DNA of 64,000 nt from Citreicella sp. C3M06 (GTDB lineage Bacteria; Pseudomonadota; Alphaproteobacteria; Rhodobacterales; Rhodobacteraceae), in assembly GCF_018860705.1 (NCBI RefSeq), contig NZ_JAHKQA010000073.1, forward strand, positions 62,001 to 126,000, in the 5' to 3' direction. Positions 1-64,000 of the stretch are shown here, piece by piece (positions within the stretch are counted from its first letter, which is position 1; each line of letters opens with the position of its first letter). The translations under genes were made by a program, and so were the position numbers. A model generated the notes under the pieces. The model had not been told where the DNA came from. It ran no database searches and was given only the letters and a program-made list of their open reading frames with translations.

Positions 1-827
1 CAGGGTCGTGGGAGTTCAGCGCCGCACAGATAGCGCAGGACAGAGGCAAGGTGGCCTCGCAAAGCGAAGCCGTCAACGGAAACCATACGAATTGCAACAA
101 GATCCGGCGTCAGGGCGGACACGCCCGCCGTCTGCGGCAGCATTTCACGCAGGCGCTCGACGCAGCCCGAGGCTCCGGGGGCGGCGCGGAGCACCGTTGC
201 CATCGCCCCCGCACCATTGGCTGTCGCCGGCTGCGACAGGATCTGCGCCGCATCGCCATCCAGCCGCAGACGGTCGGCGAAAACCAGCCTGCCGCCGATG
301 CGCAGGTCGATCCGGTCGCGCAGGTGGATGTCGTGCAGCACCTCTCCCATGGCGCGGCGGCCAAAGATGAACGACTCGCAGGCGACAAGACGGGCATCTT
401 CGGCCATGTCGATGCTCAGCCGTCGGTTCAGCGCCGCGCCTTCGAACAGGATCGTTTCCTGCGGCAACCAGTCAAGCCGCGCGCCAGCATCAACCGTAAG
501 CTGTGTGGCAACGCGCCCCACCTGCCCCGGCACCGCCCGGTAGATGCGCTCGGCCGCCTGCGTGGTCATCACCAGATGCGCGCCTGCCTGCGCATGGGCG
601 GCGACATCAAAGGCATCGCCCCCCGTCACCCCGCCCGAACTGTTGAGATAGACCGCCTGCAACTCATCTTTCCCGCGCGGGAACAGCAGCTTGGCGCTGC
701 CCGACATATGCAGATCGTCGATGGTGCTGCGGCCATTGCGCAGCTTCGCCGACAGGCGCGCCTTGCCGCGCGCGCGCTGCGGCCTTGCGCCGATGTCAGC
801 CAGATCGGTCGGGCTTTGCTGCGTCAC
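1..827 (-). CDS. ureD: Urease accessory protein UreD (UreH), 3' end just outside the window
   Basis: This is the UreD scaffold that, with UreF and UreG, helps load nickel into apo-urease in the cytoplasm. Translating the minus strand from a GTG at 827 gives 275 residues, close to full family length. The N-terminal part carries the family hallmark LLFPRG... followed by VYLNSSGGVTGGDAF. The last visible residues (VDGFALRGHLA... ELPRP) match the usual UreD C-terminus, so only a few codons are missing beyond base 1. The GTG start overlaps the TGA stop of the upstream DgoK-like gene (GTGA at 827-824), so translation is probably coupled. The structural genes ureABC would be expected to the left of the window. 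Confidence 0.93.
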   Translation of the reverse strand, partial: MTQQSPTDLADIGARPQRARGKARLSAKLRNGRSTIDDLHMSGSAKLLFPRGKDELQAVYLNSSGGVTGGDAFDVAAHAQAGAHLVMTTQAAERIYRAVPGQVGRVATQLTVDAGARLDWLPQETILFEGAALNRRLSIDMAEDARLVACESFIFGRRAMGEVLHDIHLRDRIDLRIGGRLVFADRLRLDGDAAQILSQPATANGAGAMATVLRAAPGASGCVERLREMLPQTAGVSALTPDLVAIRMVSVDGFALRGHLASVLRYLCGAELPRP

Positions 828-1612
828 GTCGCGGCCTCAAGCCCGGCATAGGCGCGTTTGAGCCCCTCAAGCGCCATACGCGCGCCATCTGCCACCAGCA
901 CCGGCAGGCCCTGCGCCTCGAGCGCGATGCGATGCGCCGCGCTGTCCCCGATCAACGCCACGTTCTGCCCCAGCCACCACGGCTTTGCCGCCGACAGCTC
1001 GACCCCGATCAGCCAGCCCAGCGCTTCGGAGCGGGCCGCGCCGCCCTGCCCCGCCATGAGGCGCGCCCGCAGCCCCGCAAGATCGCCGGTCAGCGCCGCC
1101 GGGCGACCCATGGCGCGATCCACCGCCGCGCGCAGCGTTTCCGGATCAAGCGCGTCGTCCAACACGCCCAGCGCCTCGGGGGCCTGAAGCAGGCGCAGCA
1201 TCGTTCCGGTCAGAAAGCTGCGAAAACTCACGATTTCGCCCGCGCTGATCTGCACCCAGCGGGTCACCGCGCCGGGCAGGCAAAGCGCCCCGTCGAACCC
1301 GGGGTTGAGCGCGAGGAAACCCGCGATCCGCGTCGCCTCGAAGCCCATGTCGTCAAACGGCTGCGCCTGCCGCACGCCGGGCAGCAGATGAAACCGCCCG
1401 GAACGCAGCGGAGCGGGGATCGCGCAGGGCACTTGCGCCTCATGGCCGCGAGCACCAGACAGCAGCACCGGCAGATCCGGCAGCTCTGCCCCCAGTTCCG
1501 ACACAGGCTCTGGCGCGGCATCGTGGCGGGCCAGCACATCGGGGCCGCGCATTTGCCATGTCAGCATCCTGTCGGGGGTAATTTCGACAGCGATCCAGTC
1601 AGCTTGGGTCAT
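824..1612 (-). CDS. DgoK-like (2-dehydro-3-deoxygalactonokinase family) protein, degenerate N-terminus
   Basis: The protein has 262 residues, against about 300 for the family. The middle part resembles 2-keto-3-deoxygalactonate kinases (HLLPGVRQ, IAGFLALNPGFDGALCLPG, WVQISAGEIVSFRSFLTG), and the end (QNVALIGDS... AHRIALEAQGLPV) fits the second actin-like lobe. The first strand of ASKHA kinases normally reads D-W-G-T-S/N and binds phosphate. Here it reads VEITPDR, so the phosphate-1 motif is lost and kinase activity is doubtful. The ATG at 1612 has an AGGAA ribosome site upstream. The stop overlaps the ureD start, and a TSUP permease lies upstream on the same strand. Fold membership is fairly secure. 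Function is not known, and an active kinase is unlikely from the sequence. Confidence 0.7.
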   Translation of the reverse strand: MTQADWIAVEITPDRMLTWQMRGPDVLARHDAAPEPVSELGAELPDLPVLLSGARGHEAQVPCAIPAPLRSGRFHLLPGVRQAQPFDDMGFEATRIAGFLALNPGFDGALCLPGAVTRWVQISAGEIVSFRSFLTGTMLRLLQAPEALGVLDDALDPETLRAAVDRAMGRPAALTGDLAGLRARLMAGQGGAARSEALGWLIGVELSAAKPWWLGQNVALIGDSAAHRIALEAQGLPVLVADGARMALEGLKRAYAGLEAAT

Positions 1613-1666
1613 CGGGGTTCCTTTCCGCCCTTCGAGGTAGCGATCCGCTACGGCCCCGGCAAGGGC

Positions 1667-2422
1667 CTAGAGCCACGCCGCGCCCACCTCGAACAGCAGC
1701 TTCAGGCACAACAGCCCCAGCGCCGAATAGATTAGCGTAAAGAACAACCGTTCGGGCAGCAGGCGGGTGAAGCGAAAGCCCGCCCATGCCCCAAGCAGCG
1801 CCACCGGCGCCAGCACCGCCACCTGTTTCAGACTATCCCACGTCAGTTGACCCGCCAGCACATAGGTCGGCGCCTTCATCCAGTTGATGCAGGCAAAGAC
1901 GATGGCCGTCGTGCCGGCAAAGGTCATTTTCGGCAGCTTCTGAGGCAGCATATAGGCCTGATAGGGCGGACCTCCGGCGTGGCTGATATAGCTGGTGAAG
2001 CCCGAAAGCGCGCCCCAGAAAAGACCGCGCAGAACGTCAGCATCGCGCGCGCGATAATCGCGTTTCAAACGTTTGCGCAATGCATCGGCGAGATAGCCAA
2101 GACCGATCAGCGCAACAACCAGCTTGGTCGCCTCGACCGGCACGCGGCTGACCAGCACAAAGGCGATCAACACGCCGATCGCGCCGGCGGGCACCAGAAT
2201 GCGGATGTTGCGCAGCGAATATTGCCCGCGAAACAGCCAGATCGCATAGGCATCGGCAAGAATGTACATCGGCAGCAGCAGTCCCGCTGCCATGCCCGGT
2301 GGGATGAAGATCGACAGGATCGGCACGCCAAGCATGGCAACCATCGGAATGCCGCCCTTGGACATGCCGATAAAGAAAGTGGCCGCCGCCGCCGCGATCC
2401 AGAATCCTGCCGTTTGTTCCAA
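1667..2422 (-). CDS. TSUP family (TauE/SafE) membrane permease
   Basis: A 251-residue inner-membrane protein with about seven to eight hydrophobic segments, matching the TauE/SafE sulfite/organosulfonate exporter family. The N-terminal helix ends in the typical FFIGMSKGGIP motif, and a second conserved loop, GFTSYISHAGGPP, sits near the middle, as expected for the internal repeat of TSUP proteins. The frame opens with a TTG at 2422, preceded by GGGGAT. An ATG at 2429 is out of frame, so TTG is my choice of start. It lies 54 bases upstream of the DgoK-like gene on the same strand and is probably in one operon with it and ureD. The substrate cannot be read from the sequence. Family members move sulfite, sulfoacetate and other small anions. 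Confidence 0.85.
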   Translation of the reverse strand: MEQTAGFWIAAAAATFFIGMSKGGIPMVAMLGVPILSIFIPPGMAAGLLLPMYILADAYAIWLFRGQYSLRNIRILVPAGAIGVLIAFVLVSRVPVEATKLVVALIGLGYLADALRKRLKRDYRARDADVLRGLFWGALSGFTSYISHAGGPPYQAYMLPQKLPKMTFAGTTAIVFACINWMKAPTYVLAGQLTWDSLKQVAVLAPVALLGAWAGFRFTRLLPERLFFTLIYSALGLLCLKLLFEVGAAWL

Positions 2423-2489
2423 GCGCCATCCCCTGCCCGTGCCGCGACGGGTCTGGCACGGGGGCGCAGAAGGGGAAAGGGCAAAGCGG

Positions 2490-3479
2490 TCAGGCGGCTT
2501 TCGCGGCGTGCGCCTTGAGCAGCGGGTTGGTCAGTTCGACATCATCCTGAAGCGCGCGGCGCGGCGTCACCCCCGCCGCCGTCAGCTCGTCATGATAGAT
2601 GCGCACCGCTTCGAACGAGCTTGCGCCATCGTGCACCACCCGTCGCATCGCGGTCAGCATCAGCACCGGATCGTCGCAATCAGCGCTGCTGCGGCTGAGC
2701 CCGCACAGCCGCGCACCATGCTTTTCCGCCTGCACCAGCCGTTCGAGACAGTCGCGGGTCGTGCCTTCGGTGCAACTGGTGATGCCGACCACGAGCCGCG
2801 AGGGATCCCAAGACGCCAGTTCCTCCATCGCGGCGGGGCCGTGATATTCGGTTTCCACAAACATCGGCCGTTCGCGCCGCGCGATGCCCGCCAGCATCCG
2901 TGCCAGCATGTCGTTGCGATAGCCCTCGGGCTTGGCTTCGCCGGTTTCCACGGCGACGCAGGGGTCGCTCACCTGAAGGAAATGCCGGATGCCGACCCGC
3001 CCCGCGATATCGCGAAATTCCGTATAGGCGGCCAGCGTCGCGTGATCGCGCGCCGGATCGTTGTAAAAGGTCATCCCGTATAGCCCGAGGCTGGCCACCG
3101 GCTTGACGGCATCAAGACGCGACGAGCGAAACGGCAGCCCCTGCGCGGTGACATAAGCCCCACCACGCACGCGCCAGCTTTCGGTCGGATCGTTCAGCCG
3201 CACCGCCGGCGTCGCGTTCGAACGCAGGTAGGCGCCATCGTCGGCCAGCGCCTCGGCGGTCGACAGCGAGGTGAGGACAATGTCGGCCAGATCCGATTCG
3301 ATCACCCGCCTGACATCCGATCGATAGGACGACAGCGACCGGCCTTGCCCCATCGCATCCAGCCCGCTGGCGGAACAGCCGCGCAGCAGATCGGCATCCT
3401 TGGCGAAGGTGATGATGAAATCGCGCGGGCCATAGTTTCCCGCGGCGATCTTCGCCAGCTTTTCATCTATCCGTCTCAT
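2490..3479 (-). CDS. Unrecognised cytoplasmic protein, possible TIM-barrel fold
   Basis: A 329-residue soluble protein with no signal peptide or membrane segment. I do not recognise the family. The alternation of short hydrophobic strands (DIVLTSL, ASLGLYGMTFYND, RHFLQVSD, PMFVETEYHGP, RLVVGITSCTEG, ARLCGLSRSS) with amphipathic helices looks like a beta/alpha barrel such as a class I aldolase, but I see no diagnostic catalytic motif. Cysteine and serine clusters in the C-terminal third (ITSCTEG, SRSSADCDDP) may be ligands. I chose the ATG at 3479 because GGAAGGCGAGG lies just upstream; an upstream ATG at 3506 lacks this. It could belong to the TSUP/DgoK-like operon or be divergently controlled with the aldehyde dehydrogenase. 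Confidence 0.6.
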   Translation of the reverse strand: MRRIDEKLAKIAAGNYGPRDFIITFAKDADLLRGCSASGLDAMGQGRSLSSYRSDVRRVIESDLADIVLTSLSTAEALADDGAYLRSNATPAVRLNDPTESWRVRGGAYVTAQGLPFRSSRLDAVKPVASLGLYGMTFYNDPARDHATLAAYTEFRDIAGRVGIRHFLQVSDPCVAVETGEAKPEGYRNDMLARMLAGIARRERPMFVETEYHGPAAMEELASWDPSRLVVGITSCTEGTTRDCLERLVQAEKHGARLCGLSRSSADCDDPVLMLTAMRRVVHDGASSFEAVRIYHDELTAAGVTPRRALQDDVELTNPLLKAHAAKAA

Positions 3480-3554
3480 GCGCCCTCGCCTTCCCCGGTG
3501 TGACACGCCGGTGGGGCAGTCTAGTCCCGCACAGATTGAACATTCGTAAAGACC

Positions 3555-3572
3555 TGTCTCAGGGATGAGACA
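3555..3572. promoter_or_regulatory. Perfect inverted repeat TGTCTCA-N4-TGAGACA, probable operator
   Basis: A perfect 7-bp inverted repeat with a 4-base spacer lies between the divergent unknown gene (start 3479) and the aldehyde dehydrogenase (start 3679). It is about 107 bp upstream of the latter. Such spaced palindromes are the usual targets of sigma-54 enhancer-binding regulators of the AcoR type that control acetoin/ethanol genes. I found no convincing -24/-12 sigma-54 promoter between it and the gene, so the regulator class is a guess. Confidence 0.6.
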
Positions 3573-3678
3573 CTTCGCCCCCGGCGCGGCGGGCGCGCCG
3601 ATGACACGGCCCCCGACGGCAGCCCATGCTCAGCGCAGAGCCGGGTGGAGGACCCGGCATTCTTCAGGAGGACACGCA

Positions 3679-5199
<1,521 letters not shown>

Positions 5200-5210
5200 A
5201 GGCTCCTCCT

Positions 5211-5247
5211 GTCCGGGGCGGGTTTGCGCAAGCGCCGTGCCCCGGAC
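5211..5247 (+). terminator. Stem-loop after the aldehyde dehydrogenase
   Basis: GTCCGGGGC (5211-5219) pairs perfectly with GCCCCGGAC (5239-5247), and the loop itself contains the palindrome TTGCGCAA. It begins 11 bases after the stop codon. There is no T run, so it may act as a 3'-end stabiliser or a weak terminator. The remaining 200 bases up to 5447 hold no gene I can support. A perfect 12-bp palindrome GACCGCGCGGTC at 5419-5430 precedes the next gene. Confidence 0.5.
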
Positions 5248-5447
5248 ACGCAAGATCGCTGCGCTGGTTGGCGCGGCGATCCAGCGCGGTGGCTTGTGTG
5301 CCTTCCCCCACGAGGCCACCGCGCCCTTTCCCTACGCCTGTCTGCAACAGCCGCTCAGGCCGCATCCACCTCGCACAGAGGCGGGCCGGATATCCCCGCG
5401 ACTTTGGTCGAATCGGCAGACCGCGCGGTCTTGGATACCAATGCGCC

Positions 5448-7529
5448 ATGCGCCTGCTTCTTGCCCTTCTGCTTGGCCTTGCCGCCCTGTCCGCCCGCGC
5501 CGATCCGATGGATCGCGCCGCGATGGAACGCTTTGTCTATGCCCCCTACGGGCTGGGCGAACCCGTCAATGACAAGGGCGTGTGGGAGCTGCTCAACTCC
5601 GGCGGAGGCCTTGCGGGCTATGCGTTTGAAACCGCGCTGATGGCCCCGCTGCCGGGCTTTTCCGGCGCGCCGATCAACGTCTTCGTCATGCTTGATCTCG
5701 AAGGGGCAATCCGCGACGTCAAGCTGATCGCCCATAACGAGCCGATCTTTGTCTCGGGGCTGGGCGAGGCGCCGTTTCGTGGCTTTCTCGAACAATACGC
5801 CGGGCGTTCGATTTCCGAAACCATGGTGGTTGGCAGTGCCTATGGCAGCGCCGCCGACGGCTCTGGCCTTGTCTATCTGGACGGGGTGACCAAGGCGACG
5901 GCCAGCGTGCGCATCGCGCATGAAAGCATCATGGCCGCCGCCCGCGAGGTGGCGCGCGAAAAGCTGGCGGGGGTGTCTTCGGGCCCGCCCGCCCGGCCCG
6001 ACCCTGATTACGACGAGCCGCTGGACTGGGACGCGCTGGTGGACCAAGGCATCGCCACCCATCACCTCACCAGCAACGCTGCGGTCGACGCGCTGTTCGC
6101 CGGCACGATCTGGGCCGATGACGACCCGGCGGCGGGCGAGGCCCCCGATGCGCCCTATCTTGACCTCTGGGTGATCGACATCGGCCCGCCCAGCATCGCG
6201 CGCGCGGTGCTCTCGCCCGATACGCTGGGCGAATTGCAGCGGTTCCTTGATATCTCGCCCGACGAGGAGCCCCTGCTGCTGATCGAAAGCGGGCGGCACG
6301 GGCTGGTGTCGGAGGATTTCGTGCGCAACACCGCCCCCGACCGGCTGGCCGCCGAACAGGACGGGCTGCCGATCGCGCTGCGCGACGCCGATCTGCTGGT
6401 CGAACTGGCGGCCGGGCTGCCGGACGCCCTGCAGGATGGCACCGCGATGATCCTGCGCACCGACCGGCGGCTGGGCTTTGACCCATCGCGCGAATGGACG
6501 CTGAAGGTCGAGGCGGTGCGCGCCCATGGCATGTTCCAGCCCGCAATCGGACGGCAGGAAATCCTTGTCTCTGCGCAGACGCCCGAACGGTTCTTTCTCA
6601 AGCCGCAGGTGGTGCAGACCCTGCCGCCGTGGCGCGAGGCGATCCGAGGCCGGCAGACCGATCTGCTGCTGCTGTGCGGCTTCCTTGTCGTGCTGCTGAT
6701 TGCCGTCGGCCCGCTGCAAAAGCATATCGCGCGGCGCCCGGCGCTGACGCCGCTGCGGCTGGGGCTGCTGACGGTGATGACCGGCTTCGTCGGGTTCTGG
6801 GGTCAGGGGCAATTGTCGATCGTGACGCCTTTGGGCGTGCTGCGCACGGCGCTTGAGGGCGGCAGCTTTGCCTTCCTGCTCTATGATCCGTTCTCGTTGC
6901 TGGTGTGGATCGCGGCGGGAGCCGGGTTCGTGCTGTGGGGGCGCGGGTTCTTTTGCGGCTGGCTCTGCCCGTTCGGCGCGTTGCAGGAATTCGCGGCGCA
7001 TCTCGGGCGGCGGCTGCGCCTGCCGCAGATCGAGCCAACGCCGCGCTGGGATCGCCGGTTGAAAGGGCTCAAATACGTGGTGCTGGCGGGCATGGTGGCG
7101 ACGGTGTTCCTTGCGCCCGGCAAGATCGACACCGTGGCCGAGATCGAGCCGTTCAAGACCGCGATCACCACCTATTTCCAGCGCGCATGGCCCTATGTGC
7201 TCTGGGCGGCGGGGCTGCTGGCGCTGTCGATGGTGCTGTTCAAGGGGTTTTGCCGCTACCTCTGCCCGCTGGGCGCGCTCATGGCCATCGGCGGGCTGCT
7301 GCGCAGGCGCGACTGGATCGCGCGGCGCAAAGGGTGCGGCGCGCCCTGCCAATTGTGCCGCGTGCGCTGCCGCTACGGGGCGATCGAGAAGTCCGGCAAG
7401 ATCGCCTATTCCGAATGCTTCCAGTGCCTTGACTGCGTTCAGATCTACGCCGACCCCAAACAATGCGTGCCCCTCGTGCTCACCGCCCGCAAGGGCCGGC
7501 CCGTTGCGCCGCTGGAGCCTGCCGAATGA
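5448..7529 (+). CDS. NosR/NirI-family membrane protein with FMN-binding and polyferredoxin domains
   Basis: A 693-residue electron-transfer membrane protein. Residues 1-18 form a Sec signal peptide (MRLLLALLLG...). About 60-175 is a periplasmic FMN-binding domain with the probable flavinylation site D-G-V-T-K-A-T-A-S (Thr151); the usual pattern is S/T-G-A-S/T-x-S/T, so the glycine is a lysine here. Transmembrane helices follow from about 404. Two half-motifs, CGWLCPFGALQE (503-514) and CRYLCPLGALM (602-612), are typical of NosR. A C-terminal ferredoxin has cysteines at 630, 634, 637, 641 and 657, 660, 663, 673. NosR proteins feed electrons to nitrous oxide reductase, but no nosZ, nosD, nosF, nosY or nosL is near. 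The neighbours instead belong to PQQ-dependent alcohol oxidation. There is no clear ribosome site, but the signal peptide fixes the start. The stop overlaps the next gene (ATGA). Confidence 0.85.
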   Translation: MRLLLALLLGLAALSARADPMDRAAMERFVYAPYGLGEPVNDKGVWELLNSGGGLAGYAFETALMAPLPGFSGAPINVFVMLDLEGAIRDVKLIAHNEPIFVSGLGEAPFRGFLEQYAGRSISETMVVGSAYGSAADGSGLVYLDGVTKATASVRIAHESIMAAAREVAREKLAGVSSGPPARPDPDYDEPLDWDALVDQGIATHHLTSNAAVDALFAGTIWADDDPAAGEAPDAPYLDLWVIDIGPPSIARAVLSPDTLGELQRFLDISPDEEPLLLIESGRHGLVSEDFVRNTAPDRLAAEQDGLPIALRDADLLVELAAGLPDALQDGTAMILRTDRRLGFDPSREWTLKVEAVRAHGMFQPAIGRQEILVSAQTPERFFLKPQVVQTLPPWREAIRGRQTDLLLLCGFLVVLLIAVGPLQKHIARRPALTPLRLGLLTVMTGFVGFWGQGQLSIVTPLGVLRTALEGGSFAFLLYDPFSLLVWIAAGAGFVLWGRGFFCGWLCPFGALQEFAAHLGRRLRLPQIEPTPRWDRRLKGLKYVVLAGMVATVFLAPGKIDTVAEIEPFKTAITTYFQRAWPYVLWAAGLLALSMVLFKGFCRYLCPLGALMAIGGLLRRRDWIARRKGCGAPCQLCRVRCRYGAIEKSGKIAYSECFQCLDCVQIYADPKQCVPLVLTARKGRPVAPLEPAE

Positions 7530-8395
7530 TGCTGTCCCGTCGCCGCTTCCTGAGCATTTCCGCCGCCGCGCTGAGCATGGGGGCAAGCGCTGCGCCCGCC
7601 CGCTGGAGCGGCCTCGCGCTGGGGGCCGAGGCGCAGATCACCCTGCACGGCCCCGGCGCCACCGAGGCCCTGCCCCGCGCCATCGCCCGCCTGCGCGAGA
7701 TCGAGGCGGCGTTCAGCCTGTATGACCCCGACTCCGAAGTGTCGCGGCTCAACCGCGCGGGCAGACTGGTGCCCTCGCAGGATTTCGCCGCGCTGATGGC
7801 GCTGGCGGATCGGGTGCATCGGGCGACCCAAGGGCAGTTCGACCCCACGGTTCAGCCGCTCTGGCAGGCGCTGGCGCGGGGCCAAGATACCGGCGACGCG
7901 CGCCAGTTGATCGGCTGGGAAAAGGTCCAGCGCGCGCCACAGGTGGTGCTGGGCAAGGGTCAGGCGCTGACCTTCAACGGCATCGCGCAGGGCTATGCCA
8001 CCGACGCGGTGGCCGATCTGCTGGAAACCCGGGGGTTCGGGCGCGCATTGGTCAATATCGGGGAATTCCGGGCGCTTGGCGGGCCGTGGCGGCTGGGTCT
8101 GGCGGACCCCGGTCAGGGTCTGCTGGGCTCGCGCACGCTGACCGGCGGCGCGGTGGCCAGTTCCAGCCCGTCGGCGCTGATGCTGGGGGCTCAGGCGCAT
8201 ATTCTCAGCCCGCAGGGCGGCGCGGCCCTCTGGTCGACGGTCTCGGTGGAATGCCCCAGCGCTGCGCTGGCCGATGCGCTGTCGACCGGGTTTTGCCTGA
8301 TGGACGAAGCGGCGATCCGCGCTGCGATCCGCCACATTCCGGCCCGGGTCACGCTGGTGGATGCGGGCGGCAACCTGCGCCGCCTGCCCGCCTGA
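7526..8395 (+). CDS. nosX: FAD:protein FMN transferase, ApbE/NosX family
   Basis: A 289-residue periplasmic flavinyltransferase that attaches FMN to a threonine of its partner, here presumably the NosR-like protein encoded directly upstream. The N-terminus has a twin-arginine signal, SRRRFLS, followed by a hydrophobic stretch, as in NosX proteins. Family motifs seen are FDPTVQPLW (normally DPTV.PL), the FAD/Mg-binding segment KGQALTFNGIAQGYATD, and LVNIGEFRALGG (usually NIGG). The ATG at 7526 overlaps the NosR-like stop codon and a second ATG follows at once, so translation is coupled. The gene ends three bases before the convergent binding-protein gene. I use the symbol nosX by family, but whether it serves nitrous oxide reduction is in doubt. 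Confidence 0.88.
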   Translation: MMLSRRRFLSISAAALSMGASAAPARWSGLALGAEAQITLHGPGATEALPRAIARLREIEAAFSLYDPDSEVSRLNRAGRLVPSQDFAALMALADRVHRATQGQFDPTVQPLWQALARGQDTGDARQLIGWEKVQRAPQVVLGKGQALTFNGIAQGYATDAVADLLETRGFGRALVNIGEFRALGGPWRLGLADPGQGLLGSRTLTGGAVASSSPSALMLGAQAHILSPQGGAALWSTVSVECPSAALADALSTGFCLMDEAAIRAAIRHIPARVTLVDAGGNLRRLPA

Positions 8396-8398
8396 CCC

Positions 8399-9289
8399 CT
8401 AGCGTTCCGGCGCCAGATGCGTCAGCCCGTATCGGGCAAAGATCGCCGCGATGCTGCCGTCGTCCAGCCCGGCGCGGATGGCATCGTCGACCGCATAGCC
8501 CAGCGCCCGGTAGCGCGTGTGAACCGCCACCCCCACCGTCCAGTGGCTGACGGCAAAGCCCGCCAGTGGCGGCTGGTGGATCGCGGCGCCCGCGCCCAGC
8601 CCGTATTCCAGCTGCGCCAGCGGGCCCATTGCGGCCATGGTCTCGCCCGCGCTCAGCGCCTGCATCGCCGCACCATAGGACGGATAGCGCCGCACCCCCT
8701 GCGCCAGTTGCCCGCCCGCAAAGGAGGTGAGGTAGAAATCGGCGATGGAATCGTTTTCGACCGCAACCGTGTCAAAGCGAAAATAGGCCGGAACCGGGGG
8801 GTCTTCGGGGTAGGCGTCCTTGCGATAGGCGATGGCCACCCGCTCGGCGGCGTATTGCCCGGTGAACACCACCTGATCGACGCGGCAGGCGTATTCGCTG
8901 TCATAGGGCACATGCATCATCAGGTTTGACACCGCCCCGCCCACCACCGGCCCCTGCCAGATGGTGTTGCGCAGATCGCCGTCGAGATTTTCGGCGGCGG
9001 GCACCAGATGGAACCGCGCCTCGACCCCCAGCCCCTTGGCGATCAGCCGACCGATGTCGATATCGACCCCGGCAGGCTTGCCGCCCTGCTGAAAGGACCA
9101 AGGCGCAAAGTCTTCGTAAGCGGCGATGTCGATGTAGCCACGCTCGATGATCTCGTCGAGATCCTTGCCCACGATATCGCGGCTGGCGTTCTGCGGCTTG
9201 GCCTGCGGAACCCAGTCTTCACAACGCGCGAAAGCCGGGCCTGCAACGGCAAGCCCGGCCAGCGCGGCAAGCAACAGGCGGCGTTTCAT
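8399..9289 (-). CDS. Quinoprotein dehydrogenase-associated periplasmic solute-binding protein (MxaJ/XoxJ-like)
   Basis: A 296-residue secreted protein of the type-3 solute-binding fold. A signal peptide (KRRLLLAALAGLAVAGPAFA) is followed by a Cys near the mature N-terminus (RCEDW) and the typical opening lobe (DIAAYEDFAPWSF, GVDIDIGRLIAKGLG). Proteins of this kind are encoded beside PQQ alcohol dehydrogenases (MxaJ, XoxJ and the putative ABC-type PQQ-associated subgroup) and are thought to help enzyme maturation or activity. The ATG at 9289 overlaps the stop of the upstream cytochrome gene (TGATG); the codon before it is a TTG, which I do not use. It forms a two-gene minus-strand operon with the PedF-like cytochrome. 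Exact substrate or role is unknown. Confidence 0.8.
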   Translation of the reverse strand: MKRRLLLAALAGLAVAGPAFARCEDWVPQAKPQNASRDIVGKDLDEIIERGYIDIAAYEDFAPWSFQQGGKPAGVDIDIGRLIAKGLGVEARFHLVPAAENLDGDLRNTIWQGPVVGGAVSNLMMHVPYDSEYACRVDQVVFTGQYAAERVAIAYRKDAYPEDPPVPAYFRFDTVAVENDSIADFYLTSFAGGQLAQGVRRYPSYGAAMQALSAGETMAAMGPLAQLEYGLGAGAAIHQPPLAGFAVSHWTVGVAVHTRYRALGYAVDDAIRAGLDDGSIAAIFARYGLTHLAPER

Positions 9290-9963
9290 CAATGCGCCGC
9301 CGACAGCCCGATGGTCAGCGTTTCGGCCGCATGGGTCAGATCATCGGGATACGCCTGAAGCTGGCCCGCCGCGCGAAAGGCGATGCTGTCGGCGACAGGC
9401 GCGCCCGACAGGGTCTCGATCTCGCCGGCGATCTCGGTCAACCGCGCCACGGTGGCGTCGACGTCCACATCGCCCGAGGCAAGGTGATCACGGATCGCCT
9501 TCAGCTCGTCCTGCCGCTCGTCGATCATGGCGTCGTCGGGGCGGGTTTCGACATAGGTGCGGATCGCCCAGGCGGCTTTCTGCCCCAGCAACTCGCCAAA
9601 GGCGGGCATCTTGGTGATGCCATTTTGCGTATAGCCTTCGCGGAACCGCTCCATGAACCACTCATCGCCATACTCCTCTGCCTCGAGAAAACGCAGATCG
9701 GGGGCCAGCCCGCCGGAGATCACCTCGAGCCCGTGGCAACGCGCACAGTTCTGGTTGTAGCCCGACGCACCGATGCTCACCGCCGCCTGCCACACCTCTT
9801 CACCGGCATCGCGGTAGGGGTTTTCGGTCAGCCAGTCTTCGCCGATATCGGGCAGCGCATCGGTGTTGACCGGCTGCGGGGCGACATCGCCATGGGCCAG
9901 CGCAAGGCTTGCGCTGAACAAAGCAGCAGCGCTGGCAAGCGCGGCACGGGTCATCGTTGACAT
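9289..9963 (-). CDS. pedF: Cytochrome c-550, PedF type
   Basis: A 224-residue periplasmic monoheme cytochrome c that accepts electrons from PQQ-dependent ethanol dehydrogenases. It has a signal peptide ending about ALAHG, the sequence ENPYRDAG, the heme site CARCH within YNQNCARCHGLEVISGG, and a distal ITKMPAFGE methionine segment, all typical of PedF/ExaB-type c-550. After the heme domain there is a helical C-terminal extension of about 90 residues. The ATG at 9963 follows GGAGGAGG with good spacing; an in-frame ATG three codons later is possible. It is transcribed with the binding protein that follows it. The alcohol dehydrogenase partner is not in this window. Confidence 0.88.
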   Translation of the reverse strand: MSTMTRAALASAAALFSASLALAHGDVAPQPVNTDALPDIGEDWLTENPYRDAGEEVWQAAVSIGASGYNQNCARCHGLEVISGGLAPDLRFLEAEEYGDEWFMERFREGYTQNGITKMPAFGELLGQKAAWAIRTYVETRPDDAMIDERQDELKAIRDHLASGDVDVDATVARLTEIAGEIETLSGAPVADSIAFRAAGQLQAYPDDLTHAAETLTIGLSAAH

Positions 9964-10035
9964 GCTGGGAACCTCCTCCGGATGCGTCTCTTCGTCGATG
10001 CCTAGCAAGCCCCCCGCAGCGGCAATATTGCACCT

Positions 10036-10069
10036 TGGTCGCGAAGCCCCCCGATCTGCGACCATGGTC
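10036..10069. promoter_or_regulatory. Inverted repeat in the divergent pedF / binding-protein promoter region
   Basis: TGGTCGC at 10036-10042 is repeated inverted as GCGACCA at 10058-10064. The second arm also forms the 10-bp palindrome GACCATGGTC (10060-10069). It lies in the 158-bp space between two divergent PQQ-associated operons, where a shared activator would bind. Quinoprotein alcohol genes are often controlled by LuxR-type response regulators, but nothing here names the protein. Confidence 0.45.
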
Positions 10070-10121
10070 CTACGGCATGACGCCCCGGCGCAGAGTAGCG
10101 TGTCGGCAAGGAGGACAGTTC

Positions 10122-11285
10122 ATGCGCATCTTGGGTCTTGCCGCCCTGTGTTCGCTGGCGTTAAGCGCGGCTGCCGCGTCGGAAACCACGCTGCGGATCG
10201 GCTATCTTGGCGTCGATCGCATCGCGCCGCCGGTGCTGTCGAATCTCGATCCCGACCCGGCGGATCTTGGCCTTGCGGGCGCGCGGCTGGGGCTGAGCGA
10301 CAACGCCACCACCGGGCGCTTCATGGGGCAGACATGGCAGATGGAGGAAACCCGCGTCCCACCGGGCGGCGATGCGCTGGCCGCGGCACGGGCCGCGCTG
10401 GCGTCAACAAAGCTGCTGGTGATCGACGCCCCCGCCGGGACCCTGTTGCAGATCGCCGATCTTCCCGAGGCGCAGGGCGCGCTGTTGTTCAACGCCACCG
10501 CCCCCGACACGCGGCTGCGCAGCATGGATTGCCGCGCCAACCTGCTGCACAGCGCGCCGTCAAACGCCATGCGCGCCGATGCGCTGGCGCAGTTCCTCGT
10601 GTCGCGACGCTGGAGCGATGTTGCACTGATCTCTGGCCCGCTCCCCGAGGACATCGCCTTTGCCGATGCGCTGAAAGCCTCGGCGCAGAAATTCCAGCTG
10701 GATCTGGTGGGCGAAAAGCCGTGGCGCTTTGACGCCGACATGCGCCGCAGCGCCTCGTCCGAAGTGCCGCTGTTCACGCAGGAACTGGGCGATCACGATG
10801 TGCTGCTGATCGCTGACGAGACGCATGATTTCGGGCGCTACATCGCCTATAACACATGGGATCCGCGCCCCGTCGCCGGATCCGAAGAGCTGGTGCCCGA
10901 AGCCTGGGCGCCGGTGATGGAACAATGGGGCGCGGCGCAGCTGCAATCGCGTTTCGAGGACAGCGCCCAGCGCGACATGCGCAGCGCCGATTATGGCGCT
11001 TGGGCCGCCCTGCGCACGCTGGGCGAGGCGGTGACCCGCACCGGATCGGACGATCTGACCACGCTGCGCGCCTATATCCTGTCGGACGCGTTCGAACTGG
11101 CCGGCTTCAAGGGCCGCCCGCTGAGCTATCGCGACTGGAACGGCCAGCTGCGCCAACCGATCCCGCTGGTCACCGCACGCGCCGTAGTCGCCTCTGCCCC
11201 GCTCGAAGGCTTCCTGCATCAGGGCAACGAGCTCGACACGCTGGGGCTCGACGCCCCGGATTCCGCCTGCACCGCGTTTCAATGA
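10122..11285 (+). CDS. PQQ-dependent alcohol dehydrogenase-associated ABC substrate-binding protein
   Basis: A 387-residue periplasmic protein resembling branched-chain amino acid binding proteins (Peripla_BP_6 fold) but of the special subgroup encoded with PQQ-dependent alcohol dehydrogenases. Features are a signal peptide (MRILGLAALCSLALSAAAA), the opening LRIGYLGVDRI, the mid-protein SRRWSDVALISGPL and the C-terminal FKGRPLSYRDWNGQLRQP. The start at 10122 has AAGGAGGAC upstream. Its stop overlaps the ATG of the beta-propeller gene. The matching ATPase and permease genes, present in many such loci, are not seen within the window. The ligand is not established. Confidence 0.85.
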   Translation: MRILGLAALCSLALSAAAASETTLRIGYLGVDRIAPPVLSNLDPDPADLGLAGARLGLSDNATTGRFMGQTWQMEETRVPPGGDALAAARAALASTKLLVIDAPAGTLLQIADLPEAQGALLFNATAPDTRLRSMDCRANLLHSAPSNAMRADALAQFLVSRRWSDVALISGPLPEDIAFADALKASAQKFQLDLVGEKPWRFDADMRRSASSEVPLFTQELGDHDVLLIADETHDFGRYIAYNTWDPRPVAGSEELVPEAWAPVMEQWGAAQLQSRFEDSAQRDMRSADYGAWAALRTLGEAVTRTGSDDLTTLRAYILSDAFELAGFKGRPLSYRDWNGQLRQPIPLVTARAVVASAPLEGFLHQGNELDTLGLDAPDSACTAFQ

Positions 11286-12256
11286 GGCATCCCATGTTTC
11301 GCACCACCGCCCTTGCCTTGCTGCTGGCCACCCCCGCCCTTGCGGATGAAATCTGGGTGACCAATGAAAAGGACAACACCATCAGCGTGATCGACACCGC
11401 CACGCTGGAGGTTACACGCACCATTGCCACCGGCGAGCGCCCGCGCGGCATCACCTTTTCCGCCGATCATTCCGTGGTCTATATCTGCGCCTCCGACAGC
11501 GACGCGGTGCAGGTGATGGACCCGGTGTCGGGCGAGATCCTGCACGATCTGCCCTCGGGCGAAGACCCCGAACAATTCGTGCTGCACCCCGACAACCGGC
11601 GGCTGTACATCGCCAACGAGGATGATGCGATCACCACCGTGGTCGATACACAGACCCGCCGCGTCATCGCACAGATCGACGTTGGCATCGAACCCGAAGG
11701 CATGGCGGTCAGCCCCGATGGCAAGACGGTGATCACCACCTCGGAAACCACCAACATGGCGCATTGGATCGACACCGGCACCGAGACGATCTTTGCCAAC
11801 ACGCTGGTCGATTCGCGCCCCCGTCACGCAGAATTCGTCAAAGACGGCGCCGAGCTTTGGGTGTCTGCCGAGATCGGCGGCACGGTGACGGTGTTCGACA
11901 CATCCGACCAGTCGGAAAAGGCGAAACTGCATTTCGCCATCAAGGGCGTGCATGACGATCTGATCCAGCCCGTCGGGTTCGAGCTGACGCCGGACGGCAA
12001 GACCGCCTTTGTCGCGCTCGGGCCGTCGAACCACCTCGCGGTGGTGAACGCCGAGACCTACGAGGTCGAACAGTATATCCTTGTGGGGCGGCGCGTCTGG
12101 CACATGGCCTTTGATCGCGATCACGCGCAGCTGTTCACCACCAATGGCATCTCGGGCGATGTGACGGTGGTCGACGTGGCCACGCGCAAGGCGGTGAAAA
12201 CGATCAAGGTGGGCCGCTACCCATGGGGCGCGGCCTTCCGGCCAACCGAGGGCTGA
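11282..12256 (+). CDS. YVTN-type beta-propeller protein, PQQ-dependent catabolism-associated
   Basis: A 324-residue secreted beta-propeller with a signal peptide (FRTTALALLLATPALA). At least six repeats of the form N-x-D-N-T-I-S-V-I-D-T-x-T follow, for example DEIWVTNEKDNTISVIDT, VVYICASDSDAVQVMD, RLYIANEDDAITTVVDT and AQLFTTNGISGDVTVVD. This matches the beta-propeller family encoded with PQQ alcohol dehydrogenases. The ATG at 11282 overlaps the preceding stop (ATGA); ATG 11294 is an alternative that keeps the signal peptide. Its role is unproven. Neighbouring genes suggest it works in the periplasm with the alcohol-oxidising system. Confidence 0.85.
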   Translation: MRHPMFRTTALALLLATPALADEIWVTNEKDNTISVIDTATLEVTRTIATGERPRGITFSADHSVVYICASDSDAVQVMDPVSGEILHDLPSGEDPEQFVLHPDNRRLYIANEDDAITTVVDTQTRRVIAQIDVGIEPEGMAVSPDGKTVITTSETTNMAHWIDTGTETIFANTLVDSRPRHAEFVKDGAELWVSAEIGGTVTVFDTSDQSEKAKLHFAIKGVHDDLIQPVGFELTPDGKTAFVALGPSNHLAVVNAETYEVEQYILVGRRVWHMAFDRDHAQLFTTNGISGDVTVVDVATRKAVKTIKVGRYPWGAAFRPTEG

Positions 12257-12304
12257 TCGAAGGCAGGCCCTTCGAGCGCTGATGCCCCGCAAAGGGAGGA
12301 AGAC

Positions 12305-12829
12305 ATGCGACACCTTTGGATGCTTGCCTTGCTGGCAAGCCCCGCTCTGGCGGATCAATACGGCACCACCAACCCCGAAGAGCTGACATGGCGGTCGGTG
12401 CGCGACAAGGCAGAGCGCGGGCAGACCGACATGATGACCTGCGCCGCGGGCTACATGATGACCAAATCCGGCGATCATGACACCGCCCGCGCGATCTTCG
12501 AAGCCTGCGCCGCGGCGGGCTATACCCGCGCGATGACATGGATGAGCTACATGGAGCAGAACGGCTTTGGCGGCGCGTTCAATCCCGAAGCGGCCGCCGA
12601 CTGGGACAGGCAGGCCGCCGAGGCGGGCGATCCGGTGGGCCAGTTCAACCACGGGCTCGACCTGATGCGAGGCTTCGGCACCCGGCAGGACGAAGCGCGC
12701 GGGCGGGACATGATCGACCGGGCGGCACACGCCGGGCTGGAGATCGCTCAGCGGCTTCAGGGCGCGGATTATAACCTCGACGAGGTGACGCCGGATGCCG
12801 ACAACTGGCGCTACGCCCCGCTGTTCTGA
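12305..12829 (+). CDS. Sel1-like repeat periplasmic protein
   Basis: A 174-residue protein with a short signal peptide (RHLWMLALLASPALA). It contains Sel1/TPR-like helical repeats around residues 55-150 (ARAIFEACAAAGYTRAM, AADWDRQAAEAGDPVGQFNHGL, GRDMIDRAAHAGLEIAQ), which make a protein-protein interaction surface. The start has AAAGGGAGGAAG upstream. It is the last gene of the plus-strand PQQ-associated operon, 48 bases after the propeller gene. A perfect hairpin follows at 12886. Two cysteines (CAAG, FEACAA) may form a disulfide. Function is inferred from neighbours only. Confidence 0.75.
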   Translation: MRHLWMLALLASPALADQYGTTNPEELTWRSVRDKAERGQTDMMTCAAGYMMTKSGDHDTARAIFEACAAAGYTRAMTWMSYMEQNGFGGAFNPEAAADWDRQAAEAGDPVGQFNHGLDLMRGFGTRQDEARGRDMIDRAAHAGLEIAQRLQGADYNLDEVTPDADNWRYAPLF

Positions 12830-12885
12830 CCCAAGCCGTTGATTGCCATTACAAATTTGCGTCCGAACGCATCGGAACGCTCTTA

Positions 12886-12909
12886 AACAGCGCCCCGCCC
12901 GGCGCTGTT
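12886..12909 (+). terminator. Perfect stem-loop ending the PQQ-associated operon
   Basis: AACAGCGCC (12886-12894) and GGCGCTGTT (12901-12909) form a perfect 9-bp stem with the loop CCGCCC. It lies 57 bases after the Sel1-like gene and before ldh. No T run follows, so strength is uncertain. Confidence 0.6.
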
Positions 12910-12974
12910 CAGGGCCCACGTGATCCCTGCCAGAGTGACGCACTGTTCATCACGCGACATGCATGCCAGTTTGA

Positions 12975-14149
<1,175 letters not shown>

Positions 14150-14222
14150 TCGGGCGATCTCCTTGCAATGCAGGTATTTAGATTAACAAACTGTCGCGGC
14201 TTGGCAAAGCCATTGCAAGGGG

Positions 14223-14252
14223 CTTGCGCCGCCTTCGCGCCTTTCCCATATT
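14223..14252 (+). promoter_or_regulatory. Probable sigma-32 (RpoH) heat-shock promoter for hsp20
   Basis: CTTGCG at 14223-14228 and CCCATATT at 14245-14252, separated by 16 bases, fit the alphaproteobacterial RpoH consensus (CTTG near -35, CCCATAT near -10). The predicted start of transcription is about 60 bases upstream of the small heat-shock gene, the expected target. Confidence 0.7.
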
Positions 14253-14318
14253 ATTCCCACGAGGGTTGCCGCAAGCGCGGGGCCCGACCGACGGTCGCTT
14301 TTCCGCAAAGGACGTGTC

Positions 14319-14729
14319 ATGAGCAAACTGACCCTGGGATCGTATCCCCATATGCTTGGTTTCGAGCAGCTCGAGCGTCTGCTTGAACGCACCGCCAAGA
14401 CCAGCGAGGGCTATCCGCCCTTCAACATCGAACAGACATCCGAAAGCGCCTATCGCATCACGCTGGCCGTGGCCGGGTTTTCCGAAAGCGATCTGAGCAT
14501 CACCGTCGAAGACCGCCAACTGGTCATCCGCGGACGCCAGCGCGACGATTCGGCCGAGCGAATTTTTCTGCATCGCGGCATTGCCGCACGGCAGTTCCAG
14601 CGCAGCTTTGTGCTGGCCGACGGGGTCGAGATTGGCGAGGCCATCATCGAGAATGGTCTCCTTCACGTCGATCTGACCATCTCGAGACCCGAGACCGTGG
14701 TGCAGACGATCCAGATCAGAAAGGGGTAA
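14319..14729 (+). CDS. Small heat shock protein, Hsp20/IbpA family
   Basis: A 136-residue ATP-independent chaperone that holds unfolding proteins. The alpha-crystallin domain spans about 33-125 (YPPFNIEQTSESAYRITLAVAG begins it in two adjacent strands, FQRSFVLADGVEI, IENGLLHVDL), and the C-terminal I-x-I anchor is IQI before the last residues. The family signature AxxxNGVL appears as IIENGLLHVDL. AAAGGA precedes the ATG. It is followed by DUF1150 after 3 bases, a pair common in Rhodobacterales. A sigma-32 type promoter lies upstream. Confidence 0.93.
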   Translation: MSKLTLGSYPHMLGFEQLERLLERTAKTSEGYPPFNIEQTSESAYRITLAVAGFSESDLSITVEDRQLVIRGRQRDDSAERIFLHRGIAARQFQRSFVLADGVEIGEAIIENGLLHVDLTISRPETVVQTIQIRKG

Positions 14730-14732
14730 CTC

Positions 14733-14960
14733 ATGGACACGAAATACGATTTCACTCAGCACGATGCCGACCGCATCGTCTACGTGCGCCCTGTCGACGC
14801 CGAGGATCTGCCCGCCGAGGTGCAGGACCAGCTAGGCGGGCTCAAGACGCTTTACGCCGTGCACAATGCGCTTGGCGAGCGGCTGGCGCTGGTCAAGGAT
14901 CGCAATCTGGCGTTTCAACTGGCACGGCAAAATGATTTTGCGCCGGTGACGGTGCACTGA
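14733..14960 (+). CDS. DUF1150 family protein
   Basis: A 75-residue small acidic protein matching the DUF1150 family seen in alphaproteobacteria next to hsp20 (IVYVRPVDAEDLPAEV, LYAVHNALGERLALVKDR, AFQLARQNDFAPVTVH). It shares the heat-shock transcript with hsp20, starting three bases after its stop, so it is probably heat induced. No biochemical function is known to me. Confidence 0.85.
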   Translation: MDTKYDFTQHDADRIVYVRPVDAEDLPAEVQDQLGGLKTLYAVHNALGERLALVKDRNLAFQLARQNDFAPVTVH

Positions 14961-14962
14961 CC

Positions 14963-14980
14963 GCGGGGCTTCGGCCCCGC
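14963..14980. terminator. UUCG tetraloop stem-loop between convergent genes
   Basis: GCGGGGC, TTCG and GCCCCGC make a perfect 7-bp stem with a stable tetraloop at 14963-14980, exactly between the stops of the DUF1150 gene and ribD. It can act on both strands. No long T run is present. Confidence 0.65.
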
Positions 14981-14981
14981 C

Positions 14982-16073
14982 CTATCCGCGCCGCCAGCGA
15001 TGCAGCACATCGCCGCCGATGGCGCGGACCTCTTCCAGCACGAACCGGGGCGCTTCGGCCAGATGGTCGACGCCCATGGCGCCGATTCCGGGCCGCCCTT
15101 CGGCCCCCAGCGCGATGCCGGCGGTAAACCCGACCAGCTCGTCAACCAGATCCGCCGCCAGCAGCGAGGCCGCCAGCTGGCCGCCACCCTCGCAAAACAC
15201 CCGCGTCAGCCCCTCGGCCCCCAGTTTCGCCAGCAGCGAGGCCGGATCGATGCGCCCGGCGCGGATGTCGCATTGCAGCAACTTCGCGCCGCAGCTCTCC
15301 CACGCCTTGCGCGTCAGCGACGCGGCGTCGGAGCCATGTGCCACCCAGACAGGAACCTCGCGGGCGCTGCTGGCGAGCTTGCTCATCAGCGGCACGTCGA
15401 TCAGCCGTGAGGCGATCACCCGCACCGGCTGGCGCGTCGCGCCAAACTCGCGCACCGTCAGCGCCGGGTCATCCGCCCGCGCCGTGCCCGCGCCGACCAT
15501 CACCGCATCGTGGCGCGCCCGCAGCCCATGCACATAGCGCCGCGCCTCTGGCCCGGTGATCCATTGGCTTTCGCCGGTGGCGGTGGCGATGCGCCCGTCA
15601 AAGCTGTTGGCCAGTTTCAGCGTGACCAGCGGGCGGCCCTCTGCGACCCGCAGGAAAAACCCCGCGTGATCGCGCGCTGCCTGCTCGCCAAGCACACCGG
15701 TGACAACCTCGACCCCGTGCCTGCGCAGATAGTCGAACCCCCGCCCCGACACCCGTGCATCGCTGTCGGTCATCGGCGCGACCACGCGCGCGATGCCAGC
15801 GTTCACCAGCGCTTCGCAGCAGGGCGGCGTCTTGCCATGATGGGCGCAGGGCTCCAGCGTGACATAGGCGGTGGCGCCGCGCGCCGCATCGCCAGCCTGC
15901 GCCAGCGCCTGCGGTTCGGCATGGGGGCGACCGCCGGGCGCGGTCACGCCCCGCCCCACGATGCGACCATCCTTCACGATGACACAGCCGACCGCCGGGT
16001 TGGGCCAGCATTGCCCCATCCGCCTGCGCCCAAGCCGCAGGGCGTGCGCCATGTGGTCGTGATCAGAGATCAC
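14982..16073 (-). CDS. ribD: Bifunctional riboflavin deaminase/reductase RibD
   Basis: A 363-residue enzyme for two successive steps of riboflavin synthesis: deamination of the pyrimidine and NADPH reduction of the ribose side chain. The N-terminal zinc deaminase has H-A-E at 51-53 and [11 protein letters not shown] with Cys76 and Cys85. The reductase domain begins about 145 ([24 protein letters not shown]). The frame opens with a GTG at 16073 that overlaps the nrdR TGA stop (GTGA); the ATG seven codons later is an alternative. The nrdR-ribD order is classical in bacteria. The rest of the rib operon is not in the window. Confidence 0.95.
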
Positions 16074-16537
16074 TTGTCGATGGGGCCGACCGGCCGCAAC
16101 TCGCTGACGAATTTATCGAAATCATCCGCCGCCTGAAAATTCTTGTAGACGCTGGCAAAGCGCACATAGGCCACGGTGTCAATCCGGGCCAAGGTTTCCA
16201 TGACGATCTCGCCAATCTGCTTCGAGGCGATATCGGTATCGCCAAGGCTTTCCAGCCGTCGCACGATGCCGCTGATCATCTGCTCGACGCGCTCTGGCTC
16301 GATCGGGCGTTTTTGCAGGGCGATGCGGATCGAGCGTTCCATCTTGGTGCGGTCGAAATCCTCGCGGCGCCCGTTCGACTTGATCACCACCAGATCGCGC
16401 AGCTGCACGCGTTCATAGGTAGTGAAGCGGCCACCGCAGGCCGGGCAGAACCGGCGACGGCGGATCGAGACATGCTCTTCCGCCGGGCGCGAATCCTTCA
16501 CTTGGGTGTCGATATGTCCGCAAAACGGGCAGCGCAT
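16070..16537 (-). CDS. nrdR: Transcriptional repressor NrdR
   Basis: A 155-residue regulator of ribonucleotide reductase genes. The N-terminal zinc ribbon has Cys3, Cys6, Cys31 and Cys34 ([16 protein letters not shown]), followed by the ATP-cone domain about 49-139 that senses ATP/dATP. The ATG at 16537 follows AGGGGGA; an earlier in-frame ATG at 16585 is less likely because family members begin with MRCPFC. It is the gene upstream of ribD with stop/start overlap. A DnaA box and a hairpin lie just upstream of the start. Confidence 0.95.
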
Positions 16538-16569
16538 GGTCTGTCCCCCTATCCTATCCCGCCTCTGGT

Positions 16570-16594
16570 GTGGGGTTTGCCCCACTTATCCACA
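16570..16594. promoter_or_regulatory. Hairpin next to a perfect DnaA box upstream of nrdR
   Basis: GTGGGG-TTTG-CCCCAC (16570-16585) forms a perfect 6-bp stem. The strong DnaA box TTATCCACA follows directly at 16586-16594, about 50 bases upstream of the nrdR start. A single box is not an origin, but it could couple nrdR expression to DnaA-ATP and replication. The site also lies 68 bases beyond the yjbQ stop, so the hairpin may end that transcript. Confidence 0.5.
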
Positions 16595-16661
16595 GAGACT
16601 ATAGGCGAGCCGCCAGACCTTGGGTAGCCCGTAAATGTCGCAACAACATGCAGGCCTTAGA

Positions 16662-17069
16662 TCAGGGTGAAAGATGCGCCACCACGTCGCGCCGATGCGC
16701 TGCGTCGCGATGTTCGAACAGGTAGATCCCCTGCCATCTTCCCAGCATGAGGGCCCCATCGCTCACCGGGATCGACAGCGACACCGGCAGAAGCGCCGCC
16801 TTGATATGCGCAGGCATATCATCGGGGCCCTCGTAAGTGTGGGTGAGATAGCGCATGGACGGGTCGGTGGTCGGCGGCACCAGTCGATGGAAAAAGGCGC
16901 GCAGATCGCTGCGCACCTCGGGATCGGCGTTTTCCTGAATGAGCAGCGAGGCCGAACTGTGCCTGATGAACAACGTCAGCAGCCCGGTGCCCTCGACCCA
17001 ATTGGCGACATCGCGGGTGAATTCGTAAAGCCCCTGCCCCCGCGTCGGAATGGTAAAGATGGTCTGCAT
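16662..17069 (-). CDS. YjbQ family protein (UPF0047)
   Basis: A 135-residue cytoplasmic protein of the YjbQ/UPF0047 family, described as a secondary thiamine-phosphate synthase. Conserved features are FIRHSSASLLIQENADP, the HTYEGPDDMPAHIK segment with a metal/phosphate-binding histidine, and the C-terminal GRWQGIYLFEHRD. The family starts near this methionine (MQTIFTIPT), so I chose ATG 17069 over upstream in-frame codons. It precedes nrdR-ribD on the same strand with a 124-base gap. Confidence 0.9.
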   Translation of the reverse strand: MQTIFTIPTRGQGLYEFTRDVANWVEGTGLLTLFIRHSSASLLIQENADPEVRSDLRAFFHRLVPPTTDPSMRYLTHTYEGPDDMPAHIKAALLPVSLSIPVSDGALMLGRWQGIYLFEHRDAAHRRDVVAHLSP

Positions 17070-17113
17070 GGGCGGTCCCGCGGTATGGCCCCGTAGGCAG
17101 GGCATAGGGTGGC

Positions 17114-17368
17114 TCAGGCGTCGATCGAGATGGCGCAAACCACGCTTGGCAACCCGGCGCTGCCTTCGAACAGGAGCGGACTGCCATCGTCCGCCACACC
17201 CGGCATCGCACCGACCTCGCGCAGCGCGCGTTCGCAATCGGCAAGCCGATCCGGCGCAACCTCGATCCGGATGATCTCGGAGGGCTCGGTGATCATCGCA
17301 TCGGTGGCGGCAAAACCGGTGACAGCGATCATCGCGGCGGCAACGCTAAGGGTGGCAAGGCGGAACAT
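17114..17368 (-). CDS. Small secreted protein of unknown function
   Basis: An 84-residue protein with a clear signal peptide (FRLATLSVAAAMIAVTGFAA). The mature part of about 60 residues has two cysteines (DCERALRE and SVVCAIS) that could form a disulfide. I do not recognise a family. Two adjacent ATG codons exist (17371 and 17368), and AAGGAAG lies upstream at suitable distance. It lies 44 bases upstream of yjbQ on the same strand. Downstream and upstream spaces give no more clues. Confidence 0.65.
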   Translation of the reverse strand: MFRLATLSVAAAMIAVTGFAATDAMITEPSEIIRIEVAPDRLADCERALREVGAMPGVADDGSPLLFEGSAGLPSVVCAISIDA

Positions 17369-17563
17369 CATGGCGGGCTTCCTTGTTACTCTTGCCTGAT
17401 CAACACCCTGAAACCGTTAATGTTCCCTCTATTCAGACACGAGCCTCAGGGATTGAGCCGCCTTATCCCCAGCTTTTTGCCCAAAGTCATCAGGCCCTGC
17501 TCAAAGGCAAGGCAGTGTCGGTGTCTCTGCATAAGATGTGGCAAGGCCATGAACGCCAAGACG

Positions 17564-17583
17564 TGGGGCCCGCGCGGGCCCCA
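17564..17583 (-). terminator. Perfect GC stem-loop after the hlyU-like gene
   Basis: TGGGGCCC (17564-17571) and GGGCCCCA (17576-17583) with loop GCGC form an 8-bp perfect stem, seven bases beyond the stop of the hlyU-like gene, so it probably ends the rpoD-hlyU transcript. No U tract. The remaining space up to 17370 shows nothing recognisable. Confidence 0.6.
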
Positions 17584-17590
17584 ACAACCG

Positions 17591-17869
17591 TCAGCCGAAC
17601 AGGCGCAAGCCCTGCTCGTCGATCATCTGCTGCGCCTTGCGCACCGAAGCCGCGATGGCCTCTTCCCGGTCGCGGATCACGTCAGCGCGGACAAGCTGGT
17701 GAGACTTCGTCTCGCCCTCGACCTCGGCTTCGATCAGCGCGGCAATGCGAAAGCCATCGCCTTCTTTGAGCGGCGCGGGGGTGATGCGAAAGTCCTTGTA
17801 CGCGACCGCCTCTGCCTGCGGTTCGGGGGCAGAATTGCCCCCGCCGAACAGTTTCTTGAAAAACGACAT
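17591..17869 (-). CDS. HlyU family protein
   Basis: A 92-residue protein of the HlyU family (not the ArsR-like Vibrio HlyU fold but the short alphaproteobacterial family of that name). It begins MSFFKKLFGGG and has the conserved YKDFRITPAPLKEGDGFRIA and a C-terminal AQQMIDEQGLRLFG. It is separated from rpoD by three bases, so the two are co-transcribed. Function is not established; the family name suggests regulation, which I cannot confirm from the sequence. Confidence 0.8.
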   Translation of the reverse strand: MSFFKKLFGGGNSAPEPQAEAVAYKDFRITPAPLKEGDGFRIAALIEAEVEGETKSHQLVRADVIRDREEAIAASVRKAQQMIDEQGLRLFG

Positions 17870-17872
17870 GGC

Positions 17873-19867
<1,995 letters not shown>

Positions 19868-19929
19868 TAGAAGAAGTGCTCCATCCGAGGGAGGCGGCCC
19901 CGTCGGGCCGGCGTTCACGCGATAAGATT

Positions 19930-19970
19930 GATTCGATTCCCCGAATCATGATTGGAATCGACTGATTCGG
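19930..19970. promoter_or_regulatory. Cluster of five GANTC (CcrM) sites in the rpoD promoter region
   Basis: GATTC at 19930 and 19935, GAATC at 19943 and 19955, and GATTC at 19964 give five GANTC sites within 39 bp, 63-103 bases upstream of the rpoD start. Two arms, CCGAATCA (19941-19948) and TGATTCGG (19963-19970), are also an exact inverted repeat. In alphaproteobacteria GANTC is methylated by CcrM, and methylated promoters are bound by GcrA with sigma-70. Confidence 0.7.
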
Positions 19971-20015
19971 CCAGAGATCCTAGCGCGATTTCCTCCATAA
20001 TTTCTGACCGAACAT

Positions 20016-21998
20016 CTAGTTCGGCCCTTTTGAAAAGCGAATCTGGTCCCAGATGGCCTCGGCCCGCTTCTTTTCCTCCCTGTCGATTCGCATCCCGTTG
20101 GGGGCGATCTCAAAGTCGGTCTGGGCCTCGTCCTTGCGCAGGACAGCCTCGTTGCGGGCCTTTGCGGCCTGGCCGAGCCGCCATGTCAGCGCCTCGTCCG
20201 CGAGATCCCGTAGATCCTCTTCCGCCTCGTCTATCTCGGCGGCCAGCCCTTTCTGCGCGTCGATCTTGCCCAGCTCCTCCGCCACCGTCAGGCGGGCGAG
20301 CGAGATGTCACCGGGCGTACGCAGGCAGGGAACGATTGCCACATGGCGTGCCGAGAGCAAGGTTTCAAGAGCCATCGGCCCGATTGCCTGCTCGCAGGCG
20401 TCGCGCAGCGCGCCCGGTTCAGTCTCGCGGCAGCGCATCAGCACGTCACGCAGGGCGGCGCGATCGGGGTCGGCGCAGTCGAGCGAGTCAAGCTGATGCT
20501 CGAATTCGGGGATCAGCTCGGGCGTGGTCAGCAGCACGGCGAGAATCACCGCCTCGCGCAGCTCGGCCTCGGCGTGCTCTCCGGCAGAGGCCAGAAGCGA
20601 GGCCCGCGCGCTGGAGGTCGAGGGCAGCGGCGCGTCCCATTTGCGCCACTTGCCCTTGCCGCGCGCGCCGCCTTGATACCCCTGCCCGCCCTGAAAGCCG
20701 CGCTGCTGGCGTTGCGGGCGGAACAGCTGATAGCGCAGCTCCTTGATCTCGTCGCCGTAATGGCGACGCAGGCCCTGATCCTGAATGGCCCGCAGCACGT
20801 CGCGCAGCCGGGCATCCAGCGTCGCCTTGCGCTCGGGGCTGTCGAACACCTTGCCTTCGGTCTCGCGACGCCAGAGCAGCTGCACCATGGGCAGCGCCGC
20901 ATCCAGCACCTTGGTCACGGCACCCGCGCCTTCGGCGCGCAGAAGATCGTCCGGGTCCTTGCCTTCGGGCATCAGGGCAAAGCGCAGCGATTTGCCCGCC
21001 TCGAGCACCGGCAGCGCAAGGTCGATCACCCGGTAGGCCGCCCGCAGCCCCGCCTTGTCGCCATCCAGCGCCATGACAGGTTCCCCCGACACGCGCCAGA
21101 TCATCTGAAGCTGGCTTTCGGTCACCGCCGTGCCCAAAGGCGCGACGGCGGCACCAAAGCCCGCTTCGGACAGCGCGATCACGTCCATGTAGCCCTCGGC
21201 CACCACCAGCCGCTGCCCCTTGCCCGCTGCTTCGCGCGCGGCGCGCAGGTTGTAGAGGTTGCGCCCCTTGTCGAACAGCTCGGTCTCGGGCGAGTTGAGG
21301 TATTTGGCGTTGTCGTTCGGATCCATCGCGCGCCCGCCAAAGGCGATGGCGCGGCCCCGACCGTCGCGGATCGGGAACATGATGCGATTGCGGAACACAT
21401 CATAGGGATCGCGCCCCTTGTCCGAGGCGCGCGTCAGCCCGACCGCAAGCATCAGCTCGTCCGAAACCCCCTGCCCGCGCAGATGGTCGCGCAGGTTCTG
21501 CCAGCCCTCGGGGGCGAAGCCGATCTCGAAACGGTCCCGCACCTCTGCCGACAGGCCGCGCCGGTCAAGATAGCTGCGCGCCTGCGCCGCCGCCCCGCCG
21601 TTCAGCTGCATCCGGAACCAGCGCACCGCCTGCTCCATGATCTCGGCCAGCTCTTCGTGGCGCGAGGCCTTCTTCGCCGCCTGCGGATCGCGCGCGGGCA
21701 TCGGCATGCCAGCCTCGCGGGCAAGGATCTCGATCGCTTCCATGAATTCGACGTTCTCGGATTCGCGGATGAAGGAAATCGCGTCGCCCTTCGCCTGACA
21801 GCCAAAGCAGTAGTAATAGCCCTTGCGGTCATCGACATGGAATGAGGCGGATTTTTCCTGATGGAACGGGCATGGCGCCCACATGTCGCCCTTGGCCTGA
21901 TTGGATTTGCGCGTATCCCACATGACCTTGCGCCCCACGACCTGAGACAGGCTCGTACGGTTGCGCAACTCGTCAAGGAAACCGGGGGGAAGACTCAT
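20016..21998 (-). CDS. dnaG: DNA primase DnaG
   Basis: A 660-residue primase that makes RNA primers at the replication fork. The CHC2 zinc domain has Cys43, His46, Cys64 and Cys67 (APCPFH, YYCFGC). The catalytic TOPRIM core is around 255-340 (LVVAEGYMDVIAL, MALDGDKAGLRAA), and the C-terminal helical domain binds DnaB. A Gly/Arg/Gln-rich linker lies about 430-460. I chose ATG 21998 (MSLPPGF) as in the family, not the upstream in-frame codon at 22013. Its stop codon lies in the loop of a small hairpin, CCGAAC/GTTCGG (20008-20024), which could be a weak terminator before rpoD. Confidence 0.96.
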   Translation of the reverse strand: MSLPPGFLDELRNRTSLSQVVGRKVMWDTRKSNQAKGDMWAPCPFHQEKSASFHVDDRKGYYYCFGCQAKGDAISFIRESENVEFMEAIEILAREAGMPMPARDPQAAKKASRHEELAEIMEQAVRWFRMQLNGGAAAQARSYLDRRGLSAEVRDRFEIGFAPEGWQNLRDHLRGQGVSDELMLAVGLTRASDKGRDPYDVFRNRIMFPIRDGRGRAIAFGGRAMDPNDNAKYLNSPETELFDKGRNLYNLRAAREAAGKGQRLVVAEGYMDVIALSEAGFGAAVAPLGTAVTESQLQMIWRVSGEPVMALDGDKAGLRAAYRVIDLALPVLEAGKSLRFALMPEGKDPDDLLRAEGAGAVTKVLDAALPMVQLLWRRETEGKVFDSPERKATLDARLRDVLRAIQDQGLRRHYGDEIKELRYQLFRPQRQQRGFQGGQGYQGGARGKGKWRKWDAPLPSTSSARASLLASAGEHAEAELREAVILAVLLTTPELIPEFEHQLDSLDCADPDRAALRDVLMRCRETEPGALRDACEQAIGPMALETLLSARHVAIVPCLRTPGDISLARLTVAEELGKIDAQKGLAAEIDEAEEDLRDLADEALTWRLGQAAKARNEAVLRKDEAQTDFEIAPNGMRIDREEKKRAEAIWDQIRFSKGPN

Positions 21999-22076
21999 GG
22001 GGCGAATATCCACCCAGCCGCGCCCCGAGTCCAGACACCGCGTTGTGGCAAGCCACGCATCACCGGCCCGCCCGCG

Positions 22077-22403
22077 CTATTGCGCCTCACATTGGGTTTT
22101 CCACGCCGCGCCCACCGCCGGGGTCAACTGGTCCTTTGGCAGCGACCACACCCATTCGACCAGCATGTCGCCCGCCTCGCGTCCGAGGCGCTCGCGCAGC
22201 GGCGCGCGGGCCTTGGCCCTGCTTTGCCCGTCGGCGCGGGCAGCCACCGTTTCGGCAACCAGCCGCGCGGTGAGGTCGCAGGTGCTTTCGTTCTGCACCA
22301 TTTCGCCCTGCCCTGTTTTGCCATGGCCCGTTTCGCCCCGCCCTGTTTCGCCCAGAGCAGGCCCTGCCAGCAGCAGGGCACCAACAATCCATAATGCGCG
22401 CAT
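22077..22403 (-). CDS. Small secreted protein with a Gly/Lys/Glu/Thr-rich repeat
   Basis: A 108-residue protein of unknown function. A signal peptide (RALWIVGALLLAGPALG) is followed by a low-complexity stretch of four G-(E/K)-T/M-G-type units (GETGRGETGHGKTGQGE). A conserved-looking helical part then has two cysteines (STCDLTARL and KTQCEAQ). The ATG at 22403 has GAGGGG six bases upstream. It lies 78 bases upstream of dnaG on the same strand. The domain after the repeat could be a small secreted regulator or binding protein. I cannot assign a family. Confidence 0.65.
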   Translation of the reverse strand: MRALWIVGALLLAGPALGETGRGETGHGKTGQGEMVQNESTCDLTARLVAETVAARADGQSRAKARAPLRERLGREAGDMLVEWVWSLPKDQLTPAVGAAWKTQCEAQ

Positions 22404-22696
22404 CACCATCCCCTCAAAAAAACACCGCGCCGCATACAGCAAGCGGCCCCGCCTGTCACGACGAGGCCGATGCTCTTGCGTCGGTACAGCGTCAAACCTG
22501 CGGCATCGGCATCCGGGGCCGAAAGCACCAGCGCGTCGCCAAGACGCTTTGCTCAGCCTGCGCCGGACGCGCCCCGATCCGCAAGGGCGTCACCGCCCCG
22601 GCCACGATCCGCCGGACATCGCGCAAGGCAGGTCATGCGACTGCCACCCAGCCCGTCAAACCGCGTGTTCACCGGGCTGGGTTGCGCAGAGATGCC
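22404..22696. other. Intergenic region without a supportable gene
   Basis: About 290 bases between the gdhA stop and the start of the small secreted gene. Open frames on both strands are short, arginine/proline-rich and lack ribosome sites. The only clear structure is the stem-loop at 22646-22682. Confidence 0.5.
22646..22682 (-). terminator. 10-bp perfect stem-loop downstream of gdhA
   Basis: ACCCAGCCCG (22646-22655) and CGGGCTGGGT (22673-22682) form a perfect 10-bp stem with a 17-base loop, 15 bases after the gdhA stop. There is no U tract on the minus strand, so it may be a transcript-stabilising hairpin or a terminator of the GC-rich type. Confidence 0.6.
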
Positions 22697-24133
22697 TCAA
22701 AGCCCCTTGGCGCGGTAGCTTTTCGCCACCCGGTCGATGGCGGTGATAAAGGCGGCGGTGCGCAGATCAGAGACATCGTCGCGCCCATGCCAGACCTCGC
22801 GCATAGACTGATAGGCGGTGCGCATCGTGTCATCGAGCCCCGAGCGCACAAGTTCCAGCTCGTCGGCGCCGCGCAGGTACTTGTCCTTGAACGTAGGCGA
22901 CAGCGACCACCTATCCCCCATCGCCGCATCGAGCCGTTCCAGTTCGTCGACGACAAGCTGGTGGCGCGCTTCTTCCTGACGGCGCTGCATCCTGCCAAAG
23001 CGGATATGGCTGAGGTTCTTGACCCATTCGAAATACGACACCGTCACCCCGCCCGCATTGGCGAACAGGTCGGGGATGATGACCGTGCCGCGGGCGCGCA
23101 GGATATCGTCGGCCCCGGCGGTGATCGGGCCATTGGCCGCCTCGAGGATCAGCGGCGCCTTTATCCGGTGCACATTGGACAGGTTGATCACCCCTTCCAA
23201 CGCCGCCGGGATCAGGATGTCGCAGTCAGCCTCGAGCACCGAGGCGCCAGAGGCCACGGTGTTCGGCTCGTGATAGCCGGTCAGCCCGCCGTGGCGCACC
23301 AGCCAGTCGCGCACCTGTTCGACGTGAAGCCCGTCTGGATCATACAGCGCGCCGTCGCGTTCGACGATGCCGACGATCAGCGCGCCGTCTTCCTCCGACA
23401 GGAACTTGGCCGCGTGATAGCCGACATTGCCCAGCCCCTGCACCACGATGCGCTTGCCATCGAGCTTGCCCGACAGACCCGCCGCCGCCACGTCCTCGGG
23501 GTGGCGGAAGAATTCGCGCAGGGCGTATTGCACGCCGCGCCCGGTCGCCTCCGTGCGGCCCTGAATGCCGCCGGCATTGATCGGCTTGCCGGTCACGCAG
23601 GCGCGGGAATTGATGTCGGTGGTGTTCATCCGGGCATATTGATCGGCGATCCACGCCATTTCCCGCTCGCCCGTGCCCATGTCGGGCGCGGGCACGTTCT
23701 GGCTCGGGTGGATCAGATCGCGCTTGATCAGCTCATAGGCAAAGCGCCGGGTGATCAGCTCCAGCTCATGCTCGTCATAGTCGCGCGGATCGATGCAAAG
23801 CCCGCCCTTCGATCCGCCGAACGGCGTCTCGACCAGCGCGCATTTGTAGGTCATCAGCGCCGCCAGCGCCTCGACCTCGTCCTGATCGACGGAGGCGGCG
23901 TAGCGGATGCCGCCCTTGACCGGCTCCATATGTTCGGAATGCACCGCACGGTAGCCGGTAAAGGTCTGGAGCTGCCCGCGCAGCCGCACCCCGAAGCGCA
24001 CCGTATAGGTGGCGTTGCACACGCGGATCTTCTGTTCGAGCCCCGGGGGCAGATCCATCAGCGCCGCGGCGCGGTTGAACATCAGATCGACGCTCTGACG
24101 GAATGTCGGCTCATTTGCCGGTGCTGCGCACAT
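22697..24133 (-). CDS. gdhA: Glutamate dehydrogenase (Glu/Leu/Phe/Val dehydrogenase family)
   Basis: A 478-residue enzyme interconverting glutamate and 2-oxoglutarate plus ammonia. The catalytic region has KGGIRYA and the active lysine in VETPFGGSKGG. The coenzyme domain has VQGLGNVGYHAA. FANAGGVTVSYFEWVKN is also typical. Length and motifs fit the hexameric NAD-type enzyme. I chose ATG 24133 (MCAAPANEP) since GGGAGGAG precedes it; an ATG ten codons upstream is less likely. The gene is monocistronic, divergent from the vWA/Tad-like operon over a 354-base AT-richer region. Confidence 0.92.
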   Translation of the reverse strand: MCAAPANEPTFRQSVDLMFNRAAALMDLPPGLEQKIRVCNATYTVRFGVRLRGQLQTFTGYRAVHSEHMEPVKGGIRYAASVDQDEVEALAALMTYKCALVETPFGGSKGGLCIDPRDYDEHELELITRRFAYELIKRDLIHPSQNVPAPDMGTGEREMAWIADQYARMNTTDINSRACVTGKPINAGGIQGRTEATGRGVQYALREFFRHPEDVAAAGLSGKLDGKRIVVQGLGNVGYHAAKFLSEEDGALIVGIVERDGALYDPDGLHVEQVRDWLVRHGGLTGYHEPNTVASGASVLEADCDILIPAALEGVINLSNVHRIKAPLILEAANGPITAGADDILRARGTVIIPDLFANAGGVTVSYFEWVKNLSHIRFGRMQRRQEEARHQLVVDELERLDAAMGDRWSLSPTFKDKYLRGADELELVRSGLDDTMRTAYQSMREVWHGRDDVSDLRTAAFITAIDRVAKSYRAKGL

Positions 24134-24487
24134 GTCGGTCTCCTCCCGTTTTGGCGAATGCAAAGAGGGCCTGCTCTGCCCCGATTCTGCCAGGAACAGC
24201 TTCGCAGAGAATGGTTTCCAATCTCAGAAGCCGTGAACGATTCTCTTTTTCAACAAACTTGCACCTTCTTTGCAGGGTTTGGGAAACCAGTTTCCCGCCG
24301 ATTGTCCGACCCGCCGAAACAGACCTGCGCAAGCGCCCAGATCTGTTTCCACAAATACCATTAATATCAAATACTTCCCATAAACTTCGCCCTATTCCTG
24401 CCATGAAACAAGGGCATAGTCTGGCCATTCTAAAAAGTGCCATGTGGGGGCATTTCCGGGGCCTGCGCCCGGAAGGAAGGAACCGGG
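24134..24487. promoter_or_regulatory. AT-richer divergent promoter region between gdhA and the vWA/Tad-like operon
   Basis: A 354-base space less GC-rich than its surroundings and without a gene. It contains GATTC sites at 24182 and 24239, the perfect palindrome GGGAAAC-CA-GTTTCCC at 24281-24296 (a good repressor-site candidate, about 148 bases upstream of gdhA), and the hairpin at 24454-24474 next to the plus-strand ribosome site. I see no clear promoter boxes. Confidence 0.5.
24454..24474 (+). promoter_or_regulatory. Hairpin covering part of the ribosome-binding site of the vWA/TadG-like gene
   Basis: TTCCGGG (24454-24460) pairs with CCCGGAA (24468-24474), leaving a 7-base loop. The second arm contains the first GGAA of the purine-rich ribosome site GGAAGGAAGG (24471-24480), with the ATG at 24488. 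This could lower translation initiation, but the second GGAAGG half remains free. Confidence 0.45.
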
Positions 24488-25960
24488 ATGACTCAGATTC
24501 GTTCTTCATGGGAGAACGCCCAGGCGCCGCGCACCGAGACTGCCATCTCGGCCCTGAGCAGCGGCCTTCGCAACTTCGCAACCCGCGATGATGGCAACAT
24601 GACGCTTATGGCGCTGTTCCTCGTCACCCTGATGCTGATCTTCGGCGGCTTCAGCATCGACATCATGTATGCCGAACTGAACCGCAACAAGATTCAGAAC
24701 ACGCTCGACCGTGCCGTGCTGGCGGCGGCCGACCTCGACAACACGCTCGACGCAACCGGGGTGGTCGAGGATTACATGGCCAAGATGGGGGTCGGCGAAG
24801 CGCTGATCCGCGTCGATGCGCAAAGCACGCTGACCTCGAAGACGGTGACCGGCGAGGGCTACAAGACCATGCCGTCGAACCTGTCGCAGGTCGCGCTGCC
24901 GATCAAAGCCTTGCAGGAATTCATCGAGCGGACCAAGACGCTTCAGGCATATGGCCTGTCGACCGCCGTCGAAAAGTTCAACAAGGTCGAAATCTCGCTT
25001 GTGCTCGACGTCTCTGGCTCGATGGATGACGGCGACAAGATGTCCTCGATGCAGGATGCGGCTGCGCTGTTCATCGACACAGTGCTGGCGGATGGCACCC
25101 AGGATTACACGTCGGTCAATCTTGTGCCTTATTCGGAACAGGTCAACGCCGGCCCCGAGATCCTGAGCTACATGAACGTCGACTGGATGCACGGCTATTC
25201 GCACTGCCTCGAATTCCCGAACTCGGTCTTCACCGAGACCGGGCTGAGCCTCAGCACCCAGTTCGAGCAGATGCAGCATTACCAATGGAACTATGACGGC
25301 TCGAACAACTCGCTCACCGATACCATCTGCCCGCGCTACGAGTACGAGCGCATCCAGCCATGGAGCAACGATGCCACCGCGCTGAAAACGCAGATCTACA
25401 GCCTTCAGCCGCGCGCTGGCACCTCGATCTTTCTCGGGATGAAATGGGGCACCGCGCTGCTTGACCCGTCGACGCGCCCCATAGTCTCGGGGATGATCGC
25501 GGACAGCACGGTCGATACGGTGTTCGAGGGCCGCCCGGCCGCCTATGATGACGGCGAGACCGCCAAGGCCATCGTGCTGATGACCGACGGGCAGCACGAC
25601 CGGTCGTTCCGCATTCAGGACTGGGCCTATAATTCCGACAGCGAATACGTGCACTGGAGCAAGTACAACCTCTGGTACTACCTCAACCGTTACGTGAAAT
25701 ATTCAAGCCGCTCTGGATTTTACACCCAGAAATACGACGCCACCACCGGCGATTCGCTGCTGAGCAGCATTTGCACCGCGGCCAAGGCCCAAGGCATCGT
25801 GATCTGGACCATTGGCTTCGAGACCACCGAACATGGTGGTGACGTGATGAAAGCCTGCGCCTCGTCGCAGTCGCATTACTACGCGGTCGACCGCACCCAG
25901 ATCGCCGCCACCTTCAAGTCCATCGCCGGATCCATCAATCAGCTGAAGCTTATCCAATGA
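24488..25960 (+). CDS. vWA-domain TadG-like pilus/surface protein
   Basis: A 490-residue membrane-anchored protein. A single N-terminal hydrophobic helix (about 37-58) follows the short basic/acidic leader FATRDDGN, as in TadG/TadE-like pseudopilins. A von Willebrand factor A domain begins near 168 with an intact metal-ion site: D-V-S-G-S at 174-178, the Thr of AGTSIF, and Asp in LMTDGQHD. Tyr/Asn-rich stretches in the domain resemble surface-exposed loops. GGAAGG upstream sets the ATG at 24488. It is first in a three-gene operon with two TadE-like genes and overlaps the next gene (ATGA). No tadA/B/C, prepilin peptidase or secretin genes are near. Confidence 0.82.
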   Translation: MTQIRSSWENAQAPRTETAISALSSGLRNFATRDDGNMTLMALFLVTLMLIFGGFSIDIMYAELNRNKIQNTLDRAVLAAADLDNTLDATGVVEDYMAKMGVGEALIRVDAQSTLTSKTVTGEGYKTMPSNLSQVALPIKALQEFIERTKTLQAYGLSTAVEKFNKVEISLVLDVSGSMDDGDKMSSMQDAAALFIDTVLADGTQDYTSVNLVPYSEQVNAGPEILSYMNVDWMHGYSHCLEFPNSVFTETGLSLSTQFEQMQHYQWNYDGSNNSLTDTICPRYEYERIQPWSNDATALKTQIYSLQPRAGTSIFLGMKWGTALLDPSTRPIVSGMIADSTVDTVFEGRPAAYDDGETAKAIVLMTDGQHDRSFRIQDWAYNSDSEYVHWSKYNLWYYLNRYVKYSSRSGFYTQKYDATTGDSLLSSICTAAKAQGIVIWTIGFETTEHGGDVMKACASSQSHYYAVDRTQIAATFKSIAGSINQLKLIQ

Positions 25961-26541
25961 CACATGCCGTCCTGAAAAAACTGCGCCGCTTCTGCGTCAG
26001 CGAAGACGGCACCGGGGTTGTCCCCGTAATCCTCTGGACCCCGCTGATGCTGGGCATCGCCGTCTCGACCGTCGATCTTGGCGCCTACACGCTGCGTCAG
26101 GTCTCGCTCGAGCGGGCGCTTGATCAGGCCATCCGCGAGGTCAAGCTCGACACCAGCACGGTCTGGACCCACGACGCGCTCAAGACGGAAATCTGCGCGC
26201 GCTCGTCGGTCCTGACCAACTGCAACGAACTGCTGAACCTCGAAATGCTGGGGGTCGACATGCGCGACTACGTGGCGCCAGACGACAAGCCATCGTGCGC
26301 CGACACCATCAAGCTGTTCACCGTAAGCAACGAAATCGGCGAAGACATTCCGCTGACAGACCGCCTGACCCCGGCGCGCAACTTTCAGAACGGCGTCGCG
26401 CACCAGACCATGATCCTGCGCGCCTGCTACAAGTACAAGACCGCCACGCCGGGATCTTTCCTCGCCGGGGCCGGCGTCTCGGACGAGCTGGGCTACACCG
26501 CCGTGGTGTCGACCGGCATCTTCGTTTACGAACCGACCTGA
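25957..26541 (+). CDS. TadE-like membrane protein, variant pilin motif
   Basis: A 194-residue protein with a basic leader, FCVSEDGTG, and one N-terminal membrane helix (VVPVILWTPLMLGIAV), the arrangement of TadE-like pseudopilins. The rest is a periplasmic domain with six cysteines (EICARSS, LTNCNEL, PSCADT, ILRACYK among others). The glutamate normally found near position 5 of the pilin helix is a proline here, so processing or assembly may differ. It starts by ATGA overlap with the vWA gene. Function is inferred from fold and linkage. Confidence 0.72.
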   Translation: MTHAVLKKLRRFCVSEDGTGVVPVILWTPLMLGIAVSTVDLGAYTLRQVSLERALDQAIREVKLDTSTVWTHDALKTEICARSSVLTNCNELLNLEMLGVDMRDYVAPDDKPSCADTIKLFTVSNEIGEDIPLTDRLTPARNFQNGVAHQTMILRACYKYKTATPGSFLAGAGVSDELGYTAVVSTGIFVYEPT

Positions 26542-26551
26542 GGGCAGTGTG

Positions 26552-27358
26552 ATGTTAAATGTTACCGCAATTTCCACATCTCTGCGCCACGGGCTGCGTC
26601 GCTTCGCCAAGGATAGCGAAGGCTACACCACCGTCGAGGTGGCGATCATCCTGCCGACCCTGTTCACGCTGTTCGCCGCATGCTGGATCTATTTCGACGT
26701 CTTCCGCCAGCAGGCGGTGGGCCAGAAGGCAAACTTCGCCATCGGCGACATGCTCTCGCGCGAAACCGACGAGCTGAACGACGCCTATATCGACAACACC
26801 TACAAGATGCTGGCGCTGCTGACGCACACCGGCACCGAGCCGGTGAGCAGAACCATCAGCACCACAGTCACCGACATCGATGGCATTGAATCCGTCCAAA
26901 CAGAGACCATCAGCGCCTATGACATCTCGATGCGCATCACCGTGGTCAAGAATGTGCTTTACGCTGATGGCAGCAACGCGCTGGCGGTGAAGTGGTCCGA
27001 GGCCCGCGGCGGCATGGTTCCGATGAGCAACAGCAATCTGAGCAGCAACTATGCGGCGCGAATCCCCGAGATGCAGTCCGGCGACGAGGTGATCCTTGTT
27101 GAAACCAGCGAATACTGGACCCCGGCGCTGCGCATCGTGGGCCTGCGCAACAGCGCGCCAGGCCTCGGAGATATGGAGCTGACCACCTACAGCTTCACCC
27201 GCCCGCGCTATACCAACCAGGTGTCGTGGGAAGGGCTCGACGAAGGGCTCTACATCGATGCTCTGGTCGACAGCAGCACCTCGGCAGAGGGCAACATCGA
27301 TGGCACCGACAACAACGAAGCCACCTCGAGTTATCCCGACCGCGATCACCGCGGCTAG
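26552..27358 (+). CDS. TadE-like pseudopilin
   Basis: A 268-residue protein with the leader FAKDSEGYTT and the helix VEVAIILPTLFTLFAACW, which keeps the canonical glutamate (T-T-V-E-V-A) of TadE/type IV pseudopilins. The long periplasmic part contains no cysteine pair but is rich in Ser/Thr and ends in an acidic, Asn-rich tail. The ATG at 26552 follows GAGGGCAG; the GTG three bases before is an alternative. It closes the three-gene operon, 10 bases after the previous stop, and is followed by a hairpin. Confidence 0.75.
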   Translation: MLNVTAISTSLRHGLRRFAKDSEGYTTVEVAIILPTLFTLFAACWIYFDVFRQQAVGQKANFAIGDMLSRETDELNDAYIDNTYKMLALLTHTGTEPVSRTISTTVTDIDGIESVQTETISAYDISMRITVVKNVLYADGSNALAVKWSEARGGMVPMSNSNLSSNYAARIPEMQSGDEVILVETSEYWTPALRIVGLRNSAPGLGDMELTTYSFTRPRYTNQVSWEGLDEGLYIDALVDSSTSAEGNIDGTDNNEATSSYPDRDHRG

Positions 27359-27384
27359 AACCGCAGTGTCATGGCAGCGTGCGC

Positions 27385-27400
27385 CGGCCCTTCGGGGCCG
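27385..27400. terminator. UUCG tetraloop stem-loop between convergent genes
   Basis: CGGCCC-TTCG-GGGCCG is a perfect 6-bp stem with a stable tetraloop at 27385-27400, 26 bases after the TadE-like stop and 33 bases beyond the stop of the convergent membrane-protein gene. Likely acts in both directions. Confidence 0.6.
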
Positions 27401-27433
27401 ACGACGGCGCTTCTGGGTGCCCGGCGTCGCGGA

Positions 27434-27913
27434 TCAGCTGCCCGACTGGCGGGCGACCAGAATGGCAAGCGCATCGGCAAGCGGCTTTGAATCGCGCCCC
27501 GCCGTGACCCCGCCCACCGCGACGCGGCGTCCAAACCGCCACCACAGGCCGGGGTGCCACGCCCGCGAACCGGGCGTCTTGAGCCGGATGACAAAGCCGT
27601 TCGACGGCTTCATCGCGAACATCGAGCGATCGACCTTCTGGATGTCATCGACGCGGGCCAGCACCGCGCCGGTGCTGTCGCGCAGCTCGACGTCGGTCAG
27701 CACCAGATTGCGGGCGGTATCACGCCACATCCGGACCGCCATCCACAGCGCCGCCGCCCCCATCAGCGCCAGCGACAGCTGCCAGGCCAGGCCTGCGGCG
27801 GGCTGGCTTGCCGCCATCCAGACCAGCAACCCTCCAAGCAGCCCCAGCGTGCCCACCCCCGTCACCCGCCGGGCGCCGGATGTGCTTACGGTCGCAATGA
27901 TCTCTTCGCTCAT
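27434..27913 (-). CDS. Two-helix membrane protein of unknown function
   Basis: A 159-residue protein with two adjacent hydrophobic segments (about 18-36 and 43-62: TLGLLGGLLVWMAAS, LSLALMGAAALWMAV). A cytoplasmic domain of about 95 residues follows, containing LVLTDVELRDSTGAVLARVDDI, reminiscent of the PH-like domains in small bacterial membrane proteins. I do not recognise the exact family. It lies 17 bases downstream of pheA on the same strand and is probably co-transcribed. Confidence 0.65.
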   Translation of the reverse strand: MSEEIIATVSTSGARRVTGVGTLGLLGGLLVWMAASQPAAGLAWQLSLALMGAAALWMAVRMWRDTARNLVLTDVELRDSTGAVLARVDDIQKVDRSMFAMKPSNGFVIRLKTPGSRAWHPGLWWRFGRRVAVGGVTAGRDSKPLADALAILVARQSGS

Positions 27914-27930
27914 TCTGCCCCCCTTGGCGT

Positions 27931-28764
27931 TCAGTCCCGGCGCGGATCGCGCGGGTAGACCCCGAGGATTTCAAGCCGCTCGGTGAAATAGTCCAGTTCC
28001 TCAAGCGCGCGGGCCACGGCCGGATCCTCCGGATGGCCCTCGATATCGGCATAAAACTGCGATGCCTCGAACGAGCCGCCGACCATGTAGCTTTCCAGCT
28101 TGGTCATGTTGACGCCATTGGTGGCAAAGCCGCCCAGCCCCTTGTACAGCGCCGCCGGGATGTTGCGCACCTGAAAAATGAAGGTGGTCATCATGCCATG
28201 GCTGCCGCGCCGGGACAGGTCTGCATCGGGCGACATGATCACGAAACGGGTGGTGTTGTGGGCGTGGTCCTCGATATGCCGCGCAAGGATCTCCAGCCCG
28301 TAGGTCTCGGCCGCCAGATCCGACGCCAGCACACCCATCGTGCGATCACCGCTGCGCGCAAGCTCTGCCGCCGCCCCGGCGCTGTCGGCATAGGCTTCGC
28401 CGCGAATGCCGTATTTGGTCAGAAAGCTGGCCGCCTGTGGCAGCAGCACCACATGGGCGCGCACATTTTTCAGCTCTTGCAGCGTCACGCCCGGCAGCGC
28501 CATCAACGAGATATGCACCCGCACAAAGGCCTCGCCAACAATGCGCAGGCCGCTTTCGGGCAGCAGGCGGTGGATGTCGGCGACCCGCCCATAGGTGGTG
28601 TTTTCGACCGGCAGCATCGCCAGCGCGGCCTCGCCCGAGCGCACCGCCGCGATGACATCCTCGAAGGTCGCGCAGGGCAGCGGCTCCATATCGGGGCGGG
28701 CATTTGCACAGGCTTCATGCGAATAGGCGCCAAGCTCTCCCTGAAAAGCGATACGGTTGCTCAT
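27931..28764 (-). CDS. pheA: Prephenate dehydratase with ACT domain
   Basis: A 277-residue enzyme converting prephenate to phenylpyruvate for phenylalanine synthesis. The catalytic domain (about 1-180) has IAFQGELGAYSHEA, ENTTYGRV and the active-site NTTRF motif. The ACT domain follows (IPAALYKGLGGFATNGVNMTKLES). The feedback-inhibition motif usually written E-S-R-P reads E-S-Y-M here, as in many alphaproteobacterial enzymes, which may change phenylalanine sensitivity. No chorismate mutase domain is fused. It is followed by a small membrane protein gene. Confidence 0.93.
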   Translation of the reverse strand: MSNRIAFQGELGAYSHEACANARPDMEPLPCATFEDVIAAVRSGEAALAMLPVENTTYGRVADIHRLLPESGLRIVGEAFVRVHISLMALPGVTLQELKNVRAHVVLLPQAASFLTKYGIRGEAYADSAGAAAELARSGDRTMGVLASDLAAETYGLEILARHIEDHAHNTTRFVIMSPDADLSRRGSHGMMTTFIFQVRNIPAALYKGLGGFATNGVNMTKLESYMVGGSFEASQFYADIEGHPEDPAVARALEELDYFTERLEILGVYPRDPRRD

Positions 28765-28807
28765 GTCATACTCATCCGGTCAGTGATGTTTTGCACACGC
28801 AATGCGG

Positions 28808-28836
28808 TTGGTGCACATTTGGTCGCGCCTCATATA
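28808..28836 (+). promoter_or_regulatory. Sigma-70-like promoter for cycM
   Basis: TTGGTG (28808-28813) and CATATA (28831-28836) with a 17-base spacer fit a housekeeping promoter, ending about 60 bases upstream of the cytochrome start at 28898. Confidence 0.5.
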
Positions 28837-28897
28837 CCTTGCCAGAAACCATGGGAACCCGTAGAAAACCGCGAGGAGAACTTAGGGATACGCGATC

Positions 28898-29410
28898 ATG
28901 TTCGACACGATGACGATGACCAAGGCCGTTGGCGGCGCATGTGGCGCGCTTCTGGTCTACCTGCTGGGCAGCTGGGTTGGTGAATCCCTGTACAGCATGG
29001 GTGGCCATGGCGAAGAACACGCGGCGGCCTATGTGATCGACACCGGCAGCGAGGGCGGCGGCGCCGAAGAGGAAGCCCCGGTCGATTTCGCCACCCTCAT
29101 GGCCAGCGCCGATGCCGGCGCGGGCGAGAAAGTGTTCGGCAAGTGCCGCGCCTGCCACAAGGTTGACGGCAGCAATGCCACCGGCCCGCATCTTGACGGC
29201 GTGGTGAGCCGCCCGGTCAACGCGGTCGACGGCTTCAACTATTCCGGCGCGCTGCTGCAGGTTGGCGACACATGGACGCCCGAGAACCTGTTCAACTTCC
29301 TCGAAAGCCCCAAGGCGGCTGCTCCGGGCACCACCATGAGCTTTGCCGGGCTGAGAAAGCCCGAAGACCGGGTGAACCTGATCGCCTATCTCGACGGTCT
29401 CGACGGCTGA
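28898..29410 (+). CDS. cycM: Membrane-anchored cytochrome c (CycM / cytochrome c-552 type)
   Basis: A 170-residue class I cytochrome c held to the membrane by an uncleaved N-terminal helix (about 9-27). A Gly/Glu-rich linker follows (35-62), then a heme domain with CRACH at 83-87 and distal Met in GTTMSFAGL about 148. This is the cytochrome cy/CycM architecture of alphaproteobacteria, which carries electrons from the bc1 complex to terminal oxidases, here plausibly the cbb3 oxidase encoded 10 kb away. It is a single gene with its own promoter. Confidence 0.9.
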
Positions 29411-29628
29411 TCGACACCGGCACAAGGCAGGGGACAGGGGGCCGCGGATCGTCTCGGCCCTTGCGATACCGGACCGCCCAGCTGCAAGATCGCCCGGCAC
29501 ATCGCGGGGCGATCACGCAAACTCTAGCAATGATCGCTTGAACATGGCCCTGTGGCTCTCGTAGCTTGCACAGGCGGCAGACTGCCGCCGAACGGACTCG
29601 CCACAACAGCCACAGACAGGGAGATCTC

Positions 29629-31521
29629 ATGATCCGGACGACGCGCGCCGCAGCCACCCGACCCGCCCGTTTCTTTGGATCTTCGATCCCCAAGTTTGGC
29701 CTTGCGCTTGCTCTGGCCCTTGCCACCCCGGCGCTGGCACAGGATGACACCGTCATTCACGCCCATGGCGTGTCGTCCTTTGGCGAGCTGAAATACCCCG
29801 AAGGCTTCGCGCATTTCGATTACGTCAACCCGGACGCCCCCAAGGGCGGCGAGATGTCGACATGGGCCTTCGGCACCTTCGACAGCCTGACGCCGTTCAT
29901 CCTCAAGGGTAACGCTGCGGCGCTGTCTTCGGTGTTCTACGACAGCCTGCTGACCGGCACACTGGACGAACCCGACAGCATGTACGGCCTGCTGGCAAGC
30001 AGCGTGGAATACCCCGAAAGCCGCGAGTGGATCATCTTTCACATGCGCCCCGAGGCCAGATTCCGCGACGGCTCGCCTGTCACCGCGCAGGACGTGGTGT
30101 TCAGCTTCGAGACGCTGGTCGACAAGGGCCTGCCCAGCTTCAGGGTGCAGTTCAAGGACATCCTCGGCGCCGAGGCGCTGGACGCCCATACGGTGAAATT
30201 CACCTTCAACCCCGACGGGCCGCTGCGCGAATTGCTGATGACGGCGGGCGGGCTGCCGGTATTCTCGAAAGACTGGTACGCGGATCGCGACTTTGCCGAA
30301 AGCAGCCTCGAGCCGCCGATGGGATCGGGCCAGTACGAATTGCTGTCGGTCGACCCGGGGCGCTCGGTCGCCTACAAGCGGCGCGACGATTACTGGGGCA
30401 AGGATCTGCCGGTGAATGTCGGGCAGAACAATTTCGACGTGCTGCGCGTCGAATATTTCGCCGATTACACCACCGCCTTCGAGGCGTTCAAGGGCGGCGC
30501 CTATACCTACCGCGAGGAATTCCTGTCGAAGCTCTGGGCCACCGGCTATGATTTCCCTGCCACGCAGGACGGCACGATCAAGGTCGACACCCTGCCCGAT
30601 GGTCGCCCGGCGGGCACGCAGGGGTTCTTTTTCAACCTGCGCCGCGACAAGTTTGCCGATCCGCGCGTGCGCGAGGCAATCGGCATGGCGTTCAATTTCG
30701 AATGGTCCAATGAAAGCCTGTTCTACGGGCTTTACGAGCGCACCGACAGCTTCTGGGAAAACTCGCAGACGCTTCAGGCGACGGGGATGCCCTCGCCCGA
30801 GGAACTGGAATTGCTTGAACCGCTGCGCGAGTACATCCCCGAAACCGTGTTCAGCGAACCGGCCTATGTGCCCCCGGTGTCCAGCGCCGAAGACCTTGCC
30901 GACCGCCGCAGCCTGCGCGCGGCCGGCAAGCTGCTTGAAGATGCGGGCTGGATCGTCGGCGATGACGGCTTCCGTTACAAGGACGGCCAGCGGCTGACCC
31001 TCGAGGTGCTCAACGACAGCCCCTCGTTCGACCGCATCATCAACCCGATGATCGACAACCTCGGGCGGCTGGGGATCGAAGCGACAGCCAACCGCGTCGA
31101 TTCCGCCGAAGCGCAGGAGCGCGAAAAGAACTTCAACTTCGATATCGTCACCCAGCGCTTTGCCATGAGCCAGACCCCCGGCGACGAGCTGCGCTCGGTC
31201 TTTGGCTCGGAAACCGCCGATGTGCCCGGCTCGATGAACACCGCGGGGCTCAAGAACGAGGCGGTCGACCGGCTGATCCGCATCATCGCCGATGCCGAAA
31301 GCCGCGAAGACATGACCGTGGCGGTGCATGCGCTAGACCGGGTGCTGCGGGCGCTGCACATCTGGGTGCCGCAATGGTACAAGGGCGTGCACAACATCGC
31401 CTATCTGGATGTTTATGACCGCCCCTCCGACACGCCGCCCCCGCAAGGGCTGGGCGAGATGTCGATCTGGTGGTGGGATACGGCCAAGGCCGACGCGCTG
31501 CGCGCTGCAGGAAAGCTGTAA
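29629..31521 (+). CDS. yejA: Peptide ABC transporter substrate-binding protein YejA
   Basis: A 630-residue family-5 extracellular binding protein, the periplasmic receptor of an oligopeptide/microcin-type importer. The signal peptide runs to about residue 37 (LALALATPALAQ). Family features are HAHGVSSFGELKYPEGF, FRDGSPVTAQDVVFSFE and a long C-terminal lobe with GTQGFFFNLRRDKF. I chose ATG 29629 over the in-frame ATG at 29566 to keep the signal peptide near the N-terminus. It begins the yejABEF operon, with yejB starting seven bases after its stop. Confidence 0.92.
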   Translation: MIRTTRAAATRPARFFGSSIPKFGLALALALATPALAQDDTVIHAHGVSSFGELKYPEGFAHFDYVNPDAPKGGEMSTWAFGTFDSLTPFILKGNAAALSSVFYDSLLTGTLDEPDSMYGLLASSVEYPESREWIIFHMRPEARFRDGSPVTAQDVVFSFETLVDKGLPSFRVQFKDILGAEALDAHTVKFTFNPDGPLRELLMTAGGLPVFSKDWYADRDFAESSLEPPMGSGQYELLSVDPGRSVAYKRRDDYWGKDLPVNVGQNNFDVLRVEYFADYTTAFEAFKGGAYTYREEFLSKLWATGYDFPATQDGTIKVDTLPDGRPAGTQGFFFNLRRDKFADPRVREAIGMAFNFEWSNESLFYGLYERTDSFWENSQTLQATGMPSPEELELLEPLREYIPETVFSEPAYVPPVSSAEDLADRRSLRAAGKLLEDAGWIVGDDGFRYKDGQRLTLEVLNDSPSFDRIINPMIDNLGRLGIEATANRVDSAEAQEREKNFNFDIVTQRFAMSQTPGDELRSVFGSETADVPGSMNTAGLKNEAVDRLIRIIADAESREDMTVAVHALDRVLRALHIWVPQWYKGVHNIAYLDVYDRPSDTPPPQGLGEMSIWWWDTAKADALRAAGKL

Positions 31522-31527
31522 CCCCCT

Positions 31528-32613
31528 ATGGGCGCCTATATTCTCAGACGACTGCTGCTGATCATCCCGACTCTTCTGGGGATCATGATCATCAACTTCA
31601 CGCTGGTTCAATTCGTGCCCGGCGGGCCGATCGAGCAGATCATTGCGCAGGTTCAGGGCGGCGGCGACGTGTTCGAGGGCTTCTCGGGCGGCGGCGGCGA
31701 GGTGGCGGCCGGTGGCGGTGGCGGCGCGGATCAATACGCCGGGGCCCGCGGCTTGCCTGCCGATTTCATCGCCGATCTGGAAAAGGAATTCGGCTTCGAC
31801 AAGCCCCCAATCGAACGTTTCCTGACCATGCTGTGGAATTACATGCGTTTCGATTTCGGCGAGAGTTACTTCCGCTCGATCTCGGTGATCGATCTGGTGA
31901 TGGAAAAGATGCCGGTGTCGATCTCGCTGGGCCTGTGGTCGACGCTGATCGCCTATATCATCTCGATCCCGCTGGGCATCCGCAAGGCGGTCAAGGATGG
32001 CACCGCTTTTGATACATGGACATCCGGCGCGATCATCGTCGCCTATGCGATCCCCGGCTTCCTGTTCGCCATCCTGCTGCTGGTGCTGTTCGCGGGCGGC
32101 TCTTACTGGCAGATTTTCCCCATTCGCGGCCTGACCTCCGACAACTGGGAGGCGCTGAGCTGGCCCGCCAGGATCGCCGATTACTTCTGGCACATCACGC
32201 TGCCGGTGCTGGCCTCGACCATCTCGGCCTTTGCCACGCTGACGCTGCTGACCAAGAACAGCTTTCTCGACGAGATCAAGAAACACTACGTGATGACCGC
32301 CCGCGCCAAGGGGCTGACCGAACGCCGGGTGCTGTACGGCCATGTCTTCCGCAACGCCATGCTGATCGTCATCGCAGGCTTTCCGGCGGTGTTCATCGGG
32401 GTGTTCTTTTCCGGCAGCCTGATCATCGAGACGATCTTTTCGCTCGACGGGCTTGGCCGGCTGGGCTTTGAGGCCGCGGTGGCGCGCGATTACCCGGTGA
32501 TCTTCGGCACGCTGTTCATATTCGGCCTCATTGGCCTTGTGGTCGGCATCCTGTCGGACCTGATGTATGTCCTCGTCGATCCGCGCATCGACTTCGAAAA
32601 GCGCGAGGGCTGA
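31528..32613 (+). CDS. yejB: Peptide ABC transporter permease YejB
   Basis: A 361-residue inner-membrane permease with six predicted helices and the BPD_transp_1 fold. The EAA-type cytoplasmic loop is [22 protein letters not shown]. After the first helix there is a Gly-rich periplasmic insertion (about 45-75, with GGG and GGGGG runs) of low complexity, longer than in many OppB-type proteins. It pairs with YejE. Seven bases separate it from yejA, and yejE starts two bases after its stop. Confidence 0.93.
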
Positions 32614-32614
32614 G

Positions 32615-33796
32615 ATGAGCTACGAATCCTCTCCGCTGCGCCCCAACCCCGAACCGGGCGCAGGCCCGATCCCGCAGAGCCGGGCGCGCTTTGCCCTGTC
32701 GCCGCTGAACGCGCGGCGCTGGCGCAATTTCCGCCGCAACGGGCGGGCGTTCTGGTCGCTGGTGATCTTCACCATCCTGTTCACCCTGTCGCTGTTCGCC
32801 GAGTTCATCGCCAACGACAAGCCGATCCTCGTGAACTATCGCGGCGAGTACCGGATGCCGATCTTCAGCTTTTACGCCGAGACCGACTTTGGCGGCGATT
32901 TCCGCACCGAGGCCGCCTATCAGGACCCCGAAGTCAAATGCCTGATCCGCACCGGCGGGCTCGAGGCCTGTTTCGATGACCCCGACGGGCTGATCGCAAA
33001 GGTCGACGCGGGCGAGGATCTTGGCATTGATGCCCAGCCCGGCTGGATGCTCTGGCCGGTGATCCCCTACAGCTTCAACACCCCGGTGGATCGCCCGGGC
33101 GCCGCCCCCCTGCCCCCGAACGCGCAGAACTGGCTGGGCACCGATGACACCAAGCGCGATGTCGCGGCGCGGGTGCTGTACGGGTTTCGCCTGTCGATCC
33201 TGTTTACTTTGATCGTGACGGTCTGCGCCTCGCTGATCGGCATCATCGCCGGGGCGCTTCAGGGCTATTTCGGCGGCTGGCTCGACCTGATCTTTCAGCG
33301 GGTGATCGAGATCTGGTCATCGACCCCGTCGCTCTACATCATCATCATCCTCTTCGCCATTCTGGGCCGCAGTTTCTGGCTTCTGGTATTCCTGACCATC
33401 GCCTTTGGCTGGACGGCGCTGGTGGGCGTGGTGCGCGCCGAATTCCTGCGCGCGCGCAACCTTGAATACGTGCGCGCGGCCAAGGCGCTGGGGGTCAGCA
33501 ACACCGTCATCATGTTCCGCCATATGCTGCCCAACGCCATGGTCGCCACCCTGACCATGCTGCCGTTCATCGTCACCGGCACGATTTCCACGCTGGCGGG
33601 GCTGGATTTCCTTGGCTTCGGGCTGCCGTCTTCGGCGCCGTCGCTGGGCGAGCTGACGCTTCAGGCGAAACAGAACCTGCAAGCGCCGTGGCTTGCCTTT
33701 ACCGCCTTTACCGTGTTCGCGCTGATGCTCTCGCTGCTGGTCTTCATCTTTGAAGGCGTGCGCGATGCGTTCGACCCAAGGAAGACCTTTTCATGA
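32615..33796 (+). CDS. yejE: Peptide ABC transporter permease YejE
   Basis: A 393-residue permease. A cytoplasmic N-terminus is followed by one helix, a large periplasmic loop (about 70-170) and five more helices carrying the EAA loop RAAKALGVSNTVIMFRHMLP. This large periplasmic loop is typical of YejE. I chose ATG 32615 (MSYESSPLRP) because it lies directly after the yejB stop; the in-frame ATG 16 codons earlier lies inside yejB. It overlaps yejF by four bases (ATGA). Confidence 0.93.
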   Translation: MSYESSPLRPNPEPGAGPIPQSRARFALSPLNARRWRNFRRNGRAFWSLVIFTILFTLSLFAEFIANDKPILVNYRGEYRMPIFSFYAETDFGGDFRTEAAYQDPEVKCLIRTGGLEACFDDPDGLIAKVDAGEDLGIDAQPGWMLWPVIPYSFNTPVDRPGAAPLPPNAQNWLGTDDTKRDVAARVLYGFRLSILFTLIVTVCASLIGIIAGALQGYFGGWLDLIFQRVIEIWSSTPSLYIIIILFAILGRSFWLLVFLTIAFGWTALVGVVRAEFLRARNLEYVRAAKALGVSNTVIMFRHMLPNAMVATLTMLPFIVTGTISTLAGLDFLGFGLPSSAPSLGELTLQAKQNLQAPWLAFTAFTVFALMLSLLVFIFEGVRDAFDPRKTFS

Positions 33797-35382
33797 CCCT
33801 GCTCGATGTGCGCGACCTGAAGGTGAGCTTCCGGCAGGATGGCAAGACCTCGCAAGCGGTCAAGGGCGTGTCGTTTTCGCTCGCCAAAGGCGAGACGGTG
33901 GCGCTGGTCGGCGAAAGCGGCTCTGGCAAATCGGTGACGGCGCTGTCGACGGTGTCGCTGCTGGGGGATTCCGCGCAGGTCGAAGGCTCGGTGCAGTACA
34001 AGGGGGCCGAGATGATCGGTGCCTCGCCAGCCAAGCTGCGCGCGGTGCGCGGCAATGACATCAGCTTCATCTTTCAGGAACCGATGACCTCGCTCAACCC
34101 GCTGCACACGCTGGAAAAGCAGCTCGGCGAAAGCCTTGCGCTGCATCAGGGGCTGGTGGGCGATGCGGCGCGGGCACGCATTCTGGAGCTGCTGACCAAG
34201 GTCGGCATCCGCGAGCCGGAAAGCCGGCTGTCGGCCTATCCGCACCAGCTTTCGGGCGGGCAGCGTCAGCGGGTGATGATCGCCATGGCGCTGGCCAATG
34301 GGCCGGATCTGCTGATCGCTGACGAGCCGACAACGGCGCTGGACGTGACCATTCAGGCGCAGATCTTAGAGTTGCTGGCTGAGCTGAAGCGCTCGATGGG
34401 GCTGTCGATGCTGTTCATCACCCATGACCTGAACATCGTGCGCAAGATCGCCGACCGGGTTTGCGTGATGAAACAGGGCGAGATCGTCGAGCAGGGCCCA
34501 ACGGGCGAGCTCTTCGCCAACCCGCAGCACCCCTATACGCAGATGTTGATTTCCGCCGAAAGCAGCGGCCAGCCGAACCCGGTTGCGCCCGATGCCGAAG
34601 AGGTGGCGCGCACCGACAAGTTGAAGATCTGGTTCCCGATCCAGCGCGGCTTTCTGAAAAAGACGGTTGGCCATGTCAAGGCGGTGAACGAGGCCAGCTT
34701 TGCCGTGCGCGCCGGTGAAACCGTCGGCATCGTCGGTGAATCTGGCTCGGGCAAGACCACGCTGGCGCTGGCGGTGATGCGGCTGATCGCATCAGAGGGC
34801 GGCATCACTTATCGCGGCCGCGACGTGCGCGGCTGGTCGACCCGCGAATTGCGCCGCCTGCGCAGCGAAATGCAGATCGTGTTTCAGGACCCGTTCGGCT
34901 CGCTCTCGCCGCGCATGACCTGCGAGCAGATCATCGCCGAGGGGCTGGGCGTGCATGGCTCGCCCGATGGCAAACCGGCGGCGCAGGCGGTCGAAGAGGT
35001 GATGCGCGAGGTTGGGCTCGATCCGGCGACAAAGCACCGCTACCCGCATGAATTCTCGGGCGGGCAGCGCCAGCGCATCGCCATCGCGCGGGCCATGGTA
35101 CTGCGGCCCCGGCTGGTGGTGCTGGACGAGCCGACCTCGGCGCTGGACATGACGGTGCAGGTGCAGATCGTTGAGCTGCTGCGCGAATTGCAGCGCAAGT
35201 ATGATCTGGCCTACCTGTTCATCTCGCACGACCTGAAGGTGGTGCAGGCGATGTCGCACAAGATCATCGTGATGAAACAGGGCGACGTGGTCGAAACCGG
35301 CGAGGCGGCAGCGATCTTTTCCAATCCGCAGACGGCCTATACCCGCAAGCTGTTCGCGGCGGCCTTTGATCTGGCGGGGTAG
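33793..35382 (+). CDS. yejF: Peptide ABC transporter fused ATPase YejF
   Basis: A 529-residue protein with two ABC ATPase domains in one chain. Each has Walker A (GESGSGKS about 37-44, GESGSGKT about 315-322), the signature LSGGQRQRV or FSGGQRQRI, and Walker B (LLIADEPTTALD, LVVLDEPTSALD). It powers the YejABE importer for peptides. Translation is coupled to yejE by an ATGA overlap. The downstream gene hemN is convergent, with only 28 bases between stops and no obvious terminator hairpin. Confidence 0.95.
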   Translation: MTLLDVRDLKVSFRQDGKTSQAVKGVSFSLAKGETVALVGESGSGKSVTALSTVSLLGDSAQVEGSVQYKGAEMIGASPAKLRAVRGNDISFIFQEPMTSLNPLHTLEKQLGESLALHQGLVGDAARARILELLTKVGIREPESRLSAYPHQLSGGQRQRVMIAMALANGPDLLIADEPTTALDVTIQAQILELLAELKRSMGLSMLFITHDLNIVRKIADRVCVMKQGEIVEQGPTGELFANPQHPYTQMLISAESSGQPNPVAPDAEEVARTDKLKIWFPIQRGFLKKTVGHVKAVNEASFAVRAGETVGIVGESGSGKTTLALAVMRLIASEGGITYRGRDVRGWSTRELRRLRSEMQIVFQDPFGSLSPRMTCEQIIAEGLGVHGSPDGKPAAQAVEEVMREVGLDPATKHRYPHEFSGGQRQRIAIARAMVLRPRLVVLDEPTSALDMTVQVQIVELLRELQRKYDLAYLFISHDLKVVQAMSHKIIVMKQGDVVETGEAAAIFSNPQTAYTRKLFAAAFDLAG

Positions 35383-35410
35383 CCCCGCGCGCGGCTGATT
35401 TCGACGGCGC

Positions 35411-36766
35411 TCAGATCGCCGAACTGTGCTTTGCCTTGGCCGTATCGTAGCTGTCGAAGGCGCGCGCGACGAGGCGGGTCAGCGGGCGGGCGTCTTGGGG
35501 GATGAACAGCCCCTCGCTGCTCACCCTGAGCAGCCCGTCGAACGCGTCATTCACCTTTGCATAGATTGCAGCAAGCGCTTCGCGCTCGGCGCCGTAAGAG
35601 CGCACCAGCTCGTCGTTGCGCGTGTGGAAGTCACACATCAGCATTTCGATCATGCGGGCGCGCAGCCGGTCGTCGCCGCGAAAGGCATGGCCTCTGGCCG
35701 TGGCAAAACCACCGTCGCGCACTGCGCCCTGATAGGCCGAGGTCGACGAGACGTTCTGCGCATAGCCTTGCGGGAAACGCGAAATCGAAGACGCCCCAAG
35801 CCCGATCAACACCTCGGAGGTATCATCGGTATAGCCTTGGAAATTGCGCCGCAGCTTGCCGGTCTTCTGCGCGATGGCCAGCCCGTCGTCGGGCGCGGCG
35901 AAATGGTCGATGCCGATTTCCGCATACCCATCCCAGGCGAACAGCCGGCGCGCGGTCTCGAACAGCGCAAGCCGGTCTTCCGGGCTGGGCAGCGCGTCAG
36001 ACGGGATCATCTGCTGGCGCTTGGCCATCCACGGCACATGCGCATAGCCATATAGCGCCACCCGGTCTGGCGCGAAGCTCAGCAGCTTCTGCACGGTTTC
36101 GGTGATGCGCTCGCGGGTCTGATGCGGCAGGCCAAAGAGGATGTCGGCATTCAGGCTCGCCACACCGCGCGCGCGGATCATCTCGACCGCGTTGCGGGTG
36201 ATCTCGAAACTTTGCGGGCGGCCGATGGTCTCTTGGATCTGCGCGTTGAAATCCTGCACCCCGATCGAGGCCCGGTTCATCCCGCCCGCCGCCAGCACAT
36301 CGAGCCGCGCGCCGTCGATCTCGTTGGGATCGATCTCGACCGAGAATTCGGCATTCTCGGCGAAATCCGCCACCTCCCGGACCTTGTCGAGCAGCGCGCG
36401 CATCATGTCCGGCGTCAGCAGCGTCGGCGTGCCGCCGCCCCAATGCAGACGCGACAGCTTTACCCCGCGCGGCAGATGCGCCTTGAGCAGTTCCAGTTCG
36501 TCCATCAGCGTTTCGACATACCCCGCCACCGGCGACAGGGTCGTGGTGCCTTGGGTGCGGCAGGCGCAGAACCAGCAGAGCCTGCGACAGAACGGCACGT
36601 GCAGATACAGCGACACTGTACCGTTGGCCGGGATCGCCTCGATCCACGAGGTAAAATCCTGCGCAGACACCGAATTCGAGAAATGCGGCGCCGTCGGATA
36701 GCTGGTGTACCGGGGCACTTTCGCGTCGAAAAGCCCCAGGTGGGAGAGTTGTGTTCGCGTGATCAT
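35411..36766 (-). CDS. hemN: Oxygen-independent coproporphyrinogen III oxidase HemN
   Basis: A 451-residue radical SAM enzyme that decarboxylates coproporphyrinogen III when oxygen is scarce. The cluster motif is at Cys60, Cys64, Cys67 with a fourth Cys69 (FCRRLCWFCAC), the pattern of true HemN rather than HemW. LHWGGGTPT and VEIDPNEI are also present. The start region (VPRYTSYPTAPHFS) is family-typical. It is divergent from fnrL across a shared FNR box, so it should be induced at low oxygen. Confidence 0.94.
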   Translation of the reverse strand: MITRTQLSHLGLFDAKVPRYTSYPTAPHFSNSVSAQDFTSWIEAIPANGTVSLYLHVPFCRRLCWFCACRTQGTTTLSPVAGYVETLMDELELLKAHLPRGVKLSRLHWGGGTPTLLTPDMMRALLDKVREVADFAENAEFSVEIDPNEIDGARLDVLAAGGMNRASIGVQDFNAQIQETIGRPQSFEITRNAVEMIRARGVASLNADILFGLPHQTRERITETVQKLLSFAPDRVALYGYAHVPWMAKRQQMIPSDALPSPEDRLALFETARRLFAWDGYAEIGIDHFAAPDDGLAIAQKTGKLRRNFQGYTDDTSEVLIGLGASSISRFPQGYAQNVSSTSAYQGAVRDGGFATARGHAFRGDDRLRARMIEMLMCDFHTRNDELVRSYGAEREALAAIYAKVNDAFDGLLRVSSEGLFIPQDARPLTRLVARAFDSYDTAKAKHSSAI

Positions 36767-36801
36767 GCGCCTACACTTAGAAGTGCGCGCAAGCCCATAC
36801 T

Positions 36802-36815
36802 TTGACCCAGATCAA
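36802..36815. promoter_or_regulatory. FNR box between hemN and fnrL
   Basis: TTGAC-CCAG-ATCAA is close to the FNR consensus TTGAT-N4-ATCAA. It lies 36 bases from the hemN start and 49 bases upstream of fnrL, so it probably controls hemN and may autoregulate fnrL. Confidence 0.75.
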
Positions 36816-36863
36816 GAGCCCCTGCTGCCATGGGGCCTGATCGTCAACAGGACTGTGAACACC

Positions 36864-37610
36864 ATGCTCAACGACCGCAGCCCTGCATTTTCTCAGGATT
36901 GTAACGAATGCCCAATTCGCCACAGGGCGGTCTGTGCCCGTTGCGAAACGGACGAGCTCGCACGCCTGGACGAGATCAAGTACTATCGCAGGTTCGAGGC
37001 GGGCCAGACGGTGATCTGGTCAGGCGATCGGATGGATTTCGTCGGCTCGGTGGTGTCGGGCATCGCCACGCTGACGCAGACTATGGAAGACGGGCGCACA
37101 CAGATGGTCGGCCTGTTGCTGCCGTCGGATTTCGTCGGGCGGCCGGGCCGCAACGCGGCGGCCTATGACGTGACCGCCACCACCGATCTGGTGATGTGCT
37201 GTTTCCGCAAGACGCCGTTCGAAGACCTGATGAACCGCACGCCCCACATCGCGCAGCGCCTGCTGGAAATGACGCTGGACGAGCTTGACGCCGCCCGCGA
37301 ATGGATGCTGGTGCTGGGCCGCAAGACCGCGCGGGAAAAGATCGCCTCGTTGCTGTCGATCATCGCCCGCCGCGATGCGTCGATCAACCTGCGCAGCGCC
37401 ACTGGCGATGTCGTGTTCGACCTGCCGCTCACCCGCGAGGCGATGGCCGATTACCTTGGCCTGACGCTGGAAACCGTGTCGCGGCAGATCTCTGCGCTGC
37501 GAAAGGACGGGGTGATCGCGCTGGAAGGCAAGCGCCACGTCACCGTGCCCGACATGACGCGTCTGCTGGAAGAAGCGGGCGACGACGCCGATGGCGGCGT
37601 TTTCGCCTGA
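36864..37610 (+). CDS. fnrL: Anaerobic regulator FnrL (Crp/Fnr family)
   Basis: A 248-residue oxygen-sensing activator. The N-terminal cysteines Cys13, Cys16, Cys24 and Cys27, with Cys112/113 inside the sensor domain, can hold a 4Fe-4S cluster that is lost on oxygen exposure. The C-terminal helix-turn-helix has the FNR-type recognition sequence LTLETVSRQISAL (E..SR), matching TTGAT half-sites. I chose ATG 36864 (MLNDRSPAF); upstream in-frame ATGs would extend into the FNR-box region. Probable targets in the window are hemN, the universal stress protein gene and ccoNOQP. Confidence 0.93.
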   Translation: MLNDRSPAFSQDCNECPIRHRAVCARCETDELARLDEIKYYRRFEAGQTVIWSGDRMDFVGSVVSGIATLTQTMEDGRTQMVGLLLPSDFVGRPGRNAAAYDVTATTDLVMCCFRKTPFEDLMNRTPHIAQRLLEMTLDELDAAREWMLVLGRKTAREKIASLLSIIARRDASINLRSATGDVVFDLPLTREAMADYLGLTLETVSRQISALRKDGVIALEGKRHVTVPDMTRLLEEAGDDADGGVFA

Positions 37611-37665
37611 TACCTTCGTGATTAAGCATATGTGTCAGTTGCATCCGGGTGTTTGCGCGGCGATG

Positions 37666-37685
37666 CTGCGTTGATATCAACGCAG
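37666..37685. promoter_or_regulatory. Perfect 20-bp palindrome, probable MarR operator
   Basis: CTGCGTTGATATCAACGCAG is an exact palindrome ending seven bases before the MarR-type gene start at 37693. Its core TTGATATCAA resembles typical MarR operators. No Shine-Dalgarno sequence follows, so the transcript may be leaderless or nearly so. Confidence 0.75.
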
Positions 37686-37692
37686 GCGCAAT

Positions 37693-38130
37693 ATGGATCC
37701 CGACCTCCCCCTGACAGCAACTCTTGAAGTGCGCGAACGATGCCTGTGCCTGTCGGCGCAGCGTGCCGCGCGGGTGCTGGCGCGGCGCTTTGATGCGGCG
37801 CTCAAGCCATTCGGGCTGACCAACGGCCAGTTTTCGATCCTGATGTCGCTGAACCGGCCAGAGCCGCCGCGGATCTCGGACCTGTCGCCATTCCTTGCGA
37901 TGGATCGCACCACGCTGACCGCTGCGCTCAAGGTGCTGGAACGGCGCGGGCTGGTGGCCAGCGCCCCCGACCCGGCGGACCGGCGCAACCGCCAGCTGAC
38001 CTTGTCCACCGAGGGGCGCGAGCTGCTCAAGTCTGCGCTGCCGGCGTGGCGCGCCGAACATGATGCGCTGGACGACGATCTCGGCGCGGATCCCGCGACG
38101 CTGAAGGCGCTGCTGGACACGGTCCGATAA
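37693..38130 (+). CDS. MarR family transcriptional regulator
   Basis: A 145-residue winged-helix regulator. The DNA-binding part spans about 45-110 (LTNGQFSILMSLN, RISDLSPFLAMDRTTLTAALKVLERRGLV, PADRRNRQLTLSTEGRELL), the usual MarR signature. A pair of cysteines (RCLCLS) near residue 14-16 could sense thiol stress. The near-adjacent palindrome suggests autorepression. It lies between fnrL and the convergent uspA with no operon partner. The inducing ligand is unknown. Confidence 0.9.
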   Translation: MDPDLPLTATLEVRERCLCLSAQRAARVLARRFDAALKPFGLTNGQFSILMSLNRPEPPRISDLSPFLAMDRTTLTAALKVLERRGLVASAPDPADRRNRQLTLSTEGRELLKSALPAWRAEHDALDDDLGADPATLKALLDTVR

Positions 38131-38133
38131 ATA

Positions 38134-38159
38134 AGGGCGGCGCCCGAAGGCACCGCCCT
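38134..38159. terminator. Bidirectional stem-loop between the MarR gene and uspA
   Basis: AGGGCGG-C-GCC and GGC-A-CCGCCCT pair around a CGAA loop, with one C-A mismatch, three bases after the MarR-type gene stop and 23 bases from the convergent stress gene stop. Confidence 0.65.
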
Positions 38160-38182
38160 GCACTGATCCGCTCTCCTTCGGG

Positions 38183-39022
38183 TCAGTGTGCCAGGAACAC
38201 CGGCACTTGGGCCTGTTCCAGCATGTTCCGCGTCGCCCCACCAAGGATCGCCTCGCGGAAGCGCGAGTGCCCATAGGCCCCCATCACCACCATATCGGCG
38301 TTCACGTCCTGCACGTGGCGTGTCAGCAAATCCGATACCCGCGGCATGGTCTTTGACAGCACGTCGATCTCGGCTTTCACGCCGTGCCGGGCAAGAAACT
38401 GCGACAGCGCGCCGCCCGGATCGGACCGGTTCGGCCCATGCTGCGGCGGGTCGATGACCAAGACATGTACCTTCTCTGCCGAGCTGAGCATTGGCAGCGC
38501 CGCGCGGACAGAGCGCAATGCCTCGCTGCTTTCGTTCCAGCCGATCACCACGCATTTTGGCGTCGCGGTCGGGGCCGTGCCTTCGGGCACGATCAACACC
38601 GGGGTCTGGCCTTCGAACAGCGCGCCCTCGGTGACTGGCTCCAGCTCGACGCCATGATCCTTGCCATAGGGCTTGGGCAGCACCACGAGATCGGAAAACC
38701 GCGCCCGGCCTGCCACATGGCGACCGATGTCAGCCAGCTGCGCAACGCTTTCTTCGACGGCCCAGCGGCAATCGTACCCGGTAAGGATCTTCCGGCAGCT
38801 TGCCGCCAGCGCCTCGGCGTCGGCGGTGGCACGGCTGATGCTTTCTTGCAGGATCATCGCGTTGGCACCGGCATAGTAATACCCGGTCTGCGTCCGATCG
38901 ACGCCAAAGCAAAGGACGTCCAGATGCGCATCGCAATCCTTGGCGATGGCGGCGGCGTGTTCAATGGTCGATTGGGCAAGTGCCTCGTCCGTGACGACCG
39001 TCAGGATGGTTTTGTAGCCCAT
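38183..39022 (-). CDS. Universal stress protein with two UspA domains
   Basis: A 279-residue protein made of two tandem Usp domains (about 1-145 and 153-279). The C-terminal one carries the ATP-binding pattern G-x2-G-x9-G(S/T) as MGAYGHSRFREAILGGATRNML; the N-terminal domain is degenerate. Family members help survival in stress or anaerobic energy limitation. It is divergent from ccoN across two FNR-type boxes, so low-oxygen induction is likely. The start MGYKTILTVVTDE is family-typical. Confidence 0.9.
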   Translation of the reverse strand: MGYKTILTVVTDEALAQSTIEHAAAIAKDCDAHLDVLCFGVDRTQTGYYYAGANAMILQESISRATADAEALAASCRKILTGYDCRWAVEESVAQLADIGRHVAGRARFSDLVVLPKPYGKDHGVELEPVTEGALFEGQTPVLIVPEGTAPTATPKCVVIGWNESSEALRSVRAALPMLSSAEKVHVLVIDPPQHGPNRSDPGGALSQFLARHGVKAEIDVLSKTMPRVSDLLTRHVQDVNADMVVMGAYGHSRFREAILGGATRNMLEQAQVPVFLAH

Positions 39023-39083
39023 GCGATGCTCTCCTCGGCATATGTCTGTCAGCGGATGTTACGTCCGAAAAATGGGACGCACT

Positions 39084-39097
39084 TTGACCATGCGCAA
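39084..39097. promoter_or_regulatory. Second, degenerate FNR-like site between uspA and ccoN
   Basis: TTGAC-CATG-CGCAA matches the first half-site and part of the second of an FNR box. It lies 61 bases from the uspA start, so it may serve that gene. Confidence 0.4.
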
Positions 39098-39115
39098 TGC
39101 TTGGGCAGAAATGCC

Positions 39116-39129
39116 TTGATACAGATCAA
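39116..39129. promoter_or_regulatory. Perfect FNR box upstream of ccoNOQP
   Basis: TTGAT-ACAG-ATCAA matches the consensus in every position. It is 90 bases upstream of the ccoN start, the right place to activate the high-affinity oxidase operon when FnrL is active. Confidence 0.88.
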
Positions 39130-39219
39130 AGATACGTGACGGGGGAATGCCCATTAAGCGGTAAGCCTAAAACCGCTCGTGCGGCGCCGAATCGTGCGAG
39201 AGAGACGAAGGGACGAAAA

Positions 39220-40833
39220 ATGATCAATTACTTCAAGCTGATCGTGCTGGGGGTGATCGCGGTTTTCGCGCTGATCGCCTCCAACTACGCACGCGATCTG
39301 GCTTATCAGGTGCACGCCATCCTGATTTTTCTGGTGGCGGCGGGGATGTTCCTGTGGACCTTGCGCAGCACCGACGAACCGGTGCCAGCCGCGGTGCTGC
39401 AGACCTCTTACATGGATGACGTCATCCGCGCCGGTGTGATCGCCACCGCCTTCTGGGGCGTTGTCGGCTTTCTTGCCGGAACGTTCATCGCCAGCCAGCT
39501 TGCCTTTCCGGCGCTGAATTTCGACTGGGCCAACGGCTACCTGAACTTTGGACGGTTGCGCCCGCTGCACACCTCGGCGGTGATCTTCGCCTTTGGGGGC
39601 AACGCGCTGATCTGTACGTCCTTTTACGTTGTCCAGCGCACCAGCGCCGCGCGGCTCTGGGGCGGCAATCTCGCGTGGTTCGTGTTCTGGGGCTACAACC
39701 TGTTCATCGTACTGGCGGCCACCGGCTATATCCTCGGCGGCACCCAGTCCAAGGAATACGCCGAGCCGGAATGGTACATCGATCTGTGGCTGACCGTGGT
39801 CTGGCTGTGCTACCTTGCGGTCTTTGTCGGCACCATCGTCAAGCGCCGCGAGCCGCATATCTACGTGGCCAACTGGTTCTACCTGTCCTTCATCATCACC
39901 GTCGCCATGCTGCACGTGTTCAACAACCTGTCGATCCCGGTGTCGATCTGGGGCAGCAAATCGGTGCAGGTGTTCAGCGGCGTGCAGGATGCCATGACGC
40001 AATGGTGGTACGGCCACAACGCCGTGGGCTTCTTCCTGACCGCCGGTTTCCTTGGCATGATGTATTACTTCGTGCCCAAGCAGGCCGAGCGCCCGGTGTT
40101 CAGCTACAAGCTGTCGATCGTGCACTTCTGGGCGCTGATCTTCATCTACATCTGGGCCGGTCCGCACCATTTGCATTACACCGCCCTGCCCGACTGGGCC
40201 TCGACCCTTGGCATGGTGTTCTCGATCGTGCTGTGGATGCCGTCCTGGGGCGGGATGATCAACGGCCTGATGACGCTGAGCGGCGCATGGGACAAGCTGC
40301 GCACCGATCCGATCATGCGGATGCTGGTGATCTCGATCGGCTTTTACGGCATGTCGACCTTTGAGGGCCCGATGATGTCGATCCGCGCCGTCAACTCGCT
40401 GAGCCATTACACCGACTGGACCATCGGCCACGTGCATTCTGGCGCGCTTGGCTGGAACGGCATGATCACCTTTGGCGCGCTGTATTTCCTGACGCCGCGC
40501 CTGTGGAACCGCGAGCGGCTCTATAGCCTCAGCCTCGTCAGCTGGCACTTCTGGCTCGCCACCATCGGCATCGTTCTGTACGCCGCTTCGATGTGGGTGA
40601 CCGGCATCATGGAAGGCCTGATGTGGCGCGAAGTCGACGCCAACGGCTTCCTCGTCAACAGCTTTGCCGACACCGTGTCCGCCAAATTCCCGATGTATGT
40701 GGTGCGTTCCATTGGTGGCCTGCTCTACGTCGCTGGTGGGGTGATCATGTGCTACAACCTCTGGATGACCGTGAAAAAGGCACCGGCTGTCGAAGCCACC
40801 GCCGCCGCGGCTCATGCGAATCCGGCCGAATAA
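39220..40833 (+). CDS. ccoN: cbb3-type cytochrome c oxidase catalytic subunit I (CcoN)
   Basis: A 537-residue heme-copper oxidase core with about twelve helices. Metal ligands are visible in [15 protein letters not shown] (low-spin heme), [15 protein letters not shown] and [14 protein letters not shown] (copper B), and [19 protein letters not shown] (high-spin and low-spin hemes). It reduces oxygen to water at very low oxygen concentration. I chose ATG 39220 ([11 protein letters not shown]) since it begins the first helix. ccoO follows after 14 bases. A perfect FNR box lies upstream. Confidence 0.96.
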
Positions 40834-40847
40834 GGAGAGCCAGGATC

Positions 40848-41576
40848 ATGGGAATTCTCGAAAAACACGGCGTGCTTGAAAAGAACGTCACGCTGCTGGC
40901 GATCTTTGCCTTCCTTGTGGTGACCATTGGCGGGCTGGTGCAGATCGTGCCGCTGTTCTACCTCGAAAACACCATCGAGGATGTCGAAGGCATGCGCCCC
41001 TACACGCCGCTGGAACTGGCTGGGCGCGACATCTACATCCGCGAGGGCTGCTACGTCTGCCACAGCCAGATGATCCGCCCGATGCGCGATGAGGTCGAAC
41101 GCTACGGCCATTACAGCCTCGCGGCGGAATCGCAGTATGACCATCCGTTCCAATGGGGGTCCAAGCGTACCGGGCCGGATCTGGCCCGCGTCGGGGGGCG
41201 CTATTCCGACAACTGGCATGTCGATCACCTGCGTGACCCGCAATCGGTGGTGCCGGAATCGGTGATGCCGAAATACGGTTTCCTCGAGGCGACGCTGATC
41301 GACGGCGAGCACATTCAGGATCTGATGAGCACCCATCGCTTTGTCGGCGTGCCCTACACCGACGAGATGATCGAGGCCGGGTATCAGGATTTCCTTGCCC
41401 AATCCAACCCCGACCGTGACTACGACGGCCTGCTCGAGCGCTACGGCGAGGCAACCAACGTGCGCAACTTCGACAGCCAGCCGGGGATCTCGGAGCTCGA
41501 CGCGCTGATCGCCTATCTTCAGATGCTCGGCACGCTGGTCGATTTCTCGACCTTCGAGCCGGACGCAAGCCGCTAG
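40848..41576 (+). CDS. ccoO: cbb3 oxidase subunit II, monoheme cytochrome c (CcoO)
   Basis: A 242-residue membrane-anchored cytochrome. One N-terminal helix (about 14-35) and a heme site CYVCH at Cys68-Cys71-His72 in [15 protein letters not shown] are the CcoO hallmark. Electrons pass from CcoP through it to CcoN. The start at 40848 ([13 protein letters not shown]) is standard. It is part of the ccoNOQP operon. Confidence 0.95.
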
Positions 41577-41584
41577 GGGGCAAT

Positions 41585-41788
41585 ATGGGACACGAAACCT
41601 ATAACGCCCTGCGCCATTTTGCGGACAGCTGGGGCCTGCTGGCGATGTTCGTCTTTTTTGTCGGCGTGATCGTCTGGGCCCTGCGCCCCGGCAGCCGCAA
41701 GGCGCATCAGGACGCGGCCACGGTGGTGTTCCGCAACGAGGACAAACCGGCGCCGCCGGCGGACGAGACCGAGGGACACGACAAATGA
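41585..41788 (+). CDS. ccoQ: cbb3 oxidase small subunit CcoQ
   Basis: A 67-residue single-helix membrane protein (helix about 16-33, [18 protein letters not shown]) that stabilises the cbb3 complex. A charged C-terminal tail ends in EGHDK. It overlaps ccoP by four bases (ATGA). Confidence 0.92.
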
Positions 41789-42672
41789 GTGACCACAAGA
41801 AAAACGACCAGGACCACGACTACGAAACCACCGGCCACTCGTGGGACGGCATCGAGGAATACAACAAGCCGCTTCCCAAGTGGTGGCTGATGATCTTCTA
41901 CGCCAGCATCGTCTGGGGCATCGGGTACAGCATCATGTACCCGGCATGGCCCGGCGTGAAATCGGCCACCGCGGGCATCCTTGGCTGGTCGACGCGCGGC
42001 GACGTGGAGCAGGCCATCGTCGATCACGCCAATGAACTGGCACCGATCAACGCCCAGCTGGCCTCTGTCGATCTCGAGGATATCGCGGCAGACCCCGAGC
42101 TGAACACCTATGCCCAGAACGCCGGCGCGGCGGTGTTCCGCACATGGTGCGCGCAGTGCCATGGCTCGGGCGCGGCGGGGAACGTCGGCTACCCCAACCT
42201 GCTCGATGATGATTGGCTCTGGGGCGGCACGATGGAAGACATCCACTACACCGTCACCCACGGCATCCGCAACGAACAGGACCTCGATGCGCGCTATTCA
42301 GAAATGCCCGCCTTTGGCCGCGACGATCTGCTGCCGAAAGAAGAAATCGCGCAGGTGGCAAATTTCGTCATGACGCTGTCAGGCGAAACCCCGCCCGCGC
42401 CCGATCTGGTGGCCGCTGGCGCCGAGGTGTTCGACATCAACTGCGCGTCCTGCCACGGCGAAGACGGCGCGGGCGACCGCTTTCAGGGCGCGCCCAACCT
42501 GACCGATGCGATCTGGCTCTATGGCGGCGATTACGACGCCATCCACGAAACCGTGGTGAACGCCCGCTTCGGCGTCATGCCCCCGATGGGCGGCGCCCAG
42601 TTGTCCGAAGCCGAAATCCGCGCCGTGACAACCTATGTCCACGGACTGGGGGGCGGCGAAGCGGCCGAGTAA
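41785..42672 (+). CDS. ccoP: cbb3 oxidase subunit III, diheme cytochrome c (CcoP)
   Basis: A 295-residue membrane-anchored diheme cytochrome and the electron entry point of the oxidase. One helix lies at about 33-53 ([18 protein letters not shown]). Heme sites are CAQCH (122-126) and CASCH (220-224). Distal methionines lie in SEMPAFG and FGVMPPMGG. It is last in ccoNOQP, followed by two stem-loops, one with a U tract. Confidence 0.95.
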
Positions 42673-42687
42673 CCCCCCAAAAAGACA

Positions 42688-42711
42688 CCTTCAGGCCTTC
42701 GGGTCTGAAGG
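42688..42711 (+). terminator. First stem-loop after ccoP
   Basis: CCTTCAG (42688-42694) pairs with CTGAAGG (42705-42711) around GCCTTCGGGT, 15 bases after ccoP. It probably protects the 3' end. Confidence 0.5.
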
Positions 42712-42712
42712 C

Positions 42713-42764
42713 AAACGCCGGCGCCCCCTCCTGTTCGCGCGTTTTCAGGGGCACCGGCGTTTTT
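42713..42764 (+). terminator. Rho-independent terminator of ccoNOQP
   Basis: AAACGCCGG (42713-42721) plus GCCCC pairs with GGGGC plus CCGGCGTTT, with a C-A mismatch between, and the second arm runs into five T residues (42760-42764). This is the clearest plus-strand terminator in the cco region. Confidence 0.8.
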
Positions 42765-42899
42765 CGTGCCCGGCTCGCACACCGGTCACATGAGGTGTTT
42801 TCTGAGTATGGCGGTGGTCGCGCATCAATCAAGGCAGATTGCGCAAAACTCTGGCCCTTGGCACATCTTTTTACACAAATCGAGCCCTACCACCGGCGG

Positions 42900-43034
42900 T
42901 TACCGCAGCCTCTCATCCTTGCGAAAACGCTCCAGCCGGGCTTCGACCTCGGCGCGCGGCGCCGGGCGCCAACGATCTGCCTGCGGCTCGGTGCGGCTGG
43001 CGGTCATGAAAGTTCTGGCGAAAATTCCAAGCAT
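42900..43034 (-). CDS. 44-residue small basic protein divergent from the LysR gene
   Basis: The minus strand has an ATG at 43034 preceded by AGGAG (in ACAGGAGAAAAGACG) and a TAA at 42900. The 44-residue product begins MLGIFARTFMTASRT and ends in a strongly charged helix, VEARLERFRKDERLR. There is no membrane segment beyond a weakly hydrophobic start. I do not recognise a family; a resemblance in size and charge to small DUF1127-type proteins is only an impression. The divergent LysR regulator starts 98 bases away and may control it. Confidence 0.6.
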   Translation of the reverse strand: MLGIFARTFMTASRTEPQADRWRPAPRAEVEARLERFRKDERLR

Positions 43035-43132
43035 CGTCTTTTCTCCTGTCTGGCACATCCATGCCATTCATATTGACTGAACCGCCGATTCAGGCCAGTC
43101 AGGAAGCCTGACATGATGTAAGCTGAGCTGAC

Positions 43133-44017
43133 ATGGACTGGACCGCGATCCCGCCGCTTTCCGCGCTGCGCGCCTTTGCCGCCTATGCCGAGCACCGCTC
43201 GGTCGAACAGGCCGGCAATGCGCTCAATGTCAGTCACGCCGCGATCAGCCAGCAGATCCGCAATCTCGAAACTCATCTTGGCTTTGCGCTGCTCGACCGG
43301 CATGGCCGCCGCATGACGCTGACCCCTGACGGAGAGCGCCTAGCCGAAGCACTGCTCGACGGGTTTGGCGGCATCGCCCGCACGCTGGCCGAGATGACCG
43401 GGCGCGATGCCGGGCGGGCGCTGGAAATCTCGGCCACGCCGGGGTTTGCCGCAACATGGCTGATGCCGCGCCTGCCGGGATTTCGGGAACGCCACCCCTC
43501 GCTCAGCCTTGCCATCGACCCATCGTCGCAGCTGCGCAGCCTCCAGCCCGGCGGGCTGGACGTGGCGATCCGCTATGGTGATGGCAACTGGCCGGGGCTG
43601 GAGGCCGAACGCCTGTTCCTGTCGCCCATCGTGGTGGTGGCCGCCCCGGCGCTGGTGCCGCGCCCGATCACCGATCCGGCCGAGCTGCGCGCCTATCCAT
43701 GGCTTCAGGAACTAGGCACCTCCGAGGCGACCGACTGGCTGGCAGAATACGGCGTGACCCCGGACACCGCCCATGGCATGACCGGCCTGCCCGGCAACCT
43801 GATGATCGAGGCCGCCCGGCAAGGTCAGGGCATCGCCATCACCGCACGGCTCTTCGTCGAACAGGATCTCGTGGCCGGGCGTCTGCGCCTGCTGTTTCAG
43901 GACGCGCGGCAAAAGGGCTATTGGATGGTCACCCGCCCCGGCATCCCGCGCCCGCCCCTGCGACACTTCGTATCGTGGCTGCGCCGGGAGGCGGCAAAAG
44001 CTTCATCGCCGATATAG
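43133..44017 (+). CDS. LysR family transcriptional regulator (GcvA-like)
   Basis: A 294-residue regulator. The helix-turn-helix at about 5-65 (PPLSALRAFAAYAEHRSVEQAG, VSHAAISQQIRNLE) is of the GcvA subgroup. A periplasmic-binding-type ligand domain follows from about 92. It is located between ccoNOQP and ccoGHIS, divergent from the small 44-residue gene. It is unlikely to be part of oxidase biogenesis. LysR proteins usually control the divergent neighbour. Confidence 0.88.
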   Translation: MDWTAIPPLSALRAFAAYAEHRSVEQAGNALNVSHAAISQQIRNLETHLGFALLDRHGRRMTLTPDGERLAEALLDGFGGIARTLAEMTGRDAGRALEISATPGFAATWLMPRLPGFRERHPSLSLAIDPSSQLRSLQPGGLDVAIRYGDGNWPGLEAERLFLSPIVVVAAPALVPRPITDPAELRAYPWLQELGTSEATDWLAEYGVTPDTAHGMTGLPGNLMIEAARQGQGIAITARLFVEQDLVAGRLRLLFQDARQKGYWMVTRPGIPRPPLRHFVSWLRREAAKASSPI

Positions 44018-44100
44018 TAATTGATGCATGTCAAAGCCTGCCGCGCGCGTCCGGTCCAGAACCGCCCGCAAACAGGCAACCGACGCGAAGGCGAATCCCC

Positions 44101-45534
44101 GTGGCCGATACCCCTCCTTCTGCCCCCTCCCTTTATGAATCGCGCGAGCCGATCTTTCCGCGCCGGGTCAGCGGCCCGTTCCGCAACCTGAAATGGGCGC
44201 TGCTGGCGGTGATGCTGGGGATCTATTACATCACCCCGTGGATCCGCTGGGACCGCGGCCCGGCGCTGCCCGATCAGGCGGTGCTGCTGGACATGGCGAA
44301 CCGGCGCTTTTTCTTCTTCTGGATCGAAATCTGGCCGCATGAATTCTATTTCGTCGCCGGGCTGCTGGTGATGGCCGGGCTGGGGCTGTTCCTGTTCACC
44401 TCGGCGCTCGGGCGGGTGTGGTGCGGCTATGCCTGCCCGCAGACGGTCTGGACCGACCTGTTCATCCTCGTGGAACGCTGGATCGAGGGCGACCGCAACG
44501 CCCGCCTGCGCCTGCATCGGCAAAAGCAATGGGATCTGCGCAAGGCCCGGCTGCGGGTGACCAAATGGGTGGCGTGGTTTCTGATCGCCATGGCGACAGG
44601 CGGGGCCTGGGTGTTCTATTTCACCGATGCGCCGACGCTGCTGCGGGATCTGCTGACGCTGCAGGCCCATCCTGTTGCGTGGACGACCATCTTGGTGCTG
44701 ACCGCCACCACCTTTGCCTTTGGCGGCTTTGCCCGCGAACAGATCTGCATCTACGCCTGCCCATGGCCGCGCATTCAGGCCGCGATGATGGACGAAGACA
44801 CCCTGACCGTCGGCTATCGTGACTGGCGCGGCGAGCCGCGCGGCAAGCATCGCAAGGCGGAGGGCGCCGAGACCCTTGGCGATTGCATCGACTGCCGCGC
44901 CTGCGTCAACGTTTGCCCGACCGGAATCGACATTCGCGACGGGCAGCAGATGGCCTGCATCACCTGCGCGCTGTGCATCGATGCCTGCGACGACGTGATG
45001 GCAAAGATCGGCAAGCCGCGCGGGCTGATCGATTATCTCGCGCTGTCGGATGAAACCCGCGAGCGCGCCGGCAACGCGCCGCGCCCGGTGTGGACCCATG
45101 TGTTTCGCCCGCGCGTCCTTTTGTACACTGCGCTCTGGACGCTGGTGGGCGTCGGGCTTGTGGTCGCGCTTGTGCTGCGCCCACCGGTCGAGATGACCGT
45201 GGCCCCGGTGCGCAACCCGACCTTCGTGATGCTGTCCGACGGATCGATCCGCAACACCTACGATGTGCGCCTGCGCAACAAGCACGGCGAGGATCGCCTG
45301 TTTGCGCTGTCGATCGATGATGCTCCGGCGCTGACAATCACGCTTGAGGGCGAGGATGACACCACCGTGGACGTGCGCGCCAACGAGACGTATCTTCAAC
45401 GCGTCTATGTGACCGCCGCCCGCGGCACGCCCGAGGCGCAGAACGAGCGTACAGAATTCGTGTTGCGGCTCGAAGACACCACCACAGGTGACATGGCGAC
45501 CAAGGAAACGGTCTTCAACGGACGGGACAACTGA
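44101..45534 (+). CDS. ccoG: cbb3 oxidase assembly polyferredoxin CcoG (RdxA/FixG)
   Basis: A 477-residue membrane protein that reduces copper for delivery to the cbb3 oxidase. Five helices lie within the first 260 residues, with CGYACPQTVW and ICIYACPWPRIQ. Two 4Fe-4S clusters follow in DCIDCRACVNVCPTGIDIR and ACITCALCIDACDDV, and a C-terminal Ig-like periplasmic domain begins about 370. The only start in good position is a GTG at 44101 after GAAGG. The stop shares a base with the ccoH ATG (TGATG). Confidence 0.92.
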   Translation: MADTPPSAPSLYESREPIFPRRVSGPFRNLKWALLAVMLGIYYITPWIRWDRGPALPDQAVLLDMANRRFFFFWIEIWPHEFYFVAGLLVMAGLGLFLFTSALGRVWCGYACPQTVWTDLFILVERWIEGDRNARLRLHRQKQWDLRKARLRVTKWVAWFLIAMATGGAWVFYFTDAPTLLRDLLTLQAHPVAWTTILVLTATTFAFGGFAREQICIYACPWPRIQAAMMDEDTLTVGYRDWRGEPRGKHRKAEGAETLGDCIDCRACVNVCPTGIDIRDGQQMACITCALCIDACDDVMAKIGKPRGLIDYLALSDETRERAGNAPRPVWTHVFRPRVLLYTALWTLVGVGLVVALVLRPPVEMTVAPVRNPTFVMLSDGSIRNTYDVRLRNKHGEDRLFALSIDDAPALTITLEGEDDTTVDVRANETYLQRVYVTAARGTPEAQNERTEFVLRLEDTTTGDMATKETVFNGRDN

Positions 45535-45992
45535 TGGCACGCGACTTCAGACTGAACGGCTGGCATGTTCTGGCGATCTTCGTCGGGGCCTTTGGCGTGA
45601 TCATCGGGGTGAACCTTGCGCTGGCGTGGAACGCCGTCGCCACCTTCCCCGGCCTCGAGGTCGCCAACTCCTACGTTGCCAGCCAGACCTTCGACGCCCG
45701 CCGCTCCGCACAAGAGGCGCTTGGCTGGACGGTCGAGGCAACTGCGGCAGATGGGCAGATCGTGCTCGCCATCACCGATGCCAAGGGCTACCCGGTGCAG
45801 CCAAAAACGCTGAACGCCAAGGTCGGGCGCACCACCAGCGCCAAGGATGACCGCACACCCGAGTTCACCTTTGACGGGCGCGCCTATAGCGCCAGCGACC
45901 CGCTGGCCCCCGGTTACTGGAACGTCTGGCTGAGCGCCGAGGCCTTCGACGGCACCCAGTTCCAGCAACGCCTGTCGCTGCGCGTCCGGTAA
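45534..45992 (+). CDS. ccoH: cbb3 oxidase assembly protein CcoH (FixH)
   Basis: A 152-residue protein with one N-terminal helix (about 9-31, GWHVLAIFVGAFGVIIGVN) and a periplasmic beta domain. It is needed for stable cbb3 assembly. FixH family features include NSYVASQTFDARR and the C-terminal GYWNVWLSAEAFDGTQF. Its start overlaps ccoG. ccoI follows after six bases. Confidence 0.9.
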   Translation: MARDFRLNGWHVLAIFVGAFGVIIGVNLALAWNAVATFPGLEVANSYVASQTFDARRSAQEALGWTVEATAADGQIVLAITDAKGYPVQPKTLNAKVGRTTSAKDDRTPEFTFDGRAYSASDPLAPGYWNVWLSAEAFDGTQFQQRLSLRVR

Positions 45993-45998
45993 GCTGCC

Positions 45999-48179
45999 AT
46001 GACCACCGCCATGCGCCCGCCGGTCTCGGCCTGCCCTGCCTGCTCTGCCGCCCCTGCCGCCACCACGCTGGCCGAGGTTGCAACAAAGGCCCGCGTGGTG
46101 CTGTCACTGCCCACCATCCATTGCGCCAACTGCATGCGCGGCGTCGAAGAGGCGCTGACGGCGCATCCCGGTGTGCGCTCTGCCCGCGTCAACCTGACCC
46201 TGAAACGCGTTGCCATCGACGCCGACGCCGGGCTGAGCGCCGAAGAGCTGATCCCGGTGGTCACCGCCGCGGGCTATGAGGCGCATGAACTGGATGCCAG
46301 TGCCCTGTTCGCCACGCAGACCGACAAGGCCGGGCGCGATTTGCTGATGCGGTTGGCGGTGGCGGGCTTTGCCATGATGAATGTCATGCTGCTGTCGGTC
46401 TCGGTCTGGTCCGGTGCGGACGGGCCGACGCGCGACATGTTCCACTGGATTTCGGCGGCGATCACGCTGCCGACCATCGCCTTTTCCGGGCAGGTATTCT
46501 TTCGCAGCGCCTGGGGCGCGCTGAAGGCCGGGCGGCTGAACATGGACGTGCCGATCTCGCTGGCGATCCTGCTGGCGGTGGTGACATCGCTCTGGGAAAC
46601 CTCGCTGTCGGGCGAACACGCCTATTTCGACGCGGCGATCGCGCTGACCTTCTTTCTGCTGACCGGGCGTTACCTTGACCATCGCACCCGCTCGATCGCC
46701 CGCTCTGCCGCCGAAGAGCTGGCCGCGCTCGAGGTGCCGCGCGCGTGGCGGCTGACGGCGGATGGCGAAGAACAGGTTTCCGTCGCCGATCTGGCGGTGG
46801 GCGATCTGCTGCGGGTGCGCCCCGGCGGACGGATGCCGGTGGACGGAGAGATCACCGAAGGCCAGTCCGAACTGGACCGATCCCTGCTGACCGGCGAGAC
46901 GCTGCCGGTGTTTGCCGCGCCCGGCACGCAGGTCAGCGCCGGCGAGGTCAATCTGACCGGCCCGCTGGTGGTGTGTGCTACAGCGGTCGGGCGGGAAACC
47001 TCGCTGCACCGCATGGCGGATCTGGTCGCGGTGGCGGAATCGGGGCGGGCCAATTACACGCCGCTCGCCGACAAGGCGGCAAAGCTCTATGCGCCGGGGG
47101 TGCATATCCTGTCCGCGCTGGCCTTTGTCGGCTGGTTGCTCTGGGCGCAGGACTTCCGCGTGGCGCTGAACATCGCGGCGGCGGTTCTCATCATCACCTG
47201 CCCCTGCGCGCTGGGTCTCGCGGTGCCTGCGGTGACCACGGCCGCGTCGGGGCGGCTGTTCAGGCAGGGCCTGCTGATCAAGGACGGCACCGCGCTGGAA
47301 CGGCTGGCCGAGGTCGATACGGTGATCTTTGACAAGACCGGCACGCTGACTACGGGAACACCCGAGGCGACCAATCTGGGCGATTTCTCTGCGCGCGATC
47401 TGCAGATCGCGCTGGCGCTGGCCGAAGGGTCCTCGCACCCCTTGTCGCTGTCGTTGAATGCCGCGCTGCGAGCGCAGGGCGTCACGCCCGCAGCACTGAG
47501 TGATCTGTGCGAAGTGCCGGGCCATGGCACGCAAGGCATGTGGCAGGGGCAGAGGGTACGGCTGGGCCGCTCGTCCTGGGTTGGTGGGGGGCAATCGGCG
47601 CTGACTTCGGCATGGCTGCGGGTTGGCGACGGGCCGGCGCAGCTGTTCACCTTTGCCGACACGCTGCGCGACGGGGCCGAAACGGCAATCCGCGAGCTGA
47701 TCGCCAGCGGCAAGCAGGTGATCCTGTTGTCGGGCGACACGGCGGCGGCGGTCGAAGCGATGGCCCTGCGCCTTGCCATCCCGCAATGGAGCGGCGAGGC
47801 CCTGCCGCAGGACAAGGCCGCACGGGTCAAGGCCCTGTCGGACGCGGGCGCGAAGGTGCTGATGGTCGGGGATGGGCTGAACGATACGGCGGCGCTGGCC
47901 TCGGCGCATGTGTCGATCTCGCCCGCCTCGGCGCTGGATGCGGCGCGGGTCGCATCGGACATCGTGCTGCTTGGCACCACGCTGGCCCCGATCCCGGAGG
48001 CGCTGGCCACCGCAACCCGCGCCACCCGGCGCATCCGACAGAATTTCGCCATCGCCACATGGTACAATCTCATCGCCGTGCCTTTGGCGATCGCGGGATT
48101 GTGCTCGCCCCTGATCGCGGCCTTGGCGATGTCGGCCTCGTCGATTACCGTGTCGCTGAACGCGCTGAGACTGAAGTAA
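45999..48179 (+). CDS. ccoI: Copper-transporting P1B-type ATPase CcoI (FixI)
   Basis: A 726-residue copper pump that supplies copper for the cbb3 oxidase. The heavy-metal domain has CANC at 42-45. The ion channel has ITCPCALGLAVP, the phosphorylated Asp lies in DKTGTLTTG, and the hinge is MVGDGLNDTAALA. An additional CPAC motif at 12-15 precedes the HMA domain and could be an extra copper site. It is third in ccoGHIS. ccoS starts 17 bases after its stop. Confidence 0.93.
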   Translation: MTTAMRPPVSACPACSAAPAATTLAEVATKARVVLSLPTIHCANCMRGVEEALTAHPGVRSARVNLTLKRVAIDADAGLSAEELIPVVTAAGYEAHELDASALFATQTDKAGRDLLMRLAVAGFAMMNVMLLSVSVWSGADGPTRDMFHWISAAITLPTIAFSGQVFFRSAWGALKAGRLNMDVPISLAILLAVVTSLWETSLSGEHAYFDAAIALTFFLLTGRYLDHRTRSIARSAAEELAALEVPRAWRLTADGEEQVSVADLAVGDLLRVRPGGRMPVDGEITEGQSELDRSLLTGETLPVFAAPGTQVSAGEVNLTGPLVVCATAVGRETSLHRMADLVAVAESGRANYTPLADKAAKLYAPGVHILSALAFVGWLLWAQDFRVALNIAAAVLIITCPCALGLAVPAVTTAASGRLFRQGLLIKDGTALERLAEVDTVIFDKTGTLTTGTPEATNLGDFSARDLQIALALAEGSSHPLSLSLNAALRAQGVTPAALSDLCEVPGHGTQGMWQGQRVRLGRSSWVGGGQSALTSAWLRVGDGPAQLFTFADTLRDGAETAIRELIASGKQVILLSGDTAAAVEAMALRLAIPQWSGEALPQDKAARVKALSDAGAKVLMVGDGLNDTAALASAHVSISPASALDAARVASDIVLLGTTLAPIPEALATATRATRRIRQNFAIATWYNLIAVPLAIAGLCSPLIAALAMSASSITVSLNALRLK

Positions 48180-48196
48180 CCCCGGAAGGACCGGTC

Positions 48197-48358
48197 ATGA
48201 CCATCCTGCTGTATCTCATCCCGATTTCGCTGTTTCTGGGCGGCGCAGGGCTGGTGTTCTTTGTCATCACCGTGCGCACCCGGCAATATGACGACCCCGA
48301 GGGCAACGCCGCGCGTATCCTGTCGGGCCAGTATGATGACGCGCCCAAGCAGGACTGA
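48197..48358 (+). CDS. ccoS: cbb3 oxidase maturation protein CcoS
   Basis: A 53-residue single-helix protein (helix about 3-26) followed by the conserved tail TRQYDDPEGNAARIL. CcoS is needed for cofactor insertion into cbb3 oxidase. GGAAGGA precedes the ATG at 48197. It closes the ccoGHIS operon and is followed by a dispersed repeat. Confidence 0.9.
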   Translation: MTILLYLIPISLFLGGAGLVFFVITVRTRQYDDPEGNAARILSGQYDDAPKQD

Positions 48359-48413
48359 TCCTCGCGCGCTGCGGTCTGACTGAGGAGCTGGCGGTTCGCG
48401 CGGCGGATGGCCC

Positions 48414-48470
48414 GGAGGGGGCGCTGCCCCCGCCCTTCGGGCCCCCCGGAGTTTACTTGGCAAGATGAAG
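48414..48470 (+). repeat. Dispersed intergenic hairpin repeat, copy A
   Basis: A 57-base unit: a G-run/C-run hairpin (GGGGGCGCTGCCCCC), a small CCCTTCGGG hairpin, then the conserved end CCGGAGTTTACTTGG-CAAGATGAAG. It lies between the convergent ccoS and GMC oxidoreductase genes. Confidence 0.75.
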
Positions 48471-48536
48471 ACGCGGCGCGGCGCCCGGTTTTTCTTGGAC
48501 TGGAGACGTCTGGCATCGCAGCCTTGTGCCCGTTTG

Positions 48537-50117
48537 TCAGGCGCGCAGGATCATGTCGGCGGCCTTTTCGGCAATCATGATCGTCGGGGAATTGGTGTTG
48601 CCGCTGACGATGCGCGGCATGATCGACGCATCGACAACCCGCAGCCCTTCGATGCCGTTGACGCGGCATTTTGCGTCCAGCGGGGCGGCGGAGTCGCTCC
48701 CCATGCGGACCGTGCCGACCGGGTGGAAGATGGTGGTACCAATATCTGCAGCGGCGCGGGCGAGGTCTTCGTCGCTCTGGTAGGCTGGGCCCGGCTTGAT
48801 CTCTTCAGGGGTGTATTTCGACATCGCGCCTTGCGCCATGACGCGGCGCGAGAGCTTGATGCTGTCGATGGCGGTGCGGCGGTCGGCGTCTGTCGAGAGG
48901 TAATTGGGTGCGATCACCGGGGCCATGCGGGGATCGCTGGAGGCGATGCGGATGCTGCCGCGGCTTTCAGGGCGCAGGTTGCAGACGCTGGCGGTGATGG
49001 CCGGGTAGCTGTGCAGCGGCGAGCCGAAGGCGTCGAGCGAGAGCGGCTGCACGTGAAATTCCACGTCGGCGGTGGCGAGCCCTTCGCGGGATTTTGCGAA
49101 GGCGCCGAGCTGCGAGGGCGCCATCGACATCGGGCCGGAGCGCCGCGCCACGTATTCCAGCCCGATTGCCAGTTTGCCCATCAGCGAATTGGCCAGCTGG
49201 TTGAGCGTTCTCGCCCCGCTCAGCCGCCATGCGCAGCGCAGTTGCAGGTGGTCCTGCAGGTTTTCGCCAACGCCGGGGGCTTCATGCATGACCTCGATGC
49301 CGTGCTCGCGCAGCAGCGCGCCGGGACCGATGCCCGACAATTGCAGGATCTGCGGCGAGTTCACCGCGCCCGCCGACAGGATCACGTCGTTGCCGCAGCG
49401 AGCCTCATGCGTGGTGCCGCCCTGCTCGTAGCGCACGCCCACGACCTTGCGGCCCTCGAAGATCAGGCCCAACACATGGGCGCCGGTTTCAACGCGCAGG
49501 GTGTCGGCCTTGCTGGTGCGCAGAAACGCCTTGGCGGTGTTCATCCGCCAACCGCCGCGCTGGTTGACCCGAAAATAGCTGACGCCTTCGTTGTCGCCTG
49601 TGTTGAAGTCGGAGACCTTGGGGATACCGGCCTGCGTGGCGGCCTCCATCCAATCGTCGAGCACCGGCCAGTGCAGGCGCTGGTTTTCCACCCGCCACTC
49701 GCCGCCCGCGCCGTGAAATTCGCTTTGCCCTTCGACGAAATCCTCGGATTTGCGGAAATACGGCAGCACGTCGTCCCAGCCCCAGCCTGTCAGTCCCATC
49801 TGCCGCCAGCCGTCATAATCCGCCGCCTGCCCCCGCACATAGAGCATACCGTTGATCGAGCTGCTCCCTCCCAGCACCTTGCCGCGCGGATAGATCAGCG
49901 CCCGCCCGTTCAGCCCCGGATCGGGCGCGGTGCGGTAGCACCAGTCGGTGCGCGGATTGTCGATGCAGTAAAGATACCCCATCGGAATGTGGATCCAGTG
50001 GTAGCTGTCGCGCCCGCCCGCCTCGAGCAGCAGCACCCGGCGGCCCGCCTCGGACAGCCGATTGGCCAGAACGCAACCCGCACTGCCCGCGCCGATGATG
50101 ACGTGGTCCCAAGACAT
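48537..50117 (-). CDS. GMC family oxidoreductase (choline dehydrogenase-like)
   Basis: A 526-residue FAD enzyme of the glucose-methanol-choline family. The FAD site has IIGAGSAGCVLANRL and GGSSSINGMLYVRG. The C-terminal catalytic part has IFHPVGTVRMG (active-site histidine) and VSGNTNSPTIMIAEKAADMI. Length and motifs resemble BetA and alcohol dehydrogenases such as AlkJ. No betB or betI lies nearby, so choline is not assured, and a primary alcohol substrate is possible. MSWDHVIIGAG is a typical N-terminus. The gene is alone on the minus strand. Confidence 0.85.
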   Translation of the reverse strand: MSWDHVIIGAGSAGCVLANRLSEAGRRVLLLEAGGRDSYHWIHIPMGYLYCIDNPRTDWCYRTAPDPGLNGRALIYPRGKVLGGSSSINGMLYVRGQAADYDGWRQMGLTGWGWDDVLPYFRKSEDFVEGQSEFHGAGGEWRVENQRLHWPVLDDWMEAATQAGIPKVSDFNTGDNEGVSYFRVNQRGGWRMNTAKAFLRTSKADTLRVETGAHVLGLIFEGRKVVGVRYEQGGTTHEARCGNDVILSAGAVNSPQILQLSGIGPGALLREHGIEVMHEAPGVGENLQDHLQLRCAWRLSGARTLNQLANSLMGKLAIGLEYVARRSGPMSMAPSQLGAFAKSREGLATADVEFHVQPLSLDAFGSPLHSYPAITASVCNLRPESRGSIRIASSDPRMAPVIAPNYLSTDADRRTAIDSIKLSRRVMAQGAMSKYTPEEIKPGPAYQSDEDLARAAADIGTTIFHPVGTVRMGSDSAAPLDAKCRVNGIEGLRVVDASIMPRIVSGNTNSPTIMIAEKAADMILRA

Positions 50118-50187
50118 TGGCGCCCCTCCCCCTTAAATGTCGGACAATTCTTAGGTCAGGCAATCAAGGGACGCAACCTTGGCGCGC

Positions 50188-50646
50188 TCAGACCGGCAGG
50201 GCAGTGGTCTTGAACACGGTCTTGAGCGCAAAGCTCGATTGCATCTGTGCCACCCCCGGCAGGCGCGTCAGGTGCTGGCGGTGGATGCGGGCGAAATCCT
50301 CGGTATCCTCGGCGACGACCTTGAGGATGTAATCCGCCGACCCCGCCATCAGGTGACATTCCAGCACATCGGGAATGCGCGCCACCGCCTTTTCGAAGGC
50401 GTCGAGCACCTCGTCCGCCTGCGCGCTGAGGGTGATTTCCACGAACACCGTGGTCGGCACGTTCATCTTCCGCGCGTTCAGCAGGGCGACATAATCGCGG
50501 ATGAAGCCATCGCTTTCCAGCCGCTGCACGCGGCGGTGGCAGGCCGAGGCCGACAGGTTGACCTGCTCGGACAGATCGGCGTTCGAGATCCGCCCCTGTT
50601 TTTGCAGCACCCGCAGGATGCGGCGGTCGATGTCATCAAGCTCCAT
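50188..50646 (-). CDS. Lrp/AsnC family transcriptional regulator
   Basis: A 152-residue regulator with an N-terminal helix-turn-helix (DDIDRRILRVLQKQGRISN, LSASACHRRVQRLESDGFI) and a C-terminal RAM ligand domain (LECHLMAGSADYILKVVA). It is divergent from alanine dehydrogenase, the arrangement of AldR/Lrp-type regulators that sense an amino acid, here probably alanine. The start at 50646 fits the family. Confidence 0.9.
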   Translation of the reverse strand: MELDDIDRRILRVLQKQGRISNADLSEQVNLSASACHRRVQRLESDGFIRDYVALLNARKMNVPTTVFVEITLSAQADEVLDAFEKAVARIPDVLECHLMAGSADYILKVVAEDTEDFARIHRQHLTRLPGVAQMQSSFALKTVFKTTALPV

Positions 50647-50667
50647 GGCGGATTCTTTCGTCGGATG

Positions 50668-50679
50668 CGAATTTTTTCG
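50668..50679. promoter_or_regulatory. Palindrome CGAA-TTTT-TTCG in the lrp/ald divergent region
   Basis: An AT-rich 12-bp inverted repeat in the 129-base space between the regulator (start 50646) and ald (start 50776). Lrp-type proteins favour such AT-rich dyads. Confidence 0.45.
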
Positions 50680-50775
50680 AAGGCCCTGCGAAGAACCTGT
50701 TGCGCTACGCATCAAATCCGCGCGGAAATTGCAAGCCAAGGCGCGCAAGATGACGGGGGAAGAGGAGGATTTATC

Positions 50776-51888
50776 ATGAAGATCGGATGTCCGAAGGAAA
50801 TCAAGCCGCAGGAATACCGGGTCGGGCTGACGCCTTATGCGGTGCGCGACGCGGTGACGGCGGGCCATGAGGTGCTGATCGAGGCCGGCGCGGGCGATGG
50901 CGCGGGCTTTGCCGATGCCGATTACACCGCACAAGGCGCGCAGATCGTCGACACCGCGGCAGAGCTGTTCGCCGACGCCGAGATGATCGTCAAGGTCAAG
51001 GAGCCGCAAGCCGGTGAGCGCGCCATGCTGCGCGAGGGCCAGCTGCTGTTCACCTATCTGCATCTTGCGCCCGATCCGGCGCAGACCGACGATCTGCTGG
51101 CCTCGGGCGCGACCTGCATCGCCTACGAGACGGTGACGGCGCCGGGCGGCGGGCTGCCGCTGCTGGCGCCGATGTCCGAGGTGGCGGGCCGCCTTGCGCC
51201 GCAGATGGGGGCATGGGCCTTGCAAAAGGCCAATGGCGGGCGCGGCGTCCTGATGGGCGGTGTTCCGGGCGTCGGCCCGGCCAAGGTGCTGGTGCTGGGC
51301 GGCGGCGTGGTCGGCACCCATGCGGCGCGGATCGCTGGCGGCATGGGAGCCGATGTCACGGTTCTGGACCGGTCCCTGCCCCGGCTGCGCTATCTCGATG
51401 ACGTGTTCTCCGGCAGCTTCCGCAATCGCTATTCCACTGCCGGTGCGCTGGCTGAATTGCTGTGCGAGGCGGATATGGTGATCGGCGCTGTGCTGATCCC
51501 CGGTGCCGCCGCGCCCAAGCTGATCAGCCGCGCAATGTTGGCCGACATGAAGCCGGGGTCCGTACTGGTCGACGTGGCCATTGATCAGGGCGGCTGTTTC
51601 GAAACCTCGAAGGCGACCACCCATGACGATCCGGTCTACGAGGTGGACGGCATCCGGCATTACTGCGTCGCCAACATGCCCGGCGCGGTGCCGCGCACCT
51701 CGACGATTGCCTTGGGCAACGCGACGCTGCCCTTTGTGCTGGCGCTGGCGGGCAAGGGCTGGCGGCAGGCCTGCAAGGATGATCCGCATCTGGCCGAAGG
51801 TCTGAACGTGCACGCGGGCAAGCTGACCAACCTTGCCGTGGGCGCGGCGCTGGGGCGCGATGCCGTGACGCCCGCCTCGGTTCTATGA
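50776..51888 (+). CDS. ald: Alanine dehydrogenase
   Basis: A 370-residue NAD enzyme interconverting alanine and pyruvate plus ammonia. The start MKIGCPKEIKPQEYRVGLTP contains the substrate lysine/arginine region. His in YLHLAPDP is the likely catalytic residue, and the NAD motif is GGGVVGTHAARIAGG. AGAGGAGGAT precedes the ATG at 50776. It is divergent from an Lrp-type regulator and is followed by a strong terminator. Confidence 0.95.
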   Translation: MKIGCPKEIKPQEYRVGLTPYAVRDAVTAGHEVLIEAGAGDGAGFADADYTAQGAQIVDTAAELFADAEMIVKVKEPQAGERAMLREGQLLFTYLHLAPDPAQTDDLLASGATCIAYETVTAPGGGLPLLAPMSEVAGRLAPQMGAWALQKANGGRGVLMGGVPGVGPAKVLVLGGGVVGTHAARIAGGMGADVTVLDRSLPRLRYLDDVFSGSFRNRYSTAGALAELLCEADMVIGAVLIPGAAAPKLISRAMLADMKPGSVLVDVAIDQGGCFETSKATTHDDPVYEVDGIRHYCVANMPGAVPRTSTIALGNATLPFVLALAGKGWRQACKDDPHLAEGLNVHAGKLTNLAVGAALGRDAVTPASVL

Positions 51889-51901
51889 GTTTGCAGCCAT
51901 G

Positions 51902-51939
51902 AAAAAGGCCCCTCCCCGCAGCGGGGGAGGGGCCTTTTT
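51902..51939. terminator. Strong bidirectional terminator between ald and ftsK
   Basis: A 16-bp perfect stem: AAAAAGGCCCCTCCCC pairs with GGGGAGGGGCCTTTTT around the loop GCAGCG. T runs occur on both strands, so it can end ald and ftsK transcription. It lies 13 bases after the ald stop. Confidence 0.92.
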
Positions 51940-51954
51940 CCTTGTGATCACAGA

Positions 51955-54900
51955 TCAGGCCTGTTCGGGCACCAGAATTTCGCGCTTGCCGACGTGGTTG
52001 GCGGGCGAGACCACCTGTTCGTCTTCCATCTGCTCGACCAGACGCGCGGCCTTGTTGTAACCGATGCCCAGCTTGCGCTGGATGTAGGAGGTCGAGCACT
52101 TGCGGTCCTTGATGACGATCGCCACCGCCTGATCGTACAGCGCATCCTCGCCGCCGGTGTTGCCGCCGGTGTTCAGCCCCAGCACCGCGTCGATGTTGTC
52201 GGCCTTTTCGTCATCCGGGCCCTGCACCACGCCGCCGACATATTCCGGCGGACCGAAGGCCTTGAGATGGTTGACCACCTCTTCGACCTCTTCATCCGAT
52301 ACGAACGGGCCGTGGCAGCGGGTGATCTTGGCGCCGCCCGCCATGTACAGCATGTCGCCCATGCCAAGCAGCTGCTCGGCGCCCATCTCGCCCAGAATGG
52401 TGCGGCTGTCGATCTTGGACGTGACCTGAAACGAGATCCGGGTCGGGAAGTTCGCCTTGATCGTGCCGGTGATGACATCGACCGAGGGGCGCTGCGTCGC
52501 CATGATGAGGTGAATGCCAGAGGCCCGCGCCATCTGCGCAAGGCGCTGGATGCAGGCTTCGATTTCCTTGCCCGCGACCATCATCAGGTCGGCCATCTCG
52601 TCGACGATGACGACGATATAGGGCATTTTCTTGGGCTCGATCTCCTCGGTCTCGAACACCGGCTCGCCGGTCTCGTCGTCAAAGCCGGTCTGAACGGTGC
52701 GGCTGAACATCTCGCCCTTTTTCAGCGCTTCAGCGACGCGGCCATTGTAACCATCGATGTTGCGCACGCCCATCTTGGACATCTTGCGGTAGCGGTCTTC
52801 CATCTCGCCCACGACCCATTTCAGCGCAACGACCGCCTTTTTCGGGTCGGTCACAACCGGCGAGAGCAGGTGCGGAATGCCGTCATAGACCGACAGTTCC
52901 AGCATCTTGGGGTCGATCATCACAAGGCGCAGATCGTCCGGCGTCAGCTTGTAGAGCAGCGACAGGATCATGGTGTTGATCGCGACGGATTTACCCGAAC
53001 CGGTGGTGCCCGCGATCAGCAGGTGGGGCATCTTGGCAAGGTTCGCGACCATGGCGTCGCCGCCGATGTCCTTGCCCAGCGCCAGCGGCAGCTTCTGGTT
53101 GCCATCGCCGTAATCGCGGCTCGACAGGATCTCGCGGAAAGACACCATCTCGCGGTTTTCATTGGGCAGTTCGATGCCGATGACGCTGCGCCCCGGAACC
53201 GTCGACACGCGGGCCGACAGCGCCGACATGCTGCGCGCGATGTCATCGGACAGGCCGATCACCCGGCTGGCCTTGAGACCCGGCGCCGGTTCGAGCTCAT
53301 ACATGGTGACCACCGGGCCGGGGCGGACCGAGACGATCTCGCCCTTGACGCCATAATCGTCGAGCACCGTTTCCAGCATCCGGGCGTTTTCTTCCAACGC
53401 CTCGTCCGACAGGTGGTGACGCTCGATCGCATCGGGGCTGCCAAGCAGGCTGAGCGGCGGCAGCTCGTAGCCGCTGTCCTGATCCTTCGGGCCAAGCGCG
53501 GATTGCGATTCCGCCTGAGCGCGTCTGGACGGCTGGATCGGCTTGCGGATGTCGGGCTGCACGAGCTTTTTGGGCTCGGCAACCGGCGTCGTCATGCGCT
53601 CGGAGGGTTCCACGCCACCGCGCAGGATGGGCGGCGGAGCGTAATCCTCGGGGTTGAAGCTGGCGTCATCCTCGTCCGTGTCGTCCCATGCGCGCGGGGT
53701 GTCGTCGTCGTTTTCGCGGAAGATATTGACGCCGGACCCGTCTTCGCCGGTCTCTGCGTCATCTTCGCCGTAATCGTCGAAATCGCGCAGGTCGTCGTAC
53801 TCATCCTGCGCCGCGGGCGCGGCGGTGTAGCGGGCGGGAACATGTTCGGTCGGGGTGAATTCATCGTAGCCCAGATCATCGGCAGGGCGCTGGCGGGCGC
53901 GCGGACGGGCGACAGGCGCGGCGGCAACCGGCGGCTCTTGGACCCACGGCTCGTCATAGACGTCGGCGAAATCATCCTCGGGCAGTTCGGTTTCCGGCAG
54001 GGGGCGGAAGGCTTCCGGCTCGGCGCGAGGTGCCGGCGGCACGGCGCGGGCGGCGGGAAGGTCAGGCGCCGGGGGGATCGCCGCCGGAGCGCGCGGCACG
54101 GCGGCCCGCACGGTGGCGGGCGCGGCCATCATCGCGGCGGACCGCTTGGGCGCTGTCACCGGCGGTTCGGGCGGCAGTGTCGGCGGGGTGTGGGCGGCGG
54201 TGATCGGCGGCTCGCGGCGCAGCTTCGGGCCGGTCTGGATGATCAGCGGCGCCGGGCGTACGCCGCGCCCCTTGGTCAGCGGCTTGCTGGGGTCGGCGAC
54301 AAAGCTTGGCGCGGGGCGCGGGCCGTTGCGGCGATTGCGGATCACATCGGCGATCTTGCTGCGGATGCGCTCGTCGCCCATGTCGAATTCTTCCTCGCCC
54401 CAGGCTTCGGTGTCGAAATCATCCTGAGGATCGGGTTCGGGGCTAGGTTCGATATGCTTGATGACGCGGGCCAGCAGGCCGGGCTTTTTCGGCTCGGGCA
54501 GATCCTGCCACGGGGCGGGATCCTGCGCGTCGATCACCGGCGGCTCGTCAAGCTCTGGCTGCGGCGCCGGGGCTGCACGGCGGGGCGCAACAAGCGTCGG
54601 CTGCGGCGCGGGCGCCTGTGCAGACATGGGCTGAGGCACGGGCTGGGGCGCAGCTTGCGGCATTGGCCGACGCGGCGCGGCTTCGGGATGGCCGACACCG
54701 GCAGGCTCGGCAGCAACGCGGTGCACGCGGGTCTGCGCCGCTGGGGCGGCGGGCACAGCGCGCGGCGGCGCCGGGATGGCTTCCTGCGCGGCGGCCCATG
54801 CGGCAGCCTCGGCCTCTTCGGCGCGGCGGCGATCACGGCGATCGGCCTGCGCCGCCTGCAACTGGCGCGCGGCGGCGAGCGAGGCACCGGCCCCGCGCCC

Positions 54901-55536
54901 CAGCAGCTGCAGCACCGAGGCATAGGCCATGACCATGCCCAGCAAGAGAAAGCGCGCGATGGCCTTCAGCTCTTCGCGGGTGAAGCCAAGCACAAAGGCC
55001 CCCAGCGCCAGCAGCCCCACGGCCAGCACGATCATCACCAGCTTGAGACCCAGCCCTGCGTCGATCGGCAACACGCCCAGAACGGTGCCCATCATCATGT
55101 CGCCGAACAGCCCGCCAAGGCCAAAGCTGTGGGTCCATTCCGGCCCCACGGTCTGACCGGCGGCATAGACGGCGGACAGCGCGATCCAGATCGGAGCAAA
55201 GACGATGCGCGAAAAAGCCCGGTCTTCACCGGCATGAAGGGCGAGGCGCACTCCCCAGACCAGCAGAACCAGCGCAAGCCCCCACGCGCCCTGCCCGACG
55301 ATCATGAACAGCGGCGCCGCGATGGAGGCACCGATCCGGCCCATCCAGTTCTGCACTGGCGCATCGGTGGCCGACAGCCAGCTCGGGTCTTCCGGCGTGT
55401 AGCTGCCGATGGTCGCGGCGGCCATCAGCCCGAGGATCACCAGGCCAAGGCCCGCCAGTTCCTTGCCCCGCCGCTCGATCGCGGCCTGCATGTTCCTGTC
55501 GAAGAGGGGGTCCCTCCCCCGTGCCTGATATGCCAT
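51955..55536 (-). CDS. ftsK: DNA translocase FtsK
   Basis: A 1193-residue septal DNA pump that helps clear and resolve chromosome dimers at division. N-terminal membrane helices occupy about 25-200. A long linker of about 200-700, rich in Pro, Ala and Gln (many PAPQP-type runs), joins to the motor, which has Walker A GTTGSGKS and [16 protein letters not shown]. The gamma domain at the C-terminus ([22 protein letters not shown]) recognises KOPS sites. I chose ATG 55536 ([10 protein letters not shown]), after GAGG; an upstream in-frame start would overlap the aminotransferase gene. It has a 22-base gap to that gene and is probably co-transcribed with it. Confidence 0.95.
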
Positions 55537-55558
55537 CGCTTGCCTCGTCGTTTTTTTC

Positions 55559-56737
55559 TTATGGGCCATAGAGACAGTCACGGATTGCCATGAGTCCCTT
55601 TTCGGTCTGTGCTTCGGGTGCCACGAGAGCCACCCTGATATATCCCTTCCCAGGGTTTCCTTGATCAGTATCACGTGACAGGTAGGCGCCGGGCAGAACC
55701 CGCACGCCAGTCTCTTGCCACAGTTTCAGCGTCGCCTGTTCGCCATCCTCCACCGGCAGCCACAAAAAGAACCCGGCCTGCGGCGGCGTGTATCCCGGCA
55801 CATTGCCGAAGATGCGATCGGCCATATCGAACTTGCGCCGGTACAGCGCGCGGTTCTCGATGACGTGCTCTTCATCTGCCCAGACCTTTTCGCTGACCCG
55901 CTGGATCGGCAGCGGCAAAGGCGTGCCGGCATAGGCGCGCAGCAGGCGGATGCGTTTCATGGTTTCCGGCCCGCCCGCGACAAAACCCGAGCGCAGCCCC
56001 GGCAGGTTCGAGCGCTTGCTGAGCGAGTGAAAGATCACCACCCGCTCGGGATCGGCGCCCATCGCCTGCGCCACCTGCAACGCGCCGGGGGGCGGGGTGT
56101 CGCGGTAAAGCTCGGAGTAGCATTCATCGGCGAGGATCTGGAAATCATGCCGTTCGGCCAGCGCGATGAGGCGCTGCCAATAGGCTTCGTCCGCCACCGC
56201 GCCCTGCGGATTGGCCGGCGAACAGATGTAGCACAGCGCGGTGCGGTTCAGGATCTCGGCCGGCAGGCTTTCGTAATCCGGCAGATGGCCGGTTTCGCGG
56301 TTCGCGTTGACGAAGACCGGCTCCGCCGCCACCGACGCCGCCGAGATCGCGTAAACCTGATAGAACGGGTTGGGCATCAGCACGGCGGGGCGCTGGCCGC
56401 CCTTGGTTTCCGGACACAGCGCCATGCCAGCGTTGTAGAGCCCCTCGCGGGTGCCGTTCAGCGGCATGACCTGCGCGGTGTCGAGCCGCACGCCATAGCG
56501 CCGGTCGATCCAGTCGGTGATCGCCGCTTGCAGTTCGGGCGTGCCGTCGTTGGGCGGATATTTCGCGAATTCAGCGACATGGGCGGCCAGCACATCGCCC
56601 ACCCATGCCGGGAAGGCATGTTTGGGCTCGCCGATTGACATATGCGTAACATCGCCGCCCGGCGCGTGTGCGTCGAGAAGCGCCCGCAGGCGCGGAAACG
56701 CATAGGGCGGCAGGTTCGAAAACCGCTCTGGGAACAT
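55559..56737 (-). CDS. Class I/II aminotransferase, DapC-like (succinyldiaminopimelate type)
   Basis: A 392-residue pyridoxal-phosphate enzyme. Substrate and cofactor parts are [10 protein letters not shown], the LNGTREGL loop, [11 protein letters not shown], and the lysine in [15 protein letters not shown]. These features match DapC-type aminotransferases of lysine/peptidoglycan synthesis, but other N-acyl-amino-acid aminotransferases look similar. I chose ATG 56737 ([17 protein letters not shown]) as typical; longer in-frame starts run into a repeat-rich region. Directly upstream of ftsK. Confidence 0.85.
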
Positions 56738-56937
56738 TGGGCTCTGCCTCGGGCTGCCTGACGTACTGCTGTTATTCAGGGGGTCGTTTTCCGCCCCTCT
56801 TGCCCGGCACGATACGGGATGGGGGGGCGTTTCGTCCAGCACCATCAGGGGTTGGGTGGGGGATGTGGCGGGAAAGTCGCAGGGCCTTTGAAAAATGCCG
56901 CGCGCCGTCCCCGCCCCATGGTGTTGCCGGGAGGCCG

Positions 56938-56996
56938 CAGGGGGGCCAGCCCCCCCGCGCTACGCGCCCCCCCGGAGTTTATTGGGCAAGATGAAG
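56938..56996 (+). repeat. Dispersed intergenic hairpin repeat, copy B
   Basis: The same structure as copy A: GGGGGGCCAGCCCCCC, a CGCGCTACGCG stem, then CCGGAGTTTATTGGGCAAG and ATGAAG. It lies upstream of the aminotransferase gene, and its end overlaps the last codons of the convergent-side amidase gene (stop at 56979). Confidence 0.75.
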
Positions 56997-58328
56997 GGGC
57001 TGGCGCAGCGCCTCTTCGGCGGCCTTGCCCAGACGCAAAAGCCGGTCTTCGGTATTTGGCGCCCCCATCAGCGTCAGCCCGCAGGAGGGCACGCCGGTGG
57101 GCAGGGTCAACGCGCACAGGCCCATGACATTGCCAACGCGGGTGTTGCGCAGGGCGAGCAGGTTTTCGGTGACGTAGTAGCTGCCGCCTTCGAGCAATTT
57201 CTCGGCGTTGGGCGGCAGGATCGGCGCCGTCGGGCAGAGCACCGCGTCAAAGCCTACGCTCGCCATTGCATAGGCCTTGCGCGCGGCGGCCATGCGGTTT
57301 TTCGCGCGAATGTAATCGGCGCCGCTTGTGCTGCGCCCGGCCTCGAACCGCTCGCGGATCGGTGCGAACATCGCGTCGGGATTGGCGTCGATGGCCTCGC
57401 CCCAGGTCGCCCAGGCTTCGGTGGTGAACAGGATGCCCGCGTCGGCCATCGGGATGGCGATTTCCGGCACCTCGAGATCGACGATCTCGGCCCCGGCGGC
57501 AGCAAGCTTGTCCAGCGCCTCGGCGAAGGCGCGGGCCGGTTCGGGGCGCAGATCGTCGAGCACGATGGTGGTGAGCCGGGCGACGCGGCGGCCCTTGAGG
57601 CTGGCACCTTGCAGATCGGGGGCGGCGCGGCCTTCGAGCGCGGCGAACACCTGCGCGGCGTCATCGACGCTTTGGCACAGCGGGCCGACGGTATCGAAGC
57701 CCGCCGCCAGCGGCACGGCGCCGTCGAGCGAGATCCGCCCCGAGGTGGTCTTGAGCCCGACAAGGTCGTTCCAGCACGACGGGATGCGCACCGATCCGCC
57801 GGTGTCGGACCCGATGGCAGCGGCGGCCAGCCCGAAGGCCACGGAGGCGGCCGCGCCCGAGGATGAGCCTCCGGCCACGGCATCGTGATCGTTGATGCAA
57901 GGCGAGGTTGCCGTCATCGGGTTCAGCCCCAGCCCCGAAAATGCCAGTTCCGACATATGCGTCTTGCCAAGGCAGACCAGCCCCATCGCGGTGGCGGTGC
58001 GCAGTACCGGGGCGTCGGCGTCCGGCACGCGCCCCTCGAGCAGCTTCGAGCCGGCCTCGGTGGCGATGCCGGCAGTATCGAAGAGGTCTTTCCAGCTGAC
58101 CGGCACCCCGTCGAGCGGCGAGCGGCGCTGCCCGGCGTCGGCGCGCGCTTTGGCGGCGGCGGCCTCGGCGAGGGCCCGGTCCGGCGTGACGCGGGCGTAG
58201 ATGCGATTCGCCATCGGATGCGCCGCGATCTTGTCGAGGAACGCCTGCGTCAGCGCCACCGGGTCTATTTCTCCCCGTCCGATCCCCTGCCCCAGCGCGG
58301 TTGCGCTCATTTCCGTCACGTCGCTCAT
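56979..58328 (-). CDS. Amidase signature family amidase
   Basis: A 449-residue hydrolase of the amidase signature family. The catalytic triad is Lys80 in VPVSWKDLFD, cis-Ser155 in AGGSSSG, and nucleophile Ser179 in SDTGGSVRIP. The substrate is not evident; GatA-like and aliphatic amidases share these motifs, and no gatB/gatC is near. I chose ATG 58328 (MSDVTEMSATALG), after AGGAAAGGG. The final residues L-H-L-A-Q and the stop are encoded by repeat copy B, so the C-terminus has been set by the repeat. Confidence 0.88.
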   Translation of the reverse strand: MSDVTEMSATALGQGIGRGEIDPVALTQAFLDKIAAHPMANRIYARVTPDRALAEAAAAKARADAGQRRSPLDGVPVSWKDLFDTAGIATEAGSKLLEGRVPDADAPVLRTATAMGLVCLGKTHMSELAFSGLGLNPMTATSPCINDHDAVAGGSSSGAAASVAFGLAAAAIGSDTGGSVRIPSCWNDLVGLKTTSGRISLDGAVPLAAGFDTVGPLCQSVDDAAQVFAALEGRAAPDLQGASLKGRRVARLTTIVLDDLRPEPARAFAEALDKLAAAGAEIVDLEVPEIAIPMADAGILFTTEAWATWGEAIDANPDAMFAPIRERFEAGRSTSGADYIRAKNRMAAARKAYAMASVGFDAVLCPTAPILPPNAEKLLEGGSYYVTENLLALRNTRVGNVMGLCALTLPTGVPSCGLTLMGAPNTEDRLLRLGKAAEEALRQPLHLAQ

Positions 58329-58411
58329 CGTCGCCCTTTCCTGTCTTCGCGGCATTGGTAGCGGCAGAGCAGCGCATGGACAATCCCGCCGCGGGGCGCA
58401 TATTTGCCGTC

Positions 58412-59629
58412 ATGGAACATGATTGCGACATCCTCATCGTGGGCGGCGGGCTGAATGGCCCCGCGCTTGCGCTTGCCTGCGCCAAGGCAGGACTTTCCAG
58501 CATCGTCGTCGATGCGCTGCCCGAGGCGGCGCGGCAGGCCGGCGATTTCGACGGGCGCAGCTATGCGCTGGCGCTGTCTTCGGTGCGGATGCTGGCCAGA
58601 CTCGGACTGTGGGAGACGCTGGAGCCCAACGCGCAAGCCATGCGCGAGATCAAGGTCACCGACGGGCGGGTGGGCGAGGCGAAGGTCTTCCTCGGCCTGC
58701 ATTTCGACAGCGCCGAGATCGAGGAAGGCCCGATGGGCCAGATGCTCGAAGATCGCCACCTGCGCCGCGCGCTGCTAGACGCGATGGACGCCGCGCCGCT
58801 GGTGACACATCACGCCAGCTCGACAGTGATCGCCCAACAGATGACGCAGGACAGCGTGACGGTAACGCTCGACAACGGCAAGACGCTGAGCGCCAGACTG
58901 CTGATCGGCGCCGACGGGCGGCAAAGCGGCACTGCGGCTCGCGCTGGCATCAGGCGCACTGGCTGGCGCTATGGGCAAACCGCGCTGGTCTGCGCCATCG
59001 CACACGAGCGATCCCATGGCGGCGTGGCGCACCAGTTCTTCATGCCGGCGGGGCCGCTGGCGATCTTGCCGCTTCCGGGCAACCGTAGCTCCATCGTCTG
59101 GAGCGAAAGCGATCAGCGCGCCCGCGCCATCCACGCACTGTCCGACGAAGACTACCTGAAGGTGCTGTGCCCCCGCTTCGGCGATTTCCTTGGCGAGATT
59201 TCACTTGCAGGCCAGCGGTTCACTTACCCGCTCGGCCTGACCTTGGCGAATGCCTTTGTCGCCGAGCGCCTCGCATTGGTCGGTGACGCGGCGCACGGCA
59301 TGCACCCCATCGCGGGCCAAGGGCTGAACGCCGGGCTGCGCGATGTCGCCGCGCTGGCCGACGTGCTGACACAGGCCAAAGCCCGCGGAGAAGACATCGC
59401 CTCGCCATTGGTTCTGGAGCGCTATCAGCAATGGCGACGTTTTGACACCGCATCTCTGGCCGCAGCGACCGACCTGTTCAACCGCCTTTTTTCGAACGAC
59501 AACCCCCTTCTGCGCTTGGGCAGGGATCTTGGCATGGCAGCGGTAAACGCCCTGCCCGGCCTGCGCCGGAATTTTATGCGCGAAGCCGCCGGGATCACCG
59601 GAGATCTGCCCGAACTGATGCGCCACTGA
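58412..59629 (+). CDS. UbiH/UbiF/VisC-family FAD-dependent monooxygenase
   Basis: A 405-residue flavoprotein hydroxylase, probably for ubiquinone ring hydroxylation. The FAD site has IVGGGLNGPALALACAKAG, the mid motif is LLIGADGRQS, and the second FAD motif is ALVGDAAHGMHPIAGQGLNAGLRD, which fits UbiH/UbiF. The best start is ATG 58412; a longer one at 58376 is possible, and neither has a good ribosome site. It is divergent from the amidase. The 3' side holds two inverted repeat copies. Confidence 0.85.
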   Translation: MEHDCDILIVGGGLNGPALALACAKAGLSSIVVDALPEAARQAGDFDGRSYALALSSVRMLARLGLWETLEPNAQAMREIKVTDGRVGEAKVFLGLHFDSAEIEEGPMGQMLEDRHLRRALLDAMDAAPLVTHHASSTVIAQQMTQDSVTVTLDNGKTLSARLLIGADGRQSGTAARAGIRRTGWRYGQTALVCAIAHERSHGGVAHQFFMPAGPLAILPLPGNRSSIVWSESDQRARAIHALSDEDYLKVLCPRFGDFLGEISLAGQRFTYPLGLTLANAFVAERLALVGDAAHGMHPIAGQGLNAGLRDVAALADVLTQAKARGEDIASPLVLERYQQWRRFDTASLAAATDLFNRLFSNDNPLLRLGRDLGMAAVNALPGLRRNFMREAAGITGDLPELMRH

Positions 59630-59664
59630 CCAAGCGCACCGCCCGGCCGCGATCCCGCGCCTGC

Positions 59665-59695
59665 CTCCGGCGGGAGTTTAACCAGCAAGATGAAG
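59665..59695 (+). repeat. Dispersed repeat, partial copy C
   Basis: CTCCGGCGGGAGTTTAACC followed by AGCAAGATGAAG matches only the conserved end of the repeat; the G-run/C-run hairpin is missing. It faces copy D head-to-head and the two can pair to form a large stem. Confidence 0.6.
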
Positions 59696-59714
59696 CCGAG
59701 GCGCCGCGCCCCAT

Positions 59715-59770
59715 CTTCATCTTGCAAGATAAACTCCGGGGGGAGCCGAAGGCGGGGGGCTGACCCCCCT
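59715..59770 (-). repeat. Dispersed intergenic hairpin repeat, copy D
   Basis: On the minus strand this reads GGGGGGTCAGCCCCCC, CGCCTTCGG, CCCCCGGAGTTTATC and CAAGATGAAG, the same unit as copies A and B. With copy C it forms an inverted pair between the UbiH-like and SDR genes. Confidence 0.75.
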
Positions 59771-59856
59771 CTGCCCTCGCAGATGCAGGCTGATCTTTCC
59801 CTGTCGCGCCGTCCGTGCCACAACCTGCCCGACTGTCACGACGGGAGGAGACGGAC

Positions 59857-60612
59857 ATGACTTCGAAATGCGCCATCGTCACGGGGGCGGCTCGCGGGAT
59901 CGGGCTGGCCACGGCGGATCTGCTTGCCGAAAACGGCTGGAAGGTTGCGCTGGTTGACCGGGACCAGAGCGAACTGGCGCAGGCCGCCGCCGAGCGGCCC
60001 GAGATGCTGGCGCTGCCGCTCGACGTGTCGATTCCCGAACAGGTCGACGCCATCATCGCCAAAACCCTCGAATGGGCCGGGCGCATCGATTCGCTGGTGA
60101 ACAATGCCGGCGTGGCCGAATTCGGCCCCATCGCCGATTGTGATTTCACCGCGTGGCGCCGTGTCATGGCGACCAACCTCGACGGCGTGTTCCTGTGCAG
60201 TCAGGCCGCGACCCCCGCGCTGAAGCAAAGCCGGGGCAGCATTGTCAACATCGCCTCGATCAGTGGGCTACGGGCGTCGACGCTGCGGGTGGCCTATGGC
60301 ACGTCGAAGGCCGCCGTGATCCAGCTGACCAAGCAATACGCCGCCGAATTTGGCGAGCATGGCGTGCGCGTCAATTGCGTGGCCCCCGGCCCGGTGCGCA
60401 CCAAGCTTGCCATGGCCGTGCACAGCCCCGAGATCATCGCAGCCTATCACGATGCGTTGCCGCTGAACCGCTACGGCTCGGAACGCGAGCTGGCCGAGGC
60501 GGTTGTCTTTCTCGCCTCGGACAAGGCATCCTATATTACCGGGCAGGTGCTGGCGGTGGATGGCGGGTTTGACTCCACCGGCGTCGGGCTTCCGGCGCTG
60601 CGTCAGGCCTGA
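59857..60612 (+). CDS. SDR family oxidoreductase
   Basis: A 251-residue classical short-chain dehydrogenase. The cofactor site is GAARGIG, NNAG is at about 86-89, the catalytic Ser lies in IASISG, and Tyr/Lys in YGTSK. FabG-like enzymes end with GQVLAVDGGF as here. GGGAGGAG precedes ATG 59857. The gene converges on a DUF2125 gene with three bases between stops. The substrate cannot be deduced. Confidence 0.9.
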   Translation: MTSKCAIVTGAARGIGLATADLLAENGWKVALVDRDQSELAQAAAERPEMLALPLDVSIPEQVDAIIAKTLEWAGRIDSLVNNAGVAEFGPIADCDFTAWRRVMATNLDGVFLCSQAATPALKQSRGSIVNIASISGLRASTLRVAYGTSKAAVIQLTKQYAAEFGEHGVRVNCVAPGPVRTKLAMAVHSPEIIAAYHDALPLNRYGSERELAEAVVFLASDKASYITGQVLAVDGGFDSTGVGLPALRQA

Positions 60613-60615
60613 GGG

Positions 60616-62145
60616 TCACTTGATGCGCTGGCCGTTGGCAAGGATCTGCCCGCGGCCATTGATCTCGATGGTCGAGGTCAGGCTGTCCTCGGCATTGCCG
60701 GGGACGGCGAACATTCCCAGCATCATCCGCGTGCCCATTGCCTGTGTCTCATCGACAAGCCCCAGCGCCATCAGCTTGTCGAGCAGCCCGTTCGCCCCGC
60801 TCAGGGCCAGAACGAGCGTGCCTTCGGGCGCGGGGAAGCCATCGAAGCTTTCAAGATCGTTGTTGTCGAAGGTAAACGCACCGGTGCCGCTCAGCCTTGC
60901 CCCCGCCGCCTCCAGCGTCAGACCGTTCAGGGTCAGCGCGTTCAGCTCTCCGGGCTTGACGTTGCCGCTGTCCAGCTCGGCCAGCTTCGCCGGGTCGAAC
61001 ATCTCCATGTAGGGCGTGACCTTGCCGGTGATGTCCAGCGCCAGCGTCGCCGGATCACGCGGCAGCACTGCCTGCGGATCAATCATCGCCCAGATCATCT
61101 CTGACAGGGTCAGTTCGCCGAGCGTCAGGCCGATGGCGATGTCCTGCGGGGCCTCGGCCGGGCCAACCGGGCCTTCCAGCTTCATCTCGAAACTCTGCAT
61201 CGCCGCGGACAACGGGAAGGGCATTCCCGGCGGCGACAGTTCGATCGACATGTCCGCGCTTTGCAGGTCGTAGCGCAGCCCTTGCGGCCCCATCGCCACC
61301 TCAACTGCACCAACGCCGCTGCGGGTGCTGCCGGTGGTCTCGCTCCCGGTCTCGGTCACGGCAAAGGCGGTCTGGCTGCTGTCCCAGTTCAGCGTCGCCG
61401 CCACGTCGAACCCATCGCCGAGCAACGCCGACATGTTCTGTGCGTCGCCCTGCGGCAGGCTGGCGCGGGTTTGCGAGCGCAACCCGGTCAGCGCCCCGGC
61501 AAGGGTGCCGCCATTCGCGCTGTCGGGATCGTTGCCAAGCAGATCCCATGTCAGATCGCCAAAGCTGACCTGCTGGTCGATCTTGCGCAAGCCGTCGGCC
61601 AGCGCCATGCGGCTGGTGCCGCTGACCGGCCCGGCAGAAGCCTGAGCGCGGGCGGCATCGCGACCGACCGTCGCGTCATCGACGATCAGCTCGCTCAGCG
61701 CCATGCCGATGCGCTGGAAAGCATAGTCCCACGTGGTGTCGCCCGGATCGCCCGACACCGTCATCTCGGGGGCATCGAGCGAGACCTCAATGGTCATGTC
61801 GACGGCCTCGATATCTTCCTCGGGCTTCGGCGTCGCGGTCAGCGTGATCGGAAAGCGCGCGGGCAGCGCCACCTTGACCGCCCCGCCATCGGGCGTCAGC
61901 AGCATCTCGCCGATCTGGGCGGTCATCTCGCCGTCGCCCTCGGGAAAGGGCATGTGTATCGCCACATCCGACAGACGCAGCGCGCCCCCGGCACGGCTTT
62001 GGCTGGCGCGCAGATCGTAGCCCATGTCGGTGACATAGGCCTCGAGCTCCTGCCAGACCTGTTCGGGCGATACCTCGGCCAGCGCCGGATGGCCGAGGCA
62101 AAGCGCCATGGCCGCAACCGCGAGCCCCTGTTTTGATACGAGCAT
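60616..62145 (-). CDS. DUF2125 family secreted protein
   Basis: A 509-residue protein with a signal peptide (LVSKQGLAVAAMALCLGHPALA), then mostly beta-rich sequence with repeated short strands. This resembles the DUF2125 family (AsmA-like or outer-membrane-related). The ATG at 62145 has GGGAGAGG upstream and is preferred over the GTG two codons earlier. No catalytic motif is visible. It is a single minus-strand gene convergent with an SDR gene. Function is unknown. Confidence 0.75.
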   Translation of the reverse strand: MLVSKQGLAVAAMALCLGHPALAEVSPEQVWQELEAYVTDMGYDLRASQSRAGGALRLSDVAIHMPFPEGDGEMTAQIGEMLLTPDGGAVKVALPARFPITLTATPKPEEDIEAVDMTIEVSLDAPEMTVSGDPGDTTWDYAFQRIGMALSELIVDDATVGRDAARAQASAGPVSGTSRMALADGLRKIDQQVSFGDLTWDLLGNDPDSANGGTLAGALTGLRSQTRASLPQGDAQNMSALLGDGFDVAATLNWDSSQTAFAVTETGSETTGSTRSGVGAVEVAMGPQGLRYDLQSADMSIELSPPGMPFPLSAAMQSFEMKLEGPVGPAEAPQDIAIGLTLGELTLSEMIWAMIDPQAVLPRDPATLALDITGKVTPYMEMFDPAKLAELDSGNVKPGELNALTLNGLTLEAAGARLSGTGAFTFDNNDLESFDGFPAPEGTLVLALSGANGLLDKLMALGLVDETQAMGTRMMLGMFAVPGNAEDSLTSTIEINGRGQILANGQRIK

Positions 62146-62273
62146 GATCACCCTCTCCCGCTCTGCGTCTACCTGTAACTAACGTTGGCGCGCAGCCCCC
62201 TCGGGTCAAGAGGGTGGACCGCCGCAGGGCCAGCCATTACCAAGAAGCGAGTCGCAGACAAAGGGGGGTTCAC

Positions 62274-63023
62274 GTGGATCTGACAGGCAAGACAGTGATG
62301 ATCACCGGGGCAAGCCGCGGCATCGGCGCCGCCGCTGCCCGCCGCTTTGCCGCAGCCGGGGCCAAGGTCGCCCTTGTGGCGCGCAGCAAGGACGCCATCG
62401 CCGAAATCGCCGGGGAAATCGGCCCTGACGCCGCGGCGATCCCCTGCGAGGTGTCGCGCTACTGGGAGGTCGAGCAGGCGGTGCAAAACTGCCTCACCGC
62501 CTTTGGATCGCTGGATGTGCTGGTCAACAACGCCGGGGTGATCGACCCGATCGCGCCGCTGGCCGAAGCCGACCCCGACGCTTGGGGCGCGGCGCTGGAC
62601 ATCAACACCAAGGGGGTGTTCCACGGCATCCGCGCGGCGCTTCCGGTGATGCTGGCGGCGGGGGGCGGCAGCATCCTGACCATCGGGTCGGGGGCGGCGC
62701 ATCGCCCGCTATCGGGGTGGTCGGCCTATTGCTCGAGCAAGGCCGCCGCGCTGATGCTGACCCGCGCCGCGCATGAGGAATACAGCCAAAGCGGCATCCG
62801 GGCGATATCTCTGTCGCCGGGCACCGTGGCGACCCAGATGCAAAAGACCATCAAGGCCAGCGGCATCAACCCGGTCAGCCAGCTTGACTGGTCCGACCAT
62901 ATTCCGCCCGAATGGGTGGCCGAGGCGCTGGTCTGGATGTGTTCGCCCGAGGCAGACGGTTGGTGCGGCGACGAGGTCTCGCTGCGCGATCCGGACATCC
63001 GCAGCAAGGTCGGCGTGGCGTGA
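62274..63023 (+). CDS. SDR family oxidoreductase
   Basis: A 249-residue short-chain dehydrogenase with GASRGIG, NNAGVIDP, the catalytic Ser in TIGSGA and Tyr-x3-Lys in YCSSK. The start is a GTG at 62274 following AAAGGGGGG, the only start that gives the family N-terminus (VDLTGKTVMITGASRG). The stop overlaps the crotonase GTG (GTGA), so the two are translated together. A C-terminal DEVSLRDPDIR tail replaces the usual GGFS-type end. Confidence 0.88.
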   Translation: MDLTGKTVMITGASRGIGAAAARRFAAAGAKVALVARSKDAIAEIAGEIGPDAAAIPCEVSRYWEVEQAVQNCLTAFGSLDVLVNNAGVIDPIAPLAEADPDAWGAALDINTKGVFHGIRAALPVMLAAGGGSILTIGSGAAHRPLSGWSAYCSSKAAALMLTRAAHEEYSQSGIRAISLSPGTVATQMQKTIKASGINPVSQLDWSDHIPPEWVAEALVWMCSPEADGWCGDEVSLRDPDIRSKVGVA

Positions 63024-63628
63024 TCTCTCTGGAAAAAGATGCCGGTCTGTGGATCGTGACCATCGACCGGCAGGACAAGGCCAATTCGCTGACGCCGCAG
63101 ATGCTTGAACAGCTGTGCGAGATCGCCGAATCCGCGCGCGAGGCGCAGGCGCTGATCCTCACCGGCGCGGGCCGTGTGTTTTCCGCCGGTGCCGATCTTG
63201 AGGCCGCCCGCGCCGGGCTTGCAACCTCGCCGCTGTGGGAGCGGCTGTCCGGGGCAATCGCGCGTCTGCCGGGGCTGACCGTCGCCGCGCTGAACGGAAC
63301 GGCGGCGGGCGGCGCGCTGGGGATGGTGCTGGCCTGCGATCTGCGCCTCGCGGTGCCGGAGGCCAAGCTGTTCTACCCGGTGATGAAGCTGGGCTTTCTG
63401 CCGCAGCCCTCCGATCCGGTGCGGCTGACGGCGCTGATCGGCCCGGCGCGCGCGAAAATGATCCTGATGGCGGGGCAGAAGATTCCCGTCGAAGAAGCGC
63501 AGCTTTGGGGCCTGATCGACCGCCTCGCCCCGCCAGATTCGCTGCTGGCCGAGGCGCGGGCGCTTTGCGCCGACACGCTGGGCGCAAGCCCGGCCCATGC
63601 CGCTGCGATCAAGGCGATGATCCGCTGA
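63020..63628 (+). CDS. Crotonase-fold protein lacking enoyl-CoA hydratase catalytic glutamates
   Basis: A 202-residue crotonase-family protein, shorter than the usual 260. The oxyanion-hole strands are present (RVFSAGADL and LNGTAAGGALGMVLACD). The catalytic Glu that normally follows GG(G/A)CE is a glycine (GGALG), and the second Glu, expected near FYPVMKLGFLP, is absent. It is therefore unlikely to be a classical hydratase and could be an isomerase, a hydrolase or a non-catalytic variant. GTG 63020 overlaps the SDR stop, so it forms a two-gene unit with that enzyme. Confidence 0.75.
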   Translation: MISLEKDAGLWIVTIDRQDKANSLTPQMLEQLCEIAESAREAQALILTGAGRVFSAGADLEAARAGLATSPLWERLSGAIARLPGLTVAALNGTAAGGALGMVLACDLRLAVPEAKLFYPVMKLGFLPQPSDPVRLTALIGPARAKMILMAGQKIPVEEAQLWGLIDRLAPPDSLLAEARALCADTLGASPAHAAAIKAMIR

Positions 63629-63629
63629 C

Positions 63630-64000
63630 ATGTGCGGGCGCTACGCCATCACCCTCGCCCCCGAGGCCATGGCGCAGATGTTCGACGCCGCCCCCGCCAA
63701 CGACCTGCCCCCGGTACCGAATTTCAACGTCTGCCCGACGGTGCAGGTGGCTACGGTGCGCAGCGCGGACGGGGTGCGCAGCCTTGCGCCGATGCGCTGG
63801 GGCTTTGTGCCGCATTGGTACAAGACGTTGTCGGATGGCCCGCTGCTGATCAATGCCCGCGCCGAGACCCTCGCGGAAAAGCCCGCCTTTCGCGCCGCCG
63901 CCCGCGCCCGGCGCTGCCTGATCCCGGCCAGCGGCTATTACGAATGGACCAAGGATGCCGACGGCAAGCGCCTGCCGTGGTACATCCAGCCAGCCGACGA
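63630..64000 (+). CDS. SRAP domain protein (YedK/HMCES), 3' end outside the window
   Basis: The first 123 residues of a SOS-response associated peptidase-like protein that crosslinks to abasic sites in single-stranded DNA. It starts MCGRY with Cys2 as the catalytic nucleophile, followed by PMRWGFVPHWYK, INARAETL and LIPASGYYEW, all characteristic. It begins two bases after the crotonase stop. The gene runs out of the window at base 64000. Confidence 0.93.
   Translation, partial: MCGRYAITLAPEAMAQMFDAAPANDLPPVPNFNVCPTVQVATVRSADGVRSLAPMRWGFVPHWYKTLSDGPLLINARAETLAEKPAFRAAARARRCLIPASGYYEWTKDADGKRLPWYIQPAD

Follow-up and report, generated by a model that had tools for sequence, protein, structure and literature searches.

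The window analysed here, a stretch of 64,000 nucleotides from Citreicella sp. C3M06 (G000:C45:62001-126000), carries on its plus strand a gene (5448..7529) for a NosR-like membrane flavoprotein of 693 amino acids, which we recognise from profile, domain and motif evidence and for which FMN attachment is predicted. Through an ATGA overlap it is joined to another plus-strand gene (7526..8395) for an ApbE-type FAD:protein FMN transferase of 289 amino acids, whose PF02424 domain scores 155.5 bits at a cut-off of 25.6 (2.6e-45). The NosR profile NF046105, an NCBIfam equivalog model with a curated cut-off of 1000 bits, spans residues 22-682 of the NosR-like protein at 444.7 bits and so, by score, leaves it below the threshold for NosR membership. 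The CX3CP motif occurs at 503 and again at 602, two C-terminal sets of 4Fe-4S cysteines start at 630 and 657, a Pfam scan detects a Fer4_5 domain, and hydropathy, as the sole guide to the membrane part, marks a hydrophobic N terminus and further hydrophobic stretches at about 405-618. Thr151 in the acceptor motif DGVTKATAS is the predicted site of FMN attachment. The FMN_bind match is weak (21.9 bits, or 22.4 with frame neighbours included, at a cut-off of 22 in the genome scan) and the domain is absent from the Pfam hits at E 0.001 when the protein itself is scanned; since this score is borderline, we call the FMN domain from the motif together with the whole-length NosR match. The protein thus has the NosR architecture of FMN domain, two CX3CP motifs and two 4Fe-4S cysteine sets, with FMN_bind barely at its cut-off. 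Two better FMN_bind matches in the genome fall in gene clusters that, judged by eye, resemble Rnf operons.

The pair lies among genes of quinoprotein alcohol oxidation. An exaC/pedI-type acetaldehyde dehydrogenase gene (3679..5199, plus strand; NF050026, 937.4 bits at a cut-off of 900) precedes it, and two minus-strand genes follow, one for a PedG/ExaJ-like periplasmic binding protein (8399..9289; SBP_bac_3), named from its place beside pedF and from Table 1 of PMC12997753, and one for the cytochrome c550 PedF/ExaB (9289..9963; TIGR04494, 194.8 bits at a cut-off of 122). Back on the plus strand are genes for a PedA1-like substrate-binding protein of the PQQ-alcohol dehydrogenase system (10122..11285; TIGR03863, 495.7 bits at a cut-off of 413.6), a PedA2-like beta-propeller (11282..12256; TIGR03866, 521.5 bits at a cut-off of 287.3) and a small Sel1-repeat protein (12305..12829) whose Pfam match is under its cut-off. 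For genes of the TIGR03863 and TIGR03866 kind we follow the names pedA1 and pedA2 in Table 1 of PMC12997753, a paper that describes PedA1A2BC as a lanthanide transporter in Pseudomonas. Clade III NosZ was considered as an identity for the propeller and rejected, the NF052460 score being 67.9 bits at a cut-off of 700. Our analysis reproduces the coordinates, overlap and motifs behind the first-pass annotation, which had described a complete NosR-type gene coupled to an ApbE gene, and bears out the neighbours it had named (ExaC, pedF, two binding proteins and a propeller): ExaC, PedF, TIGR03863 and TIGR03866 score above their cut-offs and the second binding protein is an SBP_bac_3 member. With the Pseudomonas ped/exa cluster the locus shares pedF, pedG, pedA1, pedA2, exaC and a PedH-like enzyme encoded elsewhere in the genome; unlike the window locus, that cluster, as given in Table 1 of PMC12997753, has neither a NosR-like gene nor ApbE.

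Elsewhere in the genome (96% complete, 106 contigs) there is no further NosR-like gene. That the locus stands without nosZ, as had been noticed from the window, extends to the whole genome, where TIGR04246 reaches at best 23.8 and 22.2 bits at a cut-off of 625 and TIGR04244 finds no match. Two quinoprotein alcohol dehydrogenases score over the cut-off, both away from the window contig (C45): the one on contig C48, 36% identical to the other, we take to be XoxF-type, and the one on C31 is ExaA-type. An extra Asp in quinoprotein alcohol dehydrogenases is a mark of lanthanide use, and the ExaA-type enzyme has it two residues past the catalytic Asp (WDYDG where 1flg has WDFSG), which by sequence assigns it to the PedH/ExaF lanthanide type. 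Its nearest solved structures are 6zcv and 6zcw, the latter being PedH (PMC11996626).

To judge from related loci, this gene company is no peculiarity of one genome. Our scan of genome contigs by tblastn covered the best 80 of at least 550 confirmed relatives of the NosR-like gene, a sample that leans to close kin because the best were taken. In it ApbE lies near the NosR-like gene in 77 of the 80, pedA1, pedA2 and pedG in 58 each, pedF in 51, exaA in 21, pqqB in 18 and exaC in 12; a relative of the Sel1-repeat protein is present in 26, and NosZ and XoxF are near in none. At least one ped/pqq marker is found at 68 of these 80 loci, and at 50 of the 57 with flanks of at least 9 kb on both sides; it is absent at 12, seven of them among the 57 long-flank loci. 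Linkage to PQQ-type genes, recurrence of which the first-pass annotation had made a point of checking, thus recurs among these best relatives. In the same 80, coxL lies near in 32. Six Salipiger loci (two of them from one species) keep the gene order of the window or a rearranged version of it, and four of the six hold exaA inside the cluster, a gene that in the window's genome sits on another contig.

Co-occurrence across the family leads to the same association. Among 149 genomes of 148 genera we find a locus-type NosR in 31, the window's own genome (identity 100%) counted among them, at 59-66% identity to the window's protein; the next proteins follow after a gap, at about 31-40%. Since one gene is divided between two contigs, this high group counts 32 gene rows; the lower-identity set comprises the 64 rows entered, 16 weak or partial rows having been left out. 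The PedH/ExaF-like (ExaA-type) dehydrogenase, defined here by more than 70% identity to the enzyme of the window's genome, occurs in 29 of the 31 carriers versus one of 118 non-carriers (Fisher 2e-27, relatedness ignored). PedF is distributed alike (29/31 versus 2/118) and TIGR03863 somewhat more widely (28/31 versus 16/118). Neither XoxF (6/31 versus 15/118, p 0.39) nor NosZ (10/31 versus 32/118, p 0.65) is associated with the locus type, and nosZ lies within 20 kb of none of the 32 high-group rows versus within 5 kb of 41 of the 64 lower-identity ones. All of these tests overstate independence because the genomes are related. The two carriers in which no intact ExaA-type dehydrogenase was found are G020, with a copy interrupted by stops, and G122, which is 76% complete. 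The single non-carrier with such an enzyme is a genome 73% complete, and G002, one of the two non-carriers with PedF, has a WDFSG calcium-type enzyme and lacks a locus-type NosR. In all, 57 family dehydrogenases pass the cut-off, 30 of them ExaA-type, 21 XoxF-type and six unlike either, these six falling short of 70% identity to either reference and assigned to no class; the lanthanide Asp is present in all 30 ExaA-type and all 21 XoxF-type enzymes. Our findings therefore agree with the earlier proposal that the pair is linked to alcohol oxidation and not to N2O respiration.

Across a wider sample of the phylum, 66 of 398 genomes give a NosR-like match. Thirty of these were read, 16 falling in the clade of the locus protein (see below) and 14 having a Gly motif; with 36 lower-identity genomes unread, 16 is a lower bound. 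The 16 consist of eight genomes with orthologues (some assigned by identity alone) and eight gammaproteobacterial ones assigned by tree. All 16 carry a PQQ-alcohol dehydrogenase over the cut-off at a base rate of 95/398 (hypergeometric 4e-11), and in each there is an ExaA-type enzyme with the lanthanide Asp, although exaA adjoins the NosR-like gene in two of the eight gammaproteobacterial members and not in the other six. Among 40 dehydrogenase stretches fetched, a part of all hits, 12 genomes have an ExaA-type dehydrogenase and no locus-type NosR, and alcohol oxidation can therefore run without the NosR-like protein. G471, a thirteenth such genome, has a NosR-like protein of 32% identity that we left unplaced.

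Phylogeny sets the NosR-like protein apart from NosR of denitrifiers. Our tree holds 61 sequences, 59 of them distinct, and was built by a quick method with SH-aLRT support and no bootstrap. Its 28 orthologue rows, 26 of them distinct, cluster together at SH-aLRT 100, and these orthologues together with eight gammaproteobacterial proteins are split, again at 100, from 14 NosZ-adjacent and 11 other NosR-family rows; the exact place of the two exaA-adjoining gammaproteobacterial rows is unsure because their sequences are long or oddly composed. By tree, then, the NosR-like protein does not group with NosZ-adjacent NosR. As far as tested, there is no nos operon elsewhere in the genome, no place in the true NosR clade and no loss of linkage to PQQ-type genes, the combination that would have spoken for ordinary NosR and NosX. 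The acceptor motif follows the same division: Lys stands in 28/28 orthologue rows and in seven of the eight gammaproteobacterial ones (the eighth has Ser), Gly in 14/14 NosZ-adjacent NosR proteins, and the other 11 have Arg (nine), His (one) and Gly (one). The lysine had been read by the first-pass annotation as an oddity that supports specialisation of the window's protein, a view that does not hold: a larger alignment has it in 107/107 distinct orthologues, so it is a property of the lineage and in no way private to the window. Neither the acceptor Thr nor any of 12 cysteines varies across these 107 orthologues and 20 lower-identity proteins.

A similar picture emerges for the flavin transferase. 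In a tree of 49 ApbE rows, 24 locus ApbE proteins form a single group (support 99), whose sister (98) is a set of three ApbE genes that neighbour NosR-family proteins with an Arg motif; the 19 ApbE genes near nosZ branch separately, so that the locus ApbE does not group with nosZ-side, NosX-like genes. L204 and L205, ApbE genes beside Gly-motif proteins, likewise fall outside the locus group. The tree omits the L200 match, which lies beside a His-motif protein and failed the length filter, and L313, one of the 20 Nos-side stretches, gave no ApbE row. The Arg-motif NosR-family proteins and their ApbE neighbours we take to be NirI and NirX. They have the architecture in common with the window's pair and, through that sister relation, a related ApbE, and they differ from it in having Arg in place of Lys, their NosR-family proteins also falling in a different clade; no ped neighbours were found at these NirI-like loci. 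Near gammaproteobacterial Lys-motif NosR-like genes we find no ApbE gene (0/17 stretches).

The published flavinylation motif reads D-x-x-[S/T]-G-A-[S/T], and a change of its Gly to Ala brings flavinylation of fumarate reductase down to about half (PMC12052999). Together with the separate ApbE group, this makes it possible that the locus ApbE proteins belong to a subgroup adapted to basic acceptor motifs; the ApbE tree is explained equally well by shared ancestry. An acidic ApbE residue that might pair with the acceptor-motif Lys was sought by comparing groups and none emerged, only two positions separating the groups in a comparison whose NosX group of 20 rows includes the window's own row.

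Judged from sequence, the NosR-like protein is conserved in architecture, tightly co-inherited with the dehydrogenase and PedF, and independent of NosZ and XoxF. To our minds, the NosR-like/ApbE pair is thus likely to be a dedicated redox module of the PedH/ExaF-type (lanthanide-type) quinoprotein alcohol dehydrogenase system. As we envisage it, ApbE would attach FMN to Thr151, and the periplasmic FMN domain would then swap electrons with the alcohol-oxidising chain, be it the dehydrogenase or a partner. The membrane portion would relay electrons to the quinone pool, or else to a cytosolic protein that partners the two 4Fe-4S clusters, and the NosR-like route would constitute an additional outlet next to PedF and the cytochrome oxidases. 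Of the possible directions, that from alcohol towards quinone seems the likeliest, at what we would call an even chance; covalent FMN is often of low potential, which makes transfer from alcohol to the flavin doubtful.

Electrons might instead travel the opposite way, from quinol or a cytosolic donor to the periplasm, where they would sustain the activity of the dehydrogenase, of PedG or of a maturation step. The low potential expected of covalent FMN would suit such a role, yet enzymes of the same type occur without a locus-type NosR in 12 sampled genomes, and we know of no reductive step in alcohol oxidation. There are precedents in related proteins: NosR may donate electrons to NosZ and is reportedly uninvolved in NosZ copper assembly (PMC7660919), and models for NapH and PceC have electrons flowing outward (PMC5928378). 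On balance, we see the reverse direction as possible though rather unlikely, and as the chief competitor of the view that we favour.

Pairing of a flavinylated NapH-like protein with alcohol oxidation is already in print. In 172 genomes, Meheust et al. (2021) found flavinylated clusters of the NapH-like kind that include an ethanol oxidase; they inferred that the link to exaA had arisen independently several times and proposed that the flavoprotein does the job that a cytochrome c does elsewhere (PMC8238504). With a PF12801 protein encoded in a cluster of ApbE/FMN-binding genes, the window locus is such a NapH-like flavinylated system by gene content, and it resembles those described with ExaA by a PF12801 membrane protein with an FMN domain at its N terminus, an ApbE neighbour and an association with an alcohol oxidase. 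It differs from them by the PedH/ExaF branch of its enzyme, retention of PedF, the acceptor Lys and confinement to one clade in our sample. Put forward there for an exaA cluster, the substitution model has the flavinylated protein replace cytochrome c550 between alcohol oxidase and respiratory chain, which we consider improbable for the locus studied here, where pedF lies at 51 of the best 80 of at least 550 related loci. Because PedF is kept in 29 of the 31 carriers, the NosR-like protein appears to add to the cytochrome and not to replace it, and our data lend the replacement no support.

Hardly more probable, in our opinion, is that the NosR-like protein works for the synthesis of PQQ or the uptake of lanthanides and has no part in electron flow of the alcohol chain. 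The neighbourhood could be read that way, with pqqB near in 18 and pedA1 and pedA2 in 58 each of the best 80 of at least 550 relatives, but 14 family genomes that have XoxF, likewise PQQ-dependent, and TIGR03863 over its cut-off lack the locus-type NosR, which argues against tying it to XoxF, or solely to the uptake of lanthanides. A relic of true NosR/NosX or NirI/NirX left behind by the loss of denitrification genes would account for the shared architecture and the whole-length NosR match, yet we reject it as highly improbable on grounds of tree, co-occurrence and motif, given the separate clade (SH-aLRT 100), the lack of association with NosZ, the invariant Lys and carriage by 31 of 149 genomes. 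NosR with NosX/ApbE in N2O respiration does have the full domain order, the 12 cysteines, the acceptor Thr and an ApbE gene in common with the window's pair; here, in contrast, nosZ is lacking, identity is about a third, Lys replaces Gly and both proteins fall in clades of their own.

Returning to the dedicated redox module, what our analysis may add to the 2021 work is that the protein tracks the lanthanide-type enzyme, keeps PedF and has a lineage-specific Lys; the loci themselves may be contained in the supplementary lists of that study (PMC8238504). Among the matches listed for titles and abstracts, which include few subscription papers, no paper joins NosR/NapH-like flavoproteins to lanthanide-type dehydrogenases. 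A more far-reaching version, which we offer tentatively, is that one NosR branch has specialised in lanthanide-type ethanol dehydrogenases, forms a flavin/iron-sulfur route by which their electrons reach the quinone pool in parallel to cytochrome c550, and is flavinylated by an ApbE subgroup that would take the basic motif D-x-x-[S/T]-[K/R]-A-T where the published one has Gly. In this form, the general proposal of 2021 becomes sharply testable, since it now concerns a single protein type and a single class of partner enzyme, the cytochrome is retained, and there are genera that have the module and others that lack it. Together with an ApbE clade of its own, the Lys motif would make the accepted flavinylation motif broader, a point of practical weight when flavinylated proteins are sought by sequence. 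And if the second exit proves true, the energy-yield accounting of lanthanide-dependent alcohol oxidation in marine Rhodobacterales would change.

In the ApbE tree, the sister group to the ApbE of the window locus consists of the ApbE proteins from three fetched stretches (L202, L203, L206), whose genes adjoin those of NosR-family members in which the acceptor motif, the counterpart of the site around Thr151 in the NosR-like protein studied here, contains Arg. Six gammaproteobacterial members of the NosR-like clade (L237-L242) are isolated genes: searches of the fetched stretches for nosZ, exaA and ApbE relatives found none, and an ExaA-type (PedH/ExaF-like) PQQ-alcohol dehydrogenase is encoded elsewhere in these genomes.

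In the window genome (G000), the ExaA-type dehydrogenase gene lies apart from the ped locus, and its surroundings (L017, G000:C31:37001-57000) hold, as judged by eye, flanking genes putatively for choline/betaine transport and oxidation. Some 31 kb downstream of the NosR-like/apbE pair, a putative cbb3 cytochrome oxidase cluster, also recognised by eye, spans window positions 39097-48179.

In the family sample, G020 retains the NosR-like gene together with a dehydrogenase fragment that carries three stops, and searches of this genome for PedF and the PedA1-like binding protein TIGR03863 gave no match; it perhaps represents a decaying system. G088, from the same genus as the window genome, encodes an XoxF-type enzyme and TIGR03863, and the family genome searches found in it neither the NosR-like gene nor an ExaA-type enzyme.

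Among the best 80 of at least 550 confirmed relatives (L049-L128), coxM/L/S genes occur near the pair in 32 loci and exaC, for acetaldehyde dehydrogenase, is close to it in 12, the two being found together at a single locus (L114). All 32 coxL proteins read from these flanks contain AYRGAGR, which we take to be the form II motif. Possibly, then, cox genes and exaC provide alternative aldehyde-oxidising steps within one pathway.
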